Source: Pedobacter alluvionis (GTDB lineage: Bacteria; Bacteroidota; Bacteroidia; Sphingobacteriales; Sphingobacteriaceae). Taken from it: DNA of 64,000 nucleotides. The position numbers and the translations under genes were made by a program. Positions 1 to 64,000 of this stretch are shown here, one piece after another. The DNA is taken from the NCBI RefSeq assembly GCF_003664035.1, contig NZ_RCCK01000011.1, positions 868,001 through 932,000 of the forward strand. The letters run 5' to 3'. The notes under the pieces were generated by a model. It did no database searches. It saw only the letters and a program-made list of their open reading frames with translations, and was not told the origin of the DNA. Positions within the stretch are counted from its first letter, which is position 1. Every line of letters starts with the position of its first letter.

Positions 1-49
1 AGACGATCTACAACTCAGTTGCTCATAAATAAGTCTAAATAAGATTCGA

Positions 50-1291
50 CTAAAGCTTATTTATTCTGTATCTGCTTGCGAATACCTTGATCACTCGATA
101 CAATTTATTTTGGGGAAGAAGTTTGATATAAAGTTCTTCATCAAGATCATACTCACTGGTCATTTCATTAATTGTATCTCCAAGACTTCTACTTGAAAGT
201 GATTCAAGTTTATCTAAAAGACTTCGATAAACAATTTGTCCACTGCTATTATAAAATGCAATGTGCCCATCGTCATGGTAATGACTAAGTATATTTTCGT
301 TGCTAAATAGCTCAAACTCCATTCGACTCTGATCATCTGAAAAATAATATTCAAATCCAAAGGACATTTCCGTGAAAGTAAATTCGATTAATTCTCTCGT
401 GTTAAAAATTTTAAAGCTGTGGTCATCCAAATCATTTTTCCCAACCAAAAGATCATTTTTTAAATATTTAGTGCTATTACTTAACCTAATTCCAATAGAA
501 AGGATGTTAAATAAATTTATAATGCAGATCAATCCATGTTTAGTGGATAATAATATGAGATAGTGGTTTTTTTTCTCAAAACTTATGAGATTTTGGAATG
601 GTGCAAGTATTTCCTTGTCGAAACCAGAACCAAAGAAAAGTACCTTTTTAACAAGATCTTGAAAATCGCCCTTATAAAGTATCTTAGATATAGTTCTTGC
701 AAGTTCATCATTAAAATATTCGGGAATGTTGTCAACAGCAAATTCATAAGCCATCTTAAGCATACCAACTTTGAAGTCCTGGGTATCTATATTTAATGTG
801 ATTGAGATATACGGATCAATTTCTCTCTCTATTTTTGTTGAGGTCAGCCTTTGTTTATCTATACCATTTCGAAGAATAATTTTATCAATTATTTCATCGA
901 GATGTCCTTCATCTTTCTTATCAACTTGAATGATAAAGGAATCAACAATAGGTTCTTTTTTGAAATTGGGAACAATAGGTAATAGCCTTGGCGACAGATT
1001 GCCTTTACCGTCAATTTCTAGCACTACTTTTCTATCTGGATTATCCACCAGATGATGTGTACCACTAAATGGATTTGGTATACTCCCAGACTTCCCCTTA
1101 ATATTAAACAAGAATCTTTGGAACTCGATAAACTTATGGTTTATTAACTTATTATCAATGGCACTCCCCATCCTAGAGTTGCAATCTGTACATACTGTAT
1201 TAATATGATAATATCCCTGGATAGAGTCTGGGATAACATGCTCATCATTAAAATCGGCCTTCTTTTTTCTACAAATTATACATGTCTGCAT
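50..1291 (-). CDS. HNH-like zinc-binding protein, putative nuclease (413 aa)
   Basis: The N-terminus carries Cys4 and Cys7 (CIIC), then DEHVIPDSI with a His near residue 18, then CTDCN around residues 34-38. This matches the C-x2-C/H/C-x2-C-N layout of HNH_5-type endonucleases. The remaining 370 or so residues have no domain I recognise and may sense or bind a target. It lies 14 bp downstream of the DUF3800-like gene on the same strand, so the two are probably one operon. Both are AT-rich and look like accessory cargo. The nuclease role is a family inference, and a defence role is a guess from the pairing and context. Confidence 0.6.
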   Translation of the reverse strand: MQTCIICRKKKADFNDEHVIPDSIQGYYHINTVCTDCNSRMGSAIDNKLINHKFIEFQRFLFNIKGKSGSIPNPFSGTHHLVDNPDRKVVLEIDGKGNLSPRLLPIVPNFKKEPIVDSFIIQVDKKDEGHLDEIIDKIILRNGIDKQRLTSTKIEREIDPYISITLNIDTQDFKVGMLKMAYEFAVDNIPEYFNDELARTISKILYKGDFQDLVKKVLFFGSGFDKEILAPFQNLISFEKKNHYLILLSTKHGLICIINLFNILSIGIRLSNSTKYLKNDLLVGKNDLDDHSFKIFNTRELIEFTFTEMSFGFEYYFSDDQSRMEFELFSNENILSHYHDDGHIAFYNSSGQIVYRSLLDKLESLSSRSLGDTINEMTSEYDLDEELYIKLLPQNKLYRVIKVFASRYRINKL

Positions 1292-1305
1292 CTTTTAAAA
1301 GATCA

Positions 1306-2436
1306 TTATGATATTTTCTTGCCTCGTAGATCACAAAGAAGGTTATGCTTAAGCAATTCTTCATCGGAATCAGTTGAATGAATAAAACCAATATTTCTCT
1401 TTAGTGATTTAACATATAAGTCTAGGTATAAGTCCAAATTAATTAGTTGTTGCGAATTAAGGGATTCAACGATTTCGACAATCTGTTCTTTGCTATTTGT
1501 ATTTATAAATTTAGATAATTTGCCAATCAAACCAACTATAATATCAGAGCACTGAGTATATATATCATCTTTTGAATCTGAGAATGTATAATTAGAAATT
1601 ACCTTACCGCTTACAATGATTTTCAAATTCTCCATTTCTTTTTTGATATCGTCTTCATTATCAAAATGGTGCGAAGAATTGCCAAAAGAGTAAACAGGTC
1701 TCCAATAAAATTGGTCAAGCCCACCTATTAAGAGGTGATCTGTTTCATCCTGAACAAAAATTAGGCTTTCATCTAAAGATTTCTTTAAAAGTATTTTTAG
1801 TACAGAAAGGCCATATTTATCTTCAGCGGAAGGTTTATAATCCTCAATAATTTTAGCAAGTTCTTTAATGAATTCGTTTAAATTTTCACGACTAATATTT
1901 GGATAATCAAGTATAAAAAACAAGTCAGTTATTGGCTTTATATTCTCTTTGCAGACTTTATAAAGTATATTTTTCAAATATCTATCAAAACCAAATCCAT
2001 GATGTTCATACTGATCCGTGTTATTTAACATAGAATCTACAATATCTACTATTGAAAAGTATAGAAGATTTAATGACGAATAATGAAGGTAAAGTGGAGA
2101 ATTTACAATATATGTGAGGAATGAAGCAAGTTTGCTAGACTTTAAACAGTCTAAAAAATCCCCAGTAGCTAAATGTTTGAATTTTACTTCATTTACATTA
2201 TCTTGAAGTTTTATGCCGTCAAATACATCGCTAATATCAGGTTTAACACCACTAAAACAAAGGCCGCCTAAAATAAAATTTGAGGTGAAAGCTACATTAA
2301 AACCTCCTCCTTTTAGGTGAAGCTTTTTTATATTGTTAGTTTCATCATAATAAAATGTGTAATTGCCATCAAAGTCAACATCAGGATTCATCAATTTTGT
2401 TCCTTCGTGAACATCAGTTACATCGAGAGTCTTCAT
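1306..2436 (-). CDS. DUF3800-like protein (376 aa)
   Basis: Near the N-terminus the protein reads YYDETNN followed about 20 residues later by FILGGLCF. This resembles the FIDESG...FxLGGxxx start of DUF3800 proteins, which are predicted RNase H-fold, metal-dependent nucleases. A second acidic motif, QDETDHLLIGG, is seen in the second half, where DUF3800 proteins carry another catalytic Asp. It is the first gene of a two-gene minus-strand unit with the HNH-like protein. DUF3800 proteins are common on mobile elements and near defence genes. The match is remote, so the function is provisional. Confidence 0.5.
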   Translation of the reverse strand: MKTLDVTDVHEGTKLMNPDVDFDGNYTFYYDETNNIKKLHLKGGGFNVAFTSNFILGGLCFSGVKPDISDVFDGIKLQDNVNEVKFKHLATGDFLDCLKSSKLASFLTYIVNSPLYLHYSSLNLLYFSIVDIVDSMLNNTDQYEHHGFGFDRYLKNILYKVCKENIKPITDLFFILDYPNISRENLNEFIKELAKIIEDYKPSAEDKYGLSVLKILLKKSLDESLIFVQDETDHLLIGGLDQFYWRPVYSFGNSSHHFDNEDDIKKEMENLKIIVSGKVISNYTFSDSKDDIYTQCSDIIVGLIGKLSKFINTNSKEQIVEIVESLNSQQLINLDLYLDLYVKSLKRNIGFIHSTDSDEELLKHNLLCDLRGKKIS

Positions 2437-2493
2437 ACAGATTTAATTTGGTTTCCTGCTAAGGTCGGCAATTTAAACGGAATAAAATTTAGA

Positions 2494-2646
2494 CTAAACC
2501 TTTTTAATATAATTATAGATCATACATCTTGGAGCAACACCGTTAGGCATCTTCCATTCAATTCCAGTTTTCTCTGTCAAAAGAGATAACTGTTTTGCAA
2601 TAGTCTCATGAATATAAGAATCAAGCCATTCGAGCAATGCTTCCAT
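2494..2646 (-). CDS. Small hypothetical ORF (50 aa)
   Basis: This short reading frame starts MEALLEWLDSYIHE and ends YNYIKKV. Its composition looks protein-like, with an amphipathic helical N-terminus, and a G-rich stretch lies just upstream of the ATG. It sits in the otherwise empty 2437-2956 interval. That interval also holds a possible 41-codon GTG-start frame (2826-2951), which runs through a perfect hairpin. Both may be remnants of a disrupted gene. No family is recognised and translation is unproven. Confidence 0.25.
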   Translation of the reverse strand: MEALLEWLDSYIHETIAKQLSLLTEKTGIEWKMPNGVAPRCMIYNYIKKV

Positions 2647-2858
2647 ATTGGGTACCCCCAAACCAAACTAAAATTCCCAAATTTGGGATGACATTTATAT
2701 ATTCTTGCTTAATTTTTGGTTCCGTTCCTACGCTAAACAATTTGCCGTAAGACATAACAATACTCGTTGTAAGAGCATCCATTTTCATAATGTCTATGTA
2801 TACGAGGCGTCTTCGCAAAATTGCCCTAACGCCAATACCAAAAGCGAATGCACGCTAC

Positions 2859-2886
2859 GGAAAAGATGTTTAACAACATCTTTTCC
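2859..2886. repeat. Perfect 12-bp inverted repeat, 4-nt loop
   Basis: GGAAAAGATGTT, loop TAAC, AACATCTTTTCC. It lies in a 520-bp stretch (2437-2956) with no convincing long gene. There is no following T-tract on either strand, so a simple terminator is unlikely. It could be a protein-binding site or a scar. Confidence 0.6.
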
Positions 2887-2956
2887 AACCTATCTATATC
2901 TGGTTGATGTTTGTTAATTAACTCCTGTATTTCTTGTTTTGTTCTACTCACTATGT

Positions 2957-3322
2957 TTAAGCTGATATCATCTCTACCTTATCGAAGATAATTTCAATTT
3001 GGTCAGCAAGTTTCGTATCATCATCGGTTTCTTTATCATCGAGCATTCTCATTGCATGATAAAGTCCATGACGCATGTCTATTATTTCTTTACCGTCAAG
3101 TTCCAACAGATCCGTTTGGGATTCGTTTTTTTTAAGAATAGCTTCGAGGCTGGCAGCAAGTAGTCTATCTGAGCCACCACCTGTATATTTTTTAAGCTCG
3201 GTAATTACCATCTTAACGGTTTGTTGTATTGCCAACGCATCAGTTCCTTTAAGTTCTATCTTTAAGCTTTTTAAGTTGTCCAAATCCAATAAAGCTAGGG
3301 GCAATTTTTTTTCCATATTCAA
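2957..3322 (-). CDS. Hypothetical protein (121 aa)
   Basis: A small acidic, helix-rich protein with no signal peptide or membrane segment. It contains a GGGSDRLLAAS stretch in the middle and a KETDDDTKLADQIEIIFDKVE C-terminus. Two in-frame Met codons at the start (residues 1 and 3) leave the exact start uncertain by two codons. It stands alone between the gene-poor 2.4-2.9 kb stretch and the lipoprotein gene. I recognise no family. Confidence 0.55.
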   Translation of the reverse strand: MNMEKKLPLALLDLDNLKSLKIELKGTDALAIQQTVKMVITELKKYTGGGSDRLLAASLEAILKKNESQTDLLELDGKEIIDMRHGLYHAMRMLDDKETDDDTKLADQIEIIFDKVEMISA

Positions 3323-3438
3323 ATATCGTAAAGACTAAATGATATTTTTACTGTTTCCCGTAATTGGTAAATTATTTTAATAATAAGCTAACCTACTAAA
3401 TAATTAATGTGCCTAAACGCATCGGTGAAATTTAAATA

Positions 3439-3885
3439 TCAGTCAGAAATTTTAGTGTAGACGTTCTTAGAGCCATCCGGCAAGGTTTGTGTGATGGTCT
3501 TTTTATCAGTATTAACATTAAATATTTTGATTTTACCTGTTACCGGCTCCGTAATTCTAAGTGTAGTATCACTGGCTTGAAAAGTTGCTACTTGCACTGG
3601 ATCGGAACCATAATTATTCCAGACCCCCGCTTTTTTGTTTTTGTTTGGCCTTTCAGGATCATCTTTTTTTGCAGCAGACCATGTAGCTATTATCTGAACG
3701 TCAAATTTTTCATCGTCATTGGCTTTCACTTCCATAGTGTCCTTATAAAGGTCATATTCATTCTCCCCTGTAGAAGCATATTTTCCGGCAATATCATCTT
3801 TTACACCTCCTGATGTGGAACATGCATAAACAAAAGGGATTAAGCACGATAAAAATAAAATGTTGATGCTTTTAATATTTTTCAT
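3439..3885 (-). CDS. Putative secreted lipoprotein (148 aa)
   Basis: With the start at base 3885 the protein begins MKNIKSINILFLSCLIPFVYAC, a Lys-rich n-region, hydrophobic core and lipobox ending in Cys at residue 22, followed by STSGG. The upstream in-frame Met at 3909 would give an abnormally long n-region. The mature part is polar and repeats Thr/Lys-rich beta-type segments, such as VTGKIKIFNVNTDKKTITQ. This is common in small Bacteroidetes outer-surface lipoproteins. It appears to be a single-gene unit; its role is unknown. Confidence 0.6.
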   Translation of the reverse strand: MKNIKSINILFLSCLIPFVYACSTSGGVKDDIAGKYASTGENEYDLYKDTMEVKANDDEKFDVQIIATWSAAKKDDPERPNKNKKAGVWNNYGSDPVQVATFQASDTTLRITEPVTGKIKIFNVNTDKKTITQTLPDGSKNVYTKISD

Positions 3886-4033
3886 AGAAATTGATTTAAA
3901 CGGTGACATACTTTACAACTCCTAATTTAATAAAAAAAACAAAAAGTCATTTGATTAGTAGCTTATTACCATCTAATTAAGCGGTAAAACTTGTTTGCAG
4001 CAAATCTGTTATTGTTTGAAATATCCCTTAACT

Positions 4034-4987
4034 ATGTCAAAGAATAAGCTTGAAGTACCAACTATGCCAGAACATATTTCACCGATGCTATGCACATTAG
4101 TGAAATCTCCGCCAATAAGTTCAGACTACATTTTTGAAATAAAATGGGATGGCTATAGAATAATTTCTAAAGTTGAATTGCAGCAAATTCGCATGAACTC
4201 CAGAAGTGGATTAGACTATACCAAACGTTATCCGGTTATTGCAGAAGAGCTTAATTCATTGGGGCATGACGTAATTATAGACGGGGAGGTAGTTGTTTTT
4301 ACCGAAGAAGGTAAGCCTGATTTTGATGCTTTGCAGCTCTACAATGGTCATCAAACTTCCATTCAATATTGCGTATTTGATCTGCTCTGGTTAGATGGGC
4401 ACAACCTGATGGAACTCCCACTATTGAAAAGAAAAGAATTATTGAAAGCCCTTGTTGCTGATAATAAGATACTAAAGTTTAGTGAAAGCTATGATGACGG
4501 TGAAAAGCTTTATCAGAACATTCTTAAAATGGATTTAGAAGGGATAGTTGCGAAATCAAAGGAAAGTCCTTATTTGGCTGGCTACAGGGGAGATTACTGG
4601 TTAAAAGTACCGACCCGTAAAAGACAGGAGTTTGTAATTGGTGGCTGGTCAGATTCGGAAAAAACAAGGTCTTTCAAATCGTTACTTTTTGGCGCTTATG
4701 AAAATGGAAAATTTACTTGGATCGGGAGGTCTGGTGGTGGATACAAGCATAGTGAAATGCCCGCAATCCTTGAAAAACTTCAGGCACTTGAAACAGATCA
4801 GTCTCCGTTTGTTAATAAAGTATTGGACACAAAGGGGGCTAAAACTCATTGGGTCAAACCCCAGCTTGTTGCAAACTTTGAGTTTGCGACCTGGACAAAA
4901 TCAGGGCGTATCAGAAAACCTGCTACATTTCTAGGTTTTAGATATGATAAAAAGGCAAAGGATGTTGTTCGGGAAGTGCCAAAATAA
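4034..4987 (+). CDS. ATP-dependent DNA ligase, LigD ligase-domain type (317 aa)
   Basis: The protein carries ligase motif I as EIKWDGYRI, with the nucleotidylated Lys at about residue 37. Motif III (YCVFDLLWLDG), motif IV (LEGIVAKS) and motif V (GDYWLKVP) follow, then an OB-fold ending in the typical GRIRKPATFLGFR. The length fits a stand-alone adenylation domain plus OB-fold with no LigD polymerase or phosphoesterase domain. The start at 4034 is chosen because the upstream in-frame ATG at 3995 adds a non-conserved stretch. Such ligases seal nicks or broken ends; no ku gene is visible here. It is the only plus-strand gene of this segment. Confidence 0.88.
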   Translation: MSKNKLEVPTMPEHISPMLCTLVKSPPISSDYIFEIKWDGYRIISKVELQQIRMNSRSGLDYTKRYPVIAEELNSLGHDVIIDGEVVVFTEEGKPDFDALQLYNGHQTSIQYCVFDLLWLDGHNLMELPLLKRKELLKALVADNKILKFSESYDDGEKLYQNILKMDLEGIVAKSKESPYLAGYRGDYWLKVPTRKRQEFVIGGWSDSEKTRSFKSLLFGAYENGKFTWIGRSGGGYKHSEMPAILEKLQALETDQSPFVNKVLDTKGAKTHWVKPQLVANFEFATWTKSGRIRKPATFLGFRYDKKAKDVVREVPK

Positions 4988-4990
4988 CCA

Positions 4991-5032
4991 TAATAAAAAA
5001 AGCGGTAACCGTCAATCCAACTGTTACCGCTT
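4991..5032 (-). terminator. Rho-independent terminator after the DUF3606 gene
   Basis: The inverted repeat is AAGCGGTAAC / GTTACCGCTT with a 13-nt loop. On the minus strand the stem is followed by a run of T, so it ends transcription coming from the 5.1-9.4 kb genes. It could also act weakly on the ligase transcript from the other side. Confidence 0.75.
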
Positions 5033-5090
5033 ATCTAAATTAACGCTCTCCAATATAATACGCCTGAATTGGCGAATTATTATGTTTCGC

Positions 5091-5279
5091 TTACTTTTTA
5101 CTTTTAGATTTTTCTTTGATGTACTTTTCAATATCACTTCTTTCATTGGAGCCAGTTGCCCGCTTCGCTCCGACAATAGCCTGACTACTGACACCTAGTT
5201 TCTCTGCCAAATATTTTACCTCATAAGGCTGTGAAGAATTGACAGATTTCCTTTCAACTTTTGTTCCTCTTGTTGCCAT
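5091..5279 (-). CDS. DUF3606 family small protein (62 aa)
   Basis: A short basic protein with the DUF3606 pattern: a central YEVKYLAEKLGVSSQAIVGAK helix-turn-helix-like segment, then a Lys/Ser-rich tail. The start is taken at 5279 (MATRGTKVE). The longer frame starting at 5342 would overlap the end of the polymerase gene and adds an unrelated stretch. DUF3606 proteins are common in soil bacteria and their role is unknown; the fold suggests nucleic-acid binding. It follows dnaE by about 60 bp and is closed by the terminator at 4991-5032. Confidence 0.65.
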   Translation of the reverse strand: MATRGTKVERKSVNSSQPYEVKYLAEKLGVSSQAIVGAKRATGSNERSDIEKYIKEKSKSKK

Positions 5280-5338
5280 AATAATGAATCTTGTTTTATT
5301 GTAAACAATGGGTAAGAGCATTGGTTTTGTCAAAATAC

Positions 5339-8281
5339 TCAATCCATTACAGGATTTTTGGCGATTTCAAGTTTAGCAAACTTGCTGACTTCAATACTTG
5401 GAAAACCAAAATCATCCACAACTTTTCCTAATATCAAATAACAGCCTGCCCCCCTGAATGGATAGCTTGGTGTATTATTCGGGAAATGTGTGGTATCAAA
5501 GAAATTTCCGTCTTGATCTAAAAATGTTCCAAACCACATCTTTTTATTGTTTTTAGTGTGGACGGTCTTCTCACAAACATATTGTCCGACCATTTTAACC
5601 ACCTTTCCTAAATATTTGGTCAGGTGTTTTGCTGTTACATCACCACGATACTTGGTAATCAGAAGATCAAACATAGATAAACTCAAAGGAAAGTCTAAAA
5701 GCTCGAGTTCGTGATATGCGTTCTCCAAACTTGTATTTAAAAGATCGGGCAAAGTATAATTCTTGGCCTCTATTATAAATAGTTCTGCGTTGTTATTAGG
5801 CTTACTTTTACCAGATAATAGCGTATGTACATCCCATAATAATGCCTTTTTGCTCTTTCCCGTGAATCGCAACGCACCTACACGGATAAGGATAACCGCC
5901 TGCTCTAGGCCGATTGTGGTGCGCTTTAAAAAATCCTCCAGATCGATGAACTCGCCATTTACTTTACGTTCCTGCGGAATGAGTTCGATGTATTTACTTT
6001 CTAGTCCATTAACTCCAATAAAACCCAGATAGGCATCGGTTCCTGAAATAGAAACAGCAGAACTGCTATGGTTCACGCATGGCAATTGAACTGTGGCACC
6101 TGCTTTACGTAATTCATGTACATACAACGAACGCCCATAAAAACCGCCGTAATTGTTCAGCACCGCTACCATAAACTCGATTGGGTAATAGGTTTTTAAA
6201 TAAAGGCTTTGGTAACTTTCAACGGCAAAACTGGCCGAATGTGCCTTGGAAAAACTATAGCCCGCAAAACTTGACACCTGCCTCCATACTTCCTTTGTAA
6301 CCTCTTCCGGCCTGCCTAATGCGGCAGCACCTAAGTGAAATTTTTCTACTAAGCGATCAAATTCAGCCCGTGACCGATATTTACCACTCATGCCACGTCT
6401 TAAAATATCGGCATCCGTTCCATCCATCCCCCCATAATGTATGCAGATCTTGATAACGTCCTCCTGATAGACCATAACACCATAGGTTTCTTTAAGCTGT
6501 TCTTCCATCACCGGATGCAAATATTTTACTGAATCAGGCTTGTGATAATTCTGTATATATGTCTTCATCATGCCTGACTGTGCGACGCCTGGCCGGATGA
6601 TCGAACTTGCTGCAACGAGTGTTAAATAGTTATCGCATTTTAGTTTCGTTAATAATTGGCGCATTGCAGGAGATTCAATATAAAAGCAACCAATCGTATC
6701 CCCTGACTTTAACTGATCGTTCAGCTTTTGGTCCTTCATAAAACTTTTAACCTGATGTATGTCCAAACGTTGCTTTTGGTTTTCTTCAATCAACTTAACA
6801 GCTTCCTTGATGTGTCCAATACCTCTCTGGGAAAGAATATCATATTTATCATACCCAATCTTTTCCGCTTCATACATATCCCACTGTACCGTTGCCATGC
6901 CTTTAGGTGGAAGGTCAAGGGCAGTGTAATAAGTGATTGGTTCCTCTGATACCAATACGCCGCCTGCATGTATGCTTCTCTGGTTGGGCATATCCGACAT
7001 GATACTGTAGATCGCCATGATCTTTTTGAAAGTCGCATTATCCCTGTTCAGTGCGGATTTCGTCTGGTCTGTAAAACCGTCGATCTCTGATTTTGGCAAT
7101 CCCATAACCTTTCCGATCTCCCTAATAATTGACCTATCTTTAAATGTAGACATAGTGCCTAATAAGGCTGTGTGCTGTCTGCCATATCTTTTGAAAATGT
7201 AATCCTGTACATCCTCCCGCTGATCCCACGAGTAATCAATATCAAAATCCGGCGGGCTGGTTCGCTGGGCATTGAGGAACCTTTCAAAGTATAAATCCAG
7301 TTCTATCGGGTCTACATCCGTAATGCGCAGACAATAGGCAACGGTACTATTTGCACCAGACCCACGTCCGACATGGTAATAGCCTTGACCCATAGAATAG
7401 CGGATAATATCCCATGTAATGAGAAAATAGGCGCAAAAGTCCAAATCATAGATTACCTTAAGTTCGTCTTTGACTTTCTTAAGGGCTTTTTTGTTGTATT
7501 TCCCATACCTATAAACCATGCCCTCCATAGCCAGTTTAGTCAGCAATTCCTTGTCATCCTGCTTGTTTCCTGTAAAGGTTTTTCGGTTTAACTTCACTTT
7601 ACCTTCAGGATAATCCATTTCACATAAATTCATCAGGTTACGGGTATTGTCAAGTATGAAGCTGTATTTTGAAAATTTCTCCTCTAATTCGCCTGGCTTT
7701 AAGAATTGATCTGTATCCCTGCATTTGTCTGCTGGATCAACAGTCGTTAGAAGGGCATTAAGGTCAATGCTCCTTAAATATTCATGTAAACGATATTCGA
7801 TACGTTCTGAAAAAACAACTGGTTGTAGTGCTACCAATTTAGATTTTATTTCTTTAAGGTCAATCCCGAAAAGTGTGTGCAGCTGGTCATACCTGATACC
7901 CAGAAAATGCCCTCTCTTTAAATCGCCCTTAAAAATGTAAGGATAGATAAAATAAGCATCAACGAGTTCAGGGGCTTCATCCGGCAGGTCTTTTTTCTCC
8001 AGATTATGATAGGTAAGAAATTCGTTTAGTTGACGCATTCCTTCCTTGCTTCTGGCAATCCCGATATAAAGCAATTTGTTTTCCTTGCGAAATTCTATGC
8101 CCCCAATTGGTTTAACCCCTTTTTTTCTGCAAACCCTGATAAATTCCATCACGCCTGTGGAATTGTTTATGTCCGTTAACACCATTTGATTAATACCGCG
8201 AGCCATCGCTTCATCAACTAGTTTTTCAATTGACATGGTGCCATAGCGGAGGCTGTAATGCGAATGAACGTTCAGGTACAT
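5339..8281 (-). CDS. dnaE2: DnaE2-type DNA polymerase III alpha subunit (980 aa)
   Basis: The N-terminal PHP domain begins with HSHYSLRYGTMSIEKLV. The polymerase core shows GRGSGAN near residue 310 and PDFDIDYSWDQRE near residue 345, holding the catalytic Asp pair. A helix-hairpin-helix/OB-type C-terminus follows. At 980 aa it is shorter than replicative DnaE (about 1,150), as expected for the error-prone DnaE2 class. It starts 5 bp after dinB in the same operon. This pairing parallels imuB-dnaE2 mutagenesis cassettes, but no imuA is present. The likely role is damage-tolerant synthesis, possibly during conjugative establishment. Confidence 0.88.
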   Translation of the reverse strand: MYLNVHSHYSLRYGTMSIEKLVDEAMARGINQMVLTDINNSTGVMEFIRVCRKKGVKPIGGIEFRKENKLLYIGIARSKEGMRQLNEFLTYHNLEKKDLPDEAPELVDAYFIYPYIFKGDLKRGHFLGIRYDQLHTLFGIDLKEIKSKLVALQPVVFSERIEYRLHEYLRSIDLNALLTTVDPADKCRDTDQFLKPGELEEKFSKYSFILDNTRNLMNLCEMDYPEGKVKLNRKTFTGNKQDDKELLTKLAMEGMVYRYGKYNKKALKKVKDELKVIYDLDFCAYFLITWDIIRYSMGQGYYHVGRGSGANSTVAYCLRITDVDPIELDLYFERFLNAQRTSPPDFDIDYSWDQREDVQDYIFKRYGRQHTALLGTMSTFKDRSIIREIGKVMGLPKSEIDGFTDQTKSALNRDNATFKKIMAIYSIMSDMPNQRSIHAGGVLVSEEPITYYTALDLPPKGMATVQWDMYEAEKIGYDKYDILSQRGIGHIKEAVKLIEENQKQRLDIHQVKSFMKDQKLNDQLKSGDTIGCFYIESPAMRQLLTKLKCDNYLTLVAASSIIRPGVAQSGMMKTYIQNYHKPDSVKYLHPVMEEQLKETYGVMVYQEDVIKICIHYGGMDGTDADILRRGMSGKYRSRAEFDRLVEKFHLGAAALGRPEEVTKEVWRQVSSFAGYSFSKAHSASFAVESYQSLYLKTYYPIEFMVAVLNNYGGFYGRSLYVHELRKAGATVQLPCVNHSSSAVSISGTDAYLGFIGVNGLESKYIELIPQERKVNGEFIDLEDFLKRTTIGLEQAVILIRVGALRFTGKSKKALLWDVHTLLSGKSKPNNNAELFIIEAKNYTLPDLLNTSLENAYHELELLDFPLSLSMFDLLITKYRGDVTAKHLTKYLGKVVKMVGQYVCEKTVHTKNNKKMWFGTFLDQDGNFFDTTHFPNNTPSYPFRGAGCYLILGKVVDDFGFPSIEVSKFAKLEIAKNPVMD

Positions 8282-8286
8282 AATCT

Positions 8287-9444
8287 TTAAATGTCTATAT
8301 CCAGAATTGATGCCCTTGTTACAGCAGTTTGGCCAAATCGTTTGCGAATTTTATCCATCGCCTGCACTAAGGCGTACTGTTCATTGGATTCACTGTATAG
8401 GTCAATCTGCTCAAATCCTGACACAAGGTTAGAAAACCGAACCCCGATCAACCGTAATAACATTCGTTTTTGGTAAACCTGACGGAACAGTTCTTTGGCC
8501 TTTTCAATCAGCACACTATCTAAGGAAGTATAAGGAATTGTAGCTTGCTTGGTTACATCTTCAAAATTAGAATATCGTATCGTGATCGTTATACAGGCTG
8601 TTAACTTCTGTTTCTGGCGCAACTGAAAAGCAATATCCATCACCATTGAAGTGAGCAGGTTATTGATCAGAGCAACATCTATTGAATCGGATTTAAAGGT
8701 ACATTGGGTGCCAATGGATTTTTGTTCAGTAAATGGGATTACAGGCGAATTGTCAATTCCTTTTGCCTTATTCAATAATGACAATCCATTTTTTCCAAGC
8801 AATGTCATCATTTGGTTAGGATGCACCTGAGCAAGCGTGTAAATCTTTTTGATACCCATATCACTTAGTTTGACAAAGGTTTTTTCTCCAAGCCCTGGTA
8901 TCTTACGGATAGACAATGGATTTAGGAAAGGTTGAACTTCATCCTGCTTTACATTCTTTTCTCCTGCTGGTTTGCAGTCATTGGTAGCCATTTTAGCCAC
9001 TGTCTTATTAACGGACAGACCAAACGAGATAGGCAGACTTAATTCCTTTATAATTGTTTCTCTTAGTTCATGGGCATATTGCATACACCCGTAGAACCGA
9101 TCCATTCCCGTCATATCGATGTAATGCTCATCTATACTTGCCTTTTCAAACAGGGGTACTTTTTCGCGAATAATGTCAGTAATTTCAAGCGAAGCTTTAG
9201 AATAGGCATCCATATTTCCCCTGATAAAAATGGCGTGAGGACATAGCTGTTTTGCCATCTTTGAAGGCATGGCGGAATGCACCCCGAATTTACGTGCTTC
9301 GTAACTACATGATGCTACAACGCCCCGTTCAGAAGTGCCGCCAATTATTACTGCCTTTCCCGCTAATGATGGATCTTTTCTGACCTCAACAGACACGAAG
9401 AAAGCATCCTGATCCATGTGGATGATGTGCTTATCGTTGTGCAT
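8287..9444 (-). CDS. dinB: Y-family DNA polymerase (DinB/Pol IV-like, 385 aa)
   Basis: The palm motif HMDQDAFFVSVE holds the first metal-binding Asp residues (D11, D13), and KASIDEHYID holds D105 and E106. A little-finger domain follows with IPGLGEKTFVKLSDMG as helix-hairpin-helix. The catalytic residues are intact, so it is a true translesion polymerase and not an inactive ImuB. It is the first gene of the dinB-dnaE2 operon, with a good TAnnTTTG promoter box just upstream. It can act with DnaE2 in lesion bypass. Confidence 0.92.
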   Translation of the reverse strand: MHNDKHIIHMDQDAFFVSVEVRKDPSLAGKAVIIGGTSERGVVASCSYEARKFGVHSAMPSKMAKQLCPHAIFIRGNMDAYSKASLEITDIIREKVPLFEKASIDEHYIDMTGMDRFYGCMQYAHELRETIIKELSLPISFGLSVNKTVAKMATNDCKPAGEKNVKQDEVQPFLNPLSIRKIPGLGEKTFVKLSDMGIKKIYTLAQVHPNQMMTLLGKNGLSLLNKAKGIDNSPVIPFTEQKSIGTQCTFKSDSIDVALINNLLTSMVMDIAFQLRQKQKLTACITITIRYSNFEDVTKQATIPYTSLDSVLIEKAKELFRQVYQKRMLLRLIGVRFSNLVSGFEQIDLYSESNEQYALVQAMDKIRKRFGQTAVTRASILDIDI

Positions 9445-9463
9445 GATTTGAAATTTAACAACA

Positions 9464-9471
9464 CAAATCTA
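9464..9471 (-). promoter_or_regulatory. -7 promoter box of the dinB operon
   Basis: Minus-strand TAGATTTG exactly matches the Bacteroidetes -7 consensus TAnnTTTG and lies 20 bp before the dinB start codon, implying a very short leader. No clear TTG was seen at the expected -33 position. A loosely palindromic AT-rich stretch (9473-9500) just upstream might bind an SOS-type repressor, but that is speculation. Confidence 0.5.
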
Positions 9472-9639
9472 TGCTAATATTTTTAGTAATTCCTAGCGTT
9501 TGAATAATTTATTGGTAATTAACTCAAACCATAAAGGAATACTGATAAATATCTATTAGTGATTCTTTATTATGGTTTTACAATATTTGAGGCATATTAT
9601 TCACATTCAAAATCACTTATAAGTCACTTGAAGCGCCGC

Positions 9640-9682
9640 AAAAAAAGCCCTATACTGCCATTTAAAATGGCAGTATAGGGCT
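9640..9682 (-). terminator. Strong terminator of the 9.7-12.7 kb operon
   Basis: AGCCCTATACTGCCATTT and its exact complement form an 18-bp perfect inverted repeat around a single base. On the minus strand it is followed by a T-run and lies 30 bp past the last gene of the DUF932 operon. Confidence 0.85.
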
Positions 9683-9711
9683 CTTTAAGCATGTTAAAAG
9701 GGTTATACTGC

Positions 9712-10083
9712 CTATGTGTAGATTAATTCGACTGCGATTTTAAACTTCTCATTTGCGCTTATATGCTCTGCATATTTAATAATGCGGTCGTTTACAAAAA
9801 TGCTGGTATTAGTAAAAAAAAGCTGGTCACTAAAAACCCTGCTACTCTTGGCCATATTAAAAGCGTGACGTTTTAAAATCCTTGCGGTTTCCTCTGACAA
9901 TGAAAACCAGTACCCAAAACCCATAAATCCGTTCTCCCATTTTTTGGCGTACTGCTCTTTATTTACGTTGAAATCCTCACATACTTTTTTTAAATGCTCG
10001 ATAAAAAGCGGCATTTCTTCTGGAAAGAGGTCATGTAATAACCTTGCTTTTTCTGTGTTGGTTAAATCTATTAGAGCTTTCAT
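9712..10083 (-). CDS. Hypothetical protein (123 aa)
   Basis: A soluble, helix-rich protein with no signal or membrane segment. A central block of aromatic residues reads WENGFMGFGYWFSLSEET. It is the last gene of the minus-strand operon beginning at 12666 and overlaps the preceding gene by 4 bp (ATGA), so the two are translationally coupled. I recall similar small proteins on Bacteroidetes mobile elements, but no function is known to me. Confidence 0.65.
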   Translation of the reverse strand: MKALIDLTNTEKARLLHDLFPEEMPLFIEHLKKVCEDFNVNKEQYAKKWENGFMGFGYWFSLSEETARILKRHAFNMAKSSRVFSDQLFFTNTSIFVNDRIIKYAEHISANEKFKIAVELIYT

Positions 10084-10391
10084 GATACTGCTTTTTTAGG
10101 TAAATATTTCAATGAACTGTTCAGGTCTTCGGGAATGTATGGTGTACAGTCGGCCAACTGTAAAGAGATAGATTTACCATCTTCGATAGCATAGGCGATC
10201 CGTGCAACCCGCACCGTGTTTACTGCTAAAATTTCAATACGCTTTCTTTTGAGCTTAAAATATATATCCCAAATTGCGTTATCGTAGGAAGTGCCAAGCC
10301 CGTTAACGGCATGGCTTTTAAATGTCTTGCCGTTGGCTTTCTTTACGGCTACATTAAAAACGAAATCAAAGCCGATTGATAAATTTGTCAT
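10080..10391 (-). CDS. Hypothetical protein (103 aa)
   Basis: A small basic-to-neutral protein with beta-rich pattern (SIGFDFVFNVAVKKANGK, IEILAVNTVRVARIAYA). It has no signal peptide. Its stop overlaps the start of the downstream 123-aa gene, which fixes it as part of the same operon. No family is recognised. Confidence 0.6.
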   Translation of the reverse strand: MTNLSIGFDFVFNVAVKKANGKTFKSHAVNGLGTSYDNAIWDIYFKLKRKRIEILAVNTVRVARIAYAIEDGKSISLQLADCTPYIPEDLNSSLKYLPKKAVS

Positions 10392-10458
10392 AGCATTTCG
10401 TTTAAATAGGGAATTTTCACTCCCTATGTTTTTAAGTCAATTAATTAATATTCAGCGG

Positions 10459-10728
10459 TTAAAATCTTCCCCGATCTGGGTTTTCATTGATTCCAATTAT
10501 AGTATGTGTTTTTATTTCTATCACCCTACCACACCGCTCGCATCTGCAATATTCTGCTGCGATGGGACTTATTAAGTTCCCATATTTTGTACAGGCATTA
10601 AATCCACCCGTTTTTTCAAAACTTCCGCATTTACATACCCAATAATCTAAATATTCATGGTAGCGCATTTCTTCCCGTTCTAATGGTTTGAAACCAGTTA
10701 TTGGTGTCTGATCTTTAAGGTTTTTCAT
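10459..10728 (-). CDS. Small zinc-ribbon-like protein (89 aa)
   Basis: It contains CKCGSFEKTGGFNAC and, about 20 residues on, CRCERCG. These Cys clusters are typical of a zinc ribbon or rubredoxin-like knuckle. The start at 10728 (MKNLKDQT) is preferred to the longer in-frame start at 10749, which would sit almost on the end of the upstream gene. It lies in the DUF932 operon. It may bind nucleic acid or a partner protein; no specific family is recognised. Confidence 0.55.
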   Translation of the reverse strand: MKNLKDQTPITGFKPLEREEMRYHEYLDYWVCKCGSFEKTGGFNACTKYGNLISPIAAEYCRCERCGRVIEIKTHTIIGINENPDRGRF

Positions 10729-10772
10729 AATCCTTTTAGTTATGGGCAACCCGAATGGGTTACCCGATTAAA

Positions 10773-11834
10773 TTAATTTAATGCTGTTACTCCAACTTTG
10801 GCAAAATCCATACATAGGTCAAAAGCCATTTGCCCCCTCTGCATACCAGTGCCATACATGATGCTTTTAAACTTATTTTCATCGCTTTTATAATTGCGGA
10901 TATTTTGAAAATATCCGCTCACGCTATTGTATGCCCCATATAGTGTTCCCCTAGTGGTATTATCCTGCTGTGTTGGGCTTATCATGGCATATTCAAAAGC
11001 CGTATTAACCATATTATTAAAATGGCTGGATAGTTCATCTTCTGCACCTTTTTGCAGTTTTGTGTAAACCTCTTTGCTTGGCACCATTGCAAGTTGTATC
11101 AGCCTCTTAACTTCTTTGTCGGTGATTTTCACCCTTGCCCATTGATTATAAATAGTTTCCAACTCTATTGATAAGCTATTAGTAATACCTAACATTTTAT
11201 GGGCTTCTTTTAGCTTATCTCCTGCGCTCGCAGTATGCCGTATTTTGATACAATTCGTATGATTATGTCCTCTAAGCGCAGCGTTTAAGGTATTTTGGCA
11301 GACAATTCTAATAGGTGTGAATGCAATTTGTATACTGCCGGTGCCATCATGCGAGGTAGTCAAAAACAGGTATTTTTCTATGCAGTCATTTCTCCCCACT
11401 CGTATGTAATCGGGAAGCTTGGCCGTAATGAATGCCCTTTCACCATTCCCCAATGCTCCGGCAGTTTCGTATAAAATGCCTTCTTTACCGCCTACAATGG
11501 CATCAAAAAAAGAAAAGGCATTTTCATTCTGCAATACTTCGTAATCTTTGCCCACTACCCCTAATACCTGATCTGTATCGGTTCGCAAGGTTGCGTAATA
11601 ATTAGGTACCTCTATCTCTGGAATAACTAAATCCGTATCGCCATGATGGTTTTCGCCATCATAAGTAAATAAAGGACGCTTTTCAACGGTATAATTAAGC
11701 CCTGCAAATTTAATTGCTTCGCTACTTGTTGGATAATCGGTTATGATTTGCCCTAATCCATGCCATGCTTTTTCTTTGACTGAAAAAAAGGAGTGTTTGC
11801 CTGTCTGTTCGTTAAAATTTATGTTGTGTGCCAT
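10773..11834 (-). CDS. DUF932 family protein (phage/plasmid-like, 353 aa)
   Basis: The N-terminus (FSVKEKAWHGLGQI) and the segments YEVLQNENAFSFFDAIVGG, GALGNGERAFITAKLP and FTPIRIVCQNTLNAAL are the hallmarks of the DUF932 / phage-plasmid TIGR03299 family. These are long soluble proteins widespread on plasmids, phages and ICEs. Their biochemical role is not established. It is the central gene of the accessory operon, and its start overlaps the end of the 68-aa gene before it. Confidence 0.85.
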   Translation of the reverse strand: MAHNINFNEQTGKHSFFSVKEKAWHGLGQIITDYPTSSEAIKFAGLNYTVEKRPLFTYDGENHHGDTDLVIPEIEVPNYYATLRTDTDQVLGVVGKDYEVLQNENAFSFFDAIVGGKEGILYETAGALGNGERAFITAKLPDYIRVGRNDCIEKYLFLTTSHDGTGSIQIAFTPIRIVCQNTLNAALRGHNHTNCIKIRHTASAGDKLKEAHKMLGITNSLSIELETIYNQWARVKITDKEVKRLIQLAMVPSKEVYTKLQKGAEDELSSHFNNMVNTAFEYAMISPTQQDNTTRGTLYGAYNSVSGYFQNIRNYKSDENKFKSIMYGTGMQRGQMAFDLCMDFAKVGVTALN

Positions 11835-12018
11835 GATTGATGTTTTTAATATTCCGTACTCTTGATAATAAAATTTCTGTTTCCAAAATGTTGACGTTTG
11901 CGGTATCGCTTAAGCTTAGGGTAGATTGGGTTTCAACTTCGTTAACGATTTCGGAAATGTGTATATGGTCGGCATGGACTGCCACACGAACCATAATATA
12001 TAGGGTTTCGTATTTCAT
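11812..12018 (-). CDS. Small hypothetical protein (68 aa)
   Basis: A 68-residue protein with a beta-strand-like start (YETLYIMVRVAVHADHIHIS) and a helical middle. Its last codons overlap the DUF932 gene by 23 bp, so it is probably co-transcribed and coupled with it. No family is recognised. Confidence 0.5.
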   Translation of the reverse strand: MKYETLYIMVRVAVHADHIHISEIVNEVETQSTLSLSDTANVNILETEILLSRVRNIKNINHGTQHKF

Positions 12019-12041
12019 GATTTGAAATTTTTGAAAGGAAT

Positions 12042-12069
12042 AAACGCCCCCGTTAATACTGGGGCGTTT
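12042..12069 (-). terminator. Hairpin between two genes of the DUF932 operon
   Basis: AAACGCCCC / GGGGCGTTT with a 10-nt loop lies 6 bp after the 196-aa gene. On the minus strand it is followed by only a short T-rich stretch (TTTATT). It could partly terminate or stabilise the upstream message so that the first gene is made in larger amounts. Confidence 0.45.
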
Positions 12070-12075
12070 AATTAG

Positions 12076-12666
12076 TTAGGCAGGTAAATAAATTTCGCCC
12101 TCGATTTCGGCTAATTTATCCAAGCAAAGCGCATTAATGTACTCGGCCACCTTTTTAATGATAAAAGGATTTTTAGTTACAAACTGTCTGCGTTTATCAT
12201 CTTCGATGGTTAATTCACAACCTTGAAAATGGTTGCTATCGGTTTCTTCTGCATCATCCTTTTGAGCAACGTCGAAAGTTTCTAAGGTCTCGATGGTACC
12301 CAGCAATTTATCTCTTTGAACTTTACGACGATGTAACTCCTCAACCAGTTTTAAAGTGCCTTCCAAATTAAGAACTGGTTTTGTTATTGCCAGTTGATCT
12401 TTAATTTCCATTTTTGTTGGTGTTGCTTTAGTTTGGTCAGTTTCAACTTTAGGAACTTCGGTTTTTGTTTCTTCCGCTTTGGATTGCGTAGTTGCAATAG
12501 TGTTTTTTTGCTCTTCCGCATTTTTAGGCGAAGTTTCCGCCTTTGCTTTATCTTCGAATGCCGAACTAACAGACATACCATTTACTTTGTCTTTTGAAGT
12601 TAAGTTGTTTACTGCTGCTGTGCCGTTTGCTTTAGCTTTGTTGCTTTCAATTACTGTAGTTTTCAT
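12076..12666 (-). CDS. Hypothetical Lys/Thr-rich protein (196 aa)
   Basis: The first 110 residues are low-complexity, rich in Lys, Thr, Ala and Glu (for example AEETKTEVPKVETDQTKATP), and probably disordered. The C-terminal 85 residues look folded and helical (LKLVEELHRRKVQRDKLLG, then KKVAEYINALCLDKLAEIE). It is the first gene of the operon. I recall the C-terminal module in small proteins of Bacteroidetes mobile elements, but I cannot name a family or role. Confidence 0.6.
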   Translation of the reverse strand: MKTTVIESNKAKANGTAAVNNLTSKDKVNGMSVSSAFEDKAKAETSPKNAEEQKNTIATTQSKAEETKTEVPKVETDQTKATPTKMEIKDQLAITKPVLNLEGTLKLVEELHRRKVQRDKLLGTIETLETFDVAQKDDAEETDSNHFQGCELTIEDDKRRQFVTKNPFIIKKVAEYINALCLDKLAEIEGEIYLPA

Positions 12667-13216
12667 GACTTTATTATTAATGATTATTAAAAATGTTTAC
12701 TGCTATTTGCCCCGATGTTTGGGGAACTTACCGCCGTGCGGTCTGTGCGCTTGGCTGTTGTTTGCGGTGGGTGGGCTTCTGCCTTTTTTTGCTTTCATGG
12801 GGCTATGGGTTTTAAGAAATATCGTCGGCGGGGGCCTCCTCGCCTTAATCTAATACCCTCACCTGATCACAATCCTTTTTTCAAGATCAAGGCTTTGCGA
12901 AAAAAAAAACCTCGTGAGCGCAGCGAGCAGGGAAGATTTTTTTTCAGCAAACCCGCAGGGGCAGCCTTGTCGGAAAAAGGATTGTTCAGACCTTTGTGTG
13001 ATTTAGGCAGAGGGGGATTTTATATGACTTAACTACGGAGTTAGGACTTAATAGAGGGAATTTCAATGTTTAAAAACATGCCCATACGGGAATAAAAGCG
13101 AGAAAAATTTAAAGCGATGAAAAGTTCTACCGTTATGAAAACTACCTTTAAAATTAAACCGGATAAAAGAACAAGTTGAGAAATATATCTATCTTGGTAT
13201 TTAAACCAAACCTAAA
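12667..13216. other. Gene-free region between divergent operons
   Basis: No convincing gene was found. The only long frame (12715-13032, plus strand) is low-complexity and crosses a hairpin, so I reject it. The stretch contains a GC-rich patch around 12720-12840, unlike its AT-rich surroundings, and a long imperfect hairpin at 12870-12984. It must hold the promoters of the minus-strand DUF932 operon and of the plus-strand cassette starting at 13217. The composition and structure would also suit an origin or a structured RNA. Confidence 0.5.
12870..12984. repeat. Long imperfect hairpin (about 115 nt)
   Basis: The outer arms CAATCCTTTTT (12870-12880) and AAAAAGGATTG (12974-12984) are perfect complements. 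Inside them CAAGGCT (12888-12894) pairs with AGCCTTG (12963-12969). The apex includes a purine run and GAGCGCAGCGAGC-type sequence. The nested pairing suggests a structured RNA or a replication/transfer site, not a plain terminator. Confidence 0.55.
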
Positions 13217-13981
13217 ATGAAAGTGCAACATTATTATGTAGATTCAGAACTAAATGACGATTCTGCTTACAAACAAGCGATGAAATTTGCTTGCGAATTG
13301 GCTGAGAAAGACCCAAATGTAAAAAGAGTAATTCTTCTTGCTTCAACAAAGAAAACTGTAAGCTGGCTTGAAAGAGCATTTAGCGATAAGATCGTAAAAG
13401 ATTTATTTAAGGGGCTAAAATTTGAGGGATGTAAGCCGTTATACAAGATTGAAACAGTTCAAACATATAAACAGCAATATAGTGCTCAAGATATTATAAT
13501 TACAATGGCTATCGATGATAAGGATGTCCTCCCACTTAATGATATGCATTCAGTGATTGCTATAATAGCTATTCCTTGGCAAAAGTCTGGTTTGAAACAA
13601 TATCTCGAAACGTGGAACCCAATTGATATAAGAAGTAATAAAAATTTCAAGTCAGAAATCGCTCAACCTAATTGCATAGTTATAAAGGCTTTGGAACAAC
13701 TGACAAATTCAATTAACCTATCGAATGGCATTAATCACCCTTCAGATAATACAAGGGCAAAGACCACTGTATTAGCGTTACATAAGTATGAAACTAGCCT
13801 AGATGCTGACCTAGTTAAAAGTTACCTAACAAGAGTCCTGCACTGGGAAAACGATGTTGCAGATGAACTAGCTGGACTTATAAGGACATTAAATGCAGGA
13901 AAATTCTTTAAAGGGGGGGACAGAACAGGATTGCAAAATCATTATAAGGGTTGGAAGCAAAAGTGCGAAGAAGAATCTTAG
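13217..13981 (+). CDS. Hypothetical protein, first gene of a HEPN-associated cassette (254 aa)
   Basis: The N-terminal 130 residues alternate hydrophobic strands and helices (VKRVILLASTKKTVSWL, QDIIITMAIDDKD, VIAIIAIPW), suggesting a Rossmann-like fold. The C-terminal 80 residues are helical and end in a Gly/Lys-rich segment (AGKFFKGGDRTGLQNHYKGW). No signal peptide or membrane helix is seen. It is followed at 40 bp and then 16 bp by two more plus-strand genes, making a compact AT-rich cassette opposed to the flanking minus-strand operons. No family is recognised. Confidence 0.6.
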   Translation: MKVQHYYVDSELNDDSAYKQAMKFACELAEKDPNVKRVILLASTKKTVSWLERAFSDKIVKDLFKGLKFEGCKPLYKIETVQTYKQQYSAQDIIITMAIDDKDVLPLNDMHSVIAIIAIPWQKSGLKQYLETWNPIDIRSNKNFKSEIAQPNCIVIKALEQLTNSINLSNGINHPSDNTRAKTTVLALHKYETSLDADLVKSYLTRVLHWENDVADELAGLIRTLNAGKFFKGGDRTGLQNHYKGWKQKCEEES

Positions 13982-14021
13982 GAAATTCAACAGGAAGAAA
14001 ATTAAGTAATATTGCTCTATA

Positions 14022-14735
14022 ATGAAAAAAAAAACTTGGACAGACTGGCAAATCAATAAGCCTTGTCCAGCCTGTGGGAATGGTGAACTCATATCTATTA
14101 AGGAAAAATATGTTCAAACAGAAACTAGAATATCTTCAATCCAGACAACAGAACAGCCGAATTTCCCTTTCACAGATTATGTATTCACAGAGCATTTAAA
14201 TTGCAACTATTGTGATGAGATCGTTGTAGCATCAGGATATAAGAGCGAGGATAATTACCCTAATCCCGACGGAGATCATAGCATGGAAATTAAATATCGA
14301 TCATTTATTCCAGCGCCAAATATTATTGAGATTCCGAAATCGTGCCCTGTGGTCGTAAAGAAGATTCTTATAGATTCTTTCGGTTTATTTTGGATGGATG
14401 AAAACTCTTGTGCAAATAAAATCAGAATATCTGTTGAGGCATTGATGGATGCTTTAAAGGTTAAAAAAACGATGATTACCAAAAAAGGAAGAAAAGAAAT
14501 AACTCTACATTCCAGAATTTTGGCATATCAAAATAAACGTCCAGATGTCAGTGAGTTTTTATTGGCTATTAAATGGATAGGCAATGGCGGCAGTCATTTA
14601 TCTAATGTAACTACAGATCAAATACTAGATGCATATAGATTACTGGAATATGCATTAGAGCTGATTTACGACGATAAGAAGAAGGATTTAACCAGAATTA
14701 GCAGAGCAATTAATAAACGAAAAAAAGCGATATAG
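14022..14735 (+). CDS. DUF4145-like (HEPN superfamily) protein with N-terminal zinc ribbon (237 aa)
   Basis: Residues 14-17 (CPAC) and a later CNYC pair form an N-terminal zinc ribbon. The second half has the DUF4145 arrangement: a helix with ALMDALKVKK, a helix with LHSRILAYQ, then IKWIGNGGSHLSN and a final Leu-rich helix. GNGGSH corresponds to the GNxxAH signature of DUF4145, a HEPN-fold family often found with restriction and toxin genes. The usual Arg before GN is Lys here. It is the middle gene of the cassette. Confidence 0.65.
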   Translation: MKKKTWTDWQINKPCPACGNGELISIKEKYVQTETRISSIQTTEQPNFPFTDYVFTEHLNCNYCDEIVVASGYKSEDNYPNPDGDHSMEIKYRSFIPAPNIIEIPKSCPVVVKKILIDSFGLFWMDENSCANKIRISVEALMDALKVKKTMITKKGRKEITLHSRILAYQNKRPDVSEFLLAIKWIGNGGSHLSNVTTDQILDAYRLLEYALELIYDDKKKDLTRISRAINKRKKAI

Positions 14736-14751
14736 CTTTCCTTTAAATTGA

Positions 14752-15684
14752 ATGTCGAATATGTTATTTGAGAAAACACTAAATGAAAAGCACATCGCAA
14801 TATGGCCTCAATTCGAGAAGCTATATCATCTTGTCCTAAAAAATCAAACACATGATGGCGATTTATTACTTGTACACATCAATGGTTATTATGACCCTAA
14901 AGTACATACATGGGATAATATAAAGGAGAAATTAAGTCCTTATATGTTCGGAAGAAATAATGACGGATTTGCTGAACATACTCACTACGACTTCATAGGA
15001 CATTATATTAAGGAAAATACTTGGGATGAAGATCCAGAGGAGTATTTAAAAAAATTCATTTTTTCTGAGGAGCGAAGGAATGAAATAGAGGAGTTGGAGT
15101 TTAAAGAGGCTATTTCCATTCAAACAGAGATGTTGATTTACATTAAAATATGGGAATCAGATACTTTTATAAAAAAATTTAGTCAGCTAACTAGCTTGTT
15201 ATCTGGTGAGAGCTACGATTGGCACTTAAATCTGTCAGGAATAGGAAAGAAGGCATTCACTTCAAGAAGCATTTTTATTAAAGATAGAATAATCAAACGC
15301 TTGCAAAATTTAATCCCTGACCTACATTCTACATTTGAAAAGTCATATTTAACACAAATAAGAAATGCCATTGCACATTCACAATATTCAATCTTAGGCA
15401 GACGTATTCAACTTAATAATTTCAAAAAAGATAGTTTAAGTAGTAATCTTAGGGGATTGACAATGGATGAGTGGTCTGATATTTTCCACGAAACCATTGT
15501 GCTTTACACCTGTTATCATAAATTTCTTCGTTTAGTAAATGCAAACTATGGAACAGTTGCCAAACAAAATAGTGGCTGGTTTCCAATTCGCATTACAAGG
15601 AAAGACCCTATAGAAGAAACACAGTATTTACCGATTTATTACGGTGACTTTTTTGAAAAATGGAATTGGCAACCCGAGCAATAA
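14752..15684 (+). CDS. Putative HEPN-motif protein (310 aa)
   Basis: Near residue 205 the protein reads QIRNAIAHSQY. R-N-x3-H matches the catalytic Rx4-6H motif of HEPN ribonucleases, where a polar residue follows the Arg. The surrounding segments are long helices, as expected for that fold. No membrane segment or signal peptide is seen. It is the last gene of the cassette and converges on the tra operon. If the HEPN reading is right, it is a candidate RNase toxin or effector. This is inferred from one motif. Confidence 0.5.
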   Translation: MSNMLFEKTLNEKHIAIWPQFEKLYHLVLKNQTHDGDLLLVHINGYYDPKVHTWDNIKEKLSPYMFGRNNDGFAEHTHYDFIGHYIKENTWDEDPEEYLKKFIFSEERRNEIEELEFKEAISIQTEMLIYIKIWESDTFIKKFSQLTSLLSGESYDWHLNLSGIGKKAFTSRSIFIKDRIIKRLQNLIPDLHSTFEKSYLTQIRNAIAHSQYSILGRRIQLNNFKKDSLSSNLRGLTMDEWSDIFHETIVLYTCYHKFLRLVNANYGTVAKQNSGWFPIRITRKDPIEETQYLPIYYGDFFEKWNWQPEQ

Positions 15685-15711
15685 AAAAGCCTGAATGTTT
15701 CCATTCAGGCT
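15681..15711 (-). terminator. Terminator of the tra operon
   Basis: AGCCTGAATG, loop of 4, CATTCAGGCT. On the minus strand it is followed by a T-run and lies just past the Hc1 gene. It also sits right behind the convergent plus-strand cassette, so it may serve both directions. Confidence 0.8.
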
Positions 15712-15734
15712 AATCATTAAAGGGGTGCAAAGAA

Positions 15735-15908
15735 TTATCCGTTCTTTTTGGCGGACACCTCTTTTCTAATATCCTGCGCTTTTGTTTTAATGAGCATTAA
15801 AGCTTTGCGCAATCTTACACCAGCGGTTTTATTTCCTCTTTCGTAAAATTTGTGGGCATCCATTTCGGCTGAAATAATCAGCGTTTTTAATTCAAGGAAT
15901 TTTTTCAT
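15735..15908 (-). CDS. Histone H1-like protein Hc1 (57 aa)
   Basis: The short protein starts MKKFLELKTLIIS and contains FYERGNKTAGVRLRKAL followed by a Lys/Arg-rich tail. This is the Bacteroidetes form of the Hc1 histone-like family (PF07432). Such proteins bind and compact DNA. It is the last gene before the tra operon terminator, 56 bp after the DUF3945-like gene. On an ICE it could act like plasmid-borne nucleoid proteins that dampen the cost of incoming DNA; that role is inferred. Confidence 0.8.
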   Translation of the reverse strand: MKKFLELKTLIISAEMDAHKFYERGNKTAGVRLRKALMLIKTKAQDIRKEVSAKKNG

Positions 15909-15964
15909 GATTTGATTTTTTCAAGTAAAAAATTTAGTTTGTTCTATTCTGGACTAAGGGGAGT

Positions 15965-16951
15965 TTATCTCCCTATTTCCTGACCTTGTGCAAGGTCTTT
16001 TTCTTTGGCTTTATCTTTATCAAGAAGGTTTGCCTGTGCAGGTTTTGAAAGGAATTGTTCCCGTCTTTCCGGCGAACCATCAGGCTTGAAGAAATTGACT
16101 TTTTTAAAACGAACAGCAGTCTCAATGTCTAATTCTTGGTTCTTAGTTCCGTTGTTCACTATTACCCTTGTCCTGTCTCCTTGTTTCAAAGTAGCTTCTA
16201 ATTGTTCCTTATATTCTGGCTTGTCTATGCCTTTGATGTTATAATCACTTAGAACTTTTGAAAGGTCAAACCCGTATGCCGGATCACGTTGAGAAGTCAT
16301 TCTGAAATTCATGCCAGTTTTGCCACTATCTATGTCCAGGTTAAACCAAGCTTTATATTTGATTCCGCTACCATCTACCATATCATCACGGTAAACTGAC
16401 CTGCCCTGAACTAGATTTGCAGCTTGTGGAACGCTAAAGCCTTTGCCCTGCTCGGGGAAAAAAGTTTGTTCAATAGGTTTGCCATAAAAAGCACCACGAA
16501 AATCACGAGCCACAAAATTCACTTCTCCCTTTTCCATACTGGCAAGGGTCGTTTTATGGGCAACGTCTTTACCTGTGGCCAGTTCGGCGTTTCCTTCCCG
16601 TTTTTTGAATTGCTCTATGGCATCGATAGGATGGTCAAACTTTTTAATGTCGTTTTTACCTTCGCCTTTTGGGGTGATGACAAAGTAAGAATGCCCCTCT
16701 TCAAGAGGCTTAATCTTGTGATATTGGGCAGTGAACCTTGACATATAATAGTTGTCCGATTGCTCGGAACGCCTAAATGGAAAGGTAATGTCTACTTGTC
16801 CGTTGGCAACTGCTTTGCTTTCACGTATGGTGAAATCCAATAGCCCAAGACGCATACTTTCCTCCATTTTTTTAATTGATTCTTCATTTGCACCAAGATC
16901 TTTCATATCCGCCTTGCGGTCTTCAAGATTGTTTAGATTGATCGTACTCAT
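15965..16951 (-). CDS. DUF3945-like protein (328 aa)
   Basis: A soluble protein with recurrent strand-turn units: a block with LVQGRSVYRDD and YKAWFNLD, a block with YGFDLSKVL, and a block with LEATLKQGDRTRVIVNNG. The same order occurs in the 456-aa protein encoded just upstream (LLQGRPVF, RWIQLD, YNFDLKKVL, RGLEAGNRVEL), so the two are paralogues. I associate this architecture with DUF3945/DUF4099 proteins of Bacteroidetes conjugative elements. The function is unknown. It lies at the end of the tra operon. Confidence 0.6.
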   Translation of the reverse strand: MSTINLNNLEDRKADMKDLGANEESIKKMEESMRLGLLDFTIRESKAVANGQVDITFPFRRSEQSDNYYMSRFTAQYHKIKPLEEGHSYFVITPKGEGKNDIKKFDHPIDAIEQFKKREGNAELATGKDVAHKTTLASMEKGEVNFVARDFRGAFYGKPIEQTFFPEQGKGFSVPQAANLVQGRSVYRDDMVDGSGIKYKAWFNLDIDSGKTGMNFRMTSQRDPAYGFDLSKVLSDYNIKGIDKPEYKEQLEATLKQGDRTRVIVNNGTKNQELDIETAVRFKKVNFFKPDGSPERREQFLSKPAQANLLDKDKAKEKDLAQGQEIGR

Positions 16952-16976
16952 AATTTTTTTAAGTTAAAAAGTCAGC

Positions 16977-18347
16977 TTAGCGGATAATTCTCATCTGGTT
17001 ATCTTGCTGCACTTCCTTTTGTTGAATAATACTTGTTTCTTTGTTTTTATGCTGTTTGACAGGGTTAATGATCTTTTTTAATGAGTTTATACTCAAAGGC
17101 TTTCTTTCTGAATCGAAGAACTCTATTTTTCCCGAAGAAGGATCGGCAGTCACGCTGTACCTGCCGTTTCCATTGATCTGTAACTCCACCCGATTGCCTG
17201 CTTCAAGACCCCTTCTAACTGAATCATTGGCGACAGTGTAAAATTCTAACTGTGTTGCGTTATCCAATAATACTTTCTTCAGGTCGAAGTTATAGTCTGG
17301 TGGATAGACAAGCAGTTCGGGTTTCGAGCTATTTTCCTGTTGCCTGTCAAGCTGTATCCACCGTTGGGAGTGGGAACCGTCGGCATTTTCATAACTTTTA
17401 AATACTGGCCTGCCTTGCAAAAGATTAACAGCTTCAGTTAAGGTGATTTTATTGTCAGCGGTAAAAGTGAATTTTGTTCTTTCCCCATTTTCGTTGGTAA
17501 GGGCCACATCGTAGCCATTAAACCCATAGCTTCCCAGCTTGCCCTTTTCCAGATTAACATTGACTTCAATCTTGTTGTTGTTATTCAATGCACTCAACGA
17601 CTTTAGTTCAATTACAGAACTTTCATAGTCAAGTTTATTTTGCAGGTTATCTACAAAATGTTGAAGTCCTGCCGATTTAAGCTGTCCATTGAGCATTTGA
17701 AGATTTTCACTTTTGTTTCGGTTGAAAAGTTCCAGATGGGCGGGCTTATCAACAATAAAAACCTTCAAACGGTGTAACATTCTGACTAGAGGATTTGGGT
17801 ACAATTGTTTTTGCAGTTTGGCTGTAACTGTTTTAATGGCTTGCATGAAAAGTTTTTCATCCTCTGTTGGATTAACAGATAAGCGTGATAAGCCTTTGCT
17901 TAAAAAGTCGTATTTATATGCCAGTGAGTTTCTGTCAGTTGAAATGCCAGCGAGACTTTCAATCTGCTTTTCCTGACGCTCCCAGTTTTCCCAAAGCTGT
18001 TTTGCTCTATTTACCTTACCATCCATGTTATCGTTATTTATTTCTAATGTTGAATTAGGTTGATTTAATTCATTCTCCGGCAATGGCCGTCCTAATTGGG
18101 CATTTTCCAGTTCTTTAAGCTGATATATCAGGTCGCCAATCGGCACAGCCTCATGCCAGTTAAACATCTGCTGATACTCTTTTGCATCATCTTCCGCTTC
18201 AAATTGATCCTTGAAGCATAGTAGATCATATTGGCGATCTATTGGATTATCGGTGTCATAAACAACCCATCCATACCCATTAACGGCCTGCTCTTCCAGA
18301 TGACTTCGCAGATCTGCGGCCATCGACTGATTTTTCAAGAGTGCCAT
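16977..18347 (-). CDS. DUF3945-like protein, longer paralogue (456 aa)
   Basis: The N-terminal 90 residues (YGWVVYDTDNPIDRQYDLL, then EYQQMFNWHEAVPIGDL) form a separate small domain. A helical linker around residues 110-230 follows, and the C-terminal 200 residues carry the same repeated units as the 328-aa neighbour. No signal peptide is present, so it is probably cytoplasmic. It starts 8 bp after traM ends, where TraN (VirB9-like) is often encoded in related operons. I see no TraN features in it. Confidence 0.6.
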   Translation of the reverse strand: MALLKNQSMAADLRSHLEEQAVNGYGWVVYDTDNPIDRQYDLLCFKDQFEAEDDAKEYQQMFNWHEAVPIGDLIYQLKELENAQLGRPLPENELNQPNSTLEINNDNMDGKVNRAKQLWENWERQEKQIESLAGISTDRNSLAYKYDFLSKGLSRLSVNPTEDEKLFMQAIKTVTAKLQKQLYPNPLVRMLHRLKVFIVDKPAHLELFNRNKSENLQMLNGQLKSAGLQHFVDNLQNKLDYESSVIELKSLSALNNNNKIEVNVNLEKGKLGSYGFNGYDVALTNENGERTKFTFTADNKITLTEAVNLLQGRPVFKSYENADGSHSQRWIQLDRQQENSSKPELLVYPPDYNFDLKKVLLDNATQLEFYTVANDSVRRGLEAGNRVELQINGNGRYSVTADPSSGKIEFFDSERKPLSINSLKKIINPVKQHKNKETSIIQQKEVQQDNQMRIIR

Positions 18348-18355
18348 AAGACCAG

Positions 18356-19417
18356 TTATCTGATTTTCTGCTGATTATCACGCAGGAGAACTGAACGCCC
18401 AGCCTGAAGTTTGACTTTCACCTTTCTTAATTTCCTGCTCATTAGATTCTTTGCTGCGTCAATCCCCGCACCTGCAACCTGCGTGGCTAACGTTTGATCT
18501 ATTCCCATTAAACCGATATCCCGAATGGCCTGATCTGTGCCGCCGTTGACTGCATCCGTTATCATGGCTTCGGGGGCGTCAATGCCAATCATTCCGTCTA
18601 AGCTGTAAACGGAAAGGTCTACAGGAATTATAGAAGTACCTAACCGAATTTGTTTGATGTCAAGTAAAAGGCGCTGATTGACGATCTTACAGGCTCCATA
18701 AAGACTATGGCCTTTAGGGATAAGAATACCTTTTATTCGTATGGTATCCTGTAAAGTAAGTTTAACGGTTGCACCCTGTACGACTTTTTTAGTTTCGGCA
18801 AGTGTGGCTGGAATAGCTTTGAACTGGCTGTCTGGGCTAAGCGTTTGCTGTTGCTTGTATTTTTGTTGTAAACGTTCAGGATGCTGAATGTCCAGAATAT
18901 TTTGCATCAGTCCGTTAAGCTGTTGCATTTCCGGATCTTCAGTTTTGTTTTCCTGCATCGTTTTCATCAGTGCTTCAAGCCTGTCCACATCACTTTTTAT
19001 TGAAGTTGGCTGATTTCCTCCTGAAGCACTTTCCCTTCGTTGATCTTTTGGTTCAATAGGTTTGTTCATTTCCCTGTTCAGCGCTTCCAGTTTTGCATTG
19101 ATTTCTCTGGTCTGAGGCTCTTCGACCTGGGGATTAAAGCCAAGGTTTTTTGCCACATCTTCTATGCTGTTTGCCCTTCTGTTCAAAGAGTCTCTGTCCG
19201 CCTGATCGTAGTAGTCTATTTTCTCCTTTGGCTGGTCTTTTTTGAATGCGGCATCAGGCAGGGTTTGATTAATGCCGTTTTTAACATTTTGGTGGCCGGA
19301 CAAATTATCGCCTTGTCCACCGCCCAACAGGTGAAAGCCCAATCCAAGTAAGGGCACGATGAGCAGTGGTAGTAACAACAAGATCTTTCTCTTGTCAATT
19401 CGTTTTTGAGGTTCCAT
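18356..19417 (-). CDS. traM: Conjugative transfer protein TraM (VirB10-like, 353 aa)
   Basis: A basic N-terminus is followed by one membrane helix (ILLLLPLLIVPLLGLGFHLL), then a long polar, Gln/Glu-rich periplasmic region. The C-terminal domain includes IRIKGILIPKGHSLYG and ends in basic segments. This is the layout of Bacteroidetes TraM, which spans the periplasm like VirB10/TrbI. It sits directly after the small traL in the operon, in the order expected from the CTnDOT tra region. Confidence 0.85.
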   Translation of the reverse strand: MEPQKRIDKRKILLLLPLLIVPLLGLGFHLLGGGQGDNLSGHQNVKNGINQTLPDAAFKKDQPKEKIDYYDQADRDSLNRRANSIEDVAKNLGFNPQVEEPQTREINAKLEALNREMNKPIEPKDQRRESASGGNQPTSIKSDVDRLEALMKTMQENKTEDPEMQQLNGLMQNILDIQHPERLQQKYKQQQTLSPDSQFKAIPATLAETKKVVQGATVKLTLQDTIRIKGILIPKGHSLYGACKIVNQRLLLDIKQIRLGTSIIPVDLSVYSLDGMIGIDAPEAMITDAVNGGTDQAIRDIGLMGIDQTLATQVAGAGIDAAKNLMSRKLRKVKVKLQAGRSVLLRDNQQKIR

Positions 19418-19442
19418 GTTTTAGAATCTTTTAAGTGAATAA

Positions 19443-19658
19443 TTATTTAAATGCGCTCGTAATTAGATACAGGCAATACGCTCCATATAAGACGCAGAAG
19501 AGGATAAGCAGGAAAAGCAGTGTTCTACCATCAAGATGGTTAGCCTTTTTGTTTAGAAGCTTAGCAAGCTTTTGCCCCTGCCTTTCTGCTTTTTGAACAA
19601 GCTGATTTGAAAATGTATTTTCCTGATCCCGTTGCGGTGGTTTTCTGAAAAGTCTCAT
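19443..19658 (-). CDS. traL: Small membrane protein in the TraL position (71 aa)
   Basis: A basic, Gln-rich N-terminus is followed by a single C-terminal membrane helix (LLFLLILFCVLYGAYCLYLI). It lies between traK and traM, 2 bp after traK. Small TraL proteins occupy this place in related conjugative transposons. The assignment rests on position and topology, not on strong sequence identity. Confidence 0.6.
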   Translation of the reverse strand: MRLFRKPPQRDQENTFSNQLVQKAERQGQKLAKLLNKKANHLDGRTLLFLLILFCVLYGAYCLYLITSAFK

Positions 19659-19660
19659 GG

Positions 19661-20278
19661 CTATTGTTTAGGTGGTAAATCCTGATTTTCTAAAATCTCC
19701 CAATTGCGGATGATAAAGCCGTGAGGGTTCTCATCTGTCTGTTCTTTCAGATCATAGATATATCCCTGTGTAACGAGCTTACGGAAAACGGTACTACTTG
19801 ATCTGACAAGCTTCTCTGTGCCATAGTAGGTAAACTTGTAGGGATATTGTTCAATGTCTAAATTGATGCTATCCAACTGAACCTCTTTTGCAATATTGGC
19901 CGAGATCAGGTTATTGTAGTATCCTGATTCCCGCAAATTATCGTATTGTTTTTTCGCCGATTCGTCCGCAAGATATAATGCTCTCCCTACGGTAGCCCTG
20001 ATTGCCTTATCATCTGGGTTCAGATTGAAGAAAAGTTGGTGGAAAGTTTTGATGTGATCTCTCAATTCCACGGGAATGTTGCTTTTTTTATCTGAAGCAA
20101 CTGCTTCCAGCACTTTGCCGTTGTACAGGATATAAATACGACTACCTGCCTTTTCAATCACCCTGACATTGTAGTATATGGAGAAGCAGGCAATGCACAC
20201 AGCGGCAATGATCAGAAAGATGCTGAAGGTCTTGATATGCTTAAACGCAGTATCAATATTTCTAAATTGTGTGAACAT
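19661..20278 (-). CDS. traK: Conjugative transfer protein TraK (VirB8-like, 205 aa)
   Basis: One N-terminal membrane helix (IFLIIAAVCIACFSIYY) precedes a soluble periplasmic domain with RDHIKTFHQLFFNLNPDDK, YYNNLISANI and YKFTYYGTEKLVRSS. This is the standard TraK pattern. VirB8-type proteins nucleate the inner-membrane assembly of the channel. The length (205 aa) and place in the operon agree with the family. Confidence 0.85.
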   Translation of the reverse strand: MFTQFRNIDTAFKHIKTFSIFLIIAAVCIACFSIYYNVRVIEKAGSRIYILYNGKVLEAVASDKKSNIPVELRDHIKTFHQLFFNLNPDDKAIRATVGRALYLADESAKKQYDNLRESGYYNNLISANIAKEVQLDSINLDIEQYPYKFTYYGTEKLVRSSSTVFRKLVTQGYIYDLKEQTDENPHGFIIRNWEILENQDLPPKQ

Positions 20279-20305
20279 AATAATTGTGTTTAATTGGTTA
20301 AATTA

Positions 20306-21511
20306 CTAACTCGGTTTTCCCGAAAGCTTGTCTTTGAAATAGTCCTGACCAGATGCTTCAGCCATGCTTTTATCAAGATTTCTTCGGGTGTCGTCGAATC
20401 GGTCAACGATCATTCCCGCTCCATCTCTGGCGCCCGCAAGGCTACCAGCACCGACCTTTTGTCCTGCACCGCCAGCCATACCAACCATTGAATTAATTTT
20501 GGTCAATAATGTATTGCCACCACCTGCATGTATGATAGCATTGGCCACATTCGGCACACAGAAATAGCCGAATATTCCGATAATCATGAAAATCAGATAG
20601 GCGGTATCTTCAGAGCTGAAAAAGGTGTCACCAGTCTGTTGTGCCTGATTGATATCCAGTTTGATCATATTCTGCTGTATTTTACCCAGAATTGCCCCAA
20701 AGATGTTCGCAATAGGAAGCCACAAATAAGTATTAATGTATCTTGCGACCCAGACCGAAAGGGTATGTTGTAAACCATCAAAGACTGCAAAGCCAAACAC
20801 TAAAGGCCCAAGTATTGCCAGAACGATTAGAAAAAAAGTGCGGACGGTATTGATACATAAAGAAGCCGCATAATACCCTAATTGAAGCACCTCACTTAAA
20901 AACTTCTTAAAATTCTGCCTCATTTTGTAATCCTGCTTGTCCGCCCAAAACAAAATATTATTGCCAATGGCCTCATACCAAGACTCCTTAGTGCCAGTTT
21001 TATCCTCTGGATGAGTGTATTTATACCATTCCTTTCTGTCTCCTGATCCGTCTTCTCCCACAAGTGCCTTCCATTTTTGTGTCTTTTTCAACTCCAGTTC
21101 CTTTTGTAAGAGCAATGCTTTAATTGCCTTATCACTGTCTTTGACCATAGCGTTCGTACCAATGACGGTGGGTTTTAGTACGCCATTCATTACGCCCAAT
21201 ACAGCGGGGAAAAACATAATGGCAAGTCCAAGGGCAAAGGGGCGCAATAAGGGATAAAAGTCGATGGGTTCGGCACGGGCAATGTTGCCCCAAACACGAG
21301 TGGCGATAAACCATAAGGCGCCAAAACCAGCTATGCCCATTGCGACCGACATTATGTCTTTGCAAAGCGGGATCATTTCATCGTAGACCTTATCTAAAAC
21401 AGATTGCAGTCCTTTAACTTCATCAGAAATGTCCATTGCCATCCCGCAAAAAGGAAATAGCAGCAAAGCAAGCATAACCAAAATGGGTATTCTTATTTTT
21501 CTCTTTTTCAT
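20306..21511 (-). CDS. traJ: Conjugative transfer protein TraJ (VirB6-like, 401 aa)
   Basis: A cleavable-looking N-terminal segment (PILVMLALLLFPFCGMAM) is followed by several hydrophobic spans: IMSVAMGIAGFGALWFIA, FALGLAIMFFPAVLGVM, FFLIVLAILGPLVFGFAV and AYLIFMIIGIFGYFCVP. The C-terminus is Gly/Ala-rich. A polytopic protein of this size between the TraI-type genes and traK is TraJ, the VirB6-like inner-membrane channel component. It begins 12 bp after the gene before it. Confidence 0.85.
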   Translation of the reverse strand: MKKRKIRIPILVMLALLLFPFCGMAMDISDEVKGLQSVLDKVYDEMIPLCKDIMSVAMGIAGFGALWFIATRVWGNIARAEPIDFYPLLRPFALGLAIMFFPAVLGVMNGVLKPTVIGTNAMVKDSDKAIKALLLQKELELKKTQKWKALVGEDGSGDRKEWYKYTHPEDKTGTKESWYEAIGNNILFWADKQDYKMRQNFKKFLSEVLQLGYYAASLCINTVRTFFLIVLAILGPLVFGFAVFDGLQHTLSVWVARYINTYLWLPIANIFGAILGKIQQNMIKLDINQAQQTGDTFFSSEDTAYLIFMIIGIFGYFCVPNVANAIIHAGGGNTLLTKINSMVGMAGGAGQKVGAGSLAGARDGAGMIVDRFDDTRRNLDKSMAEASGQDYFKDKLSGKPS

Positions 21512-21523
21512 AGCTTTTACAGA

Positions 21524-22156
21524 TTAGGGGTACAGGCTTAAATTTTGTTTGATATCTGCCCTTTGTTTCTCCCGTTGCAGGGAAAGGGTCAGCGCATCAC
21601 TGTTGAAGCTCCGTAAGAACATAAGCTTATCTTCAGTGTCCTCAAAAATCTGGTCAATGGCACTTAAACGCTCTTCATCACTCATCCTTAGTTTTGATGA
21701 AGTGATAATGGTAAGGAGCTGATCGAGATTGTCTACACTCTGATCAAATAGCTGCTTATATACCCTGCCCAGATAATCAACTTCTGTAGGATTAAAATTT
21801 CCAGTGGCTTTAAAGTTGCTAAAGGCCGATTTATATTCTGACACTATTCGCTTCTGATAAGAAATAATATCGACTACACGCCTATATTTTTTGACTTCAG
21901 GACTGACGAGCATCAAACCATCCAGAAATACTTCATGAAGAGAGAAATTGCCCTGCGAAATATTCTTAATTGCATTATATCCACCTGAAATGATAGTGTA
22001 CCCCTTTTTCATGTCCTTCAGAATGTTCTTCATCTGACTTAACTTTTCGACATTTAAAAGCAATTGCTGAACTTCAGCAGACTGAGCCTTAACTCTTGTA
22101 ATGCCTGTAATCATTGATAGAACGATCACAAAGGCAATGAGCTTAATAGTTTTCAT
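21524..22156 (-). CDS. VirB5/TrbJ-like secreted protein, paralogue 3 (210 aa)
   Basis: A signal peptide (KLIAFVIVLSMITGITRVKAQ) is followed by a helical protein. The segments FNPTEVDYLGRVYKQLFDQSVDNLDQLLTII and KLRMSDEERLSAIDQIFED (each read in parts) match those of the two upstream genes. The start overlaps the previous stop by 14 bp, so translation is coupled. The three genes are tandem paralogues of the TraI/DUF4141 type. Confidence 0.65.
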   Translation of the reverse strand: MKTIKLIAFVIVLSMITGITRVKAQSAEVQQLLLNVEKLSQMKNILKDMKKGYTIISGGYNAIKNISQGNFSLHEVFLDGLMLVSPEVKKYRRVVDIISYQKRIVSEYKSAFSNFKATGNFNPTEVDYLGRVYKQLFDQSVDNLDQLLTIITSSKLRMSDEERLSAIDQIFEDTEDKLMFLRSFNSDALTLSLQREKQRADIKQNLSLYP

Positions 22157-22796
22157 AGCTGTTTCTTAAGCGGTTAATAAAATCCTGTTCATTCTCTCTC
22201 TGATTGATCAGCGTCATGACCTGACCCACAAAATCTATGGTGAAACCATATTTTTCGGTTATTGAACTATAAATGCGGTCTATACGCCTGATGCGCTCTT
22301 TTTCGCTCATCTCCAATTTTCCTGAAGTTGTCACCAGCAGTAATTCTTCTAAGTCTTTTCCGCAATCGTCCATGACTTTTTCCCGTACATCAAGAATGTA
22401 CAATTGATTGGATAATGGCAGGGATTCACTTGACTTGACCGCACCAAAAGCCCTGGTAATATTGAGCTGCGTTTCGATGATCTCCGCGATCTTGATATTG
22501 TTACGGATAACAGGACTAACGGCTTTTAAGGAATTGATGTAAGCCGTATGAAGACCGAACTCGCCATTAGTAATAGACTTTATACTTTGCAGTCCATTGT
22601 CAACTATGTTATAGCCCTTTTTAGCATAGCCGATATAAACCTGTAAGGCGGCAATTTGTTGAAGCAGGTATTTTTTCTGTGTTTTTTTCTGGTTAAAGAA
22701 CTCCCCGAAAGTTTGTGCTTGGGTAAGCTGTGCCGTGAATGCCATTAACAGGCAAGCCAATAATGCAATTGTTCTGATTTTATTCTTCGATTCCAT
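22143..22796 (-). CDS. VirB5/TrbJ-like secreted protein, paralogue 2 (217 aa)
   Basis: The start at 22796 (MESKNKIRTIALLAC) gives a proper signal peptide ending in QAQ. The longer frame starting at 22898 would lie inside the upstream gene. Like its neighbours it is helical, with DLEELLLVTTSGKLEMSEKER in the conserved C-terminal half. It overlaps the upstream gene's end by 17 bp. It is the most diverged of the three paralogues. Confidence 0.65.
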   Translation of the reverse strand: MESKNKIRTIALLACLLMAFTAQLTQAQTFGEFFNQKKTQKKYLLQQIAALQVYIGYAKKGYNIVDNGLQSIKSITNGEFGLHTAYINSLKAVSPVIRNNIKIAEIIETQLNITRAFGAVKSSESLPLSNQLYILDVREKVMDDCGKDLEELLLVTTSGKLEMSEKERIRRIDRIYSSITEKYGFTIDFVGQVMTLINQRENEQDFINRLRNSYENY

Positions 22797-23463
22797 AGAT
22801 TTCTTTGAGTTTAGCAGTTTCATCCAGCGAATGTGAGCGCTGGATGGTGGTTGAAATATTTTGACTGTTGAATTTTTTGAGGTCTGAATAGTTGGCATCC
22901 ATCTGATCGGCAGCTTTGTTTATGATGACGAGCCTTTCTGCATCGCTCATTTGAGTTTTGAATGAACTCAACACAAGCAGGATTTGATCAAGATTTTTGA
23001 TGCTTTCATCCAGAATGCCGGAATAGATTTTTTCCATATAATCCAGCTCTTCGGGCGTGAAATGTTTATCCTGCCGAAACAGGCCGATAGCCCACTTGTA
23101 TTCATCAACAATGGCGATCTGTTTTGAAGTGAGATCTTTGATACGTTTGTAATAGGCAATGGATGATTTAATTTTCCATAGCTCATCGTAGTATTCGCTG
23201 TATAAATTCTTCTGCTTCTCCGTCCAGTCAGCGATCTCGGTCAGCTTTAATTTTGACAATTGGTTTTCAAGTACCTTTTGCGCATTTTGAAGCCAGATGG
23301 TTTCATTCTGCAGGCGCTGAACCTTCAGGTCTACTGCTTTAATTACTTTTTTTACACCCGCTTTAATCACTTCCACAATAGCTAACTGTGCATTAGCCTC
23401 TGTAGGCAATGCGACAAAAAGCGTCATGGTACTGACTGGCAGGATGACCATATACTTTTTCAT
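22780..23463 (-). CDS. traI: TraI-like (DUF4141) secreted protein, paralogue 1 (227 aa)
   Basis: The start at 23463 (MKKYMVILPVSTMTLFVAL) yields a signal peptide cleaved after EANAQ. The mature protein is a long helical hairpin (KVQRLQNETIWLQNAQKVL) with conserved EELDYMEKIYSGILDES and KTQMSDAERLVIINKA. This resembles Bacteroidetes TraI/DUF4141 proteins, related in layout to VirB5/TrbJ, which act in the periplasm or at the pilus tip. It follows traG by about 77 bp. Confidence 0.7.
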   Translation of the reverse strand: MKKYMVILPVSTMTLFVALPTEANAQLAIVEVIKAGVKKVIKAVDLKVQRLQNETIWLQNAQKVLENQLSKLKLTEIADWTEKQKNLYSEYYDELWKIKSSIAYYKRIKDLTSKQIAIVDEYKWAIGLFRQDKHFTPEELDYMEKIYSGILDESIKNLDQILLVLSSFKTQMSDAERLVIINKAADQMDANYSDLKKFNSQNISTTIQRSHSLDETAKLKEIYGIEE

Positions 23464-23539
23464 AAGATTTTTGATTTTACCGGAGTATGGCCATACTCCG
23501 GTTAGTTTAAGAATGTTCATATCGATATGATTAATTGTT

Positions 23540-26008
23540 TTAAGGTGATTTTATAGCCCTTATTTCCTTGGCGAGTACCGCAATTCCTTTTTGGATGCTG
23601 CCGTATTTTCTGGCATATTCCTGAACCTGATTTTTTTCCCGTTCTTCGGTCGTATAGGTCAAATATTCTTCAACCGAAACTTCCGTTCGGTATACCTTGG
23701 AATGTTCACTGCCCAGGGAAATAAAGACTTCTTTGTACTTTTTAGTGGGGTCGTTTGCTTTATTTAAGGACAGTATTTGTGCTTTCTCCTTATCAGTAAG
23801 TCCTAGTAGCTCCTGTATTTGATCAAATTTGTTTTGGTACTTGCTCTGATCCAATAGGATCTTACAATCACTATTGTTGATGATGGCGTTTTTGACAATG
23901 GGCGAGCCGATGATGTCATCTACTTCCTGCGTAACCACTATCGGTTCACCAAAGAACTTGCGCATGGTTTTGAATAGGTAACGAACATATTCAGCTGTGC
24001 CGGGCTTCGCAATTGCTTTCCAGCATTCCTCAATGAGCATTACCTTACGGATGCCTTTGAGTTTACGCATCTTGGAAATAACAAGTTCCATAATGATCAT
24101 TGTCACCACCGGAAATAAAATCGGGTGATCCTTCAAATTGTCCAGCTCAAATACGATGAACCGTTCATGCAGCATATCTAGGTTTTCTGTAGCGTTAAGG
24201 AGGTAATCAAATTCGCCTCCTTTGTAATAAGGATTGAGGACATAAAGGAAGTTTCCAATATCGAAGTCCTTTTCTTTGACTTTGCCATTTTCCAGTACCT
24301 GCATGTATTCGGACATCAGGAAATCATAAAATGAGTTGAAGCAGGGGAAAATATCAGGATTGCGGTCTAAGTGGGAAAGATATAAAGTCAGTGCATTTGA
24401 TACCGCTACGTATTCGGATCTTGTATAAGGCTCATCATCCTTTTTCCACAGGGCTAGAAGCAAGGTTTTGATGCTTTCCCTTTTTTCGGTATCCATTACA
24501 TCACCATCAGATAAATAGAATGGATTAAACTTAATCGGGTCATCTTCTGAATAAGTAAAATAATAGCCATTTACCAGATCGCATAACCCCCTATAGCTAT
24601 GTCCAATATCCATAATAACTACATGCGAACCTTGCTCATAATAGCTGCGCATCATGTGATTGGTGAAGAAGCTCTTTCCTGATCCACTTGGTCCGCACAG
24701 GAACTTTGACCTGTTTCCAATCCATGACAATTCCATTGGCAAATCACTAATGTCTACATGCACCGGATTACCCGTTAAACGGTCACCTAGCCTTATCCCA
24801 AAAGGACTAAGGGAAGATTTGTAATTCGATTCCAAATTGAAAAAGCAGGTTGATTGCTCCAAAAAGGTATCAAAGGTGTCATTCATGGGAAAATCAGCTT
24901 CATTGCCAGGTAAGCCAGCATACCAGATTTGTGCCTGCCCATCTGTCTCCTGTTTTGCCACGGCATCCATTTGAGCCATTGCTGATCCGACCAGATTTTT
25001 TAAATCCGCAGTTTTGGATGGATCATCAGACCATACAAGCACGTTAAAGTGCGCCTTTACAGGTAATTTACCTGAAGCAAGTGCCTCGTTTAAATAATCA
25101 TTGGTGGCATCACGGTTGATAGAGTTTTCACGGGAATAAGCTGATAAGGATTGCAACCGCAGTTTTTTTGCTTCCAGTCTTTTAATCGTTTGCTGGGCAT
25201 CGTCGATAAATACGTACTGATTCAGGATGTGATTACAGTTGAGCAATGCACCCAATGGACTTGCAAATCCAATGCTGAATTTTGTCCTGTCGGTACTGTA
25301 CCTGTCGTAATTGATACGGCTGCCACATAAGGCAGGCAAGTCATCAGCATCAGAAAGCGCATAAAGTTCAACTTTTTTATCCCCGACTGTGATACCGTCC
25401 TGAACATGAATGTCACGGATCATTGGCATTTGCTCACGGCCTAGAAGAAAACAGTAACGTTCAATGATTCCCGCCTTATTTGCGGTTCCTGCCAGATCAT
25501 CATCATTCAGCCTTTCTAAAACGCACAAGCCTGTATCGCTAAGAATGCGCTCAAATTGTCCTGCTGCATCTGAAAATTCCTGAAAAAGAAGCGGGTCAAT
25601 GGTTTGGGTGGGTACAATTGATTTACGAAGAATGTTGCTGTATGCAGATGTCGATACCTTTCTGCCGGATGGCTTTTTCGTTAGAAAGATGAAGCACTCA
25701 TGATCCAGATATGGACGTTCATTAAAGAACTGCTCGCTTGACCGTGAGAGAAAACTCTGGCTGTTATTGTGATAGTCAGCTTTGTGCTTTGAAGCTATAA
25801 ACCAATCCTGTTTATGGAATACGCTATGTTGTGGCAATAGCTTTATTGCCCTTACCCAAGCCTGATGGAAAATTTCATAATCCCGTTCTGATAAAGTGAA
25901 TATTTCTGGCAGGGATGCCCTGTAAACAATTGTGATGTCTCCCGCCATCGAAAGAATGCAATCGTGTTCAACTTTATAAATGGGAAATATTTTAGTTGCC
26001 TCGATCAT
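23540..26008 (-). CDS. traG: Conjugation ATPase TraG (VirB4-like, 822 aa)
   Basis: Walker A is GPSGSGKS at about residue 440, followed by HVVIMDIGHSYRGLC. Walker B is VMLIEECWKAI near residue 655, and VVTQEVDDI follows. The N-terminal 400 residues show the VirB4/CagE organisation (IFPIYKVEHDCILSMAGDI at the start). The 822-aa length is typical of TraG of conjugative transposons. It powers assembly and substrate movement of the mating channel. Its start overlaps traF by 17 bp. The Asp/Glu-Glu of Walker B and the P-loop are intact. Confidence 0.93.
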   Translation of the reverse strand: MIEATKIFPIYKVEHDCILSMAGDITIVYRASLPEIFTLSERDYEIFHQAWVRAIKLLPQHSVFHKQDWFIASKHKADYHNNSQSFLSRSSEQFFNERPYLDHECFIFLTKKPSGRKVSTSAYSNILRKSIVPTQTIDPLLFQEFSDAAGQFERILSDTGLCVLERLNDDDLAGTANKAGIIERYCFLLGREQMPMIRDIHVQDGITVGDKKVELYALSDADDLPALCGSRINYDRYSTDRTKFSIGFASPLGALLNCNHILNQYVFIDDAQQTIKRLEAKKLRLQSLSAYSRENSINRDATNDYLNEALASGKLPVKAHFNVLVWSDDPSKTADLKNLVGSAMAQMDAVAKQETDGQAQIWYAGLPGNEADFPMNDTFDTFLEQSTCFFNLESNYKSSLSPFGIRLGDRLTGNPVHVDISDLPMELSWIGNRSKFLCGPSGSGKSFFTNHMMRSYYEQGSHVVIMDIGHSYRGLCDLVNGYYFTYSEDDPIKFNPFYLSDGDVMDTEKRESIKTLLLALWKKDDEPYTRSEYVAVSNALTLYLSHLDRNPDIFPCFNSFYDFLMSEYMQVLENGKVKEKDFDIGNFLYVLNPYYKGGEFDYLLNATENLDMLHERFIVFELDNLKDHPILFPVVTMIIMELVISKMRKLKGIRKVMLIEECWKAIAKPGTAEYVRYLFKTMRKFFGEPIVVTQEVDDIIGSPIVKNAIINNSDCKILLDQSKYQNKFDQIQELLGLTDKEKAQILSLNKANDPTKKYKEVFISLGSEHSKVYRTEVSVEEYLTYTTEEREKNQVQEYARKYGSIQKGIAVLAKEIRAIKSP

Positions 26009-26330
26009 AATGTTTATGCTTTAAGTGGGTGAATAGCCGTCTGGAACGGAATATTATGTGATGAGGAAGGTTGCGTTTAGCAAAGAATTTCATCATGCCG
26101 TGTTCCCCGAAGCGGTGGCTCAAACGGAATACAATGAAAAAAATAGCCGTGCCGAGAACAACAATGGTCGGCAATAACACATACACGCTTATTTTTGCAA
26201 CATAACCAAGTGCGAAAATGAGCAGGAGCAAGAGCAGACCAGCAGCTAGATAAGCGATGTACTGGCCTTTAAGTCCTTTGAACATGATTGGCTTACTGAC
26301 GCCTTTATTGATCTGATAAATGCTTGCCAT
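25992..26330 (-). CDS. traF: Conjugative transfer protein TraF (DUF4133, VirB3-like, 112 aa)
   Basis: The N-terminus ASIYQINKGVSKPIMFKGLKG is the recognisable start of DUF4133/TraF. Two adjacent membrane helices follow (YIAYLAAGLLLLLLIFALGY and VLLPTIVVLGTAIFFIVF). It begins 2 bp after traE and overlaps traG. VirB3-type proteins sit in the inner membrane with the VirB4 ATPase. Confidence 0.88.
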   Translation of the reverse strand: MASIYQINKGVSKPIMFKGLKGQYIAYLAAGLLLLLLIFALGYVAKISVYVLLPTIVVLGTAIFFIVFRLSHRFGEHGMMKFFAKRNLPHHIIFRSRRLFTHLKHKHYDRGN

Positions 26331-26332
26331 GA

Positions 26333-26683
26333 CTAAACCCCAAAAAATGATTTCAAAACGGTTGCTACAATGACAAGGAATATGCAGCTACCAAACCATG
26401 AGGAAGCTACTTTTGAAGTGTCAGGCTCTCCGGCATTCCACTTATTGAAAACTTTTACGGCTCCTATGATGCCCATCACAGCACCAATGGCATACATTAA
26501 AGTACAACCGGTATCAAAGTATCCCGCAACTTCATCTGCGGCTTTTTGAATACCCGCTTCGCCATTTCCGTTTTGTGCCTTAGCGGTTAGCGTGGATAAT
26601 AAATTGTAGGTACAGATGGTGTAGGCCATTAAGAGCCATTTTGCCAGTAACTGTTTTTTATGTGTGATGAATTGATTTTTCAT
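26333..26683 (-). CDS. traE: Conjugative transfer protein TraE (DUF4134, VirB2-like, 116 aa)
   Basis: A signal-like N-terminal helix is followed by a short polar part (GEAGIQKAADEVAGYFDTGC) and two membrane helices. The helices are separated by NKWNAGEPDTSKVASSWFG. This is the DUF4134/TraE pattern, thought to be the pilin-like subunit. It is the second gene of the tra operon, upstream of traF. Confidence 0.88.
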   Translation of the reverse strand: MKNQFITHKKQLLAKWLLMAYTICTYNLLSTLTAKAQNGNGEAGIQKAADEVAGYFDTGCTLMYAIGAVMGIIGAVKVFNKWNAGEPDTSKVASSWFGSCIFLVIVATVLKSFFGV

Positions 26684-26731
26684 TGTGTCAAGTGATTAAT
26701 GTGAAATAGAAAAGATTTTGAAAACGGCAGA

Positions 26732-27247
26732 TTACCAGAGGTCTTCCAGCTCTTCAGGGGAAAGATGAAATGAAGCATTGGACAGTATAAACTCGTTGAT
26801 CTGGGGCAAGCTTGTGCTTGATGAGATTTTGGGATAGCGGGCTTTGACTTCCTGAATTAATTTTAAGAAGTCCTGCTTGTTGCCATCTTCCTGACCAAGA
26901 ATTTTGAAGATGAGCTTGATATCTTCGATCACATCAGATACAAGTCCGAGTTTTTCGGTCTTGTCTTCAGGGTCGGAGAAGCGAAGGTCTTCCATGTCAA
27001 TAATTGACACACCTTCCGGCATTTTTGATTTGCCCATCAACTCGTCATCCGGTTCATCAGAAAGGTCATCTACCTTGTCTTGCCAATGGTGATCAAGTGG
27101 CTCGTCAGGGGTTTGCTTAGGTGGTTTACCATTTAGAAAAGCTTTCAGTTCTTTGCGGTAAAAGATCAGGATTACCGCTGCGTACCAAATCAGAGAGAGT
27201 ACGGCGATTGCAACAAGGAATTGTTGCCACGAGAATTGTTGTAACAT
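26732..27247 (-). CDS. Tra-operon leader membrane protein (171 aa)
   Basis: One N-terminal membrane helix (FLVAIAVLSLIWYAAVILIFY) precedes a basic stretch, then an acidic, Asp/Glu-rich cytoplasmic domain with two helical segments. It is the first gene of the tra operon, 49 bp before traE. The shared operator and a hairpin lie just upstream. I do not recognise a named family; its position suggests a role in assembly or regulation of the channel. Confidence 0.65.
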   Translation of the reverse strand: MLQQFSWQQFLVAIAVLSLIWYAAVILIFYRKELKAFLNGKPPKQTPDEPLDHHWQDKVDDLSDEPDDELMGKSKMPEGVSIIDMEDLRFSDPEDKTEKLGLVSDVIEDIKLIFKILGQEDGNKQDFLKLIQEVKARYPKISSSTSLPQINEFILSNASFHLSPEELEDLW

Positions 27248-27262
27248 AATACTTTACTTTTT

Positions 27263-27284
27263 CCCGATGCGGCATTGCATCGGG
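27263..27284 (-). promoter_or_regulatory. Hairpin in the tra operon leader
   Basis: CCCGATGC, 6-nt loop, GCATCGGG, ending 15 bp before the first tra start codon. It is GC-rich in an AT-rich leader. It could set mRNA stability or initiation at the first gene. There is no T-run, so it is not a standard terminator. Confidence 0.5.
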
Positions 27285-27321
27285 TTCAAAAGCAAAGTTT
27301 GGCAGGTGACGAATTTTTAAT

Positions 27322-27345
27322 TGACAACCACTTGGGTAGGTGTCA
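27322..27345. promoter_or_regulatory. Shared 24-bp operator motif, copy 1 (tra operon)
   Basis: TGACA, 5 bases, TTGGGTAG, one base, TGTCA. The ends form an inverted repeat. The same motif with identical spacing occurs at 50009-50032 and 56594-56617. This copy lies 75 bp upstream of the first tra gene and just after the rteC-like gene. It is probably the binding site of an ICE regulator. Confidence 0.7.
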
Positions 27346-27380
27346 TAAATAAACTGCGTGGCAAAGGGAATATTAAGAAG

Positions 27381-28244
27381 TCAACTGTGTTTTTTCTTTT
27401 CATTTGGATCATAAGCATCTTCATCGTCAATTTTCTTATTCACCGAAGTAACCATCTCGTCTAAATATTTTGTCCTGCTTAGGCGTTTACGCATTTTAAT
27501 TTCCAGAAACCTTCGGTACGGCCTGCCAATGTTCACATTAAAAACTTTCTCCAGTTTTCTGACCAGTTCGCCAATGCCAATTTTTCCGTGGTTGACCTGA
27601 GCAGTACAGTAGATTCCGTAGGCAACCTCCAATAGATTTATGGTTTCTCCAGTCCAGTTGGTTTCAATATCATCTTCTGTAAAAGGATGAAATTCCAGTC
27701 CTGAAATGGCACTTTCGAGATACCTGGCTATTTGTTCATTTGCCATGATGCGTGCAAACATGTAATCCCCTGCGGTGGAAAATCTTTCATCCTGATCCAC
27801 CCGTATTTTGCACATCCAGCGAGGTGGATCTATTACACCACGAACAAATAGTTGCGGGTCCAAATAGTCGTCTTCAGATCGATAGTAAGAATATATTTGC
27901 CTGTTCGCATCGAAAAAGCGCTTGATCGCCTTTAACTCATTTTCATAATAACCTTTCAGGTGTGAGAGGCCACCTTCTGGTTTATCCATTTCAATTTTTT
28001 CCACGGCACTATAGAAAATCAGCAGGCTACTAAACTTCGGCTTGATTTCTTTGAAAAATAGAATTTCTTCATCCAGCGATTCAAAAGAATAGTCGAGTAT
28101 TTTCTCTTTTAAGCTCATTAAATAGCTTGAGGTCGTTTCCACCCTTGCTTTTCTTTGTGCTACCATACTTTGGTCAGACGAGTCGATTTTCTCCAGCTCC
28201 TCACGTTCTTCCCTGTAATGGATATCTGCAACTTGTTTTATCAT
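27381..28244 (-). CDS. rteC: RteC-like regulator of conjugation/excision (287 aa)
   Basis: The start at 28244 (MIKQVADIHY) is preferred to an upstream in-frame ATG at 28331, because the latter adds an atypical hydrophobic stretch and lies inside an inverted repeat. The protein is helix-rich, with LHFF-type early helices (ILFFKEIKPKFSSLLIFYSA) and a C-terminal winged-helix-like end (YRRFLEIKMRKRLSRTKYLDEM). This is the pattern of RteC, the CTnDOT DNA-binding activator of excision genes. It lies upstream of the tra operon on the same strand. Confidence 0.8.
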   Translation of the reverse strand: MIKQVADIHYREEREELEKIDSSDQSMVAQRKARVETTSSYLMSLKEKILDYSFESLDEEILFFKEIKPKFSSLLIFYSAVEKIEMDKPEGGLSHLKGYYENELKAIKRFFDANRQIYSYYRSEDDYLDPQLFVRGVIDPPRWMCKIRVDQDERFSTAGDYMFARIMANEQIARYLESAISGLEFHPFTEDDIETNWTGETINLLEVAYGIYCTAQVNHGKIGIGELVRKLEKVFNVNIGRPYRRFLEIKMRKRLSRTKYLDEMVTSVNKKIDDEDAYDPNEKKKHS

Positions 28245-28301
28245 AACGCTTAGTTTTAGGTAAATAAGGGGCAAATTGGGGTGATTTATTTTTGTAAAAA
28301 A

Positions 28302-28331
28302 GTGACAACCATGACATAGGACAATTGTCAC
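28302..28331. promoter_or_regulatory. Inverted repeat upstream of rteC
   Basis: GTGACAA, 16 bases, TTGTCAC: perfect 7-bp arms. The TGACA/TGTCA half-sites recall the shared operator, although the TTGGGTAG centre is absent. It lies 58 bp before the rteC start and may allow autoregulation. Confidence 0.5.
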
Positions 28332-28619
28332 ATTGACTAAAAAACAGCTCTAATACTATGCTGAAGGGGATATTTAACTGACACTTTAGGGTCGCATTTT
28401 TTTTTCAAATACCTATTTTTTTTGGTAAACGTTAAGTACATTTGATATAATAAAGCAGGATTAATAATAATAGGGGGATACCACTTTAGGCTAAAGGGCA
28501 TAGCCGGAGTCACAATTAAAAAGGCTGGAAAATAAATTTCAAACGGGAAAACGGCCATCTTACAAAAAATAAAATTCACTTCTTAAAAGGCTTAATCAGA
28601 TTAATGCTCTTTCTATGTT

Positions 28620-28856
28620 ATGCAAGAGGAAATACAAGGCAATGAAGAATTTATTGATCTGCTTATCGATCAATTACCTGTTAGTGACAGTTTCAAACTG
28701 AAAAGTGTAGAATTGGGTTTTTCCACACTGAGAGACATTACGAATGTAGGATGGGGAAAGCTTATGAAACTTGATGGCTTTTGCTATACATGGTTCAATG
28801 AACTCGTCAAGCTGCTGAATAGAAGAGGTCTGCTGGAACTCTTAGAATCAAAATAA
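28620..28856 (+). CDS. Small RNA polymerase alpha-CTD-like protein (78 aa)
   Basis: From residue 17 on, the sequence (LPVSDSFKLKSVELGFSTL, then KLMKLDGFCYTWFNELVKLL and RRGLLELL) follows the helix-hairpin-helix pattern of the RNA polymerase alpha C-terminal domain. It lacks the N-terminal alpha domain, so it is a stand-alone version. Such domains contact UP elements and activators, so a role in ICE transcription is plausible. Its end overlaps the convergent 425-aa gene by 50 bp. Confidence 0.5.
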   Translation: MQEEIQGNEEFIDLLIDQLPVSDSFKLKSVELGFSTLRDITNVGWGKLMKLDGFCYTWFNELVKLLNRRGLLELLESK

Positions 28857-30084
28857 TCAATAGAATCCTAAGCTGGTCTGGGAAATGGGCATCAATATAA
28901 GCAATCATCCTTGTGAGCCATGATCTTACCTTTCTGACAACTTTGGGAGAAAATTCCCAGCTTGGCGCAAATATATTCCTCATATATTGAGGGGAAGGGT
29001 TCGGGTTCCTTGTCCGATCCGTTTTGATATGACGCTCGACAAACCTGTACAGATTAGAATTGTATCTGGTTTTAATAAAACTGATTGCCTGCATTACCTT
29101 AAAGAAAAATAAAAGTTCTTCCAAGGTCGAAGAAACTTCAAAATAATGCCATGCCTTTTTCTGCCGTGTTCCTCCGGTGATATCAGGAATATCAACTTGC
29201 TTCAACTTAGCAATGACAGAAAGCTGATGGAGTATGGAACCGTTAACAGATTCAAGTATTGGCTGCACTTCTGGATTATAACCATTGCTAAGTTCCGGTC
29301 GGATATTCCCTACATTCTTAAGAATTTGAAGTAAAGTTATTTCTGGCTCTTCAAAGGGAGCATTCTTAACAACCATTTTCTCTATATAATCAACCATAAA
29401 ATAGTAGAAGGTCACTAGATTGAAGTTGTAGCCTATAAGTCGCTTTATTAAATTCATCGTATCATCATCCGTATCCGGTGATTCGACAAACTTGCACAAT
29501 GCGCGAACCATCTTTTTATAGTATATGTACTGATGCCAATTTTTAAAGTTGAGCGTTCCTGAATCCTGAAACTTATCTAAGAAACTGCTAATGATAACTA
29601 TAAGATCCTCATTTACCGACTTCTTTTCTAAGCCAGAAATTATGCTGTTTTTTTTGGTTACAACATCCTTATTGATGTAAAAGATCCATCTGGGAACTTT
29701 ACCAAAGTAATTAAAGCAGTTTGAAAAATTTAGCTTAAGAAATTCCAGAACTTTGACGATTTCATTTTCTATATCATTGAACAGAAGCTTTTGTTTCACC
29801 TGGCATTCGGTAGTGGAGGATTCCACCTCTTTGTAATATTCAAATACTTTGTCTGCGAAATCCGTTAAGCGATCCTGTGTGATTTTGATAAAAACAGAAA
29901 GTTTTTCATCCGTATCCTGCTCACCGATACGTTGCTGTAGTCTTTCACTGAAGGAACTCCAAGTTTCCTTTAGCTGACTTTCTTTCTTCGCATATTCTCT
30001 TCCCTCTGGATTGAAATTTTTTAACTGTCCAAAGGAATCTACGTGTATATGTAGTTTATTTAATACTTCATTCATAAGCCCCAC
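28807..30084 (-). CDS. Hypothetical helical protein near rteC (425 aa)
   Basis: A soluble protein made of long helices, with a basic C-terminal part (YRFVERHIKTDRTRNPNPSP, then KVVRKVRSWLTRMI) that could bind DNA. It is the next minus-strand gene upstream of rteC, but the 28620 gene lies convergently between them. The distal C-terminus recalls the RteC type of helical regulator, but I cannot place it in a family. Start may be at 30084 or three codons later. Confidence 0.55.
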   Translation of the reverse strand: MGLMNEVLNKLHIHVDSFGQLKNFNPEGREYAKKESQLKETWSSFSERLQQRIGEQDTDEKLSVFIKITQDRLTDFADKVFEYYKEVESSTTECQVKQKLLFNDIENEIVKVLEFLKLNFSNCFNYFGKVPRWIFYINKDVVTKKNSIISGLEKKSVNEDLIVIISSFLDKFQDSGTLNFKNWHQYIYYKKMVRALCKFVESPDTDDDTMNLIKRLIGYNFNLVTFYYFMVDYIEKMVVKNAPFEEPEITLLQILKNVGNIRPELSNGYNPEVQPILESVNGSILHQLSVIAKLKQVDIPDITGGTRQKKAWHYFEVSSTLEELLFFFKVMQAISFIKTRYNSNLYRFVERHIKTDRTRNPNPSPQYMRNIFAPSWEFSPKVVRKVRSWLTRMIAYIDAHFPDQLRILLIILILRVPADLFYSAA

Positions 30085-30266
30085 TTTCTAAAATCCCTTT
30101 TAGAAATGGACATTGAATTTTTTTCAGAGGTGAGATGAGTATGTCTTTCATTTGGGAGATTGCGTAAATAATGAATAAATATCACGAAAAAACGTATCAA
30201 AACGAAATTAATTTTTGTCACATAAAAACGTGTTTCTTCCCGAATATAAGCCCGATTTAAGCCCCA

Positions 30267-30296
30267 CATGACATATTTTGATAAAAAAGTGTCATG
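30267..30296. promoter_or_regulatory. Inverted repeat between divergent genes
   Basis: CATGACA, 16 bases, TGTCATG: perfect 7-bp arms with the same arm and spacer lengths as the repeat upstream of rteC. It lies between the 425-aa gene (minus) and the Crp/Fnr-like gene (plus), where it could control both. Confidence 0.5.
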
Positions 30297-30349
30297 CGAA
30301 TTAATTGAAAAAACTTCGTTTATTGGGCTTTTTCACTAAAATCTTTACC

Positions 30350-30916
30350 ATGAAAGCCCTTGTAGAAAAACTCGAAAGCTTTAATACTGCTACAAAAGAC
30401 ACCGTTGACTTACTAATTAATCTGTTTGTAAAAACCGAATTTAAAAAAGGATGGATTTTAGGAGACTCACCTTGGCAACAGACGCCAACACTTTTCTATA
30501 TCTCAGACGGACTACTTCGCGGAACAGTTGAATATGGACAAACGGTATATACTATGTGGTTGATGGAAAACGGATTTTTGATTCCAGGTAACAGGTTTCT
30601 TAGCAACCGTAACGGCATTACTGAAATTATTGAATTTCTGAGCGACACACACGCTTATGCGCTCAATCTATACAGAGCAGATAATATTGCAAAGGACAAT
30701 ATTTCATTATATAAAATGCTCCTTGAAATCTACGAGGAAAACCTGATCGAAGGACGTAAAAGAGAACTAATGCTTAGGATGGAAACTGCTGAAGAGCGCA
30801 TTAACTATTATAAAAAAAGTAACCCCTCCATCATTTATAAAACGGACAAAAATATCTTCGCCCCATACGTCAGGATGAGTGTACGTCATCTGGACAGGTT
30901 TAAAGGCGAAAAATAG
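30350..30916 (+). CDS. Crp/Fnr-like transcriptional regulator (188 aa)
   Basis: A cyclic-nucleotide-binding-like beta-roll is suggested by the segments KKGWILGDSP, LFYISDGLLRGTVEY and YTMWLMENGFLIP. A helix and a short C-terminal region (ERINYYKKSNPSIIYKTD, then APYVRMSVRHLDRF) correspond to the weak HTH seen in many Bacteroidetes Crp-like proteins. The start at 30350 (MKALVEKLE) replaces a longer frame at 30305. It may control the adjacent MauE/DUF6520 genes. Confidence 0.7.
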   Translation: MKALVEKLESFNTATKDTVDLLINLFVKTEFKKGWILGDSPWQQTPTLFYISDGLLRGTVEYGQTVYTMWLMENGFLIPGNRFLSNRNGITEIIEFLSDTHAYALNLYRADNIAKDNISLYKMLLEIYEENLIEGRKRELMLRMETAEERINYYKKSNPSIIYKTDKNIFAPYVRMSVRHLDRFKGEK

Positions 30917-31182
30917 CTTAGATACCTTTTGAAGTAGGACACCTGTCTAAAATATATGCGACACATGTCCATAAAATCGAGACACCGAGACACGAAAATC
31001 GAGACATACAACATCGATTTTCTTCAAATCCCTACCTAACTTTAGATCAACAAAGCAATAGTAAATTAACCTAAAAAAGAAAGGGCTGCGGTGACAAAGA
31101 GTATTCAAATTGAGGCGGGTTACGAACCTGCAAAGGACTTCGTCCTAATCGTTCTTTTAACAGATCATTCAACATTGAAAAC

Positions 31183-31647
31183 ATGGAAATTACAGCCTAC
31201 AGTAGACCGTTTCACCTTAGCAGCAAGACAAAGGATTTGATTGTCTTTATTATCTGCCTGATATGCATCTTCTTATTTTTGACTTCTGCGTACGATAAAA
31301 TAGCAGAACACTCCAAATTTGTACGGGGATTATCTAAAGTTGCATATATAGGTAGCTATGCGGAGCTGATCGGTTGGCTAGTACCGATTACGGAAGTAGC
31401 CATTTCATTACTGTTAATCAACCCCAAAACTCATAAATTGGGATTGACAGGATTTGTTGCTACGATGGTTGTATTTACAGCCTATATCCTTAGCATGATC
31501 CTATGGGCAGAAAAGCTTCCATGCCATTGTAATCTGATCATAGAAAGACTCACCTGGGGGCAGCACATCTGGTTCAATCTCGCCTTTATCATAATTGCAA
31601 CCTTTGCCCTGTTCCTCAAAACAAACATTTCTAAACATAAACATTAA
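31183..31647 (+). CDS. MauE-like membrane protein (154 aa)
   Basis: Four hydrophobic segments are visible: LIVFIICLICIFLFLTSAY, LIGWLVPITEVAISLLLI, LTGFVATMVVFTAYILSMI and IWFNLAFIIIATFALFL. Between the last two lies LPCHCNLIIERLTWGQH, with two Cys. This is the MauE/DoxX-like pattern seen in Bacteroidetes. MauE is needed for disulfide formation in methylamine dehydrogenase, so a redox role at the membrane is plausible. It is followed 3 bp later by the small secreted protein gene. Confidence 0.75.
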   Translation: MEITAYSRPFHLSSKTKDLIVFIICLICIFLFLTSAYDKIAEHSKFVRGLSKVAYIGSYAELIGWLVPITEVAISLLLINPKTHKLGLTGFVATMVVFTAYILSMILWAEKLPCHCNLIIERLTWGQHIWFNLAFIIIATFALFLKTNISKHKH

Positions 31648-31650
31648 AAA

Positions 31651-31956
31651 ATGAAAAATTTACAAAAATTCGCTGTAGCCCTCCTAGTAGGTATTATGGC
31701 AATAGGCTTCAGTGCCTTTAAAGCTTCAGACAAAAAAGTTAGCGGTCAATTTGCTGAAAAAACTTATTACCGTGTTGGAGCAAATTATGTTTTCCCTGAG
31801 CCTGCAGGAAGTTGCGAAACTCTTGATAATATTTCCTGTTCAATTACATTTTCAGGAGATCAGTTGCCATCAGTAGAATCGTTCCCTGTTGGAAGCACTC
31901 CAACTGGAGCTTGGACTGCTGAGCCTTCATCAAATAAAGGTGGTTACGAAGATTAA
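31651..31956 (+). CDS. DUF6520-like small secreted protein (101 aa)
   Basis: An N-terminal signal (KFAVALLVGIMAIGFSAFKAS) precedes a short mature region with two Cys (SCETLDNISCS) and a Gly/Ser/Pro-rich tail. DUF6520 and NVEALA-type peptides are Bacteroidetes-specific and usually sit next to MauE-like genes, as here. It is the second gene of a two-gene unit ended by a strong terminator. The two Cys may be oxidised by the MauE/TlpA-type partners; this is inference. Confidence 0.7.
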   Translation: MKNLQKFAVALLVGIMAIGFSAFKASDKKVSGQFAEKTYYRVGANYVFPEPAGSCETLDNISCSITFSGDQLPSVESFPVGSTPTGAWTAEPSSNKGGYED

Positions 31957-31964
31957 ATGGCAAA

Positions 31965-32001
31965 GGCGGGAGTTTGTATTTTACAACTCCCGCCGTTTTT
32001 T
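31965..32001 (+). terminator. Terminator after the DUF6520 gene
   Basis: GGCGGGAGTT, 10-nt loop, AACTCCCGCC, then GTTTTTT on the plus strand. It is GC-rich and is also suited to stop the convergent SusCD-TlpA operon, which ends at 32000. Confidence 0.88.
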
Positions 32002-33565
32002 AATCTAAAGACTTATCGATTAGCTTTATAAATTGTTTTTCATTAGCCTCTGAAGTCAGATTCACTCCCTTGCTAATGGATCTGCCATTAGGAGTAAGAT
32101 CAACTCTCGGTGGAGAAGTAGAGATTAACTGCCCCTTTTTACCTATAATCAGTTGCCTTGGAAAAGCAGTTATATTGTAGTTTTTTATAAGTGGATGAGA
32201 AAGCCCTAATCCTGCGGTATATAAATTGACGGAATTTAATGATGTATATTTACCTGATATTATACTTTTCATCCATTTATCTTTGTCTTTATCTACACAT
32301 ACCGTAATAAAAACAACATTTTTATTGGATCTATACTTATTTATAACAGGCTCCATTGCCTTGTTTAAAGACATGCACCAACTGCATCCAGTATACCAGA
32401 AATCTAAAACAATTACTTTGCCGTTGTATTCACTTAAGGTATGAATCCTACCATTTGTATCTGGAAGTTCAAATGCAAAGGATCGATATTGTTTGTACAC
32501 AAGCTCCTGTAGAAGATGAGAATATTTTTTATCATTCATAGTTAGCAGGGCATCATCAATTAGAGAAAGGCTTTCTTCAAAATAATCTCTATGTAGTCTT
32601 TCAAAACAGATATAAATTAACTTATCCCTCAAGCTTCCGTTATAAGAGTTTTTTAATTTGAAATAAATTTCAGAAAATGAATCGCCTCTATAACTGGAAC
32701 CCTTTTTATTATAAAGTTGAAAAAATGTAAGTTCTCTTTGAAATAGCATTTCAGCAAAATAGGCCGATTTTAAACTATATTTAGGAGCTACTTTTGCAAA
32801 TGGATCATTTTTAAGAGAACTATTGTAATATTCAATGGCAGCTTTTTTTCCTTGTTCGCTACGTTCAATTGTGGATTTAACACTCATTCTCCAGAGAAAA
32901 CTTCTTTTTTCATATTCTCCCAATGATAAAATATCCAAATTGAATAATTCATATATTTTGTTGGAAAACATATCTTTATAGCTATTTAATATCTCTCTAC
33001 GTATTTTTGTAGCTAGATCAACTACTTTATGGCGTACATTTAATTTTGTTGAATACTCACCCAAATTATCTAGCTCACTTTCTCTATAAATTATACCCTT
33101 TTGGTTTAAATCAATATTGTAATATTGCCATTGACAGTTTAGTTTCGAACTGCCTTTTCCAGAAAAGTTAAAAATACCGCTTTTATCAATTTTGATATCT
33201 ATGCTATCGCCCACCTCTATAAGATAGACTTCTCTAAGTGCTCTATTTCCACTAGAATTAATAGTCACGAATCTATCGTCGTTTAATTTGTCTATAAGTT
33301 CAAAAGATATATACGCACTGGAATCTGGTAATTCTAATTTTAGTGAGAAATTCGCTGTTCTTAAAATTGGGGCCTTAAATACCGCTCCTTGGCTTTGTAG
33401 GTTAGTTGTTTCATTAATCCTTATATAGATTTCATTACTTGCATACCGTTTTATAAGTCCTGTATCTAAAGTGCCAGTTATTGTCACACTATGTTTTTGG
33501 GCTTTAACTTGAGATATGTTTATTAGTATAAAGATTAAAATAGTCGATTTTAATATTGAGTTCAT
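32000..33565 (-). CDS. TlpA-like thioredoxin-fold lipid/periplasmic oxidoreductase (521 aa)
   Basis: The start at 33565 (MNSILKSTILIFILINISQ) gives a signal peptide ending in KAQ. The N-terminal part resembles DUF4369-type beta-rich domains and is followed by a helical middle. The C-terminal thioredoxin fold begins ELPDTNGRIHTLSEY and holds the active site CSWC (residue 400 or so), followed by FITVCVDKDKDKW. It is the third gene of the susC-susD operon. It probably reduces or rearranges disulfides of imported or exported substrates. Confidence 0.8.
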   Translation of the reverse strand: MNSILKSTILIFILINISQVKAQKHSVTITGTLDTGLIKRYASNEIYIRINETTNLQSQGAVFKAPILRTANFSLKLELPDSSAYISFELIDKLNDDRFVTINSSGNRALREVYLIEVGDSIDIKIDKSGIFNFSGKGSSKLNCQWQYYNIDLNQKGIIYRESELDNLGEYSTKLNVRHKVVDLATKIRREILNSYKDMFSNKIYELFNLDILSLGEYEKRSFLWRMSVKSTIERSEQGKKAAIEYYNSSLKNDPFAKVAPKYSLKSAYFAEMLFQRELTFFQLYNKKGSSYRGDSFSEIYFKLKNSYNGSLRDKLIYICFERLHRDYFEESLSLIDDALLTMNDKKYSHLLQELVYKQYRSFAFELPDTNGRIHTLSEYNGKVIVLDFWYTGCSWCMSLNKAMEPVINKYRSNKNVVFITVCVDKDKDKWMKSIISGKYTSLNSVNLYTAGLGLSHPLIKNYNITAFPRQLIIGKKGQLISTSPPRVDLTPNGRSISKGVNLTSEANEKQFIKLIDKSLD

Positions 33566-33578
33566 AATGCAATGGATT

Positions 33579-34940
33579 TTAACGATCATTTTGTTTTATG
33601 CCACTTAAAACTATTTCATCGGCAGGAATGGGTAGTACATACTTAGGACTATTCGGCTCTAGGGTATATATTTGACCATCAAGATTACGAGTTATCGTAA
33701 TTTTCCTGCCTTCTAAATTCAGTCTTTTCAGATCTGTCCACCTGATGCATCTCCATATTAATGCCTTCCTACGTTCAATTAAAACTTTATTCAGAAGATC
33801 CTCTGAATTCAAGGCGGTGATTGGAATAAATGTACCGGACATTCTCGTTTTAACAAGTGCATTTAAAAAGCTTAATGACTCATCAATCTTATTTCTTCTG
33901 GCCAAGCATTCGGCCTTAATCAGATACATTTCATCAGTTGCCAAGCCAGTGAATGGATAGTTTATTTGACTATTTATGCCTTTACTAACTGCATAATTTC
34001 CATTATTATTTACTCTAAAATATACAGCCTTTCGTAAATCAGAAGCACTATAAAGACCAAGTAGTGTTGGTTCTACCCCGTAAAGTGCGCCAGTGGAATA
34101 AGTTGTCTGTGAATATGCAGAATTAGTATTATGTGAAAAATAAATTGTCTCTTCACTATTATACGTGAAAGATGAACTGGTTTTTATTGTTAACGAATTA
34201 AAATTGATAAGTTTCGAATATAAAGCCATCGATTTATCCACATAGATTTCGGCCTGATCATACTTTCGCATACTGATGAAAACCCTAGCTAGTAAAGCAA
34301 AGGCGGCCACTTTTGAAGGTCGATTTCTTTTTAATGCGGGGATGTCTTGTTGCAATAACTCACTTGCCTCAATCGCGTCGTTTACAACTTGATCGTAGCT
34401 TTGCTGAACAGAATTTCGCTGTACTATTTCTGTAACAGCGGAATTTAATTTTAACGGGATTCCCAGATCAGTCGTTGCAGTTTCAGAATTATAGGCTTTT
34501 GCAAATGTGCTTAATAGTGTATAAAAGGCATAAGACCTTATAAAAAGAGCCCATCCCTTTATTCTTTTCTTTTCGCTATCGTTACCAACATCCTGCTTAG
34601 ATAATTCGTCGAGAACACTATTTGCATAAAATACCTGTGCATAAGGCTCTGTCCAGTCCATGATCTGAGATTGCCCTTCAAATATGTCTTTCTGCCATAT
34701 ATAAGCAGCACGGGTGATTGGAGTAAACAGTGATTGGAAATTGGCTAAGGTTGGTATGTAATATTCATCGGCTGACAATTGAGGAAGGGCAGATGTTTTA
34801 TTCATTACCTGTGTATTATCTAAAAGATTTTCAAATTCTGCAATTGTTTTAGGTATCACAAGTGTATTATTGGGCTTTAAATCAAGCTTTTTGCCGCACC
34901 CAAATAGGCTAACTGCTAATAATATAATGATCTTTTTCAT
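33579..34940 (-). CDS. SusD/RagB-type outer-membrane lipoprotein (453 aa)
   Basis: The N-terminus KKIIILLAVSLFGCGKKLDL is a lipoprotein signal with the Cys at residue 15. The body has the helical TPR-like SusD pattern, with RIKGWALFIRSYAFYTLLSTF and KVAAFALLARVFISMRKYDQAE. The C-terminal RCIRWTDLKRLNL and YVLPIPADEIVLS are typical SusD endings. It forms the lid over the SusC-like channel encoded 10 bp upstream. The substrate is unknown; no carbohydrate enzyme is nearby. Confidence 0.9.
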   Translation of the reverse strand: MKKIIILLAVSLFGCGKKLDLKPNNTLVIPKTIAEFENLLDNTQVMNKTSALPQLSADEYYIPTLANFQSLFTPITRAAYIWQKDIFEGQSQIMDWTEPYAQVFYANSVLDELSKQDVGNDSEKKRIKGWALFIRSYAFYTLLSTFAKAYNSETATTDLGIPLKLNSAVTEIVQRNSVQQSYDQVVNDAIEASELLQQDIPALKRNRPSKVAAFALLARVFISMRKYDQAEIYVDKSMALYSKLINFNSLTIKTSSSFTYNSEETIYFSHNTNSAYSQTTYSTGALYGVEPTLLGLYSASDLRKAVYFRVNNNGNYAVSKGINSQINYPFTGLATDEMYLIKAECLARRNKIDESLSFLNALVKTRMSGTFIPITALNSEDLLNKVLIERRKALIWRCIRWTDLKRLNLEGRKITITRNLDGQIYTLEPNSPKYVLPIPADEIVLSGIKQNDR

Positions 34941-34950
34941 GATTATATAG

Positions 34951-37900
34951 TTAAAATTTTAGATTAAAACCTACTGTTCCGCTAAAAGGCTGAGGTATAT
35001 TGAATGTACCATAGTCAGGATCAATGCTTAGTTCATTAGTCTTCCATAGAATCCCCAAATTTTTAGCGTATAAGAAAAAGCTTGCGTTTTTAAATAAAAA
35101 ACTGCTAATTTTTTGTCCTGTTAAGTGATATGATAACCGAATATCTTGTAGCCTTATATGATCAGCTCTATCTACTAAGTCTTCCGAATTTAAGAAGAAT
35201 GAATCCATTGCTCCATTTGCGGGATACGTAAGGGCAGGAATTTTTGTGCTCAATTCATCGCCTGATTTTTGCCAACGCTGACTATAGTCTCTCGATGTGT
35301 ATGAATAATTATTGCTGCCAGAAAACACAGATAGTTTTCTAAAATAATAACCAAGTTTATAAATTACATTGAATGACAATTCAAGATTTTTATAACTGAA
35401 AGTATTTATTATGCTACCAAAAAACTTAGGGGAGGCAGAGCCATGAAACTTTAACTGCTTGGTATCTAATAAGCTAATTATTTCAGAATAGTTTTTACTT
35501 ATTGCTCCATTCAAATATCCTTGTGGAGCACCACTGTTATCAAGTCCGGCAGACGGGTAGCTGAAAATTGCATAATATGGATATCCTTCTAATGGATTGT
35601 TATAATTACCACTTATAATGTTTCCGTTAGAGGTTTGTTTAATTTTGTAACTTGTGACTTTGTCTGTATTATAGTTAAAAAGGGCAGCTGTTGACCATTG
35701 AAAGGCGCCTTCAATATTTTTAATATTTAAAATTAGGTCGATTCCTTTTGTTCTGAGACTTGCTCCATTCCCTTTAAACTGAAATACCCCAGACTGCATA
35801 GCAATGGGATTGTTGCCTATCAGATCTTCTGCATCTTTCTGATAAAAATCGATACTTCCAGAAATCCTATTTTTTAATACTACATAGTCAAGACCTAAGT
35901 TATATGTTTTCACCTTTTCCCATCTTAGAAATGGATTAGGTGGGTTTCGTACCCTAGAATAATTGCTTCCCCACTCATTAATAGAACCCGTATTAGTTAG
36001 AGTAAGAAGCCCAGATATATTTTTATCTAAATTGCCGTTATAACCAAAAGTAGCCCTTAATTTCAAGGAGGAAATCCATTCAGAATTTAGAAAATTTTCT
36101 TTGTCTATTATCCATGCCAACCCAGTAGACCATAACGGCACGCCTTTTTGATTTGCTTTTACTCCAAATAAATTAGACTCATCTCTTCTTGCACTGCCAG
36201 AAATGATATACTTCTTTTTATAGGTGTATGAAATGTTTGTATAATAAGACTGTGTTATATCTGTTTGTGAACCTAAACTTGGAGCAGTTGGTATTTGTTG
36301 AGATGTGCTTGGCGCGTAATAATATGGATAAAATATCAATGGATTAATTGTACCATTTCCATTAGTTAACGTTTCAGGATTATAACCAAAATAACTTTGG
36401 CTTGTAGAATTCCCTCTCGTGTCTCCTCCTTCAAATCCAATGATTGCATTAATATCATGTTCTGAACCAAATGATTTATGATAGTCTAACTGGAATCTTA
36501 AAATTTTAGAAATAAGATTTCGAACTGAATTTTCTAGTATCCCTCCAAGTGGTATTGGCCTATTTAATGTATTACCTACAATTGAGGAATACCGATTTAT
36601 GAGATCTCTAGTATAAAAACTTTGTTGAGGATAATTATTTTCATTTGAATTACTCTCTTTTAAATATTGATATTTCGCAGATAAAGTCAGTTCTTCTAAT
36701 ATATTATAGTTGATTCCCAAATTTATTTTGTATTGGACTTGTTTAAGGACGCTATTAGCCTTTAGCTCGTCGATGGGCTTATAGTGCCAATCTAATAACT
36801 TGCCATTACCTACAGTGTCGACATAAGCCGAACGTAAATTTTTAATCACAGATAACGGTTCTCCATTAGCTGAAACAATTTGATCATATGGTGAATATGG
36901 TAAATATGGCTGTGAGGCGCTATAAGTATTTCCTGATGCGAACCCAATGTCACCTACGATTTCGAGATGATCTTTAAATAAAGAAAATGTGTTATTAGCT
37001 TTAAGAGTAAAACGGTCAAACGCATTAGAAACTGAAGTCTCCATATTTTTGTCATATCCACCTGACAAGTAATATCTGTTGAATTCTCCACCTCCATTTA
37101 AATTCAATTGATATTGCTGATAAACACTAGGTCTATAGAAATATCTTTTAAGATCAATACGGACATCTCTTTCTTTTAAATTGTTTATGGAATTGGTTGA
37201 ATCAACTTTAGATATTTTCCCTAATTTCCGATTGTTAAAAATTTCGATTGCCTCTGAAACTGGACGATACCCACTATTTATAGCGCTAGTATAGTACCCT
37301 TTTGCATATAAATATTCTTCAAGATCTATAAATTCAGAAGACGACATTTGATCTTGATAGTAAAGATTTGGTTTTCCTCCTATAGTAAGAGTTGAGGATA
37401 ATTCGACCTGTAGTTTCTGATTTTTACCTCCTCGCTTAGTAGTAATTACTATTACACCATTACTAGCCTTAGCCCCCCAAATCGAAGCGGCCGCTGCGTC
37501 CTTTAGTAATGTTATAGAAAGAATATCAGCGGGGTTAATTTGTTCAATCGATCCCTCATAAGGAAAACCATCTAATACTATAGTGGGTTCTGCACTTGCA
37601 AAGAGTGTACTTCTTCCCCTAATGGAAATTTTGGGATTGTTTGCTCCGTTTGTTAATCCTTTATTTAAAATTAACCCACTACTTACGCCGTCTAATCGAT
37701 CAAGGATATTAACACCTACATTACGGTTTAGGGTTTTATTTTCTAGTTGGACAAAGCTTCCGGTTGCTCTTTCCTTTGGGATATTTTGATAGCCCGTACT
37801 AACGACTTGTACCTCTTCTAATCCATTATCCTCGGTAAGCATACGTACATTTAGAAATTCATCTTTCTGTATGTTCTGAAGCTCAGTTGTTTTATATCCA

Positions 37901-38133
37901 ATACTTGAAATTATTAAGGTCGTACCTAGTTGGACATTATTTAATTCAAAAAGCCCCTCGCCATTTGCTATAGTTGTGGTCTTAGATTCTTTCACTTTTA
38001 TGGTAGCATTTGCAATTGGCAACCCTTTTTCATTGGTGATTCTACCTTTAATTGCAATCTTTTTAACCTGTGCCTCTACCTTTAAAAAAAAGCAAAGCAT
38101 GGCCATTACGATATATATCGTTGATTTTTTCAT
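34951..38133 (-). CDS. SusC/RagA-type TonB-dependent transporter (1,060 aa)
   Basis: A signal peptide (IYIVMAMLCFFLKVEAQ) is followed by a carboxypeptidase-D-regulatory-like domain (IKGRITNEKGLPIANATIKV). A plug with ATGSFVQLENKTLNRNV, ISIRGRSTLFAS and PTIVLDGFP follows, then a long beta-barrel ending FNIPQPFSGTVGFNLKF. No STN domain is present, so it is not tied to an anti-sigma pair. With the SusD and TlpA-like genes it makes a transporter operon carried as ICE cargo. Confidence 0.93.
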   Translation of the reverse strand: MKKSTIYIVMAMLCFFLKVEAQVKKIAIKGRITNEKGLPIANATIKVKESKTTTIANGEGLFELNNVQLGTTLIISSIGYKTTELQNIQKDEFLNVRMLTEDNGLEEVQVVSTGYQNIPKERATGSFVQLENKTLNRNVGVNILDRLDGVSSGLILNKGLTNGANNPKISIRGRSTLFASAEPTIVLDGFPYEGSIEQINPADILSITLLKDAAAASIWGAKASNGVIVITTKRGGKNQKLQVELSSTLTIGGKPNLYYQDQMSSSEFIDLEEYLYAKGYYTSAINSGYRPVSEAIEIFNNRKLGKISKVDSTNSINNLKERDVRIDLKRYFYRPSVYQQYQLNLNGGGEFNRYYLSGGYDKNMETSVSNAFDRFTLKANNTFSLFKDHLEIVGDIGFASGNTYSASQPYLPYSPYDQIVSANGEPLSVIKNLRSAYVDTVGNGKLLDWHYKPIDELKANSVLKQVQYKINLGINYNILEELTLSAKYQYLKESNSNENNYPQQSFYTRDLINRYSSIVGNTLNRPIPLGGILENSVRNLISKILRFQLDYHKSFGSEHDINAIIGFEGGDTRGNSTSQSYFGYNPETLTNGNGTINPLIFYPYYYAPSTSQQIPTAPSLGSQTDITQSYYTNISYTYKKKYIISGSARRDESNLFGVKANQKGVPLWSTGLAWIIDKENFLNSEWISSLKLRATFGYNGNLDKNISGLLTLTNTGSINEWGSNYSRVRNPPNPFLRWEKVKTYNLGLDYVVLKNRISGSIDFYQKDAEDLIGNNPIAMQSGVFQFKGNGASLRTKGIDLILNIKNIEGAFQWSTAALFNYNTDKVTSYKIKQTSNGNIISGNYNNPLEGYPYYAIFSYPSAGLDNSGAPQGYLNGAISKNYSEIISLLDTKQLKFHGSASPKFFGSIINTFSYKNLELSFNVIYKLGYYFRKLSVFSGSNNYSYTSRDYSQRWQKSGDELSTKIPALTYPANGAMDSFFLNSEDLVDRADHIRLQDIRLSYHLTGQKISSFLFKNASFFLYAKNLGILWKTNELSIDPDYGTFNIPQPFSGTVGFNLKF

Positions 38134-38188
38134 TGTTGGTTAGTTTAATTGATTATTTAATGTATGGGATGATTTGTGCCCAAATCAG

Positions 38189-38362
38189 CTAAACTGGTGG
38201 CTTAATTATGTTTTCATAAAGGGCTGTGTAGGATCTATGTTGATTATAAAAGAGATAGTTGAAGAAATCCTTTATAATGGGAATAAAAAGCCCTTTAGCA
38301 TGGAAAACAAAAGGAAATAGGTAGAAGTGTTCTATATGGTCAAGGTTTAAGTTAGTATTCAT
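38189..38362 (-). CDS. Possible small ORF upstream of susC (57 aa)
   Basis: The frame starts MNTNLNLDHIEHFYLF and ends NIIKPPV. It is rich in Phe and Tyr with no clear signal peptide. It is on the susC strand and ends 55 bp before the susC start, so it might be a leader peptide or a small gene of the operon. Aromatic-rich composition in AT-rich DNA can arise by chance, so confidence is low. Confidence 0.22.
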   Translation of the reverse strand: MNTNLNLDHIEHFYLFPFVFHAKGLFIPIIKDFFNYLFYNQHRSYTALYENIIKPPV

Positions 38363-38441
38363 ATTTATCCGTACATATTAATTGAACATCTATTATGCAA
38401 CGGGTTAGCAAACCTTAAATGGGCAGGACTTACACCCGTTA

Positions 38442-38536
38442 CCGTCCCTGCCAGGATTGAAATAACAAGTGAAGTACCATACCCATTTTAGGTATGGTTC
38501 AACAGTTTTCTAAGTTTCGTTTCTTGGCAGGGACGG
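38442..38536. repeat. Inverted-repeat element E1
   Basis: CCGTCCCTGCCA (38442-38453) and TGGCAGGGACGG (38525-38536) are perfect 12-bp inverted repeats around 71 bp. The enclosed DNA has a further small hairpin of CCATACC / GGTATGG. It may be an invertible segment or a structured leader. Confidence 0.65.
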
Positions 38537-38714
38537 CTTAGAAAATTTAAAACCAAATGAGGTGGAATATTAGGGCGGATGAAATCCGACTAATAGATGA
38601 ATTGAATAGTAATTTATATTTTTTTCTTTCATAACTCGTTAATTACAACGAGTCTCAAAGTTTAGCAGGATGGATGGTAAAATAGGCAGGACTTTACATA
38701 CCACCGCATCCTAG

Positions 38715-38827
38715 TTGACAGCCAAGAACGTGGGTTTACAGTAAAGCCCATACCTATTTCAAGCACAAAGATATGCACTTAAAGTGATATGGGCATTAAT
38801 CTTACTGCCTCGCTTCTTGGCTGTCAA
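38715..38827. repeat. Inverted-repeat element E2 with enclosed promoter-like box
   Basis: TTGACAGCCAAGA (38715-38727) and TCTTGGCTGTCAA (38815-38827) are perfect 13-bp inverted repeats around 87 bp. The enclosed DNA has TATCTTTG on the minus strand (38766-38773), matching TAnnTTTG. Further out, GAGTCTC (near 38650) and GAGACTC (near 38841) add an outer pair. This is the layout of an invertible promoter, or of a long RNA stem. Confidence 0.65.
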
Positions 38828-39005
38828 ACTTTTTGCGACGAGACTCTTAGTTAAATGCCTTTTCAAAAAGGCCATTCAATTATTATTTTTTAATTCATTT
38901 ATTGCTATTAAAAGGTTGAAAAACAACGTGAATCAAATATATGAAAATAAATTAATATGTCAAATTAGACTTATGAAATAAAAATAATACAATTCTTTTT
39001 ACTGG

Positions 39006-39551
39006 ATGGGTAAAGCACAGTATATTGACAAAGAAAATTTGAAATTGCTAAGAAGTAGGATGCAACAACTAATCATAGATAAAAACATACCTCTTGAGGC
39101 GTTGTCTGATCGTACTGAGTTTACACCAAAACAGATTTATAGAATTATTTATGGCGAAGCCAATACATCCATAAGCAACATATTTGCCATAGCCAAAGCT
39201 ATGGAAATTCATATAATGGAATTGTTTGTGATTGATTTTAAAATTCCGACCTATGATGTGAGTATTGACTTCTATAGAAAAAAATCTAAAGTAAAGACAG
39301 AGAAAATAAAAGAGAAACCAATTACGGCAGCAGAAGCTATTCGTAATCTTTCCGGCGAGGGGTATTTTAATAAGACAGATAAAGTTAATGAAGAAAAAAC
39401 TTTGAACAGAATTGTCAAAGATTCTCAAACTCGATTTCGTAATGATTTTAAAACAAGCGAATTTTCAAGTGCGTTACTATATGCATTCAAAAAAGGATCA
39501 TTAAAGAGATATAAGCAAGAAAATACAGGCTCTTTCGTTTACCATGACTAA
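39006..39551 (+). CDS. HTH (XRE/Cro-like) transcriptional regulator (181 aa)
   Basis: Residues 10-65 (LKLLRSRMQQLIIDKNIPL, then RTEFTPKQIYRIIYGEANT and NIFAIAKAMEIHIMELF) form a typical XRE helix-turn-helix. The C-terminal 100 residues are basic and Lys/Ser-rich with no recognised domain. It is transcribed away from susC. It may regulate the adjacent genes or the E1/E2 region. Confidence 0.8.
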   Translation: MGKAQYIDKENLKLLRSRMQQLIIDKNIPLEALSDRTEFTPKQIYRIIYGEANTSISNIFAIAKAMEIHIMELFVIDFKIPTYDVSIDFYRKKSKVKTEKIKEKPITAAEAIRNLSGEGYFNKTDKVNEEKTLNRIVKDSQTRFRNDFKTSEFSSALLYAFKKGSLKRYKQENTGSFVYHD

Positions 39552-39639
39552 ACTAAGTAGTTATTTACTGCACCACTTAAAGAGCAGTCGATTAGGAAGT
39601 AATGAAATTTCAGTAATTTTATATCCTAATTTATGAAAA

Positions 39640-40304
39640 ATGCTGGAGAAATACAGATCAGAGCTGTTAAGCTTCTATGAAAAAAAAAAGATTCGGGCGA
39701 ACTCTCCCCAAACTTAATGCGTCCAACATGCGCTAACATTCGAAACGAATTAAGATCACTATTTAACGGCCGATGCGATAAATTTGATAAAAGAAGCATA
39801 AGAGAAATTCTTGCGATCTCCTTTGATACCGAACTTTCCGACTTAGCAATCAAAAGATGTGACACTGAGAAATTTAAGCCACTATGTAACTTTTTGCAAA
39901 AGGGAGGTAATACCCGTGAAAAAAATATGGAGCTGCTTGCTTGCCTAATTGACTTCCGGCCACGGCCTTTTTCAAATTACTGGCGTCAATCTAACGGCAA
40001 ATCAGATGTACTTTCAGACCTATCTATTACAGAAACTGGAATTGTTGAAGGTAATAACCAAAAGGTTCAACATAATTCTGAGTTTAGTTTGCAGTCAAAC
40101 AAAGGTGATTACATATCAGAGCGTAATATTTTGAATGAATCACATAATTGGGAAAATCATGATATCGAAGTCTTGCCTAATTCCACCTTCTCTACAAATG
40201 CAATCCAGAAACAGAAGGATATTGTATTGGAATACCCATCAGGAGTAAAACTCTATGTGGATGCTTCGGATATTAACCTGATCGCAAAATTGGTTAAGCT
40301 ATAA
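39640..40304 (+). CDS. Hypothetical protein in two frames, apparent -1 frameshift at an A-run
   Basis: One frame starts at 39640 (MLEKYRSELLSFYEKKK) and stops at 39713-39715. The main frame, open to 40304, has its first ATG at 39717. The two join smoothly if the ribosome slips back one base at A-AAA-AAG within the ten-A run 39680-39689, giving YEKKKDSGELSPNLMRPT. The C-terminus (VLEYPSGVKLYVDASD, then INLIAKLVKL) resembles the end of IS66 accessory proteins. It could be programmed frameshifting, a broken gene or a sequencing error. The function is unknown. Confidence 0.5.
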
Positions 40305-40320
40305 CAATATGAGTTCATTG

Positions 40321-40359
40321 ATTTAAAAAGAGCGGAAACGCTATAGCTTCTCCGCTCTT
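40321..40359 (-). terminator. Terminator of the 40.4-43.3 kb operon
   Basis: AAGAGCGGA, 14-nt loop, TCCGCTCTT. On the minus strand a run of T follows, and it lies 28 bp past the last gene of the operon. Confidence 0.75.
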
Positions 40360-40386
40360 AATAACTGAAAAAAGATTCCTTAAATA

Positions 40387-41067
40387 TTAGTTGATCCTAG
40401 CTTGGTATACAAAGTGCCCATTCAAATTGGACATTCTTAATTGTTCTGTCCTTATAAGTTCGTAAATTATATTTTTCAGATGCATTATTGACCATGCACT
40501 TGATCGGTATTTATGTGCTGTCCAAACCATCAGATATATATCTAATGGAGATCGCTTTGTGTTAAAATAGCGCTCTGCTAAAAGCTTCGTTAATTCATTT
40601 GTAATTAACCTTACTTGTTCACCTCCATCATTGGCAGGTTGAAAAACTGGCTCTATTAATTTCAATGGTTTGTTTGCTCCATATTCAACCCAGCGGTGGT
40701 TGAAAACATATTCTAATTTATCTGCATATTCATATCTAGTAATCCTGACCATGCGTTTTTCATGTGAAATATCATGCCGGCCAACATTTTTTTCAAAAGA
40801 AAGCCCCCCAATAAAATTCCTTTTTAGGGTAAGGTTTAACAGATCCATATCGATAAGGTCTAATTTTGTCGTGTTTGACATCTCTTCATAATCATTGGTA
40901 AAGTATGGCGTTCGTCCAAGTAGAAATGCCAGTTCTTCTCTAGTAAGGGAGTTACTTATCCTTCTTTTTATAAATAGGTACCTTTCGATAAAATCGTGCT
41001 GATCTAAATACCCACTATAGCATTTCGTCCGCAAGCATATTGAAGGTTTAGCATATAATTCGTTCAT
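40387..41067 (-). CDS. Hypothetical protein, last gene of five-gene operon (226 aa)
   Basis: A soluble protein with a segment (IERYLFIKRRISNSLTREEL, then AFLLGRTPYFTNDYEEM) that resembles a helix-turn-helix of the XRE type. The C-terminal half (RYFNTKRSPLDIYLMVWTAH) is helical. It begins 21 bp after the nucleotidyltransferase-HEPN-like gene. It may be a DNA-binding partner of the operon. No family is named with confidence. Confidence 0.55.
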   Translation of the reverse strand: MNELYAKPSICLRTKCYSGYLDQHDFIERYLFIKRRISNSLTREELAFLLGRTPYFTNDYEEMSNTTKLDLIDMDLLNLTLKRNFIGGLSFEKNVGRHDISHEKRMVRITRYEYADKLEYVFNHRWVEYGANKPLKLIEPVFQPANDGGEQVRLITNELTKLLAERYFNTKRSPLDIYLMVWTAHKYRSSAWSIMHLKNIIYELIRTEQLRMSNLNGHFVYQARIN

Positions 41068-41088
41068 AAAATTTCTGGTTTGACATCG

Positions 41089-41997
41089 TTAAACACTGTA
41101 TTTTATTTTGCCGTCTTTCAGATCAGTTATGCGTTGCAAGCATACTTTATTGGCATTGTCAATGATTACCGATACTTTGCCATATATTATTGACACGTCT
41201 TGTTTCGTTACTGTAAATCCATCGCTATAACGCGCATCACCATATCCTTTTAATATTATGCTCATAAGCCTCAAATCTTCCGGTGTGCTTTTATTTGGTA
41301 CGACAAAAGAGGAGTCAGGCAAGGCAAGATCGATAAGCTTGATTAATCTGCGTAGGCTATTGCTATTCGTCCTATAACCAGTTAGTACCCTAATCATGGC
41401 AGAATAGCAGTGTTGCAACGCCTGATGTAGCATAAAGACAGATAATTCGTTAATTTCTTCACCAATAAAGAAATTAGCACCTGTTAAGAACTCTGTGGCT
41501 AATTGGTGCCATTTCTGCCAAAGTTGTTCCCGTTTGGTTATACGGTTTCTAATAGATGCCCCTTCACCTGGTGACACAAATGGCTCTTCATTTTTATCAT
41601 GTAAAACGATACCCCGTTTATATACAGATTTAAAAAACGTACTGCCATTTTGTAAGGCCGTGTTAAACTCATCCATCCGATGGATAAGAATAGTCACCGA
41701 GGCGATGGGTTTTAATTGCTCTTCTAAGCGTTGCTGAATTACAACATCGTTACACTTTTCCGTCTGGCATGGTATCAATAGAAGAAAATAGCTATTTAAT
41801 AAATTGGAACTTACGCTTGGTTCATTAAGATCCGCAAAGCAACTTTCCCTTTGAGTTTTGTTTATTTCGCTTCCAATAGAAATAATTTTTTCAAATGAAT
41901 ATTGGTCTGTTATTATGGCCGTTATCTCTTTAAGTTGGTTTTCAGCTTCAGTCGGTTTTGGTGCTATTGGGAGGTTTTTTAGTTTTTGTTTTTTCAT
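41089..41997 (-). CDS. Nucleotidyltransferase-HEPN-like fusion protein (302 aa)
   Basis: The first half (KIISIGSEINKTQRESCFAD, then YFLLLIP and ASVTILIHRMDEFNTAL) follows the strand order of a minimal nucleotidyltransferase, but the catalytic GSxxxGxxxxxSDxD motif is not intact. The second half (ELSVFMLHQALQHCYSAMIRVLTGY) is a HEPN-type helix bundle. MNT-HEPN pairs are toxin-antitoxin modules, and Bacteroidetes carry fused versions. Here the fusion probably has a sensing or regulatory role. It overlaps nothing and begins 1 bp after the gene before it. Confidence 0.6.
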   Translation of the reverse strand: MKKQKLKNLPIAPKPTEAENQLKEITAIITDQYSFEKIISIGSEINKTQRESCFADLNEPSVSSNLLNSYFLLLIPCQTEKCNDVVIQQRLEEQLKPIASVTILIHRMDEFNTALQNGSTFFKSVYKRGIVLHDKNEEPFVSPGEGASIRNRITKREQLWQKWHQLATEFLTGANFFIGEEINELSVFMLHQALQHCYSAMIRVLTGYRTNSNSLRRLIKLIDLALPDSSFVVPNKSTPEDLRLMSIILKGYGDARYSDGFTVTKQDVSIIYGKVSVIIDNANKVCLQRITDLKDGKIKYSV

Positions 41998-41998
41998 T

Positions 41999-42487
41999 TT
42001 ACTTTTTTATAAGGTTATCTCTTTTTGATCTGACATCGATTATCGCATCATTTTCGCTCATATTTTCAATAAGCTCCCTATGCCAATCATTGTAAAATCC
42101 TATTAATAGAAAGTATCTGAGTTCTTCGTTAGTCTCTTTCTTCAACTCTGATTTTAGCCGTTTAAATTTATTGATATACCGTTTTTGCACTTTTTGTACG
42201 GGGAGAAACCTCTCATAAAACAGAGAGCAGTGCGTGACCAAGAAATTTGAGGCTATAAATTTTGTAGGGTTATTTCCTAAGCCATGATAGTTTTTAGTGT
42301 CGTCAACGCTACATTCAACTATTGGTAGGTTTGGATCATCGATTCGTTGGCTTAAATATCTATCAGTGCTATATAAGTATGCAAGTGAAATGCTGTTCAT
42401 AAAAGCTTCAATAGCTTCGTGTGGCCTTATATATAAAATATCACAGGCCAATTCGAACTCAGGAAAGGCAGAAGTATTAATTATCAT
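41999..42487 (-). CDS. Tandem paralogue A, unknown family (162 aa)
   Basis: The start at 42487 (MIINTSAFPEFELACDIL) overlaps the previous stop by 11 bp. The longer frame at 42532 would lie in the preceding gene. Its first 35 residues (FPEFELACDILYIRPHEA, then IEAFMNSISLA) align with the starts of the two upstream genes, showing a three-member tandem family. The remainder is helical and Lys-rich. The function is unknown. Confidence 0.6.
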   Translation of the reverse strand: MIINTSAFPEFELACDILYIRPHEAIEAFMNSISLAYLYSTDRYLSQRIDDPNLPIVECSVDDTKNYHGLGNNPTKFIASNFLVTHCSLFYERFLPVQKVQKRYINKFKRLKSELKKETNEELRYFLLIGFYNDWHRELIENMSENDAIIDVRSKRDNLIKK

Positions 42488-42881
42488 GTCCTTCAATTTT
42501 AAAATCCAAAGCCAAATTGTTCCGTAAATCAAGTCTTAGCTTAATTATTTCTGGACAACAATTAGTGATTAATTTTCTCAATAAGCTTTCAGTTTCCGGC
42601 TGTTCAAATCCAAGGTCAAGGATTCTAGCAGACTCCTGCTCAAATTTCGATTTCAGAAACTCCATTAATTTCTCTTCAATAATCTCAGGATCTTGAGTTT
42701 TTGTACGACAAAGAATGAGTTGTATATCATCACCAAATGGATCGTCAGGATGTGAACTTAAATGTTTCGGTAATGAAATTCTATTTAAATAATCTTGAAG
42801 TACATCGACTGTATTTAATGAGAATATCATACATATTAATTCGAATTCATATGGTATTTTAATATCAATATGTATTCTCAT
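42477..42881 (-). CDS. Tandem paralogue B, unknown family (134 aa)
   Basis: The N-terminus IPYEFELICMIFSLNTVDV, then LQDYLNRISLP, matches paralogues A and C at the positions F-x3-C and Y-x3-I. It overlaps C by 17 bp and A by 11 bp, so the three are tightly coupled. The rest is acidic and helical (EEKLMEFLKSKFEQESARI). No known family. Confidence 0.6.
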   Translation of the reverse strand: MRIHIDIKIPYEFELICMIFSLNTVDVLQDYLNRISLPKHLSSHPDDPFGDDIQLILCRTKTQDPEIIEEKLMEFLKSKFEQESARILDLGFEQPETESLLRKLITNCCPEIIKLRLDLRNNLALDFKIEGHDN

Positions 42882-43263
42882 CTTTTCCTTTCTTAATTGA
42901 TTGATACCATCGCTTAATTATATTTTCATATTCAGTGCTGTCAGATCCCTTTTTTGCCATCCCAAGTTTTATGATTTCTCTTATAGGGGCTACATGAAGT
43001 TTTGGATAAATGGCTGTTTTCATACCATGCTTTCTAATGCAGGATTTCTGAAACTTTTTAAAAATGGCTGTTGCCTCAACATTTATCCCATTTTTTTCAT
43101 TAAAAAGTTGATTGTAAACCTTAATGTGGTCAACATAAGTTTGCAAGGCTTGACTAAATGAAATGTTCATAAATTGACAGACGCTTATAAAGTCTTCTGG
43201 CAGATTTAGCTTAAAGGATGTGTGGGTTCCATCTAATGGAGTTTTGATACGGTTTTCTATCAT
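42865..43263 (-). CDS. Tandem paralogue C, unknown family (132 aa)
   Basis: It is the first gene of the operon. The segment LPEDFISVCQFMNISFSQA, then LQTYVDHIKVY, is the same as that in A and B. The C-terminal half is basic, ending in IKRWYQSIKKGKDENTY. A palindrome lies 10 bp upstream of its start, next to the divergent HTH gene. The function is unknown. Confidence 0.6.
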   Translation of the reverse strand: MIENRIKTPLDGTHTSFKLNLPEDFISVCQFMNISFSQALQTYVDHIKVYNQLFNEKNGINVEATAIFKKFQKSCIRKHGMKTAIYPKLHVAPIREIIKLGMAKKGSDSTEYENIIKRWYQSIKKGKDENTY

Positions 43264-43272
43264 AATGAAATC

Positions 43273-43291
43273 TGGTTTGATTTACAAACCA
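43273..43291. promoter_or_regulatory. Operator-like palindrome for the divergent HTH gene
   Basis: TGGTTTG, 5 bases, CAAACCA lies 10 bp upstream of the paralogue C start and 137 bp upstream of the XRE gene. It is a likely binding site for that XRE protein, repressing the five-gene operon. Confidence 0.5.
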
Positions 43292-43427
43292 ACAAAACCA
43301 ACCAGTTGATAAATAATTATTTTACCAGATATAATATTCAAAGCGCCGAATTAATTATTTGGGGGATACAAATATTTTATTTAGAATAGACGTATCTTAG
43401 CTATTGAAGAAAAACTAAATTTGCAAA

Positions 43428-43817
43428 ATGGAGACCACGGAGAATACCAAAAAAGTTCATATTGGACAAAACATCAAGCGCATTAGAGAGATAAAAGGTA
43501 TCAAACAGGAAACTTTTGCATTAGAGCTGGGGGAAGACTGGAACCAAAGCAAAGTTTCCCTATTGGAAGCAAGGGAAAATATCGAAGCGGATCTGTTAAA
43601 ACAGGTAGCGAAAATTTTAAACGTCACCCCAGAAATGATTGAAAAATACGATGAAAAATCTGTAAATAATTTCTTCTCTAATACCTTTAATGACTCAAGC
43701 ACCGGAAACGTTGGTAGTAACTTATATTATTGTAATTTCAACCCTATTGATAAGGTTGTAGAATTATACGAGCGTTTACTGTTAAGCGAGGCAGCCAACC
43801 GTAATTCTAATAAATAA
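43428..43817 (+). CDS. XRE-family HTH regulator (129 aa)
   Basis: Residues 11-70 (IGQNIKRIREIKGIKQETF, then ALELGEDWNQSKVSLLE and LLKQVAKILNVTPEMIEKY) form a complete XRE helix-turn-helix. A polar linker (FFSNTFNDSSTGNVGSN) and a C-terminal helix (DKVVELYERLLLSE) follow and probably give dimerisation. It is divergent from the 43.3-40.4 kb operon. This two-part layout is common in Bacteroidetes regulators. Confidence 0.88.
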   Translation: METTENTKKVHIGQNIKRIREIKGIKQETFALELGEDWNQSKVSLLEARENIEADLLKQVAKILNVTPEMIEKYDEKSVNNFFSNTFNDSSTGNVGSNLYYCNFNPIDKVVELYERLLLSEAANRNSNK

Positions 43818-44063
43818 CCTTTATTCCCAAAATGATTTATTCGTTTATGGTTAAATGAGCATTACACATACAATCTAGTAAGTTTAACCGACAGCCTATA
43901 CGTAGCCATTTTTTCTATCACGATGTATTTTATTCTCGCTCAATGATTTAAGTTATTAGTTATAATTTGTATTTTTGCATCGAGAGCGTTAATAATGCGG
44001 GGGTATATTCTTTTGGATTGCCTCCGCCATTTGCTTGAATAATATACCTATGCCTTCTTAATT

Positions 44064-44303
44064 ATGTCAAACGCTACATCTCAACCTGCTGAAATATATA
44101 CAAAAGCAATTTCCGAAGTAGAAGTTGGTGAAATAGTGGCTAATCTTGGCGAAATTCTGGAGATTGAGGAGGCTGCTAACGCCTATACTTTAGTTATAAG
44201 TAGGCTAGGAGAAAAGCAGGTTATAAAATTTGAAAAACAGACTTTATTGATTTTGATAAGTTCTGAATATTTTATCAAAGTTGATATGGGAAGAAATATA
44301 TAA
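44064..44303 (+). CDS. Small hypothetical protein (79 aa)
   Basis: A small acidic protein with a beta-like core (EVGEIVANLGEILEIEEA, then YTLVISRLGEKQVIKFE) and a hydrophobic end. A TATTTTTG sequence at 43970-43977 fits the -7 promoter box. A hairpin directly after the stop codon gives a terminator, so it is its own transcription unit. No family is recognised. Confidence 0.5.
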   Translation: MSNATSQPAEIYTKAISEVEVGEIVANLGEILEIEEAANAYTLVISRLGEKQVIKFEKQTLLILISSEYFIKVDMGRNI

Positions 44304-44337
44304 GGGAGACGAATATAAATTTTCCCTCTCCCTTTTT
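44302..44337 (+). terminator. Terminator after the 79-aa gene
   Basis: AAGGGAGA, 17-nt loop, TCTCCCTT, then T-run on the plus strand, overlapping the stop codon of the 79-aa gene by two bases. Confidence 0.6.
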
Positions 44338-44342
44338 GTGTT

Positions 44343-44636
44343 ATGGTACATCAAATACATCCAGATTACGAACTCCAGTTATATTCCCAGTTATATCTTT
44401 CCCAAGATATGCCCTGTAGGGCAGATATTACGATTTTTGACTTTATATTTTTTCTAATCATGTCTTCTGTTATGCTGACACTTTTTGCTTATGTTTTGCA
44501 AAAGCTGCTTGATGAAGAAATCAAACTGATAGAAAAACGATATGAAGCTGATTTTATGAAGTATAGTGGTGTTGATAATTGTCGTGGTGCTGCAAATAAA
44601 TTAAATATTGAGGCTAATAGTAAGGTCGGTAGTTAG
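44343..44636 (+). CDS. Small membrane protein (97 aa)
   Basis: One clear membrane helix (FIFFLIMSSVMLTLFAYVLQ) in the middle, with a polar N-terminus and a Lys/Glu-rich C-terminal tail. It begins 5 bp after the terminator of the 79-aa gene. No family is recognised. Confidence 0.45.
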   Translation: MVHQIHPDYELQLYSQLYLSQDMPCRADITIFDFIFFLIMSSVMLTLFAYVLQKLLDEEIKLIEKRYEADFMKYSGVDNCRGAANKLNIEANSKVGS

Positions 44637-44754
44637 CCCCAAAGAATACCCTAGTAATAACATCTTGTTTTTCAAAAGACGTAAATAGAATGGTGAAGAA
44701 CCACAGCAATGTAACTCTTCACTATTACACCTCTTAATTAATCTAAAAAAATTT

Positions 44755-45750
44755 CTATTTATCTTCGGTTATACTTGATATTTTTCCAGCTTTGAATCTG
44801 AATATAAGCTGCCGATATTTCATTTGACTATGACGTTCCACCTTCATATCAAGCGGATAGTATTTTATTCCAATTGTTATGGCTCCATTGGGGTCAAAGT
44901 GCCAGGATGATCTAATCTTAAATCCCTGTGAGCATAAATCCTGAACGGACAATTTCATATAACTCTTTAGTTCCGCAATTCCTTCATATCGATCTACTGC
45001 TTGCCAATTTATCCTTTTCTCAAAAATGACGTCAGAAGTTAGGTCTTTAAGGATTCCATTAAAATCCGAGTTGTTACATGAGTTGATAAAATCTCTAATC
45101 ATCTTGCGCGGCAGTTTTTCGAGCGCACGCTTTTCCTTTTTTTTTGTCTGATTGTATTCCTCAAAATCCTGATTGACTAATTCTTTCATTTTATAGAGAC
45201 CTGACTGAACTGCGTCGGAGGGGGTTTTATATAGTGCATCTTGAAAAATTTCTACTTCGCCCCCCTGATGTTTATTTTTAAACAGGTTTAAAAGTAAGAA
45301 GCCTTTTTCATCTGTCCTACGTCTTGTTCCACTCACAATATTTAGATAATAGTTCCGTTCCTCATCCCCAAAAAGCACTTTAACTTCAGGAATGAAGTAC
45401 GTAGGTGTGTCATTTGATCTTTTCACAAGATACATTGTCTTATGAAGTGGATTTTCTATAGGTCTTCCCCAGCCGTCAGTTGCAAACTCCGATTGGTGTC
45501 TGGATACTTCAATCCGTATTTCCCTTTGACCTCTTTCACGATCTGTAACGAATGTATAATCAGGGAAACAGCGGAGGATTGCTGTATCCAATTCCCATTC
45601 TTCATAATTACTAGTAAAGTTCAGTTCATAATAATTTTCATATTCCAGCAGATATATTGGAAACTGCACATTGCAACCGACCAGTTCATTTTTGACCACG
45701 CTAATATCTGATTTACGATTAACCAGTATAGTTATTTCTGTTTCTATCAT
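44755..45750 (-). CDS. Hypothetical protein with C-terminal NTF2/SnoaL-like domain (331 aa)
   Basis: The first 200 residues include EIRIEVSRHQSEFATDGWG and VLFGDEERNYYLNIVSGT, with no recognised fold. The last 120 residues (MIRDFINSCNNSDFNGIL, then RYEGIAELKSYMKLS and IRSSWHFDPNGAITIGI) follow the alpha-plus-beta pattern of NTF2/SnoaL-like domains. It lies 117 bp downstream of the coupling protein gene and may be the last gene of the mobilisation operon. Its role in transfer is unknown. Confidence 0.55.
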   Translation of the reverse strand: MIETEITILVNRKSDISVVKNELVGCNVQFPIYLLEYENYYELNFTSNYEEWELDTAILRCFPDYTFVTDRERGQREIRIEVSRHQSEFATDGWGRPIENPLHKTMYLVKRSNDTPTYFIPEVKVLFGDEERNYYLNIVSGTRRRTDEKGFLLLNLFKNKHQGGEVEIFQDALYKTPSDAVQSGLYKMKELVNQDFEEYNQTKKKEKRALEKLPRKMIRDFINSCNNSDFNGILKDLTSDVIFEKRINWQAVDRYEGIAELKSYMKLSVQDLCSQGFKIRSSWHFDPNGAITIGIKYYPLDMKVERHSQMKYRQLIFRFKAGKISSITEDK

Positions 45751-45866
45751 ATATGATTCACTAGCTATAGTTGTTCAAAGGGTAAAAATATCCAAAAATA
45801 CGCTTGTTTTTATGATTGAATTTTCCACCAATTATAAACCTACAAGTTATTTATATTTTGCACCAT

Positions 45867-47918
45867 TTAGCGCGAAATCACTTTAGATTCTTCTTCCTCC
45901 TTTTGATCTCTGTTATCCTCTGGCAATGATTTTTCAGTCTCCTGTTCTTCTAGCTCAGCCTGCCTGGCTAAAATCTTTTCCAATTCTATTTCAAATAGCT
46001 CATCAATATCTTTCTTTATCTGGATATAGTTTTCTATAATGTCACCATAGGTGACTCTTTCGATTATAGGAATAGGTTTATATGCTTTTTCCTCTTCAGC
46101 AATAGCCTCATGGTCGTTCTGTATCTCTGCGTGAAACATTTTAAGTTTAATTTTCTGGTCTGGCGTGTCCGCCACAATACCAACGAATTCTCCTGAAGAC
46201 AACGATGCAATTTTTGATGCAGGTATCGCAGAATCCATCTGTGTTGATTTAGAGATGGAGATGTCAGAACTGTTAATACTCCTGCTCTCCCTGTCCTGAA
46301 CAATTTTCCCAAACGTTTCAGAAAGCTTTTTAGCAGTGTCGCCAGTAACCTGACCACTAATAATATTTCCTACAATCCCAGTTATAACATCCGCTTGCTC
46401 AGCACCATAATCCTTCTTTAACTGACTGAAATCCTGCACAGCCAAGGTAGTTGCAACCTTATTGCTTCTAGACGTAGCCAGAAGTCCGTCTATGCCCGAA
46501 GAGCCACCAACGTAAATAGTTGGAAATTCGTCGAAGATAAGGGAACATTTGAGTTGATTCTTCCTATTGACGAGTTTCATCATCTTAGAAACATATAGGG
46601 ATAACACTGCTCCGTATGTCTGAATCTTTTGAGGATTGTTCCCGATACAGACGATCTTTGGCTCTTTTGGGTTATTTACGTCCAGCGTAAAATCGTTCCC
46701 ATTCAGCACATAATACAATTGTGGTGAGGATAATCTCGCAAGTCCGATTTTGGCAGATGCAATCTGACCTTCCAACTGTGCCATCGCTTTATTTCTGTAA
46801 GCGGATATGAAAGGGTTGATTAGCACTTTTATTTCATCCTCTTCCTGTAGAACAGCGAACAATCTATCGTAGTCCGCCTGCATCAATTCGATCACATGTG
46901 GAAGGGTGCAAAACTTTCCATTTTCATATTTTCGTAGATACCAAATTACCGCAGTTAAAAAATTAATAGGGGATTCGACGAAAAAGTCACCTGATTTTTT
47001 TATCCAGTCCTTGTTAAGTCCTAGCATTATTGTACGGCTTGCTTCAGTAGCATCTGTAATGTCCTCCATACTGTCAGGATCTAAAGGATTACACCTATGA
47101 GTACGGCTTAAATCATCAAAGTTGATTACGTAAAATTTGGGCTTGATCTTATAATTATTTTGGTATTGCAATAATTTGTTATAGGCAATCTTGGTTAGAT
47201 CATCATATTTGAAGTCATACAAAAACATCGAAAATCCTTTCTTGATTTGCTGGTCTATAACGTGACGGATAACGAAATAGCTTTTCCCGGCACCTGGGCT
47301 TCCCGATACCAACAAGCCCCTTGTCATTGAAATTAGATTGATATAAGAATTACGGATTTTGCCTTTTAGATTGTATTTGGCTGGAAGATTTACCGATGAA
47401 TCATTTTCTAATAGCCTTTCTTCTTGTGGAAATGTCTCGTTCTCTGTATTAAAAGTATCTTGATTAAGCTTGTCTTTTATCAACCTTGATAATAGTCCTC
47501 CACCTGTCAATATTAACATATAACCAATCGATGTTATAGCAATGTAGAGAGTGGCAATTAATAGTAAATTAAGAGGTAAGAGCAAGAATAAAATACTTAT
47601 AAAGTACAGTAGCAAACCCGTTAGCAGATAAGCTATAATTGAGTTCTTTTTTAATTTCTCATCTTTTTTCCCTTTTACTCCAAAAAGGGAAATGACCAAA
47701 AATAACAATGCTGCTAGTTTAGGCTTAACCAGATTGTCAAATAATCCAGTCTTTGAAATATTGTAAATAATCCTGTCAGTTATATCAGCCGTCCATTCCC
47801 ACTGTTTAAATGCTGAATAACAGCATATATAGAAATGAATGGACAGTATGAAAATGCTAATTAGCCTCGTAAAATCTATGATTTTTCGGAGACCCTGTGT
47901 GTCTTCTCCTGTATTCAT
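45867..47918 (-). CDS. mobC: Type IV coupling protein (VirD4/TraG-like, MobC, 683 aa)
   Basis: Several N-terminal membrane helices (ISIFILSIHFYICCYSAF, LLLYFISILFLLLPLNLLL) precede the ATPase. Walker A is SGSPGAGKSYFV near residue 208 and Walker B is CSLIFDEFPTIY near residue 465. Other T4CP features are LATSRSNKVATTLAVQD and the RSRS-like segment SGQVTGDTAKKLSE. It delivers the relaxase-DNA complex to the channel. The C-terminus is acidic. It follows the relaxase by 10 bp. Confidence 0.93.
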   Translation of the reverse strand: MNTGEDTQGLRKIIDFTRLISIFILSIHFYICCYSAFKQWEWTADITDRIIYNISKTGLFDNLVKPKLAALLFLVISLFGVKGKKDEKLKKNSIIAYLLTGLLLYFISILFLLLPLNLLLIATLYIAITSIGYMLILTGGGLLSRLIKDKLNQDTFNTENETFPQEERLLENDSSVNLPAKYNLKGKIRNSYINLISMTRGLLVSGSPGAGKSYFVIRHVIDQQIKKGFSMFLYDFKYDDLTKIAYNKLLQYQNNYKIKPKFYVINFDDLSRTHRCNPLDPDSMEDITDATEASRTIMLGLNKDWIKKSGDFFVESPINFLTAVIWYLRKYENGKFCTLPHVIELMQADYDRLFAVLQEEDEIKVLINPFISAYRNKAMAQLEGQIASAKIGLARLSSPQLYYVLNGNDFTLDVNNPKEPKIVCIGNNPQKIQTYGAVLSLYVSKMMKLVNRKNQLKCSLIFDEFPTIYVGGSSGIDGLLATSRSNKVATTLAVQDFSQLKKDYGAEQADVITGIVGNIISGQVTGDTAKKLSETFGKIVQDRESRSINSSDISISKSTQMDSAIPASKIASLSSGEFVGIVADTPDQKIKLKMFHAEIQNDHEAIAEEEKAYKPIPIIERVTYGDIIENYIQIKKDIDELFEIELEKILARQAELEEQETEKSLPEDNRDQKEEEESKVISR

Positions 47919-47928
47919 AATAATGTGT

Positions 47929-49188
47929 TTAAAGGGTTAATCCTTGGTTTCTTTTTTTCTTCTTCTTCCGCCGTATTCGAGGCATATAGTCAGGCTGAGA
48001 TTTGCCTAGCAATTCATTCAGAAAATCCGTTGCGGTATTGGGCTCCAGATAAGTATGGTTGGTTTCGCCAGAGACTGGCTTCAGATATGTCGCTTGGCTT
48101 ATTGCAGGTTTTAAATAAGTTCGTAATTGATCGGATGAACTAATTAGTTGTGCAATTGCATTTCCGCTATATGCTTTGCCTAAATCGCTGCCATTAAAAA
48201 CGGTCTTATTTGCATGGTCAATAAAAGTTGTTCCGTAAATACGCCCCTGATCGTTTATCCTTAGTACCAATTCAACATTTTGTTTGTTGAGTTCAGCTTT
48301 GAACGTTTGGATAGTTAAGCGTTCGTATTTTGTAATAACCCCATTAACTTTTTTGATCATGGCTGGTTTAAATGGCTTTCGGCTTTCTAAATTTTTGTCG
48401 AATTTTTTTTCGATGTTTCGATACGTTGGTTTACTGTAAAATGCACTGGCCTTAATTGGAACTCCAATCTTATTACCTTCTTTGTCTATTAAAGAGTAGA
48501 CCAAACCTTTTTTGGCGAACATTTGGGTATCTTCTTGCCCTCTGTCTGCCGTTACATTAAATTGCCTCAATACTGCATTCAATTCAGCAATTGAAGTGTA
48601 TTTATAATTTCCTACTATAGCGGATAATACGTTGCTTATCTGCTTTTTTGTGGACGAGCGGCCATATTTCGCCTTTTCCAAGTCCGCAGGTTTAATTCCA
48701 GCTTCTTGTTTGTACTTTTTAGATTCTGCAACTATGAGATCAAATTCCTTTTCTATTTTTTTTCTAGCTGGCTCAGATAAAACTCTTCCAATATTGTGTA
48801 AGGAAATAGCTTCTCCGTTCCTCTGGATACTTGTTGTGGCAATATGGATATGTTGATGCCCTGCATCATTATGTCTGTAAACCAAAAACGGCTGCTCACC
48901 AAATCCAATCTCCTCCATATATCTAATGGCGATTTCCTGCATCTTGGTGCTGCTTATTTGCTCATCTGAATGGAAATTCAACGAGATGTGAAGCGCATTG
49001 GTTTCTACGGTGGGTTTTAGTTCAGTCAGATGCTCGAATCTTTTTAGTTTGTTACCAAAAGTCATCGTCTCGATCTCTCCGGCAAATCCACTTGCCAGAA
49101 TTAATTTTGCCTCCCCTTCAGTTACCTTGCTTTCGTTGTAGTGCAGGATTCCACGGATACTTTTACCAATCTTTATTCTTGCAACCAT
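47929..49188 (-). CDS. mobB: Relaxase MobB (MOBP-type, 419 aa)
   Basis: The three-His motif is HNDAGHQHIHI, residues 106-116, and the N-terminus MVARIKIGKSIRGILHYNE is typical of Bacteroidetes MobB. The catalytic Tyr is probably the one in ILHYNESK (residue 17). The C-terminus is basic. It nicks at oriT and starts the transfer strand. It overlaps the MobA-like gene by 16 bp and is followed by the coupling protein. Confidence 0.93.
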   Translation of the reverse strand: MVARIKIGKSIRGILHYNESKVTEGEAKLILASGFAGEIETMTFGNKLKRFEHLTELKPTVETNALHISLNFHSDEQISSTKMQEIAIRYMEEIGFGEQPFLVYRHNDAGHQHIHIATTSIQRNGEAISLHNIGRVLSEPARKKIEKEFDLIVAESKKYKQEAGIKPADLEKAKYGRSSTKKQISNVLSAIVGNYKYTSIAELNAVLRQFNVTADRGQEDTQMFAKKGLVYSLIDKEGNKIGVPIKASAFYSKPTYRNIEKKFDKNLESRKPFKPAMIKKVNGVITKYERLTIQTFKAELNKQNVELVLRINDQGRIYGTTFIDHANKTVFNGSDLGKAYSGNAIAQLISSSDQLRTYLKPAISQATYLKPVSGETNHTYLEPNTATDFLNELLGKSQPDYMPRIRRKKKKKRNQGLTL

Positions 49189-49580
49189 TTTTCAGCTAGT
49201 TTAGATATGATGGATATAAGGCGATCTATCTTTGGTTCTATGGATTTATATGTCTCGGAGGTTTTAAGGGCGTGAAAGGCTCTTTCTGTATCGCTTTGGC
49301 TGATGTGGAAGCGGTGGGTCTGCTGATTGATATTAACACCAATACTTTTGATCTCTTTTCGGATCAGTGCCATTTCTTCCATTGGTTGGTTCATTGATAT
49401 GTCCTTATGAAGAAGTTTTATAGGTCGGTTGGTTAGGATCTTACGCACAACCTCACCAATCGTTTTAATGTCACTTTCTATGCGGATCTTTTCAAGCTTT
49501 TTAAACTGATTTTCGGTAAGCCTGACAATTATGGGATGACTTAATATGCTCTCCTGGTCCTTCGCTTTTCTCCTTGGCAT
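49173..49580 (-). CDS. mobA: MobA-like relaxosome accessory protein (135 aa)
   Basis: The N-terminal part (HPIIVRLTENQFKKLEKIRI, then GEVVRKILTNRP) is a ribbon-helix-helix of the bacterial mobilisation protein family. The C-terminal part holds EIKSIGVNINQQTHRF, the usual MobC/MobA signature. Such proteins bind oriT and help the relaxase. The likely oriT lies directly upstream. Confidence 0.88.
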   Translation of the reverse strand: MPRRKAKDQESILSHPIIVRLTENQFKKLEKIRIESDIKTIGEVVRKILTNRPIKLLHKDISMNQPMEEMALIRKEIKSIGVNINQQTHRFHISQSDTERAFHALKTSETYKSIEPKIDRLISIISKLAEKWLQE

Positions 49581-49603
49581 AGGCTACACTTATCATTGAC
49601 TTC

Positions 49604-49720
49604 AGGATCACGAGTTCCGAGTGATCCTCCGTCCGGACGGACGGCAAAGAGATTTTCGTATACGAAAATACATCTTTGCTAAGCTCACGCGAGCTTCAAT
49701 GCAGATCACCGGAGGTCTGC
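49604..49720. other. Candidate origin of transfer (oriT) rich in palindromes
   Basis: Within 117 bp upstream of mobA there are: AGGATCAC / GTGATCCT (49604-49628), the palindrome TCCGTCCGGACGGA (49628-49641), ATTTTCGTATACGAAAAT (49652-49669) enclosed by GCAAAGA and TCTTTGC (49644-49679), and AAGCTC / GAGCTT (49681-49696). Stacked inverted repeats beside a relaxosome operon are the hallmark of oriT. The nick site cannot be named from sequence alone. Confidence 0.65.
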
Positions 49721-49776
49721 TTTGACCTTCGGAATGAGTTAATAAAATTTTGAAATTCTCTGAGATTGACTTTAGG

Positions 49777-49956
49777 TCATTGCGTAACCTGATCTTCAGA
49801 TTGCTGTCGATTTCTAATCAGACTTAGCGGGATTGATGTCCTTAAAAATTGGCGTATCCTATGCCGAGGTTCTTCTTTTACTTTTTTGATCTTTGGCTGA
49901 AAGTTGCCTAAAAAATCGCTGGCCTTGAAAGGCGTTTTTTTGCGGGTCTTTTTCAT
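49777..49956 (-). CDS. Small basic protein upstream of mobA (59 aa)
   Basis: The protein starts MKKTRKKTPFKASDFLGNF and is rich in Lys and Arg throughout, so it probably binds DNA. It lies 52 bp downstream of the shared operator and 196 bp upstream of mobA, with the candidate oriT in between. It may be the first gene of the mobilisation operon. Confidence 0.5.
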   Translation of the reverse strand: MKKTRKKTPFKASDFLGNFQPKIKKVKEEPRHRIRQFLRTSIPLSLIRNRQQSEDQVTQ

Positions 49957-50008
49957 GACTTTGTTATTTAATTCAAAGCCAAAATTGAGTTACCAAAAAG
50001 TATGTCTT

Positions 50009-50032
50009 TGACAACCTGTTGGGTAGTTGTTA
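50009..50032. promoter_or_regulatory. Shared 24-bp operator motif, copy 2 (mobilisation operon)
   Basis: TGACA, 5 bases, TTGGGTAG, one base, TGTTA. It has the same spacing as the copies at 27322 and 56594. It lies 53 bp before the 59-aa gene that heads the mobilisation operon. The rest of the 49957-50286 interval holds nothing else I can support. Confidence 0.7.
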
Positions 50033-50286
50033 CAATTTTTTTGATGTTATGAATGACACATTATTCAAATAATGTTTGCCTTTTGATTCATGAAAAGATC
50101 TTTCAGGTTTAAATAAAAAGACGCCAAAGTTCTTTATTTGAGCCGGAAGTGGAGCAATATTTTGAGATAGAAACTCCCTCGGTATTTTACCATAAAGTTG
50201 CCCAGCTTTGTAGGTATACAGCGATTAATTTAAATAATAGTCATAAAATAAGGGCATTAGCTAGTATGCTGAGGGAGAGAGTAATT

Positions 50287-53253
50287 TTATATGCTTTGTC
50301 TAGCTTCTTTAATTGCTTTGTTGAAAAAATGAGATATAGCTTGATTCCTTGCGTCTGCATCTGTCATGACTATGTTCTGGAATTGGTTTTCACGTTGAAA
50401 TAATTTAATTACACCATCAAAGAAAGCATATGAAAAAGCACTGAATACTACATCATGTGGATTATTTTTAAGCATATCTTTGAAATCACCATCACCTAAT
50501 AAATCTGCATTTACTTTTTCAAATTTTAGAAAATCATCCTTTGAAAAGGTTGTTCCATGTTTCTGATTAAAATTATCGACTATTTCAGACAATGAAATTT
50601 CTTCATCCTCACTTCTACTATTAGCACCAAAATCGTCTATAGGATTAAGATGCGTAGTTGATCCTGCAACCAATGAAGCATTTCTTTCTTGCTTTTTTTC
50701 AACTCTAAAAGCCTGAAGTCTGAGCATATTATCAGTTATTTCAAAATCCATTGGCACTTCTCTACTAGGTAACAGTTTCATTAACCATGTTAAATAAGAA
50801 AAAAGTTTCTCCAAGTTAGTGTCTTCAAGTCTAACTACTTGTGCTACAAAAGAGTAAAACCTAATGAAGCTTTTTAATAACTGCCGGAATTCGTCCTGCT
50901 TCTTTTCATCTTCATATCTAAAGCGATCTACAGCAAGCCTTAGAATTGCCTCCAAAGTAATTCGATCAGAAATTTCCAATGAAATATTGTAATAAATTTC
51001 TGCAAATCTGTTTATTTCTTTTTCATCTATAATATGAAATGATTGAATTCTTGATTCTAATTCATAAATTTGATTTGGATCTGAAATCGCTTCTAAGGCT
51101 GTCCTTTCGAAATAAGGTTTGAAGGCATTTTGTATATCTTCAATGCTATTTTGAAAATCCAAAATATATGTATTTTCTTTTCCGGCGTAAGTTCTATTTA
51201 ACCGAGATAACGTTTGGACTGCTTGAAGACCATTAAGTTTACGATCAACGTACATTGCGCAAAGTTTCGGTTGGTCAAATCCCGTTTGGTATTTTTCTGC
51301 TACAATAAGTAGTCGATAGTCGATTCCATCAAATTGTACAGGAAGCTCTGTTTCAGCAAATCCATTGATTCCGGCTTCTGTATAGCTTTCCTGATTGACG
51401 TTAATTTCTCCCGAGAAAGCTACAATTGCTTTAATATTATTGTAATTTTGATCTGTAATGTATTTTTTTATTCCAAAATAATATTTGATAGCATGCTCGC
51501 GACTTTGTGTAACAACCATTGCTTTGGCTTGTCCTTCTAACTCACCAAGAACATGTCTTTTAAAATGTTCAACAATTACTTCTACTTTTTGAGCTATCGC
51601 TGTTGGATGCAAAGATGCAAAGCGTGCAACCTTTCTCTGTGCTTGCCTACCAAGCATCGTTGGATCTTTATCAATAGCTTTTTCAAGTTTATAGTAAGCC
51701 CCATAAGTCATATAATTTTGTAACACATCAAGGATGAAACCTTCTTCAATAGCTTGTCTCATTGAGTATAAATGAAACGGATGTGGTAAGCCATCATTAC
51801 CTTTTGTTCCAAATCTTTCGAGAGTTACATTCCTTGGGGTAGCCGTAAAAGCAAAATAACTGATATTTGGCTGAGGGCCACGTTCCCTTTGATAATCTGC
51901 AATAACATCTTCAATTGATAAATTCTCATTGTTTTGATCTTCACGAGATAAAACTTTTGCTAGATTATCAGCATGGCTACCTGATTGTGAACCGTGCGCT
52001 TCGTCTATTAGGATGGCAAATTTTCGATTTGATAGTCCTGATATTTCTCTTAGGTGATCTGTAGAGAATTTATGTATAGTAGTTATAATAATTCTTGAGC
52101 CTTTTAAAATGGCTTCTTTTAATTGTTTCGAAGTGCCATCTATCTTTTTTACCACACCTTTCGTCTGTGCAAATTGTGCGACCGTATTTTGCAATTGCCT
52201 GTCCAGTACAATTCGATCCGTAACAATGATTACTGTTTCGAAAATTGGTTGGTCATTATCATCATGAAGTGTTATAAGTCGATGTGCGGCCCATCCAATA
52301 GTATTAGATTTCCCAGAGCCTGCGGAATGTTGAAGAAGATAATTATGACCTGATCCGAAAGATTTTGCATGTTCGAGAATCTTTAAAACAGCATCCAATT
52401 GTTGATATCTAGGAAAAATTGTGACTTCCTTACCATCAGTTGTATCGAAATGTATAAATTTTCCTATTATATCTAACAAAATGTCTTTAGAAAAAACTGC
52501 CTTGGTATCAACTAAATCTTTGTATAAATATGCTACTCTGAACTCATTTTCTATGTCAGGGTTTCCTGCGCCCTCCTCACGTCCTCTATTGAAAGGCAAA
52601 AACATCGTCTTCCCATTAGCCAGACGAGTTGTCATTGAGACATTATCTTCATCTAATGCAAAGTGAACTAATGCTCCTTGTTTAAAAGTAAGAAGTGGTT
52701 CTCCAGCTGGTTGACGGTCATATTTGTATTGTTTTTCGGCGGTCTTGAAACTTGAACCCGTAAGAAGATTTTTCAACTCTAGGGTCACTATGGGAATTCC
52801 ATTAACAAATAGTACAACATCTATAGCATTTTCGCTTTTTAAACTATACCTCACTTGCCTTATGCAACTTAATATATTCGCCTCAAAATGACTTGAAAGT
52901 TCGAGGTTTAACTTGGATGCAGGTTTAAAAAAACACAAACTGAACTTTATTCCTGGAACTAGTTTTATTCCGTTTCGCAAGACATCTAAGGTTCCCCGTT
53001 GTTTTAAACCTTTTGTAAGTTGTTTAAAAAATTCGGCTTCAGAAGCAGTTGAGTATTGTTTTTCCAATCTTTGCCATTCAATAATCTGAGTATGTTTTAT
53101 GAACTTCAATACCAAATCTTTATCTAATGCCAAAAATTTATCGAAATCGCCAGAGTCACGCAAAACGTACCCCTGATTATTCACCAAATTATCGGTTAAG
53201 ATTTGTTCTAACACAATTTCCTTATGAATTGATAAATTTGAGAATGTACTCAT
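50287..53253 (-). CDS. hsdR: Type I restriction enzyme R subunit HsdR (988 aa)
   Basis: The N-terminal nuclease domain shows IDVVLFVNGIPIVTLELKN near residue 145, with the E-x-K of PD-(D/E)xK enzymes. The helicase carries Walker A as SAGSGKSNTIGW near residue 315 and the DEAH box as ILIDEAHGSQ near residue 415. Later motifs include FAFTATPRN and QTLSRLNRTY. All key residues seem intact. It is the last gene of the hsdM-hsdS-hsdR operon. Confidence 0.93.
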   Translation of the reverse strand: MSTFSNLSIHKEIVLEQILTDNLVNNQGYVLRDSGDFDKFLALDKDLVLKFIKHTQIIEWQRLEKQYSTASEAEFFKQLTKGLKQRGTLDVLRNGIKLVPGIKFSLCFFKPASKLNLELSSHFEANILSCIRQVRYSLKSENAIDVVLFVNGIPIVTLELKNLLTGSSFKTAEKQYKYDRQPAGEPLLTFKQGALVHFALDEDNVSMTTRLANGKTMFLPFNRGREEGAGNPDIENEFRVAYLYKDLVDTKAVFSKDILLDIIGKFIHFDTTDGKEVTIFPRYQQLDAVLKILEHAKSFGSGHNYLLQHSAGSGKSNTIGWAAHRLITLHDDNDQPIFETVIIVTDRIVLDRQLQNTVAQFAQTKGVVKKIDGTSKQLKEAILKGSRIIITTIHKFSTDHLREISGLSNRKFAILIDEAHGSQSGSHADNLAKVLSREDQNNENLSIEDVIADYQRERGPQPNISYFAFTATPRNVTLERFGTKGNDGLPHPFHLYSMRQAIEEGFILDVLQNYMTYGAYYKLEKAIDKDPTMLGRQAQRKVARFASLHPTAIAQKVEVIVEHFKRHVLGELEGQAKAMVVTQSREHAIKYYFGIKKYITDQNYNNIKAIVAFSGEINVNQESYTEAGINGFAETELPVQFDGIDYRLLIVAEKYQTGFDQPKLCAMYVDRKLNGLQAVQTLSRLNRTYAGKENTYILDFQNSIEDIQNAFKPYFERTALEAISDPNQIYELESRIQSFHIIDEKEINRFAEIYYNISLEISDRITLEAILRLAVDRFRYEDEKKQDEFRQLLKSFIRFYSFVAQVVRLEDTNLEKLFSYLTWLMKLLPSREVPMDFEITDNMLRLQAFRVEKKQERNASLVAGSTTHLNPIDDFGANSRSEDEEISLSEIVDNFNQKHGTTFSKDDFLKFEKVNADLLGDGDFKDMLKNNPHDVVFSAFSYAFFDGVIKLFQRENQFQNIVMTDADARNQAISHFFNKAIKEARQSI

Positions 53254-53256
53254 ATT

Positions 53257-53907
53257 CTAGTTCCCCGAAATCATATTTATAATCAATGATGCACGTTTTT
53301 CATTGAGAATGGATAAAAATGAATTAGTTTCTGCAACAATTAACGACCGTCTTCCTGCAACTTTTTGTATTAATGCATCGATTTTATTCAGCTCTTTTTC
53401 AAGTTTTTCAACAATTTGTAATTGAATCTTCTTATCAGGAGCGGAAACCCAGTAGTTAGGAAAATTGTCGAATTTAATAGATTGTCTAACCCCGCCTCCC
53501 AGAGAATAGTAAAACTTCGCTAGATCGGTAGCATATAAGAAGTAAAACCAATACTTATCATAGTGCTCTTGCGAGACTGACACAACATCGTAAGCTGATG
53601 TTATAATACCTTTATGAAGCGAATACGCCTGCCTCAAACTCCTTTTATCGTTTTGAAGATCAGTGAGTCGCATAACAATGTCGCCTTTTTCTACAATTTG
53701 ATACGACTCAAAACTTTCTGGAACTAAGCCTTCATTATTTTCAATGTCCTTCTCAATAATTCTTCCATAACTTAGAGATAATAAGTTTTTTTCTATCATC
53801 CCATAGTTTTTATTTGTCTTCTTGGCTTTAAGAATTTGTTTAAACTTATATAAACCCCAATCTTTTGGGGGTATGATTCCGTGGATAATTTCTTGAAGCG
53901 TAATCAT
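53257..53907 (-). CDS. hsdS: Half-size type I specificity subunit HsdS (216 aa)
   Basis: One target-recognition domain is present (LSLSYGRIIEKDIENNEG, then GDIVMRLTDLQNDKRS and GGGVRQSIKFDNFPNYWV). One conserved helix follows (LQIVEKLEKELNKIDALIQ). Full HsdS proteins have two such halves and about 400-450 aa. The start overlaps hsdM by 4 bp and the stop lies 3 bp before hsdR, so it is not truncated by a later event. Two copies probably pair and read a symmetric split site. Confidence 0.82.
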   Translation of the reverse strand: MITLQEIIHGIIPPKDWGLYKFKQILKAKKTNKNYGMIEKNLLSLSYGRIIEKDIENNEGLVPESFESYQIVEKGDIVMRLTDLQNDKRSLRQAYSLHKGIITSAYDVVSVSQEHYDKYWFYFLYATDLAKFYYSLGGGVRQSIKFDNFPNYWVSAPDKKIQLQIVEKLEKELNKIDALIQKVAGRRSLIVAETNSFLSILNEKRASLIINMISGN

Positions 53908-55922
53908 GATGCTAATTCCTTTAGTAGTAATCTGATTTCCTTTTCCATCACCTGTAATTCAGAATTTATATCAGATAATGGTCTGGGTCTAAAATATTTG
54001 AAAAAATATTTATTAAAATTGATTTCGTATCCAACTTTACCGATTTTTCCATCTTGATGATCGGAATAAGTTTTATCAATCCAAGCATCTGAATAAAAGG
54101 GTTGGATTTCGTCCTTAAAATAATCTTGCCAATCTTGTTTCAGTGGAACGTTTTCATACTCTCGCAGGTCGGTGTCATGAAGTTTATTTCCACTATCATC
54201 TAGAAATATATCCCCTTCAGCATTTTTTTGAGAGAATACGCTTATTAATAATTTCTTCAGGGGATTGCTTATTTTAAAAGGTAGTGACAGTATTTTTTTT
54301 AGTGCGACTCGTTCAAATTCAACTTTGTTCTTGAATAAAGCTTCACTACTTTTTTCAAGTATCTTTATAATTTCTGCTTGATCCTGCTCACTCATTTTCA
54401 TGAAGTGCTTATCCAATTTCATTTTCTCAATGCTATTTGACGTTATTTGGAATACTAAACGTAAAGGTCGGTCTACTCTAACTTCACGATAACCAAAATC
54501 CGAATTATCGAATATTTTGGAATACTCACCCCATTCACTGTTTCCATTTAACATTTCAGCATAGATTTTCACTATCTCATGACGAGCACTTTCTGGAATT
54601 TCTCTACGTTTATCACCTAGACTTTTACGTAGAAAAACTGTAAATTTCTCACTGCTAGCATCAATTAATTGTATTTTATTCTTTCTTTCTTTCAGTTTAC
54701 GGCTAGACAAAATCCAGATATAAGTTTGAATATCAGTATTATAAAAAAGCTCTATCGGTAATGCTATTATTGCTTCTAACCAATCATTTTCAATAATCCA
54801 CCGTCTAATTTCACTTTCTCCTGATCCGGCATCGCCATTAAGTAGTGGTGATCCATTCATAACTATTCCAATTCTGGAACCAATTTCGTCATCGCGTAAC
54901 TTAGAAATCATATGTTGTAGAAAAAGCAGTTGCCCGTCAGAGCCACGAGGTAACCCAGCACCAAATCGCCCTTTTTGTCCAAGAGTTTTTGCTTCTGCCT
55001 TTATAAAATCTTCATACTTCTTCCAATCAACTCCGTAAGGCGGATTGGACAACATATAGTGAAATTTTTTCTCTATATGTGCATCCTCTGTTAGTGTATT
55101 TCCAAACGCTATTTGTTCGGGATTGTGGCCGGTTACTAGCATATCAGACTTACAAATACCAAATGACTCCCCATTTAATTCTTGTCCATATAATTCAACT
55201 CTAATTTTAGGGTTGAGATTTTTCATTTGTTCTTCAGCAATCGCGAGCATACCACCAGTCCCGCAAGCTGGATCATAAACTGTGCGAACAATTCCAGAGC
55301 CTGCTAATGCGTGGGCGTCATTTATCAACAATAAATCTACTATTAAACGTATAACTTCACGAGGTGTAAAATGCTCTCCTGCAGTTTCATTGGAAATTTC
55401 GGAGAATTTTCTTATCAAATCTTCAAATAGATATCCCATCTCAATGTTTGAAACTGTATCGGGATGTAAGTCTATTTTACAAAATTTCTCAAAAACTTGC
55501 CAAAGTATTCCACCATCTTTTAATCTTTTGAGTTGGTCAGTGAACAAAAATTTATCTAAAAATATATCCCGGACACTAGGATTAAATTTTGTAACATAAT
55601 CAATTAGGTTTTTGTGAACATCTAAGGGATCCTGTTGATGAATTTTTTTGAATGTGAAATTACTTAGATTATACACTTTTAATCCGCCGCCTACTGCGTT
55701 GAAAAGCATCATATCAATAGTATACTCGTCAATACCTTGAGGCATTTTTTCAAAAGTCGATAAAACACTATTTTTTGTGTTTTCTAAAATACAATCGAGC
55801 CTGCGCAAAACCACAAAAGGCAATAGAATCTTGCCATATTCAGATTGCTTAAAATCCCCTCGAAGTATGTCTGCAATAGACCAAGCGAATGCACTTAAGT
55901 TATGCACTTTTGTTGTAGTCAT
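53904..55922 (-). CDS. hsdM: Type I methyltransferase subunit HsdM (672 aa)
   Basis: The SAM-binding motif is DPACGTGGMLA near residue 226 and the catalytic motif is NPPYG near residue 296. These are preceded by GEHFTPREVIRLIVDLL, which is typical of HsdM. The start is taken at 55922 (MTTTKVHNLSAFAW); four extra residues are possible. The C-terminal 150 residues form an extended helical part, which makes it longer than the usual 500 aa. It methylates adenine in the host DNA. Confidence 0.93.
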   Translation of the reverse strand: MTTTKVHNLSAFAWSIADILRGDFKQSEYGKILLPFVVLRRLDCILENTKNSVLSTFEKMPQGIDEYTIDMMLFNAVGGGLKVYNLSNFTFKKIHQQDPLDVHKNLIDYVTKFNPSVRDIFLDKFLFTDQLKRLKDGGILWQVFEKFCKIDLHPDTVSNIEMGYLFEDLIRKFSEISNETAGEHFTPREVIRLIVDLLLINDAHALAGSGIVRTVYDPACGTGGMLAIAEEQMKNLNPKIRVELYGQELNGESFGICKSDMLVTGHNPEQIAFGNTLTEDAHIEKKFHYMLSNPPYGVDWKKYEDFIKAEAKTLGQKGRFGAGLPRGSDGQLLFLQHMISKLRDDEIGSRIGIVMNGSPLLNGDAGSGESEIRRWIIENDWLEAIIALPIELFYNTDIQTYIWILSSRKLKERKNKIQLIDASSEKFTVFLRKSLGDKRREIPESARHEIVKIYAEMLNGNSEWGEYSKIFDNSDFGYREVRVDRPLRLVFQITSNSIEKMKLDKHFMKMSEQDQAEIIKILEKSSEALFKNKVEFERVALKKILSLPFKISNPLKKLLISVFSQKNAEGDIFLDDSGNKLHDTDLREYENVPLKQDWQDYFKDEIQPFYSDAWIDKTYSDHQDGKIGKVGYEINFNKYFFKYFRPRPLSDINSELQVMEKEIRLLLKELAS

Positions 55923-56593
55923 TTTTGGTATCATTCCTGTGTGTGCTTTTAATTAGCTATTTAAAGCAGACATTTTGTTATAAAATATTTCGCAAGTTAA
56001 TGAAATAAGGGTATCATTTTAGCCCGCTAGGTCATTTTCTGAATACTAAATCATTATTCCTTTATCTTCTGTAACTTAAATATTAAAAATATATAATACT
56101 TATATCTAATAAACAACTCGATATTTAATTAACAAAATACTTGACATCAGTTTTAATTGAGCCGCCGAAATTGCTGGTTAATGCCATGAGGATGTTGTTA
56201 ATTTATATAGTGCATATAGCTTCAAAACTATAGGTGCAGTGAAAGATTGATCCATAAGTTCTAATAGGCCATAACATCAAAATTTAAAAACCTTTTTTGA
56301 AATGGTAAGGGAGTTTAGATTTGCCATTTTCCTATTATCATTTCACCGGATTAAACAATACAGGGGATTGTAAATGCTAATTAACCTTGTTATAAAGATG
56401 TAGCCAGGTCGTGATATTTATATTCATCTGAAATTTCTACAAACCTTAAATATAAAAGGACGCAAAAACATATTGCTCTGGTGTAACCAATTTTAAAAGC
56501 ATTTCCTAAATATACCAGCACCTACGAAGACATTTTCTTGCAGAATGCACCTGCAGAATTTGAAAATTATATGTATTAATTTCATCTTAATTC
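55923..56593. other. Gene-free region upstream of hsdM
   Basis: About 670 bp of very AT-rich DNA between the divergent hsd operon and the recombinase operon. I found no convincing reading frame, RNA gene or repeat beyond the operator at its right end. It must hold the hsdM promoter. Confidence 0.5.
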
Positions 56594-56617
56594 TAACACC
56601 TATTTGGGTAGTTGTCA
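56594..56617. promoter_or_regulatory. Shared 24-bp operator motif, copy 3 (recombinase operon)
   Basis: TAACA, 5 bases, TTGGGTAG, one base, TGTCA. It lies 42 bp upstream of the first gene of the recombinase operon. Its central TTGGGTAG and spacing are identical to the other two copies. Confidence 0.7.
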
Positions 56618-56658
56618 AATAATTATTGTGAATAGTTTCATAATTGCATTTAAACAAA

Positions 56659-56825
56659 TGCTTATGAAAACAGACAACGATATAATTAGAAGCTTAACCC
56701 CTGAAAAAGTTATAGAGGATCTCGATAAAAGAGGGATAACAATATCGAAAAAAGATGCTGAAAAATATTTGGATTTGTTGTATTTTTTAAGTAAATTGAT
56801 TGTAAATCAGAACTTTATAAAATGA
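56659..56825 (+). CDS. Small protein coupled to the recombinase (54 aa)
   Basis: The protein starts MLMKTDNDIIRSLTPEKVI and has a helical end (KKDAEKYLDLLYFLSKLIV). Its stop overlaps the recombinase start (ATGA), so the two are translated together. The track start upstream at 56604 is rejected because it falls in the operator. It may be a directionality or regulatory factor, by position only. A start at 56665 is equally possible. Confidence 0.6.
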
Positions 56826-58381
56826 AAACAGCAGATTTATATATCAGGGTAAGTACAGACGAGCAAGCTGACAAAGGATATTCACAACGTAGCCAAGAAG
56901 AGGTGTTACGCAAATATTGTGACCTCAATAAAATTGAGGTTAGAAAGGTTATATATGAGGATCATTCTGCTAAGACATTTATGCGTCCTAGATGGACTGA
57001 ATTAATTGAAAACCTTAAAAGGCTCAGGAATAAAATCGATCTAATATTGTTTACTAAGTGGGATCGGTTTAGCCGAAATGCGCCAGATGCTTACCAGATG
57101 ATTGCAATACTCAAAAAGCTGGGTGTAGAGCCACAAGCTATTGAGCAACCTTTAGATATGTCAGTGCCGGAAAATAAAATGATGCTGGCCATTTATTTAA
57201 CTACGCCTGAAATAGAGAATGACCGAAGGGCTCTAAATACCCTATATGGAATGAGAAGGGCAAAGAAAGAAGGAAGATGGACAGGTAGAGCCCCAGTTGG
57301 TTACCGGAATCGTTGTTCACCGGATGGAAAAAACAAGTATATAGAACCAAATAATGATCAGGCTCGTATCATGAAATGGGCATTTCATGAATTAGCTGAG
57401 GCGAAATATTCAACTGAGCAAGTATTTAAGAGAGCAAAAGCATTAGGATTGGCTTGCAATAAAAATAATTTCTTGGTAGCAATCAGAAATCCAATATACT
57501 GCGGATTAATCCCAATTCCTGCTTATGGGGATGAGAAGGCATTTGTAGCTAAAGGACAACACAAGGGTATAATATCCCAAGAATTGTTTTACGATGTGCA
57601 GGACATTTTAAATGGAAAGAAGAAAGCTATCAAAACTACTATTATGTCGAAAAGCATGTTACCGCTGAAAGGCTTTATTGACTGCTCGAATTGTACAAGG
57701 ACATTATGTGCAAGTGCTTCAAAAGGCCGTAATAACTATTATTACTATTATCATTGTTCGTCCTCATGTGGTTATAGAAAGAAAGCAGAAGAAGTTAACG
57801 AGCTTTTTCTCACTGAACTTCAAAACTACGTTTTAAGACAAGAGTCAGTAGGACACTTTAAAACCGCAATACTTGACAGCTTTATAAGTTTGACTGGAAG
57901 TGATAAGGATAGTAAAACATCATATATAAAACAGATCACTGAACAAAACAATAGGATCACAAAAGCACGAGAGTTATTGCTTGCAGGGGATATAGATGGT
58001 ATAGATTATAAAACAATCAAGGTAGAAGCGGAAAAGACAATCATGCGGTTGGAAGCCAAGCTTACAGAGATACCATCAAATACTATGTCAATAAATCAAG
58101 TGGAAGAAGTGTTAGACAGGGCAATTGATAAACTTACAAAGTTAGACGTAATATATTGGAAATCAGACATTAAAGTTCAGCGAGAAATAATTGGTTCGAT
58201 GTTCCCCGAAAAAGTCACATTTGAACAACTGCAACATCGAACCGCTAAGGTAGACTTTCTATTCCAGATTATATACCTGATTAACAGCCAATTAGGCGTT
58301 AAAAAAGAAAGGGCAAACGAGAATTTCTTCTGTTTGCCCTCTATGGCTCCCTCTGCTGGGCTCGAACCAGCGACCCTCTGA
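56822..58381 (+). CDS. Large serine recombinase, ICE integrase (519 aa)
   Basis: The catalytic domain begins DLYIRVSTDEQADKGYSQ, with Ser11 as nucleophile, and includes KWDRFSRNAPDAYQM. A recombinase domain (GRWTGRAPVGYRN, then RNPIYCGLIP) and a zinc ribbon (CSNC near residue 290, then CSSSCGYR) follow, with a coiled-coil C-terminus. The last 12 or so codons (PSAGLEPATL) are the antisense of the tRNA-Asn gene. The C-terminus therefore depends on the integration site. It excises and integrates the ICE. Confidence 0.9.
   Translation: MKTADLYIRVSTDEQADKGYSQRSQEEVLRKYCDLNKIEVRKVIYEDHSAKTFMRPRWTELIENLKRLRNKIDLILFTKWDRFSRNAPDAYQMIAILKKLGVEPQAIEQPLDMSVPENKMMLAIYLTTPEIENDRRALNTLYGMRRAKKEGRWTGRAPVGYRNRCSPDGKNKYIEPNNDQARIMKWAFHELAEAKYSTEQVFKRAKALGLACNKNNFLVAIRNPIYCGLIPIPAYGDEKAFVAKGQHKGIISQELFYDVQDILNGKKKAIKTTIMSKSMLPLKGFIDCSNCTRTLCASASKGRNNYYYYYHCSSSCGYRKKAEEVNELFLTELQNYVLRQESVGHFKTAILDSFISLTGSDKDSKTSYIKQITEQNNRITKARELLLAGDIDGIDYKTIKVEAEKTIMRLEAKLTEIPSNTMSINQVEEVLDRAIDKLTKLDVIYWKSDIKVQREIIGSMFPEKVTFEQLQHRTAKVDFLFQIIYLINSQLGVKKERANENFFCLPSMAPSAGLEPATL
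58300..58340 (-). terminator. Terminator of the tRNA-Asn gene, inside the recombinase gene
   Basis: AGGGCAAAC, 13-nt loop, GTTTGCCCT. On the minus strand it lies just past the tRNA 3' end and a T-rich run follows. It is within the last codons of the plus-strand recombinase gene. Confidence 0.75.
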
Positions 58382-58420
58382 TTAACAGTCAGATGCTCTA
58401 ACCAGCTGAGCTAAGAAGGA
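58344..58420 (-). tRNA. tRNA-Asn (GTT)
   Basis: On the minus strand the 7-bp acceptor stem TCCTTCT pairs with AGAGGGA. The anticodon stem is TCTGA/TCAGA around loop CTGTTAA (anticodon GTT), and the T-loop is GTTCGAGC. The discriminator is G and CCA is encoded at 58344-58346. The tRNA is intact, so the ICE must restore its 3' part on integration. Confidence 0.95.
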
Positions 58421-58565
58421 GTGCTGGTTGTTTCCTAAAACGAGGTTATCTATACCTTACAGCACATATACCCTTGTTCGTTTTGGGAATGCAATATTAG
58501 GGCTTTTAAATTATTTATGCAATATTTGCAGTGAAAAATTTTAAAAAAAAAATTAATACATATAT

Positions 58566-59486
58566 ATGAGCCTGATAATCATAGGTACTGTAGCTTTTGA
58601 TGCTATTGAAACTCCCTTCGGAAAAACAGATAAAATTGTTGGTGGTGCTGCAACGTACGCAAGTTTAGCCGCTTCTTACTTTTATAATAAAGCAAAAATT
58701 GTGGCTGTAGTGGGGGATGACTTTCATCAATCAGACATCGACAACTTCACCAAACACGGTATTGATACCGAAGGACTACAGATTAAAGCAGGTGAAAAAT
58801 CATTTTTCTGGTCAGGCAAATACCATAACGACATGAACAGCCGTGATACTTTAATTACGGAATTGAATGTATTGGAAAATTTCGACCCGGTTATCCCGGA
58901 GAGTTATCAGGACTGCGAATACCTGATGTTAGGTAACCTAACCCCACAAGTGCAGCAAACGGTAATTAAACGCCTTAAAAACCGCCCGAAATTAATCGTA
59001 ATGGACACCATGAACTTTTGGATGGATATTATGATGGATGATTTATTGGAAACCATTAAAATGGTAGATGTATTAACCATTAATGATGCCGAAGCACGTC
59101 AGTTATCGGGCGAATATTCATTGGTAAAAGCAGCGAAGAAAATCCTTACAATGGGTCCAAAATATTTGATCATTAAAAAAGGTGAGCATGGCGCATTGCT
59201 ATTCCATGAAGATCAGATTTTCTCAGCCCCAGCCTTGCCTTTGGCAGAAGTATTTGATCCTACAGGTGCTGGCGATACCTTCGCAGGAGGTTTTATCGGT
59301 TATTTGGCTAAAGTGGGTACAATTAACTTCAATAACATGAAAAATGCAATCATTTATGGTTCTGCACTGGCTTCTTTCTGTGTAGAGAAATTTGGAACAG
59401 AAAAGTTATTGAATTTAACCGATGAAGAAGTTGCAGCGAGAATTCAGGAATTTGTAAACTTAAGTGCCTTCACCATAGAAGTTTAA
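58566..59486 (+). CDS. PfkB-family sugar/nucleoside kinase (306 aa)
   Basis: The N-terminus MSLIIIGTVAFDAIETPFG and VGGAATYASLAASYF hold the first PfkB signature. The second, DPTGAGDTFAGGFIGYL, holds the catalytic Asp and the anion hole. The substrate is not evident; ribokinase or adenosine kinase-type activity is likely. It is the first clear chromosomal gene to the right of the ICE. A REP-like hairpin follows it. Confidence 0.9.
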   Translation: MSLIIIGTVAFDAIETPFGKTDKIVGGAATYASLAASYFYNKAKIVAVVGDDFHQSDIDNFTKHGIDTEGLQIKAGEKSFFWSGKYHNDMNSRDTLITELNVLENFDPVIPESYQDCEYLMLGNLTPQVQQTVIKRLKNRPKLIVMDTMNFWMDIMMDDLLETIKMVDVLTINDAEARQLSGEYSLVKAAKKILTMGPKYLIIKKGEHGALLFHEDQIFSAPALPLAEVFDPTGAGDTFAGGFIGYLAKVGTINFNNMKNAIIYGSALASFCVEKFGTEKLLNLTDEEVAARIQEFVNLSAFTIEV

Positions 59487-59496
59487 TATAAATAAT

Positions 59497-59556
59497 TGTC
59501 ATCCTGAGCCTGTCGAAAGACTTTACACGAGCTGTTTCGACAGGCTCAACATGACA
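59497..59556. repeat. REP-like hairpin
   Basis: TGTCATCCTGAGCCTGTCGA and its near-complement (59535-59556) form a 22-bp stem with about two mismatches and a 16-nt loop. It resembles the ends of the 61.6-62.5 kb repeats (TGTCATCCTGA). It may also end transcription of the kinase gene. Confidence 0.7.
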
Positions 59557-59599
59557 TATCTTAATTCTAATTTTATCGTTAATTCTACCCTGACAAAAA

Positions 59600-59842
59600 T
59601 CAACTTAGTGTAGCCAATATTGCTATCGGAACAAACTTTTCAAAAACAGCTTCGGTGTGCGGTGCATCGGGCAGTTCGTCAGTCAAATCCTGTCCGGCCC
59701 AGTGCTCATAATGTTTACCGTTCCGCCACAGCCTGCTATTGGTCATATCGTAGATCAAACCTTTATAAGCCACCCAGATCTGAGGTTTATCCTGTCCGTT
59801 GCGTAAAGCGAGTTGCTGTTTGGTATAGCTGGGTAAATCCAT
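59600..59842 (-). CDS. Cytochrome b5-like heme/steroid-binding protein (80 aa)
   Basis: The sequence YTKQQLALRNGQDKPQIWVA, then YKGLIYDMTNSRLWRNGKHY and WAGQDLTDELPDAPH, is the short stand-alone cytochrome b5 domain found in Bacteroidetes. The canonical HPGG is replaced by NGKHYEH-type sequence. It may bind heme. It is a single gene. Confidence 0.8.
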   Translation of the reverse strand: MDLPSYTKQQLALRNGQDKPQIWVAYKGLIYDMTNSRLWRNGKHYEHWAGQDLTDELPDAPHTEAVFEKFVPIAILATLS

Positions 59843-60313
59843 TTAAATTAATTTCGGGTTGAAGATAATCAAAAAGGTTTTTAAGCATATAAGATTATGT
59901 TTTCTTTAATGTCTTATATGGTTAATTAGCTATTATTTTTTAATGCAAAAGGTCAATGCAAAGTTCTCAGTCTGAGCGGAGTCGAAGACCGATATCCCGG
60001 TATTTCAATTTATTATTCTTATTTGAAGCACAAAGCCTGTACAAAAGCCCCAGGTTTCCTCCCGTTTTACGCTTATACGCTTCGCTGCCTCGTACCTCGT
60101 TGCTGCAGGGTATCGCTTTAACCGGGGCTATTGGACCAAAACAGCATTTCATTTTCGGGGTTGCAGGGTGCAGAAACCATTGTTAATAAACCCGATCCGA
60201 TAGCTTATCGGATGCAATGAATCCCGACGTTAAGTCGGGAGTAATGTAAGCGGGACTGAACCCCGCCAAGCGCTACTGCACATTTGTTTTCCAAAAAAAT
60301 AAACAATTTTCTT
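59843..60313. other. Gene-free chromosomal interval
   Basis: About 470 bp. The frames here look like chance or repeated intergenic sequence. Between 60190 and 60280 there are three short hairpins: CCGATAGCTTATCGG, TCCCGACGTTAAGTCGGGA and GCGGGACTGAACCCCGC. Confidence 0.5.
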
Positions 60314-61003
60314 TTACGCCTGGCTTTTACCACCCTTGCTTTTAAAAACTTCGTACAGGTAGATATTCATCAGCAACAGCCCCATTAAATAAAAATGATC
60401 TTCGAAAGGAATGGTACCCACTCTAAAACCAAGGTTTTGCTTATCGTTGTACATCACCACAGGTATAGAAGTTAAAAACCCATTTACAATATAGAAAGGA
60501 ATAAGTGAAACCAGGTAAGCCCTATAGAACTTGTACATAAACCGAAAATCGACATTCACATACTCCACATAAGCCAGTACTATAAATAAAAAGCCAAAAT
60601 TGATCAGCGTGTACCACCTGTTATAACCAAAAAACAAAATGGCCACACAAAGCCCCAGAAACAGATTACTTAACGCGAGGCTATACTTCTGCAGGTCGTT
60701 TTTTGGAAAATAGGCATTCAAACACTCATAAATAAACACACAGGCATAAGGAACCGTTAAAAAGAATAGAATCTCTTCTAAAGGTAACCCCAAAAGGTTT
60801 ACCCCAATAAGATAATCGGGATTAAAAGACCATACCGCAAGCTTGGTAAACAGGATATCCCAAATTAAAAATATAATACCAGTAAGCAATATTGCAGGAA
60901 ATACAAACTTCCATTTGCTAAAAAAATGCACTTTTTTATCGAATGATAAAACCAGTGGAAAAAAAATTACGGCAATATTAATAAGTAGATAAATATACTT
61001 CAT
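60314..61003 (-). CDS. Lycopene cyclase, CrtYcd-type (229 aa)
   Basis: It has six or seven membrane helices, starting YIYLLINIAVIFFPLVLSF, then IFLIWDILFTKLAVWSF. The segment LGLPLEEILFFLTVPYACV holds the conserved P-x-E-E of the heterodimeric-type lycopene cyclase fused in one chain. It makes beta-carotene from lycopene. The crtI gene lies nearby on the other strand, so it is a carotenoid locus. Confidence 0.88.
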   Translation of the reverse strand: MKYIYLLINIAVIFFPLVLSFDKKVHFFSKWKFVFPAILLTGIIFLIWDILFTKLAVWSFNPDYLIGVNLLGLPLEEILFFLTVPYACVFIYECLNAYFPKNDLQKYSLALSNLFLGLCVAILFFGYNRWYTLINFGFLFIVLAYVEYVNVDFRFMYKFYRAYLVSLIPFYIVNGFLTSIPVVMYNDKQNLGFRVGTIPFEDHFYLMGLLLMNIYLYEVFKSKGGKSQA

Positions 61004-61004
61004 T

Positions 61005-61535
61005 CTAAAGGTGTTTGGTCAAAAGTTTAACTTCAGCAGAACTGCATTTTTTACTGTCGATCATAAATTTAGCTACGTTTTTAACCAGTTCACGATCGGC
61101 AAGACCAAAGTTTTCATTTTGATAATGTTTAACGATCTCTTTTTTATCCTGAACCAAATCTTTACTGAAACCGAGAAAGGAAGGGGTATAAAATTCAATT
61201 GAAAACCGCATAAAACGGATCTCCAGATTTTCCTTGTCCATGTCTATAGCTTTTTGCATTGTTTTTAACGATTGGCTTACATACTTGATCTTGTTGTATG
61301 GATTCCAGGAATGTTTGGCTTTAAGCGCTTCCAGAGTTCCTGTGTAGCCAGTTATCAGGGCTGTTTTATTGGGAAGTTTGTTCAAACTGGCAAATAAAGA
61401 GTCGGTTAGCTTTGAGTTTTCCACCGCTTTAACCATATTAATTTTTAATATCGCAATTTCTTTAGTGGATAACTGAGCGTAAGTAATATGGCTTACTGCA
61501 AAGAGCAGTAAAAATATAATGCGTATTTTAATCAT
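61005..61535 (-). CDS. Secreted hypothetical protein (176 aa)
   Basis: The start at 61535 (MIKIRIIFLLLFAVSHI) gives a signal peptide ending in TYAQ; four more codons upstream are possible. The mature protein is helical, with LNKLPNKTALITGYTGTL and KHSWNPYNKIKYVSQSL. It lies 1 bp before the lycopene cyclase start, so the two are coupled. The function is unknown. Confidence 0.65.
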   Translation of the reverse strand: MIKIRIIFLLLFAVSHITYAQLSTKEIAILKINMVKAVENSKLTDSLFASLNKLPNKTALITGYTGTLEALKAKHSWNPYNKIKYVSQSLKTMQKAIDMDKENLEIRFMRFSIEFYTPSFLGFSKDLVQDKKEIVKHYQNENFGLADRELVKNVAKFMIDSKKCSSAEVKLLTKHL

Positions 61536-61579
61536 GGTTATGGACAAAGGTAAGAAAAGCTAAGCGCTTTTGCTTCTAC

Positions 61580-61709
61580 TGTGATCCTGCGGCACAGTGA
61601 AGGATCCATAGCGGATGAAATACCGCACCCTAACGATCGATCTAATCAAGCTCCCATTAAAGATTACTTTTAATAAAAGAAAGATTCTTCACTGCGTTTA
61701 GAATGACAA
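61580..61709. repeat. TIR-bounded repeat, copy 1
   Basis: This copy of a 125-130 bp repeat begins TGTGATCCTG, has AACGATCGATC in the centre and ends TTAGAATGACA. The two ends are imperfect inverted repeats of about 27 bp. Four copies lie within 900 bp. Confidence 0.8.
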
Positions 61710-61724
61710 TTATTTATCCTCACT

Positions 61725-61848
61725 GTTATCCTGAAGGCAGCGAAGGATCTACAACCGATGAAACACAGCACCTAAACGATCGATCAATAAAGGTTACATA
61801 AAGATTACTACTACAAAAGAAAGATTCTTCACTGCGTTCAGAATGACA
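61725..61848. repeat. TIR-bounded repeat, copy 2
   Basis: It starts TGTTATCCTGA, contains AACGATCGATC and ends TTCAGAATGACA. It lies 15 bp after copy 1, in the same orientation, and just before the GIY-YIG gene. Confidence 0.8.
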
Positions 61849-61883
61849 AAGTAATTTTTAAGAAAAAATATTTATTTTTAATA

Positions 61884-62186
61884 ATGAATCATAATTACTC
61901 CGTCTACATCTTAACTAATAAGAATAAAACTGTAGTTTATACTGGAGTAACAAATGACCTAGAGGTAAGGCTGAGGCAACACGAGGAGAACAAAGAAAAT
62001 AAGTTCGCTTTTACTTATAAATATAATTGCCACTACTTAGTTTATTTTGAGAGATTTGAACACATTGAACATGCTATTGAACGTGAAAAAGAAATAAAAG
62101 GCTGGACAAGAGCAAAAAAGAATGCATTAATTGAGTTACAAAATAAAAATTGGGTTTTTCTTAATGATGAAATCGTCGAAGAATAG
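61884..62186 (+). CDS. GIY-YIG nuclease-domain protein (100 aa)
   Basis: The GIY-YIG motif is YSVYILTNKNKTVVYTGVTN, followed by a conserved Arg in LEVRLRQHEE and the basic EREKEIKGWTRAKKNALI. The size fits the stand-alone UPF0213/YhbQ-type proteins. It lies between copies 2 and 3 of the repeat. The biological substrate is not known. Confidence 0.88.
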   Translation: MNHNYSVYILTNKNKTVVYTGVTNDLEVRLRQHEENKENKFAFTYKYNCHYLVYFERFEHIEHAIEREKEIKGWTRAKKNALIELQNKNWVFLNDEIVEE

Positions 62187-62213
62187 CGTATGTTAACAAA
62201 CCCCTTTTTTTAC

Positions 62214-62339
62214 TGTCATCCTGAGCGTAGCGAAGGATCTTTAACCGAAGAAATACAGTACCCAAACGATCGATCGAATCAAGTTCCCATAAGATTATTT
62301 CTAACAAAAGAAAGATTCTTCACTGCGTTCAGAATGACA
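62214..62339. repeat. TIR-bounded repeat, copy 3
   Basis: It starts TGTCATCCTGAGCG, contains AACGATCGATC and ends TTCAGAATGACA. It lies 27 bp after the GIY-YIG gene. Confidence 0.8.
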
Positions 62340-62355
62340 AAGTAATTTTCTTCAC

Positions 62356-62482
62356 TGTTATCCTGAGCGCAGTGAAGGATCTAAAACCTATGGAACACAA
62401 CACCTAAACTATCGATCTAATCAAGCTCCCTTAAAGATTACTTTTAATAAAAGAAAGATTCTTCACTGCGTTCAGAATGACA
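62356..62482. repeat. TIR-bounded repeat, copy 4
   Basis: It starts TGTTATCCTGAGCG, contains AACTATCGATC in the centre and ends TTCAGAATGACA. It lies 16 bp after copy 3 and just upstream of crtI. Confidence 0.8.
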
Positions 62483-62537
62483 AAACAGAATGACAAAAAA
62501 CCAAAACAAAACGCAATAAAATTCCTTTATTTACATC

Positions 62538-64000
62538 ATGGAGAAAAAACCCACGGTTACTATTATAGGTGCCGGTTTTGCAGGCCTGGCTGCGGCAGCT
62601 TTATTGGCCAAAGATGGTTGTGATGTTACTGTTATCGAAAAAAACGAAATGGCCGGTGGCAGGGCCAGAACCTGGCAAAAAGACGGCTTTCTTTTCGATA
62701 TGGGTCCGAGCTGGTATTGGATGCCGGATGTTTTCGAAAACTACTACCAGATCTTTGATAAAACAGCGGCCGATTTTTATGAACTGAAAAGACTAAGTCC
62801 TTCTTACCGCATTTATTTTGGCAAAAATGACACTATTGATGTTCCAGCAACATTAGATGACCTATATGCTTTATTTGAAAAACTAGAGCCCAGCAGCAGC
62901 GACAACCTAAAACATTTCCTCGATCAGGCGAAGTATAAATACGATGTAGGCATGAACGAATATGTTTTCAAACCCTCGCATAGTGTAATGGAATATTTCG
63001 ACCCACGTTTAGCTGTTAGCGGAATCAAACTACAGCTTTTGGGCAATATGCGCAAGCACGTACACCAGTTGTTCAAAAACGAGCGTTTAAGGAAACTGTT
63101 AGAATTCCCAGTTCTATTTTTAGGTGCTACACCACAAAACACACCCGCATTATATAGCCTGATGAACTATGCCGATCTGGTATTAGGTACCTGGTACCCT
63201 ATGGGCGGCATGCACAAAATTGTAACCGCCATGCAGCAAATTGCAGAAAGCGAAGGGGTGAAATTTATTTTCGATACAGAAGTAACCAAAATTGAAGTAA
63301 AAAACAACCTTGCAGAATACGTAATTACGGATAAAGGAAACTTTAAAAGCGATTTCGTGGTAGGTAATGCAGATTATCAGCACATCGATCAACATCTTTT
63401 TGATCAACCTTACCGTAACTACAGTAAAAAATATTGGGATGAGAGAACAATGGCACCTTCCTGTCTATTATTCTATATCGGCCTAAATAAAAAACTAGAC
63501 AATATATTACACCATAACTTATTCTTCGACGAGAATTTTGATCAACATGCTGCAGAAATCTATACTGATCCACAATGGCCAACAAAACCATTGTTTTATG
63601 CCTGCTGTCCGTCGGTTACCGATCCCGGCGTAGCGCCAGAGGGTTGCGAAAACCTTTTCTTTTTGGTTCCGCTTGCACCTGATTTGGAAGATAGCGAAAG
63701 CAAGAGGGAAGAATATTTTAATTTATTGTTAAACCGCTTCAAAAATTTAACTGGAAACGATATTAATGGTAACATTCTGTTTAAACGGAGTTACGCCATG
63801 AACGATTTTATTGAAGATTACCATGCTTTTAAAGGAAATGCGTATGGATTAGCAAACACTTTGAAACAGACTGCTTTCTTAAAACCCAAAATGAAAAGTA
63901 AGGTAACAAATTTTTTATACACCGGACAATTAACCGTTCCTGGCCCCGGAGTGCCACCTGCAATCATATCCGGGCAAGTGGTAGCAAAAGAAATAAAAAA
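62538..64000 (+). CDS. crtI: Phytoene desaturase CrtI (partial, cut by window end)
   Basis: The frame starts at 62538 (MEKKPTVTIIGAGFAGLAAA) and is open to the last base (487 codons). The FAD-binding motif GAGFAGLAAAALLAKDGCDV and NEMAGGRARTW are typical. The C-terminal FAD signature GPGVPPAIISGQVVAKEI is seen near the end, so only a few codons are missing. It converts phytoene to lycopene, the substrate of the nearby cyclase. Four repeats lie upstream. Confidence 0.93.
   Translation, partial: MEKKPTVTIIGAGFAGLAAAALLAKDGCDVTVIEKNEMAGGRARTWQKDGFLFDMGPSWYWMPDVFENYYQIFDKTAADFYELKRLSPSYRIYFGKNDTIDVPATLDDLYALFEKLEPSSSDNLKHFLDQAKYKYDVGMNEYVFKPSHSVMEYFDPRLAVSGIKLQLLGNMRKHVHQLFKNERLRKLLEFPVLFLGATPQNTPALYSLMNYADLVLGTWYPMGGMHKIVTAMQQIAESEGVKFIFDTEVTKIEVKNNLAEYVITDKGNFKSDFVVGNADYQHIDQHLFDQPYRNYSKKYWDERTMAPSCLLFYIGLNKKLDNILHHNLFFDENFDQHAAEIYTDPQWPTKPLFYACCPSVTDPGVAPEGCENLFFLVPLAPDLEDSESKREEYFNLLLNRFKNLTGNDINGNILFKRSYAMNDFIEDYHAFKGNAYGLANTLKQTAFLKPKMKSKVTNFLYTGQLTVPGPGVPPAIISGQVVAKEIK

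What the first reader, a model, noticed from the sequence alone, without database searches (positions are those of the whole stretch)
31183..38133. MauE-like, Cys-containing secreted peptide and SusC/SusD/TlpA cargo
A MauE-like membrane protein and a two-Cys DUF6520-like secreted protein converge on a susC-susD-tlpA operon, with a Crp/Fnr-like regulator next door. MauE- and TlpA-type proteins both handle disulfides, and the small protein has one Cys pair. The group may make and move a disulfide-bearing peptide across the outer membrane. The substrate of the SusCD pair is unknown and no carbohydrate enzyme is near.
Basis: partly seen in the sequence, partly recalled or inferred. Interest (0 to 1): 0.6.

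Follow-up and report, generated by a model that had tools for sequence, protein, structure and literature searches.

The report
Secreted cysteine peptide with matched importer
Many Bacteroidota carry an undescribed mobile gene cassette in which a small, highly variable exported protein with paired cysteines sits beside a disulfide-handling membrane protein and faces an outer-membrane importer that varies along with it, which suggests a private peptide-and-receptor system that nobody has studied.

Summary
MauE (31183-31647), a 2-Cys exported protein (31651-31956) and a convergent tlpA-susD-susC operon (32000-38133) form one conserved cassette. Of 186 unique MauE loci with enough flanking DNA, 172 have convergent SusC+SusD, 175 the small protein, and 169 a TlpA, S9 or M16 protein. 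Control regions had SusC+SusD in 3 of 20.

Real small proteins always had an even number of Cys (2, 4 or 6). MauE keeps a CxC in 141 of 143 loci and TlpA a CxxC in 77 of 79. Three loci fuse MauE and the small protein in one frame. The mature small domain follows SusC/SusD rather than its immediate neighbour MauE, and two locus pairs show DNA breaks right between MauE and the small gene. In some relatives lanthipeptide enzymes (LanKC-like or LanB) adjoin MauE. The window copy sits in a CTnDOT-like conjugative element.

Best reading: a disulfide-bonded peptide that is the cognate ligand or cargo of its SusCD, handled by MauE and TlpA. The unit is well supported; the cargo role and biological purpose are inferred. 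No paper in the searched library names DUF6520.

The parts
30350..30916 (+). Crp/Fnr-like regulator (ATG at 30350; alternative TTG at 30305), same strand, 267 bp upstream of MauE
   Evidence: no own Pfam match; 10 of 14 aligned homologues hit cNMP_binding
31183..31647 (+). MauE-family four-helix membrane protein, CxC motif (C114, C116)
   Evidence: PF07291 E 6.8e-24; CxC kept in 141 of 143 cassette MauE proteins
31651..31956 (+). Small exported DUF6520-like protein, signal-peptide-like N-terminus, Cys55 and Cys63; starts 3 bp after the MauE stop codon
   Evidence: the two Cys are the only invariant residues among 64 relatives
31965..31994 (.). Hairpin (GGCGGGAGTT/AACTCCCGCC) followed by a T-run between the two convergent operons; likely shared terminator
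   Evidence: -25.1 kcal/mol, z -6.2; not listed by the terminator scan
32000..33589 (-). TlpA-like periplasmic thiol-disulfide oxidoreductase, thioredoxin domain at the C-terminus, CSWC
   Evidence: CxxC kept in 77 of 79 cassette TlpA proteins
33579..34940 (-). SusD/RagB-like outer-membrane lipoprotein
   Evidence: PF14322 E 1.1e-29, PF07980 E 2.1e-7
34951..38133 (-). SusC/RagA-like TonB-dependent transporter
   Evidence: TIGR04056 E 8.9e-145, TIGR04057 E 2.5e-13

Best explanation
The region is one copy of a conserved cassette, carried on mobile elements, that makes a disulfide-bonded exported peptide and a transporter matched to it. Proposed steps: (1) a Crp-like regulator (AraC-type in many flavobacterial copies, LytTR near some) controls the MauE-peptide operon [position shown; control inferred]. 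(2) The small protein leaves the cytoplasm by its signal-peptide-like N-terminus [inferred from sequence]. (3) MauE, through its CxC pair, oxidises or shuffles the peptide's Cys in the periplasm; in three relatives it is fused to the peptide [motif and fusions shown; reaction inferred]. (4) The mature, variable domain is the specific ligand, most likely the cargo, of the SusC-SusD pair encoded opposite it [co-variation shown; binding and transport inferred]. (5) In the periplasm the disulfide is opened by TlpA, or the peptide is cut by the S9 or M16 peptidase that replaces TlpA in other members [substitution shown; action inferred]. A hypervariable ligand with a co-varying receptor on conjugative elements fits a private signal or competition peptide better than a nutrient system.
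For: Conserved unit: 172 of 186 MauE loci with >=7.5 kb downstream have convergent SusC+SusD, 175 the small protein (or a fusion), 169 TlpA/S9/M16, 162 all three; 40 of 40 family genomes, one locus each, against 3 of 20 control regions 200 kb away. Disulfide logic: 143 of 144 small ORFs had even Cys counts, the exception being a spurious ORF (larger set, the odd ones inspected look spurious); MauE CxC 141/143; TlpA CxxC 77/79. Fusions of MauE with the small protein in L138, L199 and L286. Ligand-receptor matching: for 96 type-A loci the mature domain correlates with SusC given MauE (partial rank r 0.19) more than with MauE given SusC (0.09), 0 of 300 permutations reaching either; in close mature pairs SusC is the closer gene in 21 and MauE in 1; for 36 fused-type loci 0.36 (0 of 300) against 0.06 (67 of 300), and 24 against 5. 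MauE is about 0.1 kb from the small gene while SusC is 2-4 kb away, so plain linkage predicts the opposite. DNA breaks at the MauE/small junction in L139/L133 and L266/L127, with 78-80% identity across small-SusD-SusC-TlpA and no MauE match. Peptidases in the TlpA slot.
Against: No binding, transport, secretion or disulfide was measured. The correlations are modest and pairs of loci are not independent; mature alignments are poor; some pairs break the pattern (L023/L144: similar peptide, SusC 24% identical). In L163/L151 MauE differs (60% identity) without a clean DNA break. SusCD pairs import, and no exit route for the peptide is encoded. TlpA also accompanies SusCD operons without MauE in this genome, so the third gene need not act on this peptide. 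The structural model of the small protein is weak (pLDDT 70) and has no fold match.
Confidence: 0.48

Rival explanations
1. The small protein is not cargo but a resident accessory subunit or gate of its own SusCD complex, folded by MauE/TlpA; co-variation reflects a stable protein interface.
For: Same co-variation and breakpoints; redox proteins conserved. Bacteroidota TonB systems do have extra stable subunits, for example BtuG on BtuB (PMC10404256, title and abstract).
Against: The mature domain keeps only its Cys; S9 and M16 peptidases take the TlpA place; tandem extra copies of the small gene in L025, L027 and L062 are odd for a subunit.
Confidence: 0.2
2. The small protein is a RiPP (lanthipeptide-like) precursor, at least in the members with LanB or LanKC; SusCD takes up the modified peptide or is its target receptor. 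The window member would be a stripped-down version with a disulfide only.
For: LanKC/LanL-like proteins lie -3 to 23 bp upstream of MauE in L268, L278, L141, L159; 6 of 9 RamC_N hits in 151 family genomes are directly upstream of a cassette MauE by coordinates; 12 LanB genes of about 111 lie within about 0.5 kb. MauE occurs in candidate RiPP clusters of Streptomyces (PMC7794033), and MNIO peptide clusters of Bacteroidota co-occur with SusCD (PMC12636315).
Against: No such enzyme in the window; its genome's two LanB matches lie elsewhere. L133 and L139 have nearly the same mature domain but only L133 has LanB nearby. LanB-linked loci that were read show no LanC. Even Cys counts fit disulfides.
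Confidence: 0.17
3. Only joint mobility: SusC-SusD-TlpA imports ordinary environmental peptides, and MauE plus small protein is an independent periplasmic redox pair that happens to travel with it.
For: SusC-SusD operons with TlpA but no MauE occur in this genome; the window is part of a conjugative element.
Against: Near-universal convergent pairing across several families, and the mature domain following SusC over the adjacent MauE.
Confidence: 0.12

Closest known systems
Methylamine dehydrogenase maturation genes (mauE, mauD, mauA, mauB)
   Same: MauE membrane protein, a thioredoxin-like partner (MauD/TlpA), a small exported Cys protein, and in variants B/C a beta-propeller; MauE is thought to help disulfide formation in the small subunit (PMC7794033, citing van der Palen 1997; the rest from general knowledge).
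   Different: No enzyme and no conserved Trp found; the propeller match is generic; SusCD is central here and absent there.
RagAB-type SusCD peptide importers
   Same: SusC/SusD pair, in relatives with a peptidase as third gene; alleles vary (PMC11817032, abstract).
   Different: Here the operon faces a gene for an exported Cys peptide plus MauE.
MNIO peptide clusters with SusCD in Bacteroidota (PMC12636315)
   Same: Secreted small peptide, SusCD nearby, a prolyl oligopeptidase in one cluster.
   Different: No MNIO enzyme seen; MauE and disulfide logic instead; different precursors.
Class I (LanB) and class III/IV (LanKC/LanL) lanthipeptide clusters
   Same: LanB or LanKC/LanL-like enzymes adjoin MauE in a minority of cassettes.
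   Different: Most cassettes, including the window, have none; no LanC beside LanB in the loci read; the small protein has a signal-peptide-like N-terminus.

Membership tests
DUF6520 (Pfam PF20130) | Profile score over the curated cut-off of 25.4 bits | tested here: not met
   22.9 bits, E 1.1e-4; relatives reach 3e-9 and 28 of 64 match, so it is a divergent relative
MauE (PF07291) | Profile score over cut-off and CxC pair | tested here: met
   85 bits against 27; CxC at C114/C116, kept in 141 of 143
SusCD transporter | SusC over the TIGR04056 cut-off next to a SusD family protein | tested here: met
   484.4 bits against 368.25; PF14322 E 1.1e-29
TlpA/ResA-like thiol-disulfide oxidoreductase | Thioredoxin-like domain with CxxC | tested here: met
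   PF13905 E 5.1e-11, CSWC; below the NCBIfam equivalog cut-offs
Methylamine dehydrogenase (mau) cluster | Cys-rich small subunit with TTQ Trp residues and large propeller subunit | tested here: not met
   Small proteins have 2, 4 or 6 Cys and about 1% Trp with no conserved Trp; no propeller gene in the window cassette
Lanthipeptide gene cluster | LanB, LanM or LanKC/LanL enzyme with precursor | tested here: not met
   Window cassette has none; such enzymes adjoin only a minority of relatives
Polysaccharide utilisation locus | SusCD with carbohydrate-active enzymes | tested here: not met
   No carbohydrate enzyme among the proteins scanned near the locus; not every ORF of the window was scanned
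RagAB-like peptide importer | Binds and imports peptides | not testable with these tools
   Only indirect: S9 and M16 peptidases in the third-gene slot of relatives

The most novel reading that the evidence does not exclude
A previously unrecognised, horizontally moving peptide-receptor system of Bacteroidota: a MauE oxidation module serves interchangeable specificity modules, each made of a hypervariable disulfide peptide (sometimes lanthipeptide-modified) and its own SusCD importer, working as a private signal or a competition weapon.
Probability: 0.33. Interest if true: 0.88.

Novelty: new variant of a known kind. Interest (0 to 1): 0.69.

Why it matters
SusCD pairs are abundant in Bacteroidota (at least 56 SusC matches in this genome alone) and most have no known substrate. 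A cassette that encodes both a SusCD pair and its probable ligand would give a directly testable substrate, and could reveal a widespread peptide communication or competition system that is passed on by conjugation. It also gives a first testable role for DUF6520 and for MauE outside methylamine metabolism.

Tried and rejected
Carbohydrate import: no carbohydrate enzyme near, and peptidases fill the third slot in relatives. TTQ-type dehydrogenase: small proteins lack conserved Trp and the propeller match is generic. Metallophore: only the Cys are conserved and other residues vary; the mature part is acidic on average; not excluded. Fold of the small protein: model too weak, no match. MauE against solved structures by sequence: none. 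DUF6520 alone as a search handle: weak (8 of 61 genomes), so the MauE profile was used. Literature: no paper for DUF6520 or NVEALA. MauE genes from outside the class (L237-L240) lack SusCD and the small protein, so the claim is limited to the class.

Full report
What is in the window. The genes are real and placed as described. MauE (31183-31647) is followed after 3 bp by a 101-residue exported protein (31651-31956) with two Cys. Facing them, separated by a strong hairpin with a T-run (31965-31994, z -6.2), is a tight operon susC-susD-tlpA read leftwards from 38133 to 32000. A Crp-like ORF on the same strand as MauE lies 267 bp upstream of it; the window protein has no Pfam match, but 10 of 14 aligned homologues do. 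Signal peptides were judged from sequence only; no signal-peptide predictor was available.

Setting. The window is G000:C2:868001-932000; its nearest relatives are Sphingobacteriaceae. TraG (23540-26008), TraJ (20306-21511), RteC (27381-28331), a YWFCY coupling protein (45867-47918) and a relaxase (47929-49188) make it a CTnDOT-like conjugative element. The genome holds three further MauE plus small-Cys-protein cassettes: L187/L003 with convergent TlpA-SusD-SusC, L188/L004 with tlpA-susC-susD order, and L189/L005, where MauE is fused to a propeller and an S9 peptidase takes the TlpA place. The last is closest to Chryseobacterium copies (MauE 71%, SusC 65%).

Survey. MauE profiles gave 79 named loci from public genomes and matches in 107 of 151 family genomes. 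I read 198 unique loci in all. Of the 186 with at least 7.5 kb downstream, 172 have convergent SusC and SusD, 175 the small protein, 169 a TlpA, S9 or M16 protein, and 162 all three. The first 40 family loci, one per genome, all had convergent SusC+SusD; 20 control stretches 200 kb away had both in 3 and never MauE. The sample leans towards strong MauE matches, and four MauE genes from outside the class lack the cassette. In the phylum sample 44 of 392 genomes match.

Variants. Type A (window): MauE and 2-Cys protein without propeller. Type B: a separate gene of about 355 residues. Type C, mostly Flavobacteriaceae: MauE fused to that domain, with a 4-Cys protein and an S9 peptidase. The extra domain is a beta-propeller by structure prediction (pLDDT 86.5; generic propeller matches). 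Order of the facing genes, nearest first: TlpA-SusD-SusC 67, SusD-SusC-TlpA 57, S9-SusD-SusC 37, M16-SusD-SusC 3, SusD-SusC alone 8.

Redox signature. In the first set 143 of 144 small ORFs had 2, 4 or 6 Cys, and the one odd case looks like a spurious ORF. The 2-Cys class mostly has 6-7 residues between the Cys, which are the only invariant positions. MauE keeps CxC in 141 of 143 and TlpA CxxC in 77 of 79. In L138, L199 and L286 MauE runs in frame into the small protein, though an internal start could still give separate products. Disulfide chemistry itself is inferred.

Specificity. The mature domain follows SusC and SusD more than MauE. For 96 type-A loci the partial rank correlation is 0.19 with SusC given MauE and 0.09 with MauE given SusC; among close mature pairs SusC is closer in 21 and MauE in 1. 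For 36 type-C loci it is 0.36 against 0.06, and 24 against 5. The signal peptide of type A follows MauE instead (0.31 given SusC). The window's nearest mature domain, SusC and SusD are all in L034, whose MauE is only 36% identical. DNA comparison of L139/L133 and L266/L127 shows similarity starting at the small gene and running through SusD, SusC and TlpA, with none in MauE. Since MauE is the nearer gene, this argues for functional matching rather than linkage. The correlations are modest and the loci are related, so I treat this as good but not final evidence.

Lanthipeptide enzymes. Eleven loci have a LanB within about 0.5 kb of MauE, read divergently (Pfam E down to 2e-82), and one more by coordinates (G141), out of about 111 PF14028 hits in 151 genomes. 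Four loci have a LanKC/LanL-like protein -3 to 23 bp upstream of MauE on the same strand, and six of nine RamC_N hits in those genomes are in that position by coordinates. By my rough estimate, from about 160 listed MauE matches in some 700 Mb, chance would give well under one of either. L133 has LanB and L139, with nearly the same peptide, does not, so the enzyme is optional. NCBIfam scores for LanL and LanKC are under their cut-offs.

Mechanism. I commit to a disulfide-bonded exported peptide that is the specific ligand, probably the cargo, of its SusCD, with MauE on the making side and TlpA or a peptidase on the receiving side. The unit is shown; binding, transport and purpose are inferred. 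Rivals are an accessory subunit of SusCD, a RiPP precursor, and joint mobility only.

Novelty. No paper in the library names DUF6520. MauE in candidate RiPP clusters (PMC7794033) and SusCD beside modified peptides (PMC12636315) are partial precedents, so I file it as a new variant of a known kind.

Noticed in passing
window 20306-49188: CTnDOT-like conjugative element genes (TraG, TraJ, RteC, YWFCY coupling protein, relaxase) surround the cassette.
   Followed up: partly
window 50287-58381: Type I restriction-modification genes (HsdR 50287-53253, HsdM 53904-55934) and a serine recombinase (56822-58381).
   Followed up: no
L143 9515-14309, L150 4159-8937, L206 9611-14043: Full-length LanB divergent from MauE, followed by a LytTR response regulator and a histidine kinase, with no LanC in view.
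   Followed up: partly
L141 9403-12030; L159 7612-8925; L268 7204-8628; L278 7210-8514: LanKC/LanL-like proteins (RamC_N + kinase; LANC domain seen in L141) directly upstream of MauE on the same strand.
   Followed up: partly
L138 8657-9427; L199 8879-9682; L286 8777-9607: MauE and the small Cys protein in one reading frame.
   Followed up: partly
L191 (genome G017): Genome with 16 MauE-type matches; one copy has lost the second Cys of CxC, next to a 308-residue protein with a MauE-like part and a CxxC part.
   Followed up: no
L187 10239-10472; L083 9708-9914; L085 9566-9787: A lipoprotein-like ORF of about 70 residues upstream of MauE, with a similar PP-rich, charged C-terminus.
   Followed up: no
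L157 and L205: Cassette TlpA proteins that lost the second Cys (CSSS, CRAS).
   Followed up: no
L238 1406-1855; L239 9260-9709: MauE with an adjacent propeller gene outside the class, without SusCD or the small protein.
   Followed up: no
L025 10522-12616; L027 10563-12101; L062 10473-11488: Tandem copies of the small gene; in L027 the stretch between the two Cys differs in every copy.
   Followed up: partly
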